Part shown: piece by piece, positions 1 through 26,953 of the stretch
How the letters are laid out: each line of letters starts with the position of its first letter
How positions within the stretch are numbered: position 1 is the first letter of the stretch
Source of the DNA: a virus
Virus record (IMG/VR): IMGVR_UViG_3300021962_000533
Coordinates: 1 to 26,953 of that record
Reading direction: 5' to 3' (one strand)
DNA length: 26,953 nucleotides
The notes under the pieces: model-generated
Databases searched by the model: none
The model's input: only the letters and a program-made list of their open reading frames with translations
Told to the model about the DNA's origin: nothing
Translations under genes and position numbers: made by a program

Positions 1-1
1 T

Positions 2-61
2 GCCGTGGGCTCATTAAATCCCGGAAGCGACTTAACAGTTCAAATAGAGTTCACTCCATAG
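2..61 (+). CDS. C-terminal fragment of an upstream gene, probably structural
   Basis: Reading from base 2, an open frame of 19 codons ends at TAG (59-61) and gives the tail end AVGSLNPGSDLTVQIEFTP. The alternating polar and hydrophobic ending is typical of the last beta strand of a phage virion protein. Only this fragment lies in the window, so the family cannot be named. Another frame is also open (1-108) but encodes an Arg/Ser-rich sequence that looks less like protein. The choice of frame is an inference from composition. Confidence 0.45.
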   Translation, partial: AVGSLNPGSDLTVQIEFTP

Positions 62-120
62 GTGTTATTCTTGTAGCAAGCGGCATTAAGCCGGTCCCTA
101 GCAGATAAGGTATCAACAAC

Positions 121-489
121 ATGACAATTTCAAACTTCCTAGAAAACGAGCTACTCGATACCTTGGACGGTGCGGGTTCTGCGTACTCGGCTTCTGCGAC
201 ATATCTCAAGCTTCACATCGGTGACCCGGGCGAAGACGGAACGGGCAACCCAGCTTCAGAGACAACTCGCCAGCCAGTTTCTTTCAACGCTTCAAGCGGC
301 GGCTCAAAGACATCAACAGCGACAGTCGAGTGGACTCTTGTTGCTGCAACTGAGACATACAGCCACTGGTCTTTGTGGGACAACTCAACTGCAGGTAACT
401 GCCTTTGGTACGGCGCGCTCTCAGCGAACGCTTCGGTAACCGCTGGTGACACCTTCGAGATTACATCCCTGACACTGACGCTCGACTAA
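121..489 (+). CDS. Small phage tail fibre-like virion protein
   Basis: A 122-residue protein. It has an alpha-helical start (residues 1-15, SNFLENELLDTLDG), the motif YLKLHIGDPGEDGTGN (about 28-43), a beta-rich middle with W71, the segment HWSLWDNSTAGNCLWYGAL (about 81-99), and a C-terminal GDTFEITSLTLTLD. This layout (YxxLHxGDPG, then a xxGLWD-like strand, then GDTxxI) is familiar from small tail fibre or tail-associated proteins of actinophages and other tailed phages. I infer a virion role from that likeness and from its place directly before the fibre genes. A weak AAGG at 107-110 is the only Shine-Dalgarno candidate. The exact position in the virion is unknown. Confidence 0.75.
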   Translation: MTISNFLENELLDTLDGAGSAYSASATYLKLHIGDPGEDGTGNPASETTRQPVSFNASSGGSKTSTATVEWTLVAATETYSHWSLWDNSTAGNCLWYGALSANASVTAGDTFEITSLTLTLD

Positions 490-495
490 TCCATA

Positions 496-510
496 AGGGG
501 AGTAACCCCT
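496..510 (+). promoter_or_regulatory. Hairpin that encloses the Shine-Dalgarno of the repeat-fibre gene
   Basis: AGGGG (496-500), loop AGTAA (501-505) and CCCCT (506-510) form a perfect GC-rich 5-bp stem ending one base before the ATG at 512. The left arm is also the best ribosome binding site for that gene, so folding would hide it. There is no T-run after it, so it is not a good terminator. A regulatory role is an inference; what is seen is only the inverted repeat and its position. Confidence 0.45.
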
Positions 511-511
511 C

Positions 512-3500
512 ATGGATGAACAAAAGATAATTGGTTTCTCGGAACCATTCCGAGGAACGTCGTCTTTCTATGTAGGATTCAAGACAGTATCGGGGACTGC
601 CTCCGCTACGGCGGCTGGCTCGTCCTCAATATCGCAACTGCATACAGTTCCGAGGTCTGCTTCGGCATCCGGAATATCTGGGCAAACTGCGCTCGGGTTG
701 CATGCTGCGCCGCGTTCGGCAACCGCTTCAGGTGGAGCGACTGCTGGAGATACTGCTGTTGGTCTTCATATCGCACCAAGAACTGCCACTGGCTCAGGTC
801 AGGGAGGTTCAACGGGTCTCGACGAAATTATCACGTTCATCAGAACGGCGACCGGCACTGGACTTGGCAGCTCCACAAACCTCAGTGAAGTAATTACATT
901 CCTCAGGTCTGCATCTGCATCTGGTGGCGCGACTGCCGGTGACGAGGCGCTAGCACTGCACACGCACATCAGGACAGCAAACGGTTCTGGTGTTGGTGGT
1001 TCAACAAACGTCAGCATAGTAACAACATTCATCAGAAGCGCGTCAGCGTCTGGCGGAGCAACAGTTGGCGACACGGCGCTAACTCTCCACTCTCACCTCA
1101 GAACCGCATCCGCAGCAGGCGGTGCGACGGCAGGGGACACTGCTCTTGGTCTGCATACATCGCCAAGGACGGCAATTGGTTCTGGCATAGGTGGTTCAAC
1201 AGGACTCGACGAGGTAATTACATTCCTCAGAACTGCGTCCGCATCTGGCGTTGGAAACTCAACGAACGTCAGCATAGTAACAACGTTCATTAGAAGTGCG
1301 TCAGCATCTGGTGGCGCAACCGTTGGGGACCAGGCGCTAACTCTCCACACAAATATCAGAAGCGCAAGTGGCTCCGGAAGCTCAACCGAGTCGGCAACAA
1401 AGGTGCGCACATCGATTGTGTCCGCTACTGGTTCCGCAACAAGCGGCTCAATTGCAATCGGACTACACACATCTCCAAGGACGGCATCAGCGTTTGGCCA
1501 AGCAAACGAGTCTGCAATACGACTCATTGTTTCTCCACGAAGCGTCACCGGCTCAGGAAACGGCGACTCGCTTGTTCTCGCCCTACATACACACCTAAGA
1601 ACTGCATCTGCGAGCGGAATAGGCAGTTCGAATAATGCAATCGTTCATTCAAATCTCAGAACAGGATATGGCTCAGGTTCAGCAACTGCTGGTGATACAG
1701 CCACCGTTCTTCACTCACACCTCAGAACATCGAGCGCTTCTGGAGCTGGTTCCGAAAGCGCTCAGTCATTCAAGACACCACTCAGAACAGCAAGTGCGTC
1801 TGGTCAGGGCTCTGAATCATCAGACGGACTACACACGTCGCCAAGAACAGCCAACGCGAGTGGTTCTGGCGATTCTTCGATTACTCAACTTCTATCAATT
1901 GTTAGAACTGGTTCGGCTTCTGGGGTTGGAACGTCGAATAACGCGATTGTTCACTCGAATCTCAGAACTGGATATGGGTCTGGTTCTGCAACAGCTGGGG
2001 ACAGCGCAACTGGACTTCACTCTCATCTCAGAAATGCTTTGGCAATTGGGGCAGGCTCATCCAGTTCCGAAGAAAAGAGCACGCAGTTCAGAACTGCATC
2101 AGCGGATGGAACTGGAACCGAAACATCAGAACAGCTTCATACAATCGTCAGAACAGCGTCAGGGTCTGGCAATTCTGACAGCTCGGCATTGTTTAGGTAT
2201 GGAAAACTCCGCACTGCAGAAGGAACCGGCGGAGCAACGGCTGGAGACGAAGCACTCACGCTGCACACCCATATCAGGGTGGCATCAGCTTCTGGCAACG
2301 GAGATTCGAGTACCCAGTCATTCAAAACTCCGCTTAGAACAGCAAGCGCAGCAGGTCAGTCATCCGAGCTTGCAGACGGATTGCATACTGCTCCAAGAAG
2401 TGCAAATGGTTCGGGAGATGGAGGTTCGTCCACCTCCATTGTTACGACATTTATTAGAACTGCTTCAGCGGCAGGAAATGGCACATCTAATAACTCGATA
2501 GTACATAGCAACCTGAGAACGGCTCAGGCATCTGGTGGTGCTACTGCTGGTGACGCGGCCCTTATACTCCACTCGCATCTCAGGAACGCATCAGCAGCTG
2601 GCGATGGTGCTTCGAGCACGCAATCATTTAAGACCCCACTCAGAACCGCAAACGCATCAGCTCAGGGCTCGGAATCTGCAGATGGTCTGCACACTGCCCC
2701 AAGAGATGCAAGCGCAACTGGAAGCGGCTCTGAATCAGTAACTCAGCTTCTTTCAATCCTTAGAACAGCATCGGCAGCTGCATTCGGAAGCTCGAACAAT
2801 ACTGTCCTCTATTCGAACCTCAGAACCGCATATGGCTCTGGTTCCGCAACTACTGGTGATGAAGCAATTGGGTTGCATACTGCTCCTCGAACGGCAAGTG
2901 GTAGCGGACTTGGTGGTTCAACTAACACCGTTCTTTATAGCAATCTGCGAACTGCATCAGCATCTGGTGGAGCGACGGCTGGAGATGCGGCTATCGGCCT
3001 GCACACAGCTCCAAGAAGTGCAAGCGCCAGTGCCTCCGGTTCGGAATCTGTAGCGCAGCTCCTAACGATAATAAGAACAGCATCAGCAAGCGGTCAAAGC
3101 TCCGAGTTCGTTGGTCAAGAAAGGTCTGTATTTAGAACAGCTTCTGCTTCCGGTTCGGCAACCACCGGAGACAATGCAGTCGGCCTGCATACCGCGCCAA
3201 GAACGGCATCGGGGACTGGTACTGGTGGCGCAATTGCGCTAACGCTTTACAGCAACTTGCGCTCGGCATCCGCATCTGGTGGAGCGACAGTCGGCGACAG
3301 CGCAATTGGACTTCATACGGCACCAAGGAGTGCAAGCGCAACTGGCCTCGGCAGCGAGACGACAAGCGAATTCAAGATTCTTCGCAGAACCTCTGTCTCT
3401 GCGGGAACATCTTCGGAAGTATCTGTCGAGCTTCGCTCAGTGCCCGTTACGGCAACAGCGTCTGGCGGAGCGACAGCTGGAGATACGGCAATCGGATTGC

Positions 3501-3619
3501 ACACTGCGCCACGAAGCGCTACCGGAACTGGACAGTCTGGACAAACCGCACTTTATGACATTGACCCAGTCGAGGGCATCACTGCCGGATACTGGGGCAT
3601 TCAGGCAATCGTCGTTTGA
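512..3619 (+). CDS. Giant tandem-repeat fibre protein
   Basis: A 1035-residue protein that is almost entirely about 48 tandem units of 20-22 residues. The consensus starts with Arg: R-[ST]-A-S-[AG]-[SA]-G, then a Gly/Ser/Thr-rich turn, then a short hydrophobic stretch often ending LHTAP, LHSHL or SIVTTFI. A 22-residue form carries the turn GGATAGD (about 14 units); a 20-21-residue form has GxGSSxN or GSES turns. Residues 1-27 are a non-repeat head, possibly the virion attachment end, and the last 20 or so residues (DIDPVEGITAGYWGIQAIVV) form a small unique cap. Composition is extreme, with Ala, Ser, Thr and Gly dominating, one Arg per unit and few aromatic residues. No signal peptide or enzyme motif is seen. 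Position among fibre genes suggests an extended fibre. The fold (beta-solenoid or trimeric beta-helix) is an inference. Confidence 0.8.
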   Translation: MDEQKIIGFSEPFRGTSSFYVGFKTVSGTASATAAGSSSISQLHTVPRSASASGISGQTALGLHAAPRSATASGGATAGDTAVGLHIAPRTATGSGQGGSTGLDEIITFIRTATGTGLGSSTNLSEVITFLRSASASGGATAGDEALALHTHIRTANGSGVGGSTNVSIVTTFIRSASASGGATVGDTALTLHSHLRTASAAGGATAGDTALGLHTSPRTAIGSGIGGSTGLDEVITFLRTASASGVGNSTNVSIVTTFIRSASASGGATVGDQALTLHTNIRSASGSGSSTESATKVRTSIVSATGSATSGSIAIGLHTSPRTASAFGQANESAIRLIVSPRSVTGSGNGDSLVLALHTHLRTASASGIGSSNNAIVHSNLRTGYGSGSATAGDTATVLHSHLRTSSASGAGSESAQSFKTPLRTASASGQGSESSDGLHTSPRTANASGSGDSSITQLLSIVRTGSASGVGTSNNAIVHSNLRTGYGSGSATAGDSATGLHSHLRNALAIGAGSSSSEEKSTQFRTASADGTGTETSEQLHTIVRTASGSGNSDSSALFRYGKLRTAEGTGGATAGDEALTLHTHIRVASASGNGDSSTQSFKTPLRTASAAGQSSELADGLHTAPRSANGSGDGGSSTSIVTTFIRTASAAGNGTSNNSIVHSNLRTAQASGGATAGDAALILHSHLRNASAAGDGASSTQSFKTPLRTANASAQGSESADGLHTAPRDASATGSGSESVTQLLSILRTASAAAFGSSNNTVLYSNLRTAYGSGSATTGDEAIGLHTAPRTASGSGLGGSTNTVLYSNLRTASASGGATAGDAAIGLHTAPRSASASASGSESVAQLLTIIRTASASGQSSEFVGQERSVFRTASASGSATTGDNAVGLHTAPRTASGTGTGGAIALTLYSNLRSASASGGATVGDSAIGLHTAPRSASATGLGSETTSEFKILRRTSVSAGTSSEVSVELRSVPVTATASGGATAGDTAIGLHTAPRSATGTGQSGQTALYDIDPVEGITAGYWGIQAIVV
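593..3556 (+). repeat. In-frame array of about 48 direct repeats of 60-66 bp
   Basis: The DNA encodes units beginning at Arg codons, for example at 653 (RSASASGISG) and at 3512 (RSATGTGQSG); the first degenerate unit begins near 593. Neighbouring units differ at many codons, but higher-order copies exist: the pair SSNNAIVHSNL plus RTGYGSGSATAGD occurs twice in nearly the same form (around 1620-1700 and 1920-2010). This points to past duplication of multi-unit blocks. The array lies wholly inside one reading frame and unit length always keeps the frame. Confidence 0.9.
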
Positions 3620-3642
3620 GATGAAGTAAACTAGGAGTAACT

Positions 3643-5871
3643 ATGGCAGCTTTTACACGTAAACAATATGCGGGAGCAGCCGCGCCAACTACGACAACGA
3701 CGTATTTGGCAAGCGACGGGCTAACTGTTGACATTGCGTCAACCAATGGTTGGCCATCAATATCGGGAATCCCATTTTATGTGGTAATCCAGCCAGCTTC
3801 AATTTATGAAGAAAAGTGCCTGGCGACAATATCTGGCTCAACACTAACGCTGATAAGGGCGCAAGATGACACGAGCGCTTCAATACATCCATCAGGTTCA
3901 GACATCTATCCAGTATTCACGGCTAATGATGCCGATGAAGCAAACGAGCTTGTTTCAAAACTCACCACAGCAGGTGACATACTCACCACGGATGGCACAA
4001 ATCTCCTAAGACTTGGCGTTGGCCCTAACGGATACTTCCTAAAAGCCAGTAGTTCTGCGTCTGCAGGAATCGAGTGGGCATCAATACCAACGATTAACAG
4101 TCTTGATGATATTGGCGATGTAACAATTACCTCGGTAGCAGACGGACAAGTTCTAACATATGACAGTTCTGCTTCAGTATGGGTTAACGAGTCCCTCCAA
4201 TTTTTGACCGTCTCGGACAACGCCCCAACAGTGGGCGTTTCAGAGGGTGACCTGTGGTACAACTCTAATGAGCTTGAGCTGTACACCTATTATTCAGGCG
4301 CATGGGTCCAGACAACAGACTCAAGCCCAGGGGTTCAGGAAATTTATGAACTTATTGATGTTTCCATAGAAGACCCTGTATCTGGAGAAACGCTTGTTTA
4401 CGACGGAACAAACTGGGTAAATGATGTAGTTAACCCGCTCTCCCTTAATGATGTCGGTGACGTCAGTATCACTTCTGTCGTTAATGGAGATTTCTTGCGA
4501 TGGAACTCATCAGCGTCAGTTTGGATTAACGATGCGGTTAATCTATCGACGGACACTGTTGGAGACTACGTCCAATCCCTAGTAGCTGGTACCGGCGTTG
4601 TTATTACGAACAATACAGGTGAAGCTGCGACGCCGACCGTCGCAATTGGTCAGCCCGTATCGACATCTTCGTCGGTCACATTTGCCCACGTTGCCTCAAA
4701 CGTTACTGGCGACCTAACAGGGAACGCCGACACCGCCACATCATTAGAGACGGCGCGGACAGTAGAACTAAGCGGCGATGTGTCTGGTTCGGCGTCATTT
4801 GACGGAACATCCAATATCAATATTGTTACGACTGTTAATACATCAAGCGTTGCGCTTACGGAGCTGTATGGGGTGAACATAAATAGCCCAGAAGAGTTCC
4901 AAAACCTTGAGTACAACGGAACAGAGTGGGTTAACCAGTACGCCTCAGTCGTGACATATGTAAGAAATGCTGAAGCAACAGAACTAACAACTGGCACGGC
5001 TGTTTATCTTTTTGGTGCAACTGGAGACCACGCCACCGTAAAGCGAGCAGATAATGGCTCCGACACCACATCCTCAAAGACGGTCGGCCTCGTTGGCGCA
5101 AACATCCCAGCATCTGAAAACGGCCCAGTAGTCACCCGCGGTTATGTTGATGGTATCAACTTGTCTGGATATAGCGCTGGAGACGTTCTATGGCTAGGAG
5201 AGAACGGAGCGTTTACCAAAGTTAAACCAAGCTCTCCAGAACACCTTGTCTTCATTGGTGTTGTGGTTCGTGCAACCAATAACGGGATTGTGTATGTCGC
5301 GACACAGAACGGCTACGAAATTGAAGAACTGCACAATGTAAAAATCTCATCACCCCAAAATTACGACTTCATTCGCTACAACAGTGCATCGGCAATGTGG
5401 GTCAACGAACCAATAAATCTCGGAACAGACACGGTTGGTGACTACGTTCAGAACCTAACCGCCGGAACCGGTGTAACAATTACCAATAACTCCGGCGAGG
5501 GGGCATCTCCAACCATTGCTATTGGTCAGGACGTGGGGACTTCTGCGTCTGTGACGTTTTCTACTGTTACGGCAGGATTGGTTGGGAATGCCTCGACAGC
5601 TACAACCCTCCAAACATCAAGAGCTATTTCACTTGGCGGCGACCTTAGTGGGTCTGTTTCATTTAATGGTTCTTCGGATGTAACACTAACGGCCACCATC
5701 CAGCCTAACTCGGTTGCCCTCGGAACCGATACGAGCGGTGATTATGTGGCTAGCCTTGTTGCCGGCACCGGCATCACGCTGACCAACAATTCTGGTGAAG
5801 GTGCTACACCAACAATGTCTGTTGTGGTAGATAATGACCAAATAATTCTTGCAACACAAATATTCGGATAA
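3643..5871 (+). CDS. Modular tail fibre protein 1
   Basis: A 742-residue protein of beta-rich fibre modules. Residues 1-110 hold a unit with TVDIASTNGWP and a later LTLIRAQDD, a module common in phage virion proteins. Then come repeats of the form DIGDVTITSVADGQVLTYDS followed by ASVWVNE (near residues 155-180, 265-295). A GDLWYNS...YTYYSGAWVQ module lies near residue 205. Three copies of the module TDTxGDYVxxLxAGTGxxxTNNxGE then sit near residues 305, 600 and 695, the first two followed by TPTxAIGQ-type strands and LSGDVSGS-type segments. The start has a clear AGGAG (3632-3636). No catalytic motif was seen. It is most likely a fibre or other exterior virion protein; its receptor and its trimer state are unknown. 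Confidence 0.85.
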   Translation: MAAFTRKQYAGAAAPTTTTTYLASDGLTVDIASTNGWPSISGIPFYVVIQPASIYEEKCLATISGSTLTLIRAQDDTSASIHPSGSDIYPVFTANDADEANELVSKLTTAGDILTTDGTNLLRLGVGPNGYFLKASSSASAGIEWASIPTINSLDDIGDVTITSVADGQVLTYDSSASVWVNESLQFLTVSDNAPTVGVSEGDLWYNSNELELYTYYSGAWVQTTDSSPGVQEIYELIDVSIEDPVSGETLVYDGTNWVNDVVNPLSLNDVGDVSITSVVNGDFLRWNSSASVWINDAVNLSTDTVGDYVQSLVAGTGVVITNNTGEAATPTVAIGQPVSTSSSVTFAHVASNVTGDLTGNADTATSLETARTVELSGDVSGSASFDGTSNINIVTTVNTSSVALTELYGVNINSPEEFQNLEYNGTEWVNQYASVVTYVRNAEATELTTGTAVYLFGATGDHATVKRADNGSDTTSSKTVGLVGANIPASENGPVVTRGYVDGINLSGYSAGDVLWLGENGAFTKVKPSSPEHLVFIGVVVRATNNGIVYVATQNGYEIEELHNVKISSPQNYDFIRYNSASAMWVNEPINLGTDTVGDYVQNLTAGTGVTITNNSGEGASPTIAIGQDVGTSASVTFSTVTAGLVGNASTATTLQTSRAISLGGDLSGSVSFNGSSDVTLTATIQPNSVALGTDTSGDYVASLVAGTGITLTNNSGEGATPTMSVVVDNDQIILATQIFG

Positions 5872-5880
5872 GGAGAAATT

Positions 5881-6225
5881 ATGGCAACATTTTCAAAAGT
5901 TAAGTTTTCAGAATCAACAAACGGCAGGATGATAAAAGTTGCCGCAACGGCAACAGCTGGAACATTGATTCATACTTCTCACGCAACGGCACTAGACGAA
6001 ATATGGCTTTATGCAGTCAACTCCGATACGACTGATAGAAAATTGACCATTGAGTTTGGTGGAACCAGCGCGCCAGACGACCTAATTGAATTCACCGTAA
6101 AAGCGGAGAATGGGCTATATCTAATTGTTCCTGGCTTGATTCTCACCGGCGGTGTAGACATTAGAGCATTTTCCGCAACAGCAAACGTCATTAGCATCGG
6201 CGGATACGTTAATAGAATTGCATAG
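5881..6225 (+). CDS. Small virion protein, likely fibre-associated (copy 1)
   Basis: A 114-residue, beta-rich protein. Features are IKVAATATAGTLIHTS near residues 19-34, DEIWLYAVNSDTTDRKLTIEF near 40-60, GLYLIVPGLILTGG near 77-90 and a C-terminal ISIGGYVNRI. This design (xLIHT, strand, xNxxxxxxxLTIxxGG, then xxGxxL, then a final GYVNRI) recurs in small structural proteins of aquatic phages and resembles the protein at 10796-11107 in this window. It starts 9 bases after the fibre stop with AGGAG just upstream, so it is probably co-expressed. A decoration or fibre-base role is an inference. Confidence 0.7.
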   Translation: MATFSKVKFSESTNGRMIKVAATATAGTLIHTSHATALDEIWLYAVNSDTTDRKLTIEFGGTSAPDDLIEFTVKAENGLYLIVPGLILTGGVDIRAFSATANVISIGGYVNRIA

Positions 6226-6227
6226 CG

Positions 6228-7121
6228 ATGTCACGCGTTCATCGAAGTCTGAGTGGTGGAACTTCTGTTTCACAGTCTTTAAGTCCTAGATTTTCTCGCC
6301 TCGGAAGCGGACAGGTTCACACCCGCTGGGTTGGCGGCAAAAGCTTGACCATCGAGTTGCTCGTGATTGGCGGAGGCGGCTCCAGGGCTGGAGGTGGAGG
6401 TGGATTCGCAGAAGGAAGCATGACAATTTTAAACTCTGCGCTCGTAACTGTTGGCGCAGGTGGAACAAGTGGTGGAGCAGGGAACAACTCATCGCTTGAT
6501 TTTGTTATTGGATATGGGGGTGGTGGTGGAATTAGTACCAGCGGTGGGTCGGGAGCTGGAAATAGCGGAGTAAAAACACAAATAAGTTTTCCAGGAGTTA
6601 CTGGCTACGGAAACAATGGTGGTGCTTTCTCAAGTGGCGAAGACTATTCGGTTGGTCACAGTGCATATGGAGGAGGCGGTGGCGCTGGTGGGGCTGGGCC
6701 AAATGGCGTCACGCACCAAGGTGCCAACGGCGGAAGCGGACGAAATTCAACAATAACCGGGTCGGCGGTCACCTATGCCGGCGGCGGTGCAGGTAACTCT
6801 CACTGTAACGGATGTGGGACTGGAACATGTACTGGTGGTTCGGGAGGAGGCGGAAACGGCTCGAGGTACAGTTTTGGAAATCAGCAATGCTCATCCGATG
6901 GCGGAATCAATCTTGGTGGCGGCTCTGGTGCCAGATGTGGCGGCGGGTATTCATGCGGCACCGAGAATGGCGGCTCGGGGATTGTAATCGTTGCATACCC
7001 GTCATCAAACGGGCCACTATCTAGTATTGCACCTGGACTTACTTATACACTCAGCACAACTAGTAGGTCTGGTTATCATGTATATAGATTTACCGGTGGC
7101 ACTGGGGAGATTACCATCTAA
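6228..7121 (+). CDS. Glycine-rich fibre/adhesin-like protein
   Basis: A 297-residue protein starting 2 bases after the previous stop. After a basic N-terminal 40 residues comes the strand LTIELLVIGGGGSRAGGGGG (about 40-59). A long Gly/Ser/Asn-rich core to about residue 245 follows, then SGIVIVAYPSS (about 248-258) and a last strand pair ending YRFTGGTGEITI. The pattern 'VxVLVVGGGG ... GGSGIVIVxYP ... xFTxxGxxTI' is the known glycine-rich domain of phage and bacterial surface proteins, which can form a stack of polyglycine helices, as in T4-like receptor adhesins. Unusually, six Cys lie between about residues 188 and 244 (HCNGCGTGTC and QC, RC, SC). Likely a receptor-facing part of the tail. 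Confidence 0.8.
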   Translation: MSRVHRSLSGGTSVSQSLSPRFSRLGSGQVHTRWVGGKSLTIELLVIGGGGSRAGGGGGFAEGSMTILNSALVTVGAGGTSGGAGNNSSLDFVIGYGGGGGISTSGGSGAGNSGVKTQISFPGVTGYGNNGGAFSSGEDYSVGHSAYGGGGGAGGAGPNGVTHQGANGGSGRNSTITGSAVTYAGGGAGNSHCNGCGTGTCTGGSGGGGNGSRYSFGNQQCSSDGGINLGGGSGARCGGGYSCGTENGGSGIVIVAYPSSNGPLSSIAPGLTYTLSTTSRSGYHVYRFTGGTGEITI

Positions 7122-7498
7122 TGGCACACTACGCATTTCTTGACGCAAACAATGTAGTAGTTGAGGTCATCCCTGGAAGAGACGAAGACGAAGTGGTTGG
7201 CGGAGTATCAAACTGGGAAGAATACTATGGAAATTTCAGAGGCCTCAGATGCAAAAGAACATCTTACAATTCGTATGGTGGATTTAACGGGCGAACGCTC
7301 GAAGACGGATTTAGAAAAAATTTTGCTGGTGTTGGGTTCACGTATAACGAAGAAAAAGACGCTTTTATCCCCCCACAGCCATACCCTTCCTGGACACTGG
7401 ACGAGGAGGCATTCCTATGGGTTGCCCCAGTCGAAATGCCCCAGGACGGGAATCACTATGACTGGGACGAGCCAACCCTTTCTTGGATTACACACTAA
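7121..7498 (+). CDS. Conserved aquatic-phage virion protein of unknown function
   Basis: A 125-residue protein whose ATG shares one base with the previous TAA (TAATG), which suggests translational coupling. It starts MAHYAFLDANNVVVEVIPGRDE and has WEEYYG, then KRTSYNSYGG, FRKNFAGVGFTY, AFIPPQPYPSWTLDEE and a final YDWDEPTLSW. This order (xFAxLDxxNxV, then W-Y-T-S-Y, then RKNYAGIGYTYD, then FIPPQPYPSW, then DE-xxW) is very widespread among marine and freshwater phages near fibre genes, but I know no demonstrated function. The many Trp, Tyr and Pro residues suit a compact binding or connector domain. Confidence 0.75.
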   Translation: MAHYAFLDANNVVVEVIPGRDEDEVVGGVSNWEEYYGNFRGLRCKRTSYNSYGGFNGRTLEDGFRKNFAGVGFTYNEEKDAFIPPQPYPSWTLDEEAFLWVAPVEMPQDGNHYDWDEPTLSWITH

Positions 7499-7517
7499 GG
7501 ACCGATGGGGTAAAAGC

Positions 7518-7760
7518 GTGGATGTAAAAACTTGGAATTACGATGACGAACTTGTGCAATTGATTTCAGAAAAATACCACCGGAAGGGGATTTCTGGAGC
7601 GCAAGCAATGATTGACGCCTGGACTGATATAAGGGACGGAAAGCTTATAGAAATCTGCGTTGAGCTCAATATCCCTGAACCGCTTGGGTACATCCACGGT
7701 CTGAATACGTTCTCTAAAAGACTGATGGAAAACGATAGACTTGAAACTATCGCTGATTAG
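7518..7760 (+). CDS. Small hypothetical protein, GTG start
   Basis: An 80-residue, charged, mainly helical protein (VDVKTWNYDDELVQLISEKY at the start; ending NDRLETIAD). I place the start at the GTG at 7518, preceded by GATGGGG at 7504-7510, because upstream codons of this frame lie inside the preceding conserved gene and look like a shadow. Residues 20-40 (RKGISGAQAMIDAWTDIRDG) and 45-60 suggest a small helical bundle. I recognise no family. Its place between virion genes suggests a structural or assembly role, but nothing in the sequence fixes this. Confidence 0.55.
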   Translation: MDVKTWNYDDELVQLISEKYHRKGISGAQAMIDAWTDIRDGKLIEICVELNIPEPLGYIHGLNTFSKRLMENDRLETIAD

Positions 7761-7764
7761 AATG

Positions 7765-7773
7765 TGGGATAAT
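7765..7773 (+). promoter_or_regulatory. Extended -10 element, possible leaderless start for the 58-residue gene
   Basis: TGGGATAAT (TGn plus GATAAT at 7768-7773) ends 7 bases before the ATG at 7781, and there is no Shine-Dalgarno in between (TTGCCAA T). A start of transcription at or next to the ATG would fit. No good -35 is seen; TTGAAA at 7741 is 21 bases upstream. The same arrangement precedes two other genes in this window. Confidence 0.4.
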
Positions 7774-7780
7774 TGCCAAT

Positions 7781-7957
7781 ATGGCAATAGTCTTTCCTGC
7801 ATCCCCGTCAATAAATGATGAATTTCTAGTCGCAGGCAAGTCCTGGATGTGGAATGGTTCGTTCTGGAAGAGGACGAAATATGCGATACTTGACGGCGGT
7901 TTCTCTTTTACGGAAATTGAAGATGACCTGTCTACCGCTGACGGAGGAAATGCTTAA
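7781..7957 (+). CDS. Short virion-module protein (58 residues)
   Basis: The reading frame MAIVFPASPSINDEFLVAGK then SWMWNGSFWKR ends DLSTADGGNA. Its stop TAA shares a base with the next ATG (TAATG), so it is translationally coupled to the large fibre at 7957. The pattern FPA-x(8-10)-F-x-x-x-G-K-x-W-x-W/Y-N-G-x-x-W matches the N-terminus of the 258-residue protein at 13875 and resembles the GDFWFET...YYDGYWIEI units at the end of the 7957 fibre. I read it as a single free-standing copy of a small beta module found in phage fibres. A cut-down remnant of a longer protein is also possible. Confidence 0.65.
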   Translation: MAIVFPASPSINDEFLVAGKSWMWNGSFWKRTKYAILDGGFSFTEIEDDLSTADGGNA

Positions 7958-10779
7958 TGGCTTATAAGAAAATACTTTTCCGTCGCGACACGGCAGCCAA
8001 CTGGACAGCCCAGGACCCGGTCCTTTCGGCTGGCGAAATAGGCCTAGAAACAGACACCAACAAAATCAAGCTCGGCGACGGAACGACTCACTGGGTATCC
8101 CTCAACTACTTCTTTGGCTCGTTAGAGCAAACAAACTATGTTGAGTCTCTCATTGCCGGAACTGGTCTTACCATTACCGGAAACTCCGGCTCCGGCTCAA
8201 CCCCAACGATTTCGCTTGCGCAAAGCGTGGCAGAAAGCGCTTCGCCAACATTCGCGCAGGTTACCGTAACCAATCTCCCAACAACGGACAATCACGTAGC
8301 CTCAAAGGCTTACGTCGATGGCATAGCAGCATCTATCAACTGGCACGAATTTGTTTATCTTGCAACTACTGCCGCACTGCCAAACACGCCAACGTACGAC
8401 AATAGCGGAGATGGAATTGGCGCAACACTAACCGCTTCGGGAAATGCTCGACTTGTTGTTGATGGACAAAATGCATCAGACGGAAATAGAATTTTGGTCA
8501 AGAACCAGTCAAACGCTGTTCATAACGGAATTTACGACGTCACCACACAGGGAAGCGTTTCCGAGCCGTGGGTGCTAACACGTTCTGATGATTTTGACGG
8601 AAGCACGCACTATGCAACACCGCACGCCGGCGATGCCATGTATATATCGCAGGGTTCGGTAAATTCCAATCAAGGATTTTTGGTATTCACAACTGGAACA
8701 GGCACAGACGGTGAACATCTTATTGGTACTGATGAAATTGGGTTTACGCAGTTCTCTGGAACAGCGCCAATTCTGGCTGGAACAGGAGTTATCAAGACCG
8801 GAAACACACTTTCAATTGGTCAAAACGTTGCTCAGAGTGCAAGCGTAACTTTTGCTGGCATAACTGGATATTTGGATGGAATCGCCGCGGAAGCTGAAGT
8901 TCTTAGAACACCAAGATTGATTGGTGGCCAGGAGTTTGATGGCTCCACAAACATATCTCTCGGTACATCCGATATCACCGGGCTGCAGGCAACAGCATCT
9001 GATTTGAACAAATTGTTTGAGCTTGGTACGACAAAAGCTCAACTTGAATACCTCAATAGCGCCAGTGCAAACATTCAATCGCAGTTGAATGAAAAAGCAG
9101 AACTGCTGAACCCAACGTTCTATCAGAACGTAACCGCAAATAACAATATGTACGCGTCCGAATTCCACGGAAACGTAATCGGTTATGTTTCAAACATCGA
9201 AAACCACGAGCTCAATGAGCTGCTAGACGTTGGTGCCACCGAACCAACTTCTGGCGATGTTTTGACTTGGGACGCATCGGCATCTGTATGGGTTCCACAA
9301 GCACCAGCAATAACTTCATTCAATATTGAGGAGCTGGCAAATGTATCGGCGTCTGCCACGTCTGGTCAGTACCTCAAGTACGACGGAAGTGGGTGGGCCG
9401 GAGACTTTGTGGAGCTTGGCGCTGAGACATCAGGAAACTACGTATCCTCGATTATTGCCGGCACCGGTGTGTCACTCACCAACGGCGTTGCTCAGGAAAA
9501 CGGCACTCCAACAATAAGTATTGGTCAGGCGGTAGGAACCGGAGACACTCCAACATTTGCTGGTTTGTCGATTGGAAATACAAACCTCACAGTAAACGGA
9601 AACCTGACATATGCTTCAGGAACAAATCTTGTTACAGTAAACACGTTAACAAACCACAATCTATATGTTGGTGCAAGAATCACGGTTTCCGGCGCGGACC
9701 AAGCAGGATATAACGGAGACTTTGTTGTCGCTCAAGTTACCGGCGCTCAGCAGTTTAAGTACACTCCAACGCTAACTCCATCTTCGGCTATTTCTTCCGG
9801 AAGCCCAGAAGTGAAATTTGGTGGGGGACTTGTTTTTGAAGGTTCAAGTCCAGACGATTACGAAACATATGTAACGTTTGAAAATCCAACAGCAGACAGG
9901 ATTATCTCGTTCCCGGATGCATCAACTGTACTTGTCGGCCGAGACACAACTGACACGCTCACCAATAAGACCCTAACCAGCCCGACGATTACTGGCGTAT
10001 CGCCGGTACTCACTCTCTCAGGGGACGTTTCGGGTTCCGTAACGTTTACCAATCTCGGTAACGCAACGCTCAGCACAACAATCCAGCCGAACTCGGTTGT
10101 CATGGGGACCGATACAACCGGAAACTATGTTGCAAACTTGGTTGCCGGAACCGGCATAACCATCACGGACAATGCTGGAGAATCAGCCACACCAACAATT
10201 GCCATTGGCCAAGATGTTGCAACAAGCGCATGTGTTCAATTCGACACCCTTGTCGTGACGAACCTATTTGCGACCAATACGCAGTCAAGCAACGCATCTG
10301 AACTGAATGTTTCGGACAGCAAAATCGTACTCAATGCTGGAACAACCGGCGCCCCAACAGTCGATGGTTCAATAGTTATTGACAGAGGTTCAAGCGCGAG
10401 CGTAGACCTCAGGTGGAACGAGACCGTCGATAGGTGGGAAGCAACAGCGGACGGCACGAATTACCACGTAATTGCTGCCGGCGCGTCGATGACCCTTGGT
10501 ACAACGCCGCCCGCCAGCCCAGACGAAGGCGACTTCTGGTTTGAGACGGACTCAGCAATCACCTTCGTGTATTATGATGGTTACTGGATTGAAATCGGTG
10601 CATCTGGAATCGGTGCGGTTATCAGCTCCACAGAGCCAGAAAACCCAGCGAACGGCCAATTTTGGTTCAAGAACACAACCAACGAAGTTTACGTTTATTA
10701 CGAAGGCTCGTGGGTTCTTGTTTCCCGTTCCACTAGCACCGACGATGTCGCCGTAGCGTCTATTATGGGAGCGTTCTAA
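7957..10779 (+). CDS. Modular tail fibre protein 2 with Mtd_N-like head
   Basis: A 940-residue protein. Residues 1-52 (KKILFRRDTAANWTAQDPVL, AGEIGLETDTNKIKLGDG) match the short N-terminal domain seen in phage fibres and the major tropism determinant (Mtd_N-like). Four AGTG-x-x-x-x-xN-type modules with TPTISxxQ strands follow near residues 65, 270, 495 and 730. A domain with GNRILVKNQSNAVHNGIYDV and SQGFLVFTTGTG lies at about 130-255, the 'aG.rVLvk.q....NGIY' module of many phage fibres. LTNKTLTSPTITGV lies near 670. The C-terminus has two GDFWFET...YYDGYWIEI-type units (about 845-925). It is coupled to the 58-residue gene by TAATG. Likely an exterior fibre; no enzyme motif is seen. Confidence 0.85.
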   Translation: MAYKKILFRRDTAANWTAQDPVLSAGEIGLETDTNKIKLGDGTTHWVSLNYFFGSLEQTNYVESLIAGTGLTITGNSGSGSTPTISLAQSVAESASPTFAQVTVTNLPTTDNHVASKAYVDGIAASINWHEFVYLATTAALPNTPTYDNSGDGIGATLTASGNARLVVDGQNASDGNRILVKNQSNAVHNGIYDVTTQGSVSEPWVLTRSDDFDGSTHYATPHAGDAMYISQGSVNSNQGFLVFTTGTGTDGEHLIGTDEIGFTQFSGTAPILAGTGVIKTGNTLSIGQNVAQSASVTFAGITGYLDGIAAEAEVLRTPRLIGGQEFDGSTNISLGTSDITGLQATASDLNKLFELGTTKAQLEYLNSASANIQSQLNEKAELLNPTFYQNVTANNNMYASEFHGNVIGYVSNIENHELNELLDVGATEPTSGDVLTWDASASVWVPQAPAITSFNIEELANVSASATSGQYLKYDGSGWAGDFVELGAETSGNYVSSIIAGTGVSLTNGVAQENGTPTISIGQAVGTGDTPTFAGLSIGNTNLTVNGNLTYASGTNLVTVNTLTNHNLYVGARITVSGADQAGYNGDFVVAQVTGAQQFKYTPTLTPSSAISSGSPEVKFGGGLVFEGSSPDDYETYVTFENPTADRIISFPDASTVLVGRDTTDTLTNKTLTSPTITGVSPVLTLSGDVSGSVTFTNLGNATLSTTIQPNSVVMGTDTTGNYVANLVAGTGITITDNAGESATPTIAIGQDVATSACVQFDTLVVTNLFATNTQSSNASELNVSDSKIVLNAGTTGAPTVDGSIVIDRGSSASVDLRWNETVDRWEATADGTNYHVIAAGASMTLGTTPPASPDEGDFWFETDSAITFVYYDGYWIEIGASGIGAVISSTEPENPANGQFWFKNTTNEVYVYYEGSWVLVSRSTSTDDVAVASIMGAF

Positions 10780-10795
10780 ATGACTGGAGTGTCAA

Positions 10796-11107
10796 ATGGC
10801 TAATACAGCTAAAGTTCTGTTTAGGGGTGCAGCAACTGTATACACAACGCCTGCAACAACTCTTTACACTGTTCCATCACTCACAACAACGATAGTGACA
10901 AGCATTGTTGTTGCCAATAACGCAGTAGCCGGAGGAACGTACTCATTGAACCTTGACGGTGTCCCAATGGTGCCGACCTTGGAAATTCCCGGGAACTCGG
11001 TTATCTCTCTCGACCTAAAGCAGGTTCTTGCTGCCGGCGACACGATTACCGGCAATGCAAACTCGACAGATATTAAATTTCATATCAGCGGGATGGAGAT
11101 AGCGTAA
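10796..11107 (+). CDS. Small virion protein, likely fibre-associated (copy 2)
   Basis: A 103-residue beta-rich protein with TTLYTVPSLTTTIVTSIVVA near residues 21-40, TYSLNLDGVPM near 48-58, IPGNSVISLDLKQVLAAGD near 63-81 and a last strand FHISGMEIA. This pattern (LYTVPxxTTxIVxSIxVxN ... L.LxGV ... VLxAGDxI ... FHISGxEI) is common in small structural proteins of tailed phages. Like the 5881 gene, it directly follows a long modular fibre. A GGAG (10785-10788) precedes the ATG, and its TAA overlaps the next ATG by one base. Function is inferred from position and likeness only. Confidence 0.7.
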   Translation: MANTAKVLFRGAATVYTTPATTLYTVPSLTTTIVTSIVVANNAVAGGTYSLNLDGVPMVPTLEIPGNSVISLDLKQVLAAGDTITGNANSTDIKFHISGMEIA

Positions 11108-13872
11108 TGGGCCTTAATCAGATACCACCAGGTCTAACACCAATCACGCCAGAAGAAGTCCTTTTTGACCCTGTTCAAAAGTTGCGCGTATCGCAACCAC
11201 AGTCGCTCATCGACACCGACTTCGAATATGGAACACAGATTTCAAAGTGGGAAAACCTAACCACAGTTGGTCATCGACCGTTCATTTACGATTCGACAAC
11301 ACCAATTACGACGATAACAGCGATTACGATGAACACATCATCGCGCACCGTCACCGTGTCGCTTACGAACACAAGTGGTTTGGCTGTTGGAACACCAATA
11401 ACCGTAAGAGACACCCAGCTGTCAATAGCAAACGGCGCATATCTGATTGAATCGCTCACAACGAATACATCATTCACATACACGGGCAAAGCTGTTAATA
11501 CTGGTTCTTTGACGTCAATTTTCGATGAAAATAAAACAGCAATTTTTGCCGGAGTAATTTTCACGAGCGCCCAGGTTGGAGGAGCTCCGACAGTCTCGTA
11601 TTCCGGCAATGCGGTAACAGTCACGACAACAATTCCGCATGGATTGTCAATCGGAAACGAAGTTGCTATAACCGGAATAACAACATCTGGAGCAAACCCG
11701 CCAAACGGAGCAAACTTCGTATCGAGAATTATAAGCGATACGCAATTTGTCATTCACGTACCAACTGCCCCAACTGGGACCCTAAACGCGTCATCTGCCG
11801 CTGTATATGTTGAGCCATCTGGAAACTTTTTGCATCGCCCGTTTGACGGCGGTGTTATTTTCTCGAATAACGGAACTTCAAACTACGAAGCAGCTATTCG
11901 ACAGACAAGAAGATATTTCCGTTACCAATCGGGTAAGGGTATCCAAATGTCATCGGGAACACTGCTCAAGCCAGACCTTCAACTGGACCAGCTGACCTAC
12001 AGCGCATCAACAAACCTGGTTACGGTTCAGACCAAGGAAAAGCACAACCTATATCCAGGTTCGACAATCAATGTTTTCGGAGCAAATGAATCGCTATTCA
12101 ACCTAACCACAACGGTTTATACGATTACTGGATATAACACGTTCACTTATCAGCCGACAGAGTCGTCAGGAACAAACATCCTGGCATCAGGACCGTACTA
12201 CATCACCGTTTCTGGATGGTATGGAAACGTAAACAGAATCGGCCTATTTGATGACCAAAACGGTTTGTTCTTTGAATTTGACGGTCAAACTCTATGGGCA
12301 GTAAAGCGCTCCTCAACATTCCAAATATCAGGAAAGTCTACGTTTACAAATGGTTCTTGCACGGTAACCCAGACAAGCTCGTCTTTCCCGACAAGATACG
12401 CCGGCCAACTTTCAATAGGTGACTACATTGTCGCCAGAGGAATGTCGTATCGCATTACCGATATTGCAAGCGATACTTCGATGACGATAAGCCCAGCATG
12501 GCGTGGCGCCACTTCGACGATGGTTTCAGTGTCGCAGACCGTGGATACAAAATACCCACAGTCAGAATGGAATCTGGACAAGATGGACGGCACCGGAGCA
12601 TCCGGATACAACGTCGACCTTTCAAGAATGCAGATGTTCTACATCGATTATTCATGGTATGGAGCTGGCTTTATCCGCTGGGGTATGCGCGCAAAAGACG
12701 GAAAAGTTACATACGCGCACAAGGTAATCAACAACAACACAAACGCCGAAGCGTATATGCGCTCTGGAAACCTTCCAGCACGTTATGAGTGTTTCAGCTT
12801 GCCGCCACGAACACAACTAGCGGGCACCCTGTCCTCTGCCGAGACAGGAACAATTACCGTTGATTCAACAACTGGATTCCCAAGCGTTGGAACGCTCTGC
12901 GTATTTAGGGCATCAACTGGGGTCGAGTTCATCAACTACACCGGCAAAACCGCAACAACATTCACTGGTCTTACCAGACAGCAAACCGGTAATCCTTCAC
13001 TTTCATTGACGATTGCTGCTGGAGCCAATGACGGCACCGTTGCTTCAAATGCAGGATTGCAGGTTGGTCAAAGAGTCACCGGAACACATGTCCCCGATGG
13101 AACTTTCATTCAGCAGATTGATGGAACCAACATCAAGCTGAGTGCTGCAGTAACTGGCGCAAACCCAACGGTAAGCGCTATTGAAATGGGCACAAACGGC
13201 GCGCTGGCGTTCACATATTCGGCGACCAACCCAACAGGAGTTGAGCTTGCATTCCCAACGTATGCACCATCAATTTCTCACTGGGGTACTTCGGCAATCA
13301 TGGATGGTGAGTTCGACGACGATAAGTCGCTCGTGTTTACCTACGGACAAACAACCGGTGTGTCAATTCCGGCTGGAGCGACAAGAACTCTCATCGGTAT
13401 TCGCGTATCTCCATCGGCGGACAACGGAACTTCTGCATTCTTCGGCGAAAGAGAACTAATTAACAGAATGCAGTTGGTATTGCGTAACCTTGACGTAACG
13501 ACAACTTCAAACACGAACAACGTGTTGATTACCGCCATACTAAACGGCGTACCATCCAACGCTAAGAATTGGGAAAAACCGACTACTGTCACCTCGAGCT
13601 TGGCTCAAATTGCAGACTACGCGGGTACCTCAACGACGGTAGACGGAGGCGAAGTAACTGGAGGATTCTTCGTGGGTGGTACTGGAGGTGTGCAAATTCC
13701 GCTCACAACAGTTCGCGACCTTGGAAACTCCGTTCTTGGCGGCGGAACAACGGTGACAACGACGGGAATCTACCCTGACGGCCCAGACACACTGCACATT
13801 GTTGCAAGAAACATTGGTTCGTCAACAGCGACAGTATTTGCTCGTTTGTCCTGGACCGAAGCGCAGGCATAA
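11107..13872 (+). CDS. Large modular virion structural protein
   Basis: A 921-residue protein starting with IPPGLTPITPEEVLFDPVQK and LRVSQPQSLIDTDFEYGTQ (about 22-47), a head I associate with large virion proteins of aquatic myovirus-like phages. Residues 70-400 contain four related modules of the type VTVxTxxxHGLxxGxxIxVxG...FxYxP, which also occur in the fibre at 7957. A GTITVDSTTGFPSVGTLCVF plus INYTGKTATTFTGLTR module lies at about 580-620. The last 250 residues are a beta-rich domain ending TATVFARLSWTEAQA. No enzyme motif or membrane segment is seen. The stop is followed after 2 bases by the next GTG start. Probably tail or baseplate exterior; the exact place is unknown. Confidence 0.8.
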   Translation: MGLNQIPPGLTPITPEEVLFDPVQKLRVSQPQSLIDTDFEYGTQISKWENLTTVGHRPFIYDSTTPITTITAITMNTSSRTVTVSLTNTSGLAVGTPITVRDTQLSIANGAYLIESLTTNTSFTYTGKAVNTGSLTSIFDENKTAIFAGVIFTSAQVGGAPTVSYSGNAVTVTTTIPHGLSIGNEVAITGITTSGANPPNGANFVSRIISDTQFVIHVPTAPTGTLNASSAAVYVEPSGNFLHRPFDGGVIFSNNGTSNYEAAIRQTRRYFRYQSGKGIQMSSGTLLKPDLQLDQLTYSASTNLVTVQTKEKHNLYPGSTINVFGANESLFNLTTTVYTITGYNTFTYQPTESSGTNILASGPYYITVSGWYGNVNRIGLFDDQNGLFFEFDGQTLWAVKRSSTFQISGKSTFTNGSCTVTQTSSSFPTRYAGQLSIGDYIVARGMSYRITDIASDTSMTISPAWRGATSTMVSVSQTVDTKYPQSEWNLDKMDGTGASGYNVDLSRMQMFYIDYSWYGAGFIRWGMRAKDGKVTYAHKVINNNTNAEAYMRSGNLPARYECFSLPPRTQLAGTLSSAETGTITVDSTTGFPSVGTLCVFRASTGVEFINYTGKTATTFTGLTRQQTGNPSLSLTIAAGANDGTVASNAGLQVGQRVTGTHVPDGTFIQQIDGTNIKLSAAVTGANPTVSAIEMGTNGALAFTYSATNPTGVELAFPTYAPSISHWGTSAIMDGEFDDDKSLVFTYGQTTGVSIPAGATRTLIGIRVSPSADNGTSAFFGERELINRMQLVLRNLDVTTTSNTNNVLITAILNGVPSNAKNWEKPTTVTSSLAQIADYAGTSTTVDGGEVTGGFFVGGTGGVQIPLTTVRDLGNSVLGGGTTVTTTGIYPDGPDTLHIVARNIGSSTATVFARLSWTEAQA

Positions 13873-13874
13873 TC

Positions 13875-14651
13875 GTGCCAGCAATTGACTTTCCAGCAAA
13901 CGCACAGTCCGGGGACCTGCACGTAAGCGCAGGCAAAACATGGACGTATAACGGTTCTGGCTGGGTGCTGGTAACGATACCGTCGGCGATGTTTACGGCT
14001 GGTGCTGTTGCTGGTTCGTCGCTCACAGAAGACACCGTTCCACTGAATCGACTGCTCAATAACGACGCTGGCAAAATTATAATGTACAACTCTTCTGGTG
14101 TTGCCACAGCTACTGCAACCTCTGGCGACATATCGATGACTTCTTCTGGCGTCATGTCCCTAGAAGCAGATGTAGTAACCAATAACCATATTGCAAACGG
14201 TGCAGAGATTGACCCCGCAAAAATTGCTGGAACAGCAGTTGTGCTGACAGACCAGGCAGTAATTACGTCATACATGATTGAAGACGGAACCATTGTTGAT
14301 GGGGACATTTCCACAAGCGCCGCAATTGGCAGAAATAAGTTGGCTGAACCACTCACCAATGCCCAATCAGCAAACTACACATTGGTGCTTGCAGACAGAA
14401 ATAAAATTGTGGAAATGAATGTCTCAACCGCGAACACATTGACCGTACCTGCGCATTCTGCTGTCTCATTTGCGGTTGGAACCCATATTACGGTTATTCA
14501 AACCGGCGCTGGTCAGACAACAGTTACCGCCGGAGCTGGCGTAACGATAAATGCAACACCTGGATTGAAAATGCGTGCTCAATGGTCCGGCGCGACCCTT
14601 ATAAAAAGAGCAACCGATACGTGGGTGCTCATCGGCGACCTTTCGGCGTAA
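13875..14651 (+). CDS. Fibre-like virion protein, GTG start
   Basis: A 258-residue protein starting at GTG 2 bases after the previous stop, so probably coupled. The head PAIDFPANAQSGDLHVSAGK then TWTYNGSGWVLV (about 2-33) is the small 'G-K-x-W-x-Y-N-G-x-x-W' module also seen as the separate 58-residue protein at 7781. The middle (about 60-160) is beta-strand and turn rich (DISMTSSGVMSLEADVVTN, HIANGAEIDPAKIAGTAVV) in the style of phage fibre shafts. The C-terminal third (NYTLVLADRNKIVEMNVSTA, GAGQTTVTAGAGVTINA, WVLIGDLSA) matches a domain common at fibre tips. I infer an exterior virion role. Confidence 0.75.
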   Translation: MPAIDFPANAQSGDLHVSAGKTWTYNGSGWVLVTIPSAMFTAGAVAGSSLTEDTVPLNRLLNNDAGKIIMYNSSGVATATATSGDISMTSSGVMSLEADVVTNNHIANGAEIDPAKIAGTAVVLTDQAVITSYMIEDGTIVDGDISTSAAIGRNKLAEPLTNAQSANYTLVLADRNKIVEMNVSTANTLTVPAHSAVSFAVGTHITVIQTGAGQTTVTAGAGVTINATPGLKMRAQWSGATLIKRATDTWVLIGDLSA

Positions 14652-14654
14652 AAC

Positions 14655-15365
14655 ATGGAATCCTTAAAAGATATTGGGGGCAAAAAGCCAGATGCTCCAA
14701 CAAACGTAACAGCGACAAACACGGTTGCTGGTGGCGCGGCGACGGTTAGCTTTACTCCGTCTACTTATATTGGCAAAGACACAATAACCTATACAGCCAC
14801 ATCAAGCCCTGGAAACCTAACAGCTACAGGAGCCTCATCGCCGCTAGTCGTTACGGGTCTAACCAACGGAACCTCTTATACGTTCACTGTTGTTGCAACA
14901 ACCAATTACGGCGTTCAATCAGACTCTGCATCAAGCTCGTCACTTGCCGTTGGAGTTCCGCCTGGGGCGCCAACAATCGGAACAGCCTCGGCAGGAAACG
15001 CCCAGGCGACTGTCGCCTACACCGCCGGAACCGCAGGAACTGGAACGACGACATTCACTGCAACCTCTACTCCTGGCGGGTTTACTGGAACCGGGTCGTC
15101 ACCGATTACGGTTACAGGTCTAACAAACGGAACCGCTTACACATTTACAGTTACGGCATCGAACAGTTACGGTTCAGCCACATCCGGAAGTTCAAACTCT
15201 GTCACCCCAGTTGCTCCCCCATATTTCCCACCGTACTTCCCTCCGTTCTTCCCGCCATTCTTTCCCCCATTCTTCCCACCGTTCTTCCCGCCGTTCTTTC
15301 CGCCTTTCTTCCCACCGTTCTTCCCACCGTTCTTCCCACCAGGTTTTACTCCTGGATTCAAATAG
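14655..15365 (+). CDS. Fibronectin type III protein with (Y/F-F-P-P)10 tail
   Basis: A 236-residue protein. Two fibronectin type III domains occupy about residues 14-97 and 99-187; both carry the signature VTGLTNGTxYTFTVxAxxxYG. FN3 domains are common on tailed-phage virion proteins and are thought to aid surface binding. Residues 190-229 are PYFPPYFPPFFPP continuing as ten 4-residue repeats, followed by GFTPGFK. The tail is strongly aromatic and proline rich, uncharged and unlike any ordinary domain. It could form a polyproline-type rod, a hydrophobic membrane-active stretch or a modified surface. The next gene downstream, 12 bases away, is a prolyl-4-hydroxylase-like enzyme, which makes this tail a candidate substrate (inference). 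No clear Shine-Dalgarno; likely coupled to the gene before. Confidence 0.85.
   Translation: MESLKDIGGKKPDAPTNVTATNTVAGGAATVSFTPSTYIGKDTITYTATSSPGNLTATGASSPLVVTGLTNGTSYTFTVVATTNYGVQSDSASSSSLAVGVPPGAPTIGTASAGNAQATVAYTAGTAGTGTTTFTATSTPGGFTGTGSSPITVTGLTNGTAYTFTVTASNSYGSATSGSSNSVTPVAPPYFPPYFPPFFPPFFPPFFPPFFPPFFPPFFPPFFPPFFPPGFTPGFK
15222..15341 (+). repeat. Ten tandem 12-bp units coding Y/F-F-P-P
   Basis: Two TA[TC]TTCCC[AC]CCN-type units (YFPP) are followed by eight TTCTT[CT]CCNCCN units (FFPP). Third-base changes (for example CCG CCA, CCC CCA, CCG CCT) vary between units while the amino acids stay the same, which points to selection for the peptide and not just slippage. The opposite strand reads as Gly-Gly-Lys-Asn repeats and is a shadow. 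Confidence 0.9.
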
Positions 15366-15377
15366 AAATGAATACGG

Positions 15378-16007
15378 ATGGATTTTTGGAGCGAGAAAAA
15401 TCCGCCTGAGTTTCTGCCCTCGGCGGACCCAGACAATATTGTAATAATTGAAAACTTTATAGCGCCAGAGCATTTAAAAATGCTCCAAGAGTATTGTGCG
15501 ACGATAAAAGAATGGTATTCGGGGGGTGGCGAAACAGGTTCCGACAGCCTTAGCAGCTATAAGGCAATGGAACAGAATGCCCCAGAGCTTTACAAAATAA
15601 TGCGCGGATACATGAAGGACGTTCAAGAAAAAATAGAATTTAAATTTGGAAGGAACCTTGAAAGAGCAGAACCGGGGATTAGAAGGTGGGTTCCCGGCGA
15701 ATACATAGACCTACACGCAGACGGAGAGACTGCTGCAGGAATTCCAAGCTTTGCCTACATAGTTGACTACGGCTCAATAATTTACATTAACGACGACTAT
15801 GAAGGCGGAGAGCTATGGTTCCCTGCATACAAATTAAAATTCAAACCAAAAGCTGGGACATTGGCGTTTTTTCCATCGAACAATAGGTACGCGCACTGCG
15901 TAACAGAAGTTACATCCGGACTTAGATTTACATCTGCTCACTTCTGGACACCAACAAAACACCTGACACTCATAGAAATGGCAAAAAATGGAACTGGAGA
16001 ATTTTAA
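15378..16007 (+). CDS. 2-oxoglutarate/Fe(II) dioxygenase, prolyl-4-hydroxylase-like (1)
   Basis: A 209-residue protein close to the usual length of phage and bacterial P4H-like enzymes. The head NIVIIENFIAPEHLKMLQEY (about 20-39) is the typical start. Metal ligands are visible as H113-A-D115 and H173; R183 in TSGLRFTS would bind 2-oxoglutarate. The core strand YINDDYEGGELWFP (136-149) and KPKAGTLAFFPS (156-167) are family hallmarks. Such enzymes hydroxylate proline or other side chains using O2 and 2-oxoglutarate; the substrate cannot be read from the sequence. It lies 12 bases after the FFPP protein and overlaps the sulfotransferase-like gene by 20 bases, so the three are probably expressed together. 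Confidence 0.88.
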   Translation: MDFWSEKNPPEFLPSADPDNIVIIENFIAPEHLKMLQEYCATIKEWYSGGGETGSDSLSSYKAMEQNAPELYKIMRGYMKDVQEKIEFKFGRNLERAEPGIRRWVPGEYIDLHADGETAAGIPSFAYIVDYGSIIYINDDYEGGELWFPAYKLKFKPKAGTLAFFPSNNRYAHCVTEVTSGLRFTSAHFWTPTKHLTLIEMAKNGTGEF

Positions 16008-16740
16008 ATACCTCTATTTTTTGCACATTCCAAAAACGTCTGGTGTAAAAATGCAACACGAATTACTGGATGCATGCAATGACTCAAATGCAATAAATAC
16101 ACCAAAAGTTTACTGCCCAGGCGATTTTGAGTTTGTCTTTGACGCAGATATTGCCAAAACACACAATATTATTAGCGGACACTTTGCTCGAAATCCGATA
16201 GACATACTGCCAGGTGTATTAACTTTCACAATGGTGAGAGACCCAGTTCAGCAGTACATAAGCGTTGCAAAATATGCGGCAATGTTTAGGGGGGATGAAT
16301 TCACTGAGGACTTCATGATGCCATTTCTTACCGGTGAATCAGAAATGTATTCGTATTTTGAGGGGATGTCCGGCTGTCCGAATCCGCAATCTTCGTTTAT
16401 TTCATCAAAGCTATCGACGCTTGAATATGACCTGAATGGTAAGGATAGAACTGTATTCGTAAAACGACCTAAGTCATTCGAAGAGGTAAAAGAGCACCTA
16501 AGCGGGATGATTATTGGCACAATGGAGGAAAGGAATGAACTGATTAAAAAGGTCAACATATTGTTGAACAAGATGTTCAACATCTCAATAAAGCCTGATA
16601 ATTCAGTCGTAAACGCTACCCCCCCAATGAATTTTGAAATCAGTAAAGAATGCATGAAACTCATACTCGACAGGACAGAGTTGGATAGGGAGCTATATGC
16701 AAAAGTGCTGGAAAACAAGGGAAGTCTATTTTTTCCATGA
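15988..16740 (+). CDS. PAPS-dependent sulfotransferase-like protein (1)
   Basis: A 250-residue protein with the 5'-phosphosulfate loop motif FLHIPKTSG (residues 11-19) and the 3'-phosphate motif MVRDPVQQYIS (82-92), plus ISGHF (62-66) between them. These three elements in this order are typical of membrane-free relatives of carbohydrate sulfotransferases (Sulfotransfer_2-like, 'HIPKTGGTS' group). They move a sulfonate from PAPS to a hydroxyl group. Here the loop is HIPKTSGVK, without the usual Ser/Thr two places after the Gly, so activity is not certain. Its ATG lies inside the end of the oxygenase gene, so co-translation is likely. No other start fits, as the motif begins at residue 11. Confidence 0.8.
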   Translation: MELENFKYLYFLHIPKTSGVKMQHELLDACNDSNAINTPKVYCPGDFEFVFDADIAKTHNIISGHFARNPIDILPGVLTFTMVRDPVQQYISVAKYAAMFRGDEFTEDFMMPFLTGESEMYSYFEGMSGCPNPQSSFISSKLSTLEYDLNGKDRTVFVKRPKSFEEVKEHLSGMIIGTMEERNELIKKVNILLNKMFNISIKPDNSVVNATPPMNFEISKECMKLILDRTELDRELYAKVLENKGSLFFP

Positions 16741-16764
16741 TTATTTCTTGTACAGTCATCAGTT

Positions 16765-16773
16765 TGTTATGAT
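16765..16773 (+). promoter_or_regulatory. Extended -10 element, possible leaderless start for the second oxygenase
   Basis: TGTTATGAT (TGn plus TATGAT at 16768-16773) ends 6 bases before the ATG at 16780 and lies in a 39-base gap, the only clear gap inside the oxygenase/sulfotransferase run. No Shine-Dalgarno stands before the ATG (TTCATT). The position fits transcription starting at the A of the ATG. A TTGTAC 14 bases upstream is too close to be a standard -35. Confidence 0.45.
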
Positions 16774-16779
16774 TTCATT

Positions 16780-17409
16780 ATGAACCAGGACGTCGAGAGA
16801 AAATGGGGCATACAGCCCGGGCACTTTGGCGACGGAATTGAGAACATCTGCATTTTTGAAAATTTCATAGAGCCTGAAGACCTCAGAAAGATTCAATTAT
16901 TTTGTCCAACGATAAATAAGTGGAACAACTCAAAAGAAAGCGTTTATGCCGAGGACGGAACCTGTTTGTATAACGCTGATTACTGGAATGACAGGATGTG
17001 TAACGCAAACATCTTGGAGGAAATATCACCAGAAATATATGCGATTGTAGATAAATACATCGAAAAAATGAAGCTCGCCCTCGAAGACAGGTTTGGTGTT
17101 TCCCTCACCAAGAGGCCTCCAGCAATTGTCAAGTGGAAGCCTGGAACAGAGCAAAAGCCACATGCCGACAAACAGCTCAACGATGGACGAATAAACGAGT
17201 TTCCAGAATATGACATAAATTCCCTCTTCTACTACAACGATGATTTTGAGGGAGGTGAGCTTTACTACCCTCAACACGATGTGGTAATTAAGCCAAAACC
17301 AGGCCTAGCTGTCGCGCACCCCGGTGATATTAATTATTTGCACGGTGTAAAAATGATAACTTCTGGATTCAGATACACATCACCAGCATTTTTCACCGTA
17401 GTCACATAG
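16780..17409 (+). CDS. 2-oxoglutarate/Fe(II) dioxygenase, prolyl-4-hydroxylase-like (2)
   Basis: A 209-residue protein with the same plan as the enzyme at 15378: head ENICIFENFIEPEDLRKIQL (21-40), metal ligands H128-A-D130 and H188, and R198 in TSGFRYTSPAFF for 2-oxoglutarate. The core is FYYNDDFEGGELYYP (150-164) followed by KPKPGLAVAHPG. Between H128 and the core there is an insert (KQLNDGRINEFPEYD) as in the first copy, and the two look like paralogs within a family of tandem copies. It ends 1 base before the next oxygenase. The substrate is unknown. Confidence 0.87.
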   Translation: MNQDVERKWGIQPGHFGDGIENICIFENFIEPEDLRKIQLFCPTINKWNNSKESVYAEDGTCLYNADYWNDRMCNANILEEISPEIYAIVDKYIEKMKLALEDRFGVSLTKRPPAIVKWKPGTEQKPHADKQLNDGRINEFPEYDINSLFYYNDDFEGGELYYPQHDVVIKPKPGLAVAHPGDINYLHGVKMITSGFRYTSPAFFTVVT

Positions 17410-17410
17410 T

Positions 17411-17944
17411 ATGCAAATACATGTATTAAGTGATTTTGTTCCGCAACACCAATTGAATTCGATAAATGAGTTCATCAATTCCAACCCATCTTCATCCGGA
17501 ACGGCAGCGACAGACGCAAACGTCGTATATTACGCAAGGCAAGAAATACTCAATGAAAATCCATTTATTGCCGGAGTTATTTCGTTGGTATCTGACAAGG
17601 TCAGGCTAAGCGCCGAAAAACTATTTGATTATAGGCTCGGTGAATCAGGGGTATTGATTGCCAAAACGATGGTTGGGCACATCCCAGAAGAGCATGCCGA
17701 TAGTCAAAATATGGATGGAACCCCAAAGCCTGGATGTGCCGATTTCTTGGTTTCCGCGGTTGTGTACATAAATGACGACTTTGAAGGCGGCGAGCTGGTA
17801 TTCCCGAAGATTAAATATTCATACAAACCAGTAGCCGGGAGCTGCATAATGTTCCCCAGCAATATCGAATATTCCCACTATGTGGCCGACGTTATATCCG
17901 GAACTAGGGTAGTTTTGCCATTTTGGTTTCCCAAATATGAATGA
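17411..17944 (+). CDS. 2-oxoglutarate/Fe(II) dioxygenase, prolyl-4-hydroxylase-like (3, short)
   Basis: A 177-residue protein, shorter than its neighbours because the N-terminal region is reduced. Metal ligands H95-A-D97 and H156 and the 2-oxoglutarate Arg R166 (ISGTRVVLPFWF) are present. The core reads VVYINDDFEGGELVFP (117-132) and AGSCIMFPSNIEYSHYV. All residues expected for catalysis are therefore in place despite the length. The start has no Shine-Dalgarno, and the ATG is 1 base after the previous TAG, which suggests reinitiation. Its end overlaps the second sulfotransferase-like gene by 8 bases. Confidence 0.86.
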   Translation: MQIHVLSDFVPQHQLNSINEFINSNPSSSGTAATDANVVYYARQEILNENPFIAGVISLVSDKVRLSAEKLFDYRLGESGVLIAKTMVGHIPEEHADSQNMDGTPKPGCADFLVSAVVYINDDFEGGELVFPKIKYSYKPVAGSCIMFPSNIEYSHYVADVISGTRVVLPFWFPKYE

Positions 17945-18701
17945 TAAAAAACTGTACCACCTTCACATACCAAGAACTTCCGGCAAGTCGATTAGCGATG
18001 GGCTGCGAACAACTTTTGATAAAAACATGTTTTCCCAGGAGAAACTTTTTGACCATGGGGATTTGCGTATTTATGATAGTGCTGCTTTTGTGGATAGGCC
18101 TTATATTTCGGGGCATTTTGGAATAAATCCAATTATTGAAAACGAAGACGGTTTGGATGTCTTTGCCATAGTTAGGGAACCGGCTGAACACTTCCTAAGC
18201 ACTGCCGCATATGTCGCATCGACCTCGCAAACAAAAATGTCTAATGAATTTTTGGATGAATTTCTATACGGTGGCATAACTGCTTTTGGCTCTAATGAAT
18301 TGTTCTCTAGCTCTGGAAACATTCAATCAAAAATGCTCTTTTGCAGAATGGCCATAGCCGATGCATCTGTGGTTGCCAGAAGAGACAGCGATGTTTCAAG
18401 TAAATCAAATATCATATTTATTGAATCAGACATGCCGGGCGAAACAGAAATCACAAATAAAGCAAAACTAATGAATATATTCCCCTTGAGCAGTAGGCAT
18501 CATGCTGTTAGCTGGTTGAATAATAAAGTACTTAGCTTGTATGGTTTTGGTGTTGATGCATCAATAAATCGTGTTTCAAACCGTTCAAACACTGGCGGAT
18601 TCACCCCGGATAAATCACACATGAGAGAAATAGAAAACCGCTCACAAATTGATAGACACCTATATCGGGTAGTCCTGGAGATGGATAAGATGAGAGCATG
18701 A
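17937..18701 (+). CDS. PAPS-dependent sulfotransferase-like protein (2)
   Basis: A 254-residue protein with HLHIPRTSGKS (residues 8-18) as the phosphosulfate loop, YISGHF (56-61) and IVREPAEHFLS (78-88) as the 3'-phosphate motif. This copy keeps a Ser at the end of the loop (GKS), closer to the usual HIPKTGGTS. The two sulfotransferase-like proteins share this front half, but the C-terminal halves differ clearly, so they may use different acceptors. The gene is overlapped at both ends (8 bases with the oxygenase before, ATGA with the oxygenase after), which makes a joint function likely. The acceptor (fibre residue, glycan or lipid) is unknown. Confidence 0.8.
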   Translation: MNDKKLYHLHIPRTSGKSISDGLRTTFDKNMFSQEKLFDHGDLRIYDSAAFVDRPYISGHFGINPIIENEDGLDVFAIVREPAEHFLSTAAYVASTSQTKMSNEFLDEFLYGGITAFGSNELFSSSGNIQSKMLFCRMAIADASVVARRDSDVSSKSNIIFIESDMPGETEITNKAKLMNIFPLSSRHHAVSWLNNKVLSLYGFGVDASINRVSNRSNTGGFTPDKSHMREIENRSQIDRHLYRVVLEMDKMRA

Positions 18702-19429
18702 GAAACATAAATGTCGAATATGTCGGAGACCCAAAAGCAGGGTTCTTGGTATACAGAAATGTACTCAGTGAGGACTTGAAAATACCAGAACGCCTAGAAG
18801 CAACCATTGGCAATAGCGAAACACCGCCATACGCATGGATGCAGGCACTTGTTGGTGACGGGCAAATAATGAAAGATTACCGAGATTGCGTGGACTGCAA
18901 GATGAGTCCTGCGCATTTTGAACACTGCCCAGAGCAGTTCTCCGAACTAATAAACATATATAACGACACAGTCGTTGGGCTCACTGCCTGCCTGCAGGAT
19001 TACGAGTCTAGATACAACATCCGTATGGATTTTATGGAAGCGATAAATTACGTGCGCTACAAAGAGGGGCAGCACTTCAACGTCCATGCTGACCACGGAT
19101 TTTCGTACATATGCACCGTATCTTCAGTAATGTACCTGAATGACGACTACCAGGGCGGTGAGCTGTGGTTTCCGTACCTCGACATCACGTTCAAGCCAAA
19201 ATATGGAGACATAGTCCTTTTTCCGTCGACGTTTATTTATTCCCATGCGTCAAAACCGGTGACAAGCGGAACAAAGTACGCAGCCGTCACGATGTTCGAC
19301 TACAACGACCGGTACCACAAGCTGTGGAAGGGGTATGGGAAAAACATAGATGGAACAGACGCTGAGTACGGACCGGGAATAGTTAGCCCCACGGCAAACC
19401 AGGTGGACAGGTTCATTTACAAAAAATGA
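18698..19429 (+). CDS. 2-oxoglutarate/Fe(II) dioxygenase, prolyl-4-hydroxylase-like (4, Lys type)
   Basis: A 243-residue protein. Metal ligands are H130-A-D132 (FNVHADH) and H183 (YSHAS); the residue expected to hold 2-oxoglutarate is K193 (TSGTKYAAV), where the other copies have Arg. Animal collagen prolyl 4-hydroxylases also use Lys here, so activity is still plausible. The core MYLNDDYQGGELWFPYLDI (145-163) and KPKYGDIVLFPS are intact. The N-terminal 60 residues differ from the other copies, and a C-terminal 40-residue extension (KLWKGYGKNIDG onward) is extra. It overlaps both neighbours by ATGA. Confidence 0.87.
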   Translation: MRNINVEYVGDPKAGFLVYRNVLSEDLKIPERLEATIGNSETPPYAWMQALVGDGQIMKDYRDCVDCKMSPAHFEHCPEQFSELINIYNDTVVGLTACLQDYESRYNIRMDFMEAINYVRYKEGQHFNVHADHGFSYICTVSSVMYLNDDYQGGELWFPYLDITFKPKYGDIVLFPSTFIYSHASKPVTSGTKYAAVTMFDYNDRYHKLWKGYGKNIDGTDAEYGPGIVSPTANQVDRFIYKK

Positions 19430-20133
19430 CAAAAGTCAATTTCGTTCGAACACACCAAAGCCCTCCAAAAATTACGCAGTCGCGCATACAGAGGGATTGG
19501 ATGGATGCCACGTACAACAAACATGCGTATCAATGTCTCCCAATGACAGTGGCAAATGTCTATGGCTGGGAGATGCAGATGGAGAGCGACCTTGTTGTTC
19601 AATGGGATGGCGGGCAAAATCCAGCACGCATATTGAGCGGAGAATACTCAAGCTCTGGAAGACTGCAGGCGGTTTCCTCAATCATCGGGATGATATCCAT
19701 TCAGATGTCATGGGTAATAAGGACAGAAGAGGGGTACAGTACGTGGTTTACCGGACCTCCAAATTATTTTCTTGACGGCGCCTCGCCACTTACGGCTACC
19801 ATACCCACATGGTGGTGGCCAGACGAGTCTCAGATGAATTGGAAAATAACAAAAATTGGAGAGCCAGTCATATTTGAAGCAGGCACACCGTTTTGTTTTT
19901 TCAACATCTACAAAAACTCTGTAATGCCAGAAGTCGAGGTTTCGACAAGCAATCTTTGGGACGATATGGAGCTGGTTCAGTCGAGGTCAAAATATGGCCA
20001 AATGAAGTCCCAAAATATGCAAGACAACCCATGGACATGGACAAAGGGAATTAAGACAGGTGTTGACGCCGACGGAAATAGAATAGGGCCATCGTTCTCC
20101 GGTCTGCCCAAATTGGCCAATCCAGAGTGTTAA
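19426..20133 (+). CDS. DUF6065-like protein
   Basis: A 235-residue protein, ATGA-overlapped with the oxygenase before it. The order of motifs is RDWMDATYNKHAYQCLPMTV (about 23-42), ANVYGWEM, VQWDGGQNP, WFTGPPNYFLDG, TATIPTWWWPDE, FEAGTPFCFFNIY and a C-terminal tail with NPWTWTKGI. This 'RRDWMD ... YRCLPLxxANxxGWE ... WDGG ... WFTGPPN ... FxxGxP' pattern is what I know as the DUF6065 family of bacteria and phages, whose function is not known to me. The Trp-rich aromatic core and the place at the end of the oxygenase operon suggest a partner in the same modification pathway, but that is inference. Confidence 0.75.
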   Translation: MTKVNFVRTHQSPPKITQSRIQRDWMDATYNKHAYQCLPMTVANVYGWEMQMESDLVVQWDGGQNPARILSGEYSSSGRLQAVSSIIGMISIQMSWVIRTEEGYSTWFTGPPNYFLDGASPLTATIPTWWWPDESQMNWKITKIGEPVIFEAGTPFCFFNIYKNSVMPEVEVSTSNLWDDMELVQSRSKYGQMKSQNMQDNPWTWTKGIKTGVDADGNRIGPSFSGLPKLANPEC

Positions 20134-20136
20134 AAT
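20128..20136 (+). promoter_or_regulatory. Extended -10 element before the small-gene block
   Basis: TGTTAAAAT (TGn plus TAAAAT at 20131-20136) overlaps the stop of the previous gene. A start of transcription about 7 bases on would place the mRNA 5' end at the base of the hairpin at 20144-20162. No -35 match is seen at the proper distance (CCAAAT), so this rests on the extended -10 alone. Confidence 0.35.
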
Positions 20137-20143
20137 GTAGGTA

Positions 20144-20162
20144 ATTGTCGAAAAGCGACAAT
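20144..20162 (+). promoter_or_regulatory. Hairpin in the leader of the small-gene block
   Basis: ATTGTCG, loop AAAAG, CGACAAT is a perfect 7-bp stem with a 5-base loop, 2 bases before GGAGG (20165-20169) and 13 bases before the ATG at 20176. There is no T-run, so it is unlikely to be a terminator. If transcription starts near 20143 it would be a 5'-terminal stem-loop, a known way for phage mRNAs to resist decay, or it could control ribosome entry. Confidence 0.5.
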
Positions 20163-20175
20163 ACGGAGGCCTCAC

Positions 20176-20412
20176 ATGAAATTCGAATCGTCATTTTCAA
20201 CGCAGGAAAAAAAGCTTGTTTACCAGCGCACGCTCAAGGACCTCGAAAGACAGCTAATGGAAAGACTGCTGCAGGAGGGCTTCGACCCAGATACGTTCGA
20301 TGACGAAAATTTCGTTCCGGGGACCGATGCGCACGGCATCATTCAGGGCCACAAGCTGATTGCAGACTTCCTCTCAAAAATAGCTAACATCAAGTCAAGA
20401 ATCGCGGAGTAA
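20176..20412 (+). CDS. Small helical hypothetical protein
   Basis: A 78-residue, highly charged protein with a strong ribosome binding site (GGAGG, 6-base spacing), the clearest in this part of the window. Residues 8-36 (STQEKKLVYQRTLKDLERQL onward) form an amphipathic helix with a heptad feel, a short acidic loop (DPDTFDDENFVPG) follows, and a second helix runs to the end (KLIADFLSKIANIKSRIAE). No family is recognised. The helix-loop-helix shape suits a small dimer or assembly chaperone, but this is a guess from shape. It begins a block of five short-spaced genes. Confidence 0.65.
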   Translation: MKFESSFSTQEKKLVYQRTLKDLERQLMERLLQEGFDPDTFDDENFVPGTDAHGIIQGHKLIADFLSKIANIKSRIAE

Positions 20413-20421
20413 GCTAAAAAC

Positions 20422-20655
20422 ATGGCACTTTCCGCAGAGCAGCTAGCCAAAGCCAAGGCCGAGGCAATCGGAATACTCGAATATTCTATCTACACACTTG
20501 CATTTACTCTTGGGCTAGATGATGAGGATTTGAGTTCAGATATTGTAAACCCGATAGACATGTCGCTATCCGAAAACAGCTCACTAGCAGCTCAACACGA
20601 CGCGTACGAGTGCCTGAAGATGCAGCTTGCAGCACTAGAGAGACTAAAGAGTTAA
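20422..20655 (+). CDS. Small hypothetical protein
   Basis: A 77-residue acidic protein starting 9 bases after the previous stop, with GGAG at 20406-20409. The N-terminal helix (LSAEQLAKAKAEAIGILEYS), a DDEDLSSDIVNP loop and a last helix (AYECLKMQLAALERLKS) give the same helix-loop-helix outline as the gene before it. I recognise no family and see no membrane segment or metal site. Likely co-expressed with its neighbours. Confidence 0.6.
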   Translation: MALSAEQLAKAKAEAIGILEYSIYTLAFTLGLDDEDLSSDIVNPIDMSLSENSSLAAQHDAYECLKMQLAALERLKS

Positions 20656-20663
20656 CTTAACTC
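20649..20663. promoter_or_regulatory. 15-base inverted repeat across a stop/start junction
   Basis: GAGTTAA-C-TTAACTC is a perfect odd palindrome (7 bp plus one centre base). It spans the TAA of the 20422 gene and ends 2 bases before the ATG at 20665. It could be an operator or chance; no second copy was noticed elsewhere in the window. Confidence 0.2.
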
Positions 20664-20664
20664 C

Positions 20665-20976
20665 ATGAAAATAACACCACCGATACCGCATAAAATTTCA
20701 ATTGTCGAGACAGCAATACAGTCTGGGCGATATGAGATATGCCCAGATATTGACCCAGATTATCCAAATATCCAGGAGCCAATGCGCAACCCCAATCGCG
20801 ATTCACAGGTCCCTCGATGGAACCCGGAACTATTCTCGTACGAACTTCCTGATGGCGCTGCATTTTTCTGTGACCTACTGCAGTCAAACGACCCGCAGGT
20901 GCCGTGGGAAATTTCATCACCCGGAGATTTCACCAAAAACGAGCTTGTAGAGGAGCTGTTCGCCGATGAGAACTAG
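20665..20976 (+). CDS. Small hypothetical protein, Pro/Asp rich
   Basis: A 103-residue acidic protein rich in Pro, Asp, Glu and Asn (for example CPDIDPDYPNIQEPMRNPNR near residues 26-45 and VPWEISSPGDF near 79-89). Its composition suggests an extended, partly disordered chain with short strands. No Shine-Dalgarno precedes the ATG, and the next gene overlaps its end by 11 bases, so coupled translation is likely. No family is recognised. Its neighbours suggest a virion assembly or accessory role without proof. Confidence 0.6.
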   Translation: MKITPPIPHKISIVETAIQSGRYEICPDIDPDYPNIQEPMRNPNRDSQVPRWNPELFSYELPDGAAFFCDLLQSNDPQVPWEISSPGDFTKNELVEELFADEN

Positions 20977-21289
20977 GCAAGCCGGAGGTGCGAACCTCTA
21001 CGATGCAACATCAGACAGACTTTACAATGAGTATAAGCTTGCCGTGGTTGCATACATAGTCGGCGAAGACCCGGCAAACATCGATTCTATGAGGATTGAT
21101 TATGTTGCGGTAAAAATTAGAAATCTATGGAAATACTCAAGTGACATCCGCGGTTCGGTAACCGACGCCGACCACTCCTCCAACAAGCTGGCAATATTGC
21201 TGGCTAAAACAAACGTCCAACTAACGGATATGGCTCGAGAGGCATACTGGAATTACTCACTCGCAGGGGCTGTTGAAAATGGACAATAA
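20966..21289 (+). CDS. Small hypothetical protein
   Basis: A 107-residue, mainly helical protein, overlapping the previous gene by 11 bases and the next by 11 when the downstream ATG is used. A possible core is LYNEYKLAVVAYIVGEDPAN (about 19-38), followed by DYVAVKIRNLWKYSSDIRGS and a helical tail (LAILLAKTNVQLTDMAREAY). It has the look of a small helical DNA- or protein-binding domain, but no helix-turn-helix is clear. No family is recognised. Confidence 0.6.
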   Translation: MRTRQAGGANLYDATSDRLYNEYKLAVVAYIVGEDPANIDSMRIDYVAVKIRNLWKYSSDIRGSVTDADHSSNKLAILLAKTNVQLTDMAREAYWNYSLAGAVENGQ

Positions 21290-22043
21290 GCATATTCGAA
21301 CAGCAATGGCTTCCCGAATATTAGGGAAGCACGAAATTGAAATATTTTTCGGAAAAGGGGCAGAATACAGAGAGATAGAGAGCCTTTCCGAAATGGCAAC
21401 CAATATTAAGTCATGGAGAAGCGGCCTCGGCACGCTGAGTCTTGGAATAGGTGCTCGCGGTGGAAGCGAAGGGGTCTGGTATGTTGACCTTTTGTGCACT
21501 CCGCAATCTGGCTTCAAAGAGCTATTGCTCCGATTCGACGACGCAGTATCTAGCTATCTTTATGCAAAAAAGCCAAACAAAGCGCTGTTTTTTACCCCAG
21601 ATGGCCTTTCGTGCATGTTTGTGTATAAGGGTATGTTTCAGGATGCAGAGATTCATTTCGCCAATAATCAATCTCTGTTTAATTTTGAAAGATTCATGCG
21701 TGATTCTTCGACGGAGCTTGAAAATGGCAAATTCAGGGACATCGACTATGGCGTTGTTGACGAATTTGAGATTTCTACAGGTGAAGCAAACAACTACGAC
21801 TTCATTCAGCTAGCGGCGTGGGATGCACTTTATGACGAGGATTTGCTAAAAAGGTGCGTTTCTTCGCTTAGCAATAGTGGAGTATTGATTATCATGTCAT
21901 CCAATAATGCCGGCAAAATATATCGCGATGACACAATGCTTCACCCCTATTATGGCATGCATGAAATCCTAAAGAACTGCGACGGGGTGACGTATCACAG
22001 TTCGGACTCTTACGGATTTACCGTTTTTATAAAAACGTCTTAA
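21279..22043 (+). CDS. Unrecognised protein, possibly methyltransferase-like
   Basis: I use the ATG at 21279 (254 residues) because AGGGG at 21265-21269 sits 9 bases before it; a TTG at 21273 is too close. The C-terminal half has NYDFIQLAAWDALYDEDLLK, CVSSLSNSGVLIIMSSNNAG and a final YGFTVFIKTS, which has the order of the later strands of a Rossmann-type SAM methyltransferase ('D.I...A...L...L...GvliI...N'). The N-terminal half has LGTLSLGIGARGGSEGVWYV and DLLCTPQSGFKELLLRFD, where a glycine-rich loop would be expected, but no standard DxGxGxG is visible. I therefore leave the function open. It is convergent with the cyclopropane synthase gene. Confidence 0.6.
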   Translation: MDNKHIRTAMASRILGKHEIEIFFGKGAEYREIESLSEMATNIKSWRSGLGTLSLGIGARGGSEGVWYVDLLCTPQSGFKELLLRFDDAVSSYLYAKKPNKALFFTPDGLSCMFVYKGMFQDAEIHFANNQSLFNFERFMRDSSTELENGKFRDIDYGVVDEFEISTGEANNYDFIQLAAWDALYDEDLLKRCVSSLSNSGVLIIMSSNNAGKIYRDDTMLHPYYGMHEILKNCDGVTYHSSDSYGFTVFIKTS

Positions 22044-22048
22044 AAGAA

Positions 22049-22064
22049 GCCGCGCTCTAGCGGC
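22049..22064. terminator. Weak hairpin between convergent genes
   Basis: GCCGC, loop GCTCTA, GCGGC is a perfect 5-bp stem lying across the stop of the minus-strand synthase gene, in the only gap between the two convergent genes. Neither side has a T-run, so intrinsic termination would be weak. A 16-base A/T palindrome (22022-22037, CGTTTTTA plus TAAAAACG) lies just before it, inside the upstream gene. Confidence 0.25.
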
Positions 22065-23181
22065 ATGTATACCGCTCAAAATCCATGCCTTTTCGGCGCA
22101 TTACATATTGCCAAAGGTTGAACTTTCTGGACATGAATCCACCGATGCATGACAGCAGATAAAATTCCCACATCTTCCTGAACCGCTCATCATAGTTCGG
22201 CAATTTGTCCCAATTGGATGTTACGTTTTTGTACCATTCGGCAAGAGTTTTTGCATAGTCCAAGCCAAAGTTGTGCACATCCTCTATTACCCAATTAGGT
22301 TCAGCTGCGGCAGTAAACTGCGAGACTGAAGGCAGAATCCCCCCAGGGAATATGTACCTACTGTAGAACGGGTCGGCATCATGTCGAGCCCTTGTCGAGC
22401 CAATTAGCTGGTGAAGCATGATTCCCTTATGCGTTAACTGCTCGTCACATTTATCGAAAAACAACTTCAGATTTTTGGGGCCAACATGCTCCATCATGCC
22501 AATTGAGACGATTCTGTCGAATTGTCCAAATTGTCCATCTAGGTCCTGGTAGGTCATCTGGTGGACCTCTATGCCTAGCGGAGAGCCTCTCTCAACCGCG
22601 GTTGAAATTTGTTTGTCCACCGGGGTTATTCCAACCCCAGTAACGCCATATGTTTTTGCCGCGTATTCAAGAAAACCGCCCCAGCCACAACCGATATCGA
22701 GCACCCTCATTCCGGGTTTGAGTTTTAGCTTCTTGCAAATTAAGTCCATCTTTGCAATCTGTGCATCATCCAGGTTTTTTGCTTTCTGCCAGTACCCGCA
22801 TGAATACATCATGTAGTCGTCTAGCATTAGCTCAAACAGGTCATTTCCAATCCCATAATGGAATTCGGCATTTTTAGGTGAGCGGTTTCTGCTCTGCCTA
22901 TTTGCAATTCTTGACCATGCTGCGGCAATCGCAATTCTCGGACTCATCGGTATCTGTTTGGCTAAATCGATATTCGTAAATCGCGTAAGCATTTCATCAA
23001 CACGCTCACATGACCACCAACCATCGACGTACCCCTCGGCAAGGCCAAGTAATCTTTGGTCTAAAAGTCTGTCCCATAGCTTGTCGTTATGTACATGTAT
23101 CGAGTACGGCTCTGGCCCGTTGATGGGTATCCCCGCCTTCGCAAATAACTCCGTAAAGATTTTATTTGATTTTTTCGACAT
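22057..23181 (-). CDS. cfa: Cyclopropane-fatty-acyl-phospholipid synthase
   Basis: A 374-residue protein, near the 382 of E. coli Cfa and alike along its whole length. It moves a methylene from S-adenosylmethionine onto the cis double bond of an acyl chain in membrane phospholipid. The SAM loop VLDIGCGWGGF is at residues 160-170, the bicarbonate/active-site area has C128 (MMYSCGYW), E231 (MMEHVGPKN), H257 (LHQLIGS) and Y317 (EWYKN), matching E. coli C139, E239, H266 and Y317 by local motif. The N-terminal GLAEGYVDGWW (46-56) is also as in Cfa. Nothing is missing. The start is taken at ATG 23181; a TTG at 23187 is less likely. It is the only minus-strand gene here and is very unusual in a phage. 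Confidence 0.9.
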   Translation of the reverse strand: MSKKSNKIFTELFAKAGIPINGPEPYSIHVHNDKLWDRLLDQRLLGLAEGYVDGWWSCERVDEMLTRFTNIDLAKQIPMSPRIAIAAAWSRIANRQSRNRSPKNAEFHYGIGNDLFELMLDDYMMYSCGYWQKAKNLDDAQIAKMDLICKKLKLKPGMRVLDIGCGWGGFLEYAAKTYGVTGVGITPVDKQISTAVERGSPLGIEVHQMTYQDLDGQFGQFDRIVSIGMMEHVGPKNLKLFFDKCDEQLTHKGIMLHQLIGSTRARHDADPFYSRYIFPGGILPSVSQFTAAAEPNWVIEDVHNFGLDYAKTLAEWYKNVTSNWDKLPNYDERFRKMWEFYLLSCIGGFMSRKFNLWQYVMRRKGMDFERYTCR

Positions 23182-23205
23182 GCGCAAAGGCTACCACATG
23201 CCTAG

Positions 23206-23234
23206 TTGACCGATTCTTTTGCCTGCGCGATAAT
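23206..23234 (+). promoter_or_regulatory. Sigma70-type promoter, TTGACC-N17-GATAAT
   Basis: TTGACC (23206-23211) and GATAAT (23229-23234) are separated by exactly 17 bases in the gap between the divergent synthase and small membrane-protein genes. This is the best two-box promoter I see in the window. Transcription would start near 23241, 16 bases before the ATG at 23257. It would serve the membrane protein, hydroxylase and desaturase genes. Confidence 0.6.
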
Positions 23235-23241
23235 TTTGCCG

Positions 23242-23250
23242 TGCTATCAT
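23242..23250 (+). promoter_or_regulatory. Second extended -10, possible leaderless start for the membrane protein
   Basis: TGCTATCAT (TGn plus TATCAT at 23245-23250) ends 6 bases before the ATG at 23257, the same spacing as before the oxygenase at 16780. No Shine-Dalgarno is seen between (TTCCGC). It competes with the promoter just upstream as the explanation for expression of this gene. Confidence 0.4.
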
Positions 23251-23256
23251 TTCCGC

Positions 23257-23385
23257 ATGTCCAGTGACGATTTTTGCTATTTTGGCGACCTTGAAAAAAG
23301 GGATATTGCTGTAGTCGTGATTGCGCTCCCCATCGTCGCTGGAGCAATTAAGCTTCTTGATGCCATCGTGGCCTCACTTTTTTGA
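23257..23385 (+). CDS. Small membrane protein (42 residues)
   Basis: The frame MSSDDFCYFGDLEKRDIAVV then VIALPIVAGAIKLLDAIVAS and LF ends at TGA (23383-23385), which shares a base with the next ATG (TGATG). A charged, soluble head of about 16 residues is followed by one hydrophobic segment of about 25, interrupted by one Lys. This is the size of a single-pass membrane peptide. Holins and small toxins have this outline, but so do small lipid-enzyme partners, and its place between two lipid genes favours the latter. It is too short for any firm family call. Real status is supported by the promoter upstream and the coupling to the next gene. Confidence 0.55.
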   Translation: MSSDDFCYFGDLEKRDIAVVVIALPIVAGAIKLLDAIVASLF

Positions 23386-24107
23386 TGAAAGCAGAAACCA
23401 ACATGAATGTAGAGCCGCAGTTTTGGGAAGAATTCATAGGCGACATACCTTGCGTTGCTGCCGTTAAAAACAACTGGCAGGTGATACTGGCTGAGCTTGA
23501 GTCCCAAATACAGGAGACGAATGCAATGTGGCTTTGGAGCGTCCCAAGAGTAAACGTCACAAGGGAAGAGTTCAAGTCGCCAGACAACAACGCAGACCAG
23601 AAACTATACACCGGAACGTCCTGGAAGATGATGGGAACCGGCGTTGAGGTCGAATCTGCAGGGTTTACAGGGCTTGGGGAGGAAGTCGGGCGTCGAGTGG
23701 TGAAGATGAAGACAAAAATGCCATACGAGGAGGCACTAAAAAAACTCCAAAGCACGCTGCCTAAAACTGTTGCAATTCTTTCTGAATATTCTGACCGCCG
23801 CGAAATGTGTAATACCTCGCTTAGTGTGGTCGCTCCAGGCACAGTCATAAATCCACACAGAGGCGACCCCTCTCACATGCGGGTGCATATAGGCTTAAAG
23901 TGCGACCCCGCATGCTCAATAACGGTTGGAAATGAAGAAGTCGGATATGAATCAAGAGTGTGGGAGCCAGGGAAACTTGTCGCCTTCAAGGATGGTGGTA
24001 ATTACTGCCATTCGGTTACCCATAACGGAACTATGGATAGGTGGATTTTGCTATTCGACATGCCGTTGGATTATGTGAGAACTGTCGTAAGCCATGAGCA
24101 TCTATGA
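23385..24107 (+). CDS. Aspartyl/asparaginyl beta-hydroxylase-like dioxygenase
   Basis: I use the ATG at 23385 (240 residues), which overlaps the previous TGA; a TTG at 23382 is unlikely. Residues 143-225 carry the Asp_Arg_Hydrox pattern: NTSLSVVAPGTVINPHRG (His158 and Gly160 of HxG), HMRVHIGL (164-171), WEPGKLVAFKDGG (193-205), H209 and R219 (MDRWILLFDM). This class uses two His as metal ligands without the Asp of P4H enzymes, as seen here. It hydroxylates Asp, Asn or related side chains. The N-terminal 140 residues are a domain I do not recognise, with no signal peptide. The next gene overlaps by ATGA. Confidence 0.82.
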   Translation: MKAETNMNVEPQFWEEFIGDIPCVAAVKNNWQVILAELESQIQETNAMWLWSVPRVNVTREEFKSPDNNADQKLYTGTSWKMMGTGVEVESAGFTGLGEEVGRRVVKMKTKMPYEEALKKLQSTLPKTVAILSEYSDRREMCNTSLSVVAPGTVINPHRGDPSHMRVHIGLKCDPACSITVGNEEVGYESRVWEPGKLVAFKDGGNYCHSVTHNGTMDRWILLFDMPLDYVRTVVSHEHL

Positions 24108-24967
24108 AAACCGAAGAGGAAATAAAAAAAGAAGCAGAGCGTCTGGGTAAAACAACTTCACCATCCCTAATTGTGCTAACAGCATTATCAGTGCTTGCTT
24201 ACTCGGCAAATCTATATTTCTTTCATATTGGGGTTTATGGGTTTATTGTTTTTTCGCTGCTGAGCATGATTACCCTATACAACGTCTTTGGCGCAATGCA
24301 TGATGGGGTGCATGGAACACTATTCCCCGCCAACCAAAAAATAAACGACTGGGCATCAATTGCGCTTGGAATAATGATTAATGTTCATTTTAAATCATGG
24401 AAACCGGTGCACATAATCCACCACATGAACACAAATACAAAAGTCGACCCCGAACACCTGCTTAGCGAAAATAGAAATAAACGAGCGGTAGTTGGAACTA
24501 TTGCAATTTATAGCTTTGCAAGAATATTTGTGGCTATGCCCAAAAAACTAAGAAATGCAATTTGCAAAGTGTCAACAAAAAGAGCAAAAATATTCCTTTA
24601 CTTATTCAAGAAGAACCAATCTCAGGCCAGATTCTATTCAGCTACGCTAGCTGTTGTTTTTGCATCCGTTCTTATTTTTGGAATCGATTCCCCGCTCCTG
24701 TGGTGGTATATTTCCACATACGTTGCTTCTATAGTCATAGTTCCACTAACACAGTGGATTCCTCATTCTGGGAATTTTGATAAAAAGAGTATTATCGAAA
24801 ACAGGTTCATGGTCGCACAAAACTATTGTTTCCCACTCGTAATCGCCAGACAGCACCTAACTCACCACCTGTATCCGACTGTGCAGGTTACGCGCCTGGG
24901 CAAATTTACAAAATCGATAGACTGGTTCATAATGGAAAAGCAAGGGGAAGGCAATGGAATCGGGTGA
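24104..24967 (+). CDS. Fatty acid desaturase family protein
   Basis: A 287-residue membrane protein. The three histidine boxes of the di-iron desaturase family are all present: H66-DGV-H70, H103-II-H106-H107 and Q250-HLTHH (H251, H254, H255). Hydrophobic stretches near residues 21-60, 84-95, 128-146, 180-215 place the boxes on one side of the membrane, as in known desaturases. Such enzymes put a cis double bond in acyl chains using O2; related proteins act on carotenoids, so the substrate is not certain. There is no clear N-terminal helical signal. The cyclopropane synthase a kilobase away acts on cis double bonds, which favours an acyl substrate. It is overlapped by ATGA upstream and by 14 bases downstream. 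Confidence 0.85.
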   Translation: MKTEEEIKKEAERLGKTTSPSLIVLTALSVLAYSANLYFFHIGVYGFIVFSLLSMITLYNVFGAMHDGVHGTLFPANQKINDWASIALGIMINVHFKSWKPVHIIHHMNTNTKVDPEHLLSENRNKRAVVGTIAIYSFARIFVAMPKKLRNAICKVSTKRAKIFLYLFKKNQSQARFYSATLAVVFASVLIFGIDSPLLWWYISTYVASIVIVPLTQWIPHSGNFDKKSIIENRFMVAQNYCFPLVIARQHLTHHLYPTVQVTRLGKFTKSIDWFIMEKQGEGNGIG

Positions 24968-25157
24968 AGAAATCAGCGGAGACGAACTAGCTGACATACT
25001 CTATGCCGCTTTTTCAGCAAATGAGGTAGACCTGGCATACGTATCAAAGCCCGGACAAAAAAGCGCCCCCTTGCAGGACCACGATATTGTGCGAAAAATT
25101 TTTGAAGATAAGCAGAATGCGCTAAAGCTCTACAGACGCGCAAGGGGGATAAGGTGA
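24954..25157 (+). CDS. Small hypothetical protein
   Basis: A 67-residue charged protein with a strong Shine-Dalgarno (AAGGGGAAGG, about 24941-24950) inside the end of the desaturase gene. It starts acidic (MESGEEISGDELADILYAAF), has a middle VSKPGQKSAPLQDHDI and ends in a basic helix (KQNALKLYRRARGIR). It overlaps the next GTG start (GTGA). No family is recognised. The strong, dedicated ribosome binding site suggests a real gene. Being between the desaturase and an oxygenase it could help either, but this is guesswork. Confidence 0.55.
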   Translation: MESGEEISGDELADILYAAFSANEVDLAYVSKPGQKSAPLQDHDIVRKIFEDKQNALKLYRRARGIR

Positions 25158-25825
25158 AAGTAATTGATGATTTTTTAGAAAGCAGTATATTTTCAGAAAT
25201 AAAATCAGATAATTCATTCTTTCCTGGAATTATGCAAACCGAAGCAAGAATCGCCAGCGAAGTTAACTCATACCATAATGAGCAATCTTCATGCTATGCG
25301 CCGTACATGTTTTGGGATGGTTGGTGGTCGTCCCCAGCAAATTCATTGAGGAAACGTGTAATTAGAAAAATATGGGAAAATAACCTTCTCGCTCCGGTTG
25401 AAGATGTTCTTGGTTTTGAATACTGGACCAGAACTTTTGGCCCGGGCCAATTTCTTGGCCCACATGTCGATGAAGACACGTTTTTATATCAAGAGTCGAA
25501 AATATACAACGGACCAGAAATTGGTTGTGTCTACTACGGACCATCTGTAGAGGCGGTTGTAGGCGGATTTCTAGAGTTGTTTGAAAAAAAATTAACATTC
25601 GGGGAGAAAGATGCACTTGAGTGGGAAAACCTCAAACAAAAGCTAGACCCAATCGAGATGAGGGAAAGAATCGCATTTAAAGAAAACAGATTAATAATAT
25701 TTGATGCAGGAAGGGTACTGCATCAAACGAGTCCGTGTATCTCTGGTGTCAGAAATGTCATGGTGGTGAATGTGTGGCTAAAAAATAATCCACCCGTAGA
25801 TATGGCCAACTTCGTATATGAATGA
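25154..25825 (+). CDS. 2-oxoglutarate/Fe(II) dioxygenase-like protein (divergent)
   Basis: A 223-residue protein with GTG start, preceded by GGGGG at 25144-25148. Metal ligands are H104-V-D106 (LGPHVDED), H190 (VLHQTSP) and the 2-oxoglutarate residue R200 (SGVRNVMVVNVW). The central sequence is unlike the four P4H-like copies upstream: no NDDxEGGEL core is present, GGFLELFEKK (137-146) takes its place, and a 40-residue helical insert (KDALEWENLKQKLDPIEMRE) lies before the last ligand. It therefore belongs to another branch of the superfamily. The front half is rich in Trp (WDGWWSS). The substrate is unknown. It overlaps the next gene by 8 bases. Confidence 0.8.
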   Translation: MKVIDDFLESSIFSEIKSDNSFFPGIMQTEARIASEVNSYHNEQSSCYAPYMFWDGWWSSPANSLRKRVIRKIWENNLLAPVEDVLGFEYWTRTFGPGQFLGPHVDEDTFLYQESKIYNGPEIGCVYYGPSVEAVVGGFLELFEKKLTFGEKDALEWENLKQKLDPIEMRERIAFKENRLIIFDAGRVLHQTSPCISGVRNVMVVNVWLKNNPPVDMANFVYE

Positions 25826-26420
25826 AATTGTGGCGATACCTCTTTCTAGTTTTAATATTTACTCAACGACGCTGGATGTTGACAATGCAAAAATACTTGA
25901 TGAGCTACAGCTCGGGAAGAGACAGATAGAAGAATCTTATAGAAATGGATTTTTGTCAAAGACAACAATCACCTACTATGAAGATGAGCGGCTACCTGTT
26001 GGCGCACCCGAATGTGAAAAATTAAAAAAATTAATGACGGAAACGGTAAGTAAAATAGTTGGCAAAAAGATGCGGCTATCTGAAATATGGTCACTCACGC
26101 TAAGGCGCGGACAGTCCATAACGGTCCATACCCACAAGTCAAATACACATATGCACCCAGAGGAGTATTACTCTGTTTCTTATTACGTAAATGCCCCCGA
26201 GGGAAGTGCCCGCCTAATATTCAATGTTAATATTTGCAATACAATAGAACGCTTAATACCAGTAACACCCAAAAGTGGAATGTTCCTGATTTTTAATTCG
26301 TTCATTCAGCATTACAGCGACAGGCACGCATCAGACGAACCGAGACTGGTGATTAGCGCGAATTTTCATCCAGAATCACCAAATACAACAGTTGTTCCAG
26401 ACTGGTCAGCATACAACTAA
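25818..26420 (+). CDS. Putative 2-oxoglutarate/Fe(II) dioxygenase (2OG-FeII_Oxy_5-like)
   Basis: A 200-residue protein. The order of elements is LSEIWSLTLRRGQSITVHTH (87-106), YSVSYYVNAPEGSARLIF (118-135), PKSGMFLIFNSFIQHYSDRH (151-170) and PRLVISANFHP (175-185). This is the plan of the 2OG-FeII_Oxy_5 family ('W...l..Gg....H.H.....sgvyYl..p...g.l.F...p..G.l.lFp....H.v......R.siSfN'). Likely ligands are H104 or H106, H165 and R176; an extra H-M-H (111-113) is unusual. The family is known from phages and cyanobacteria and its substrates are undefined. Confidence 0.72.
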   Translation: MNEIVAIPLSSFNIYSTTLDVDNAKILDELQLGKRQIEESYRNGFLSKTTITYYEDERLPVGAPECEKLKKLMTETVSKIVGKKMRLSEIWSLTLRRGQSITVHTHKSNTHMHPEEYYSVSYYVNAPEGSARLIFNVNICNTIERLIPVTPKSGMFLIFNSFIQHYSDRHASDEPRLVISANFHPESPNTTVVPDWSAYN

Positions 26421-26429
26421 TATCTAGTT

Positions 26430-26953
26430 ATGCCTGGAAAAATAAGAAATCTTGGTGGCGGTGTAGTTGTATTCGAGAACGCCATCACGGTGCCGCTAAA
26501 TGAAATAATCGACATAATCGACCAGCTGTCCGATGAATCAATTAAGGCCCAGTACGACTATGTAACGGATAATACCGGAATGCCATTGCACGCAATAAAC
26601 AAAAGTGGCTTCATATATGAACTTGACCAAATAGCACGCACCCCAATTCGCATCCAGAATCTGAATCATCCATTTTTTCTGGAATGCGAAAACTCCATAT
26701 ATCAGTGTCTGCTGCGCTACATTGAATTGTTTCCCGCCCTACTGCAATGCCTATGGTGGAAAAGCGATGGACATGTTCTTAAGTATCCAACTGGTGCAAA
26801 ATTGGGCTTTCATTGTGACAATGACGTTAATTATAGATATGGGCAACTCCCCCCTTTCGAGCACGCCACACGAAACGTGATTAGCGCTTTGGTCTACATA
26901 AACAGCAACTGCGACGATGGTGATTGCGATGAGCATTCATTTACTGGTGGAGA
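26430..26953 (+). CDS. 2-oxoglutarate/Fe(II) dioxygenase, 5' part (runs off the window)
   Basis: The frame from the ATG at 26430 stays open to the end of the window (174 codons seen). It starts PGKIRNLGGGVVVFENAITV (2-21), and has LKYPTGAKLGFHCDND (117-132), with H128-C-D130 as the first two metal ligands, and ISALVYINSN (151-160) followed by FTGG, which matches the YxNxxxxxxFxGGE core of P4H-like enzymes. The third ligand and the 2-oxoglutarate residue lie beyond the edge. A TAATAT box lies 6 bases before the ATG, but because it overlaps the previous stop it is weak evidence. The substrate is unknown. Confidence 0.75.
   Translation, partial: MPGKIRNLGGGVVVFENAITVPLNEIIDIIDQLSDESIKAQYDYVTDNTGMPLHAINKSGFIYELDQIARTPIRIQNLNHPFFLECENSIYQCLLRYIELFPALLQCLWWKSDGHVLKYPTGAKLGFHCDNDVNYRYGQLPPFEHATRNVISALVYINSNCDDGDCDEHSFTGG

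Follow-up and report, generated by a model that had tools for sequence, protein, structure and literature searches.

Organization of the locus

Which molecule would a viral gene cluster act on if it alternates putative hydroxylases with putative sulfotransferases? A first-pass annotation of the 26,953-nt viral stretch IMGVR_UViG_3300021962_000533 (the window, meaning the whole stretch of DNA analyzed) had described four prolyl 4-hydroxylase (P4H)-like oxygenase genes and two PAPS sulfotransferase (ST)-like genes in the order ox-ST-ox-ox-ST-ox, and this order is borne out by six consecutive plus-strand ORFs at 15378-19429. A key neighbor had been overlooked, an FN3-PPFF gene that ends 12 bases before P4H1. 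The bounds of the cassette should be widened to 14655-20133, with the PPFF protein in front and a DUF6065 protein behind. The features are as follows.

11107..13872, plus strand: virion structural protein (context); phrog_5838 virion structural protein, 1e-270
13875..14651, plus strand: tail/virion structural protein (context); phrog_18179 virion structural protein, phrog_8780 minor tail protein
14655..15365, plus strand: FN3 tail-module protein with a C-terminal PPYFPPYF(PPFF)n tract, candidate substrate; PF00041 fn3, 2e-11
15215..15340, plus strand: (PPFF)n-coding DNA; Tandem Repeats Finder rows 15215-15337 and 15225-15340
15378..16007, plus strand: P4H-like 2OG-Fe(II) oxygenase 1; PF13640, 2.1e-7; HxD...H and G.R intact
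15988..16740, plus strand: PAPS sulfotransferase-like protein 1; phrog_3347, 1e-3; profile to HS6ST, 1.3e-9; model matches HS2ST/HS6ST
16780..17409, plus strand: P4H-like 2OG-Fe(II) oxygenase 2; PF13640, 7.6e-5, under the family cut-off; phrog_61, 6e-17; motif intact
17411..17944, plus strand: P4H-like 2OG-Fe(II) oxygenase 3; PF13640, 3.8e-10; motif intact
17937..18701, plus strand: PAPS sulfotransferase-like protein 2; 28% identity to ST1, E 2e-24; same invariant H, G, R, and S
18698..19429, plus strand: P4H-like 2OG-Fe(II) oxygenase 4; PF13640, 1.3e-12
19426..20133, plus strand: DUF6065 protein, recurrent partner; PF19541, 8e-47

The genes are closely packed: P4H1/ST1 (16007/15988) overlap by 20 bases, P4H3/ST2 (17944/17937) by 8, and both ST2/P4H4 (18701/18698) and P4H4/DUF6065 (19429/19426) by 4, with gaps of 39 bases at ST1/P4H2 (16740/16780) and 1 base at P4H2/P4H3 (17409/17411). 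A second contig, L005, carries the same six genes in identical order, and ox/ST gene sets in variant orders are widespread among relatives; the six-gene arrangement is therefore not a product of chance. The dN/dS ratio against L005 is low for the cassette genes wherever it is measurable, and 242 of the 243 residues of oxygenase 4 are identical between the two contigs.

The FN3-PPFF protein combines an FN3 domain with weak matches to tail PHROGs, and its gene, which contains a 12-base tandem repeat (15225-15340, Tandem Repeats Finder), follows a structural gene module; its dN/dS against L005 is 0.028. The 11107..13872 product shares ~45% identity over 97% with structural proteins of Synechococcus phages S-PM2 and S-H9-1. 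Searches of phage isolates found no tblastn match to ST1 or ST2 in the collection searched, none to the FN3-PPFF protein (BLAST masks the repeat, so the query was the non-tract part), and no relatives of the cassette DNA. The window further encodes a cyclopropane fatty acid synthase and a fatty acid desaturase, and unrelated cargo genes are also present in its tail region.

The predicted oxygenases and sulfotransferases

All four oxygenases match phrog_61, and three of the four pass the PF13640 cut-off, with oxygenase 2 falling just under it (24 versus 27 bits). The iron ligands H113, D115, and H173 (oxygenase 1 numbering) are invariant across 16 sequences, and SG.R or SG.K past the distal His retains the basic 2OG-binding residue in all four proteins. 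Among solved structures, a prolyl 4-hydroxylase (3itq/5hv0, 3e-6) comes closest to oxygenase 4; lysyl hydroxylase LH3 is also among the matches listed. From their sequences, the four proteins are Fe/2OG prolyl-hydroxylase-like enzymes, for which prolyl hydroxylation is the predicted activity.

Neither ST1 nor ST2 matches a Pfam family, Sulfotransfer_2 (PF03567) included, which is matched by 3 of 27 ST relatives (best 3e-5); both match phrog_3347, "Galactose-3-O-sulfotransferase," weakly (1e-3 to 2e-3). An alignment of the 27 relatives, however, matches heparan sulfate 6-O-sulfotransferase in a profile comparison (1.3e-9); H13, G19, R84, and S92 are invariant in 27/27, and both the 5'-phosphosulfate-binding loop and the 3'-phosphate-binding Arg/Ser align with HS6ST. 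The AlphaFold model (pLDDT 86, pTM 0.87) has sulfotransferases as its top structural matches (Foldseek best 9e-7, HS6ST; for HS2ST, VIA Z 15.4, rmsd 3.6, 212 aligned). The ST assignment accordingly relies on fold and motifs, not on PF03567. The predicted fold and PAPS-binding residues of heparan-sulfate-type sulfotransferases uphold the earlier identification of the two genes as PAPS-sulfotransferase-like, and the refuting outcome named earlier, a structure prediction incompatible with PAPS binding, did not arise; the proteins look able to bind it. Phage-made PAPS was considered and rejected, an APS kinase being found in 1 of 15 relatives.

Recurrence of the gene set behind PPFF tracts

We surveyed 120 viral loci for which a PPFF tract was the sole selection criterion. 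The tract is followed within 3 kb by a P4H gene in 62 of 70 loci and preceded by one in 0 of 50, against about 0.5% of random positions; the values after 90% de-duplication are 59/67 and 0/47. At 70% identity the loci collapse to few clusters, with 7 of 10 testable ones positive. PF13640 was matched in 45 of 50 PPFF records versus 0 of 50 random records. Collagen-like (GPP)n tracts have a P4H downstream in 2 of 63 cases, in a control set that was not host- or G+C-matched, and an explanation by any proline-rich tract was rejected on these numbers. P4H genes do occur near collagen-like genes in Kyanoviridae records L223 and L236. On genomic evidence, the coupling between P4H and tract is well supported.

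The survey of other phages suggested earlier for co-occurrence of the two enzyme families gave a repeated association: a P4H lies within 3 kb in 74 of 79 ST relatives and a PPFF-type tract upstream in 57 of 63, for ST queries drawn from PPFF loci. The families are thus coupled as the first-pass annotation had it, but alternation is not a conserved trait, since most ST relatives occur as one ST or as an ST-ST tandem. STs are present in only 15 of the 120 PPFF loci, and sulfation would therefore be optional. The recurring unit consists of a PPFF protein, P4Hs, optionally one or two STs, and DUF6065. PF11397, the Skp1 hydroxyproline GlcNAc-transferase family, was found in 7 of 50 PPFF records versus 0 of 50 random ones; no PF11397 gene was recognized in the window.

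DUF6065 relatives occur in 61 survey loci and are preceded by a P4H in 51. The protein has a dUTPase-like fold, but its invariant residues (R23, W25, M26, H33, Y35, and C37) are in our judgment unlike dUTPase motifs, and we rejected a dUTPase assignment. A bacterial origin of PPFF was also rejected: among six PPFF-type stretches in genome_contigs, the tracts of L224, L226, and L229 lie within phage-like surroundings, and the other three resemble chance frames. As a clue to the host, photosystem genes were sought in 15 relatives and gave no matches. A T4-type portal gave none there either, which is uninformative because the portal model also matched 0 control genomes.

Proposed modification of the PPFF tail

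Since many phage contigs have this gene set placed behind a repeat of this type, the enzymes probably decorate the PPFF repeat on the virus particle. The virion fiber had been named as a possible target; a tail-module protein does emerge as the likely one, and the candidate is now the (PPFF)n tail encoded by the adjoining upstream gene, which fits many loci. On balance, and with modest confidence, we favor a virion-protein modification cassette in which the P4Hs hydroxylate the PPFF tail and the STs then sulfate the modified tail. The tail-module protein encoded directly upstream would present its C-terminal (PPFF)n; the four 2OG-Fe(II) oxygenases would hydroxylate tract residues, prolines being the likeliest; the two PAPS-dependent STs would sulfate the modified tail, on the hydroxyl or on an attached glycan; and the particle would acquire a negatively charged, altered surface. 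Our inference here covers the choice of the tract as substrate, modification at proline, display of the tail on the virion surface, and attachment of sulfate to this same protein. Several observations count against this reading. Glycan sulfotransferases come closest to the ST fold, and no glycosyltransferase was recognized in the window; most PPFF loci have no ST, and the Tyr content of the tract is the same with or without one; the loci form few clusters at 70% identity; and phage 2OG oxygenases also occur away from tail genes, as in S-CAM9, beside DNA polymerase and primase.

Possible acceptors for sulfate besides the hydroxyl made by the oxygenases are tyrosine (PPYF), a hydroxyproline-borne glycan, or another molecule. 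If the oxygenases hydroxylate the PPFF tail, the STs could instead act elsewhere, for example on a different glycan of the virion or on one at the host surface, and be neighbors as both enzymes remodel the particle-host interface. This division of labor, which we consider unlikely but credible, would suit an ST model closest to the sugar-sulfating HS2ST and HS6ST and an ST that is optional where P4H is nearly constant; ST relatives, however, are almost always found within the PPFF-P4H unit, which suggests the same target. The narrower form of the two-step proposal, in which the STs would sulfate the very hydroxyl made by the oxygenases and hydroxyproline on the virion tail would become a charged coat of sulfated hydroxyproline for adhesion or receptor choice, is in our view doubtful. 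To our knowledge, sulfated hydroxyproline is known from no other organism.

Sulfation of tract tyrosines, independent of proline hydroxylation, is decidedly unlikely. At the third position of PPxF, no residue replaces Phe more often in the survey than Tyr (192 versus 716 Phe), the window's tail opens with PPYFPPYF, and the structural matches include tyrosylprotein sulfotransferases (Z 8.5), but glycan sulfotransferases are far better matches (Z 15 and 13), and tract composition gave no signal for Tyr as acceptor, its fraction being 0.16 with an ST and 0.14 without (p 0.39). It is very improbable that the cassette serves auxiliary metabolism, with oxygenases modulating 2-oxoglutarate or modifying small molecules or lipids and STs sulfating the products: the two lipid genes of the window and proposals for cyanophage 2OG-Fe(II) oxygenases (2OG/NtcA modulation, DNA repair; PMC3037559) point that way, but a downstream-only, tract-specific linkage across many lineages is not what such a role predicts. 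The notion that the tail region, with its unrelated cargo, is a variable site collecting functionally unlinked genes is already disfavored and hardly credible against the conserved order, short overlaps, side-specific linkage, purifying selection, and absence of linkage from collagen-like tracts and random loci.

Relation to known systems

Literature searches found no paper on the PPFF tract or on a hydroxylase-ST pairing, and the first-pass annotation likewise knew of no described phage system of this form. Chlorella virus PBCV-1 encodes a prolyl 4-hydroxylase (Eriksson et al. 1999, cited in PMC9301287) with proline-rich viral proteins as its proposed substrates. Like the cassette enzymes, it is a virus-encoded 2OG-Fe(II) enzyme of the prolyl hydroxylase type (by sequence, the match to its structure, 5c5t, is weak, E 0.16), but it is a single enzyme of a giant algal virus rather than part of a four-gene set. 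The PBCV-1 peptide repeats differ from PPFF, and we know of no sulfotransferase linked to that enzyme.

For the oxygenases of T4-like cyanophages, 2OG/nitrogen modulation or DNA repair was proposed (PMC3037559). They share phrog_61 with the cassette P4Hs and in some phages, such as S-SCSM1, cluster beside tail fiber genes, but they have no linked ST; no PPFF tract was found in the cyanophage regions inspected. OM43 phage genomes encode a sulfotransferase family protein whose function is stated to be unclear (PMC10580990); it is also phage encoded, but belongs to Sulfotransfer_3 (PF13469), and no hydroxylases or repeat-bearing tail protein are reported with it. Heparan sulfate 2-O- and 6-O-sulfotransferases are the best solved structural relatives of the ST, sharing the PAPS-binding loop, Arg, and Ser at about 17% identity. 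They are eukaryotic Golgi enzymes with glycosaminoglycan substrates. The Skp1 pathway, in which the glycan sits on hydroxyproline (PMC11570480), follows the logic proposed here, a prolyl hydroxylase and then decoration, there by a glycosyltransferase, but is eukaryotic, serves oxygen sensing, and lacks sulfation.

2OG-Fe(II) oxygenases are widespread in phages and lack an explanation, and the side- and tract-specific linkage supplies a concrete candidate substrate. If the proposal is true, this would be a phage surface chemistry of a kind absent from the papers searched, and many phages would hydroxylate, and some would sulfate or glycosylate, a proline-rich tail of the particle.

A six-gene cassette follows a gene for a PPFF-tailed protein

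The window, a viral contig of 26,953 bases from IMG/VR, carries six genes on the plus strand at 15378-19429, all present and in the order described in the first-pass annotation:

15378-16007 (+), prolyl-4-hydroxylase-like (P4H) 2OG-Fe(II) oxygenase 1
15988-16740 (+), PAPS sulfotransferase-like protein ST1
16780-17409 (+), oxygenase 2
17411-17944 (+), oxygenase 3
17937-18701 (+), sulfotransferase-like protein ST2
18698-19429 (+), oxygenase 4

Within the cassette, three junctions overlap, by 20, 8, and 4 bases, and two are gaps, of 39 bases and 1 base; the gene after oxygenase 4, a DUF6065 gene, overlaps the cassette end by 4 bases. That annotation had the genes and their families right but overlooked the key neighbor before oxygenase 1, a 236-residue FN3 protein (PF00041) whose gene ends 12 bases upstream. 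Its C-terminal ∼50 residues read PPYFPPYF, then eight PPFF units, then PPGFTPGFK. The N-terminal parts joined to PPFF tails vary (FN3 in the window, apparent PASTA in loci L224 and L229), consistent with a modular tail. In L038, L066, L070, L090, and L118 the PPFF protein runs beyond the tract into what appears, by eye, to be a Hint/intein-type self-processing domain. Upstream of the FN3 protein lie genes for tail-fiber and virion structural proteins; one product shares ∼45% identity with structural proteins from the Synechococcus phages S-PM2 and S-H9-1.

Family profile searches placed all four oxygenases in the 2OG-Fe(II) group, and each retains the iron ligands and the basic 2OG residue; the nearest solved structures to oxygenase 4 are the prolyl 4-hydroxylases 3itq and 5hv0. 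ST1 and ST2, 28% identical to each other, gave no Pfam match, and PF03567 was silent across the window record. Their assignment as sulfotransferases, originally made from sequence alone, was borne out: the His and Gly of the 5'-phosphosulfate loop and the 3'-phosphate residues Arg84 and Ser92 are invariant among 27 relatives, and the profile matches heparan sulfate 6-O-sulfotransferase (HS6ST; 1.3e-9), with both motifs aligned. An AlphaFold model (pLDDT 86, pTM 0.87) matched heparan sulfate 2-O-sulfotransferase with a Z score of 15.4 and HS6ST with 13.3, versus less than 10 for other sulfotransferases. As modeled, the fold is nearest to glycan enzymes; the acceptor is not deducible from fold or motifs.

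Hydroxylase genes lie downstream of PPFF tracts

A DNA pattern for PPFFPPFFPPFFP recovered at least 120 loci from viral contigs. Among the matches listed, 62 of the 70 loci open to the test carried a P4H gene downstream of the tract at a distance of 3 kb or less (same strand in 60), and 0 of 50 carried one at that distance upstream; the rate was ∼0.5% for random positions in random loci picked by an arbitrary 14-mer. De-duplication at 90% identity left 59/67 downstream and 0/47 upstream, and at 80% identity 44/51 and 0/43; at 70% there were ten testable clusters only, seven with P4H. Because the P4H hidden Markov model was partly trained in PPFF loci, the test was repeated on whole records with Pfam PF13640, which was found in 45 of 50 PPFF records and 0 of 50 random records. 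Sulfotransferase genes occurred in 15 of 120 PPFF loci, among the matches listed, versus 0 of 87 random loci (p 2e-4).

A scan with the sulfotransferase alignment gave 262 relatives, of which 80 were retained; L005, a second contig with the same six genes in the same order, was excluded from the counts. P4H lay within 3 kb in 74 of 79 relatives, and a PPFF-type tract was present upstream on the same strand in 57 of the 63 having at least 2 kb upstream. Clustering at 50% identity gave 9/12 for P4H and 6/10 for the tract. Since most of the query set was taken from PPFF loci and the two samples share some contigs, this test is supportive, not fully independent.

For collagen-like (GPP)n ORFs, P4H was found within 3 kb downstream in 2 of 63 loci, and no sulfotransferase was found in 120 such loci. 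The association is thus with the PPFF tract rather than with proline-rich repeats generally, although the PPFF and GPP sets are not matched for host or G+C. P4H genes directly or shortly follow collagen-like GPP genes in Marine virus AG-345-F15 (L223, 4461-6699) and in the isolate Synechococcus phage S-CAM7 (L236, 1-8375).

The cassette is a recurrent unit

The usual arrangement is PPFF-P4H-ST-P4H-P4H-P4H-DUF6065 or PPFF-P4H-ST-ST-P4H-P4H-P4H-DUF6065; among the surveyed loci, the interleaving seen in the window recurred only in L005. DUF6065 relatives occur in 61 survey loci, preceded by P4H in 51 cases. Between the window and L005, dN/dS is 0.001 to 0.14 for the PPFF protein, oxygenases 2 to 4, ST2, and DUF6065, whereas oxygenase 1 and ST1 have saturated synonymous sites (dN 0.2 and 0.1). 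By these comparisons the cassette genes are kept by selection. Oxygenase 4 (window 18698-19429, L005 6012-6743) is identical at 242 of 243 residues despite strong synonymous divergence (dS 1.16, dN/dS 0.001); placed just before DUF6065, it may be the most constrained of the set.

Other genes of the window and its relatives

22057-23187 (-), cyclopropane fatty acid synthase-like gene (PF02353, 3e-75)
24104-24967 (+), fatty acid desaturase-like gene (PF00487, 1e-19)
23382-26953, a second cluster of oxygenases, comprising one Asp/Asn beta-hydroxylase-like gene (PF05118) and three further 2OG-Fe(II) oxygenase-like genes
512-3619, 1,035-residue repeat protein with units of type LHTAPRTASASGGATAGD, its sole match a PHROG of unknown function

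The first two, on one contig, suggest lipid modification; the second oxygenase cluster extends on L005. No photosystem genes were found in 15 relatives, some longer than 130 kb. An APS kinase domain (PF01583) lies at 32590-32844 of record G151 (locus L390), a contig with a sulfotransferase cassette, where PAPS is possibly supplied by the phage.

Proposed modification of the PPFF tail

In the simplest account, the hydroxylases would modify the PPFF tail carried by the neighboring tail-module protein, and the sulfotransferases would then put sulfate on the product. That the hydroxylases target the tail is well supported by a linkage specific in side, strand, and tract, though not proven; residues other than proline are possibly hydroxylated. 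The sulfation half is weaker, since the sulfotransferase is optional, the Tyr content of the tract does not follow its presence, and the fold is nearest to glycan enzymes. Sulfate may go directly onto hydroxyproline, onto Tyr, or onto a glycan borne on hydroxyproline.

PF11397, to which the Skp1 hydroxyproline GlcNAc-transferase belongs, was found in 7 of 50 PPFF records and 0 of 50 random records (p 0.012; this search lacked a positive control in the random set), not always adjoining the tract. This is only a hint that some relatives make hydroxyproline and decorate it further; the PF11397 genes are possibly a glycan branch of the same system. Such glycosyltransferase-like genes lie on PPFF contigs L101, L070, and L090 and in records G073, G087, G103, G106, and G117.

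Proline hydroxylation has a viral precedent in the chlorella viruses (Eriksson et al. 1999, as cited in PMC9301287). Cyanophage 2OG oxygenases have been linked with 2OG/nitrogen signaling or DNA repair (PMC3037559), and the function of phage sulfotransferases has been termed unclear (PMC10580990). Neither the string PPFFPPFF nor the combination of prolyl hydroxylase, sulfotransferase, and phage tail was found in the open-licence papers searched, where absence is not proof. The enzyme families are known, but among those papers the putative substrate tract, the partner enzyme, and the gene unit are undescribed.
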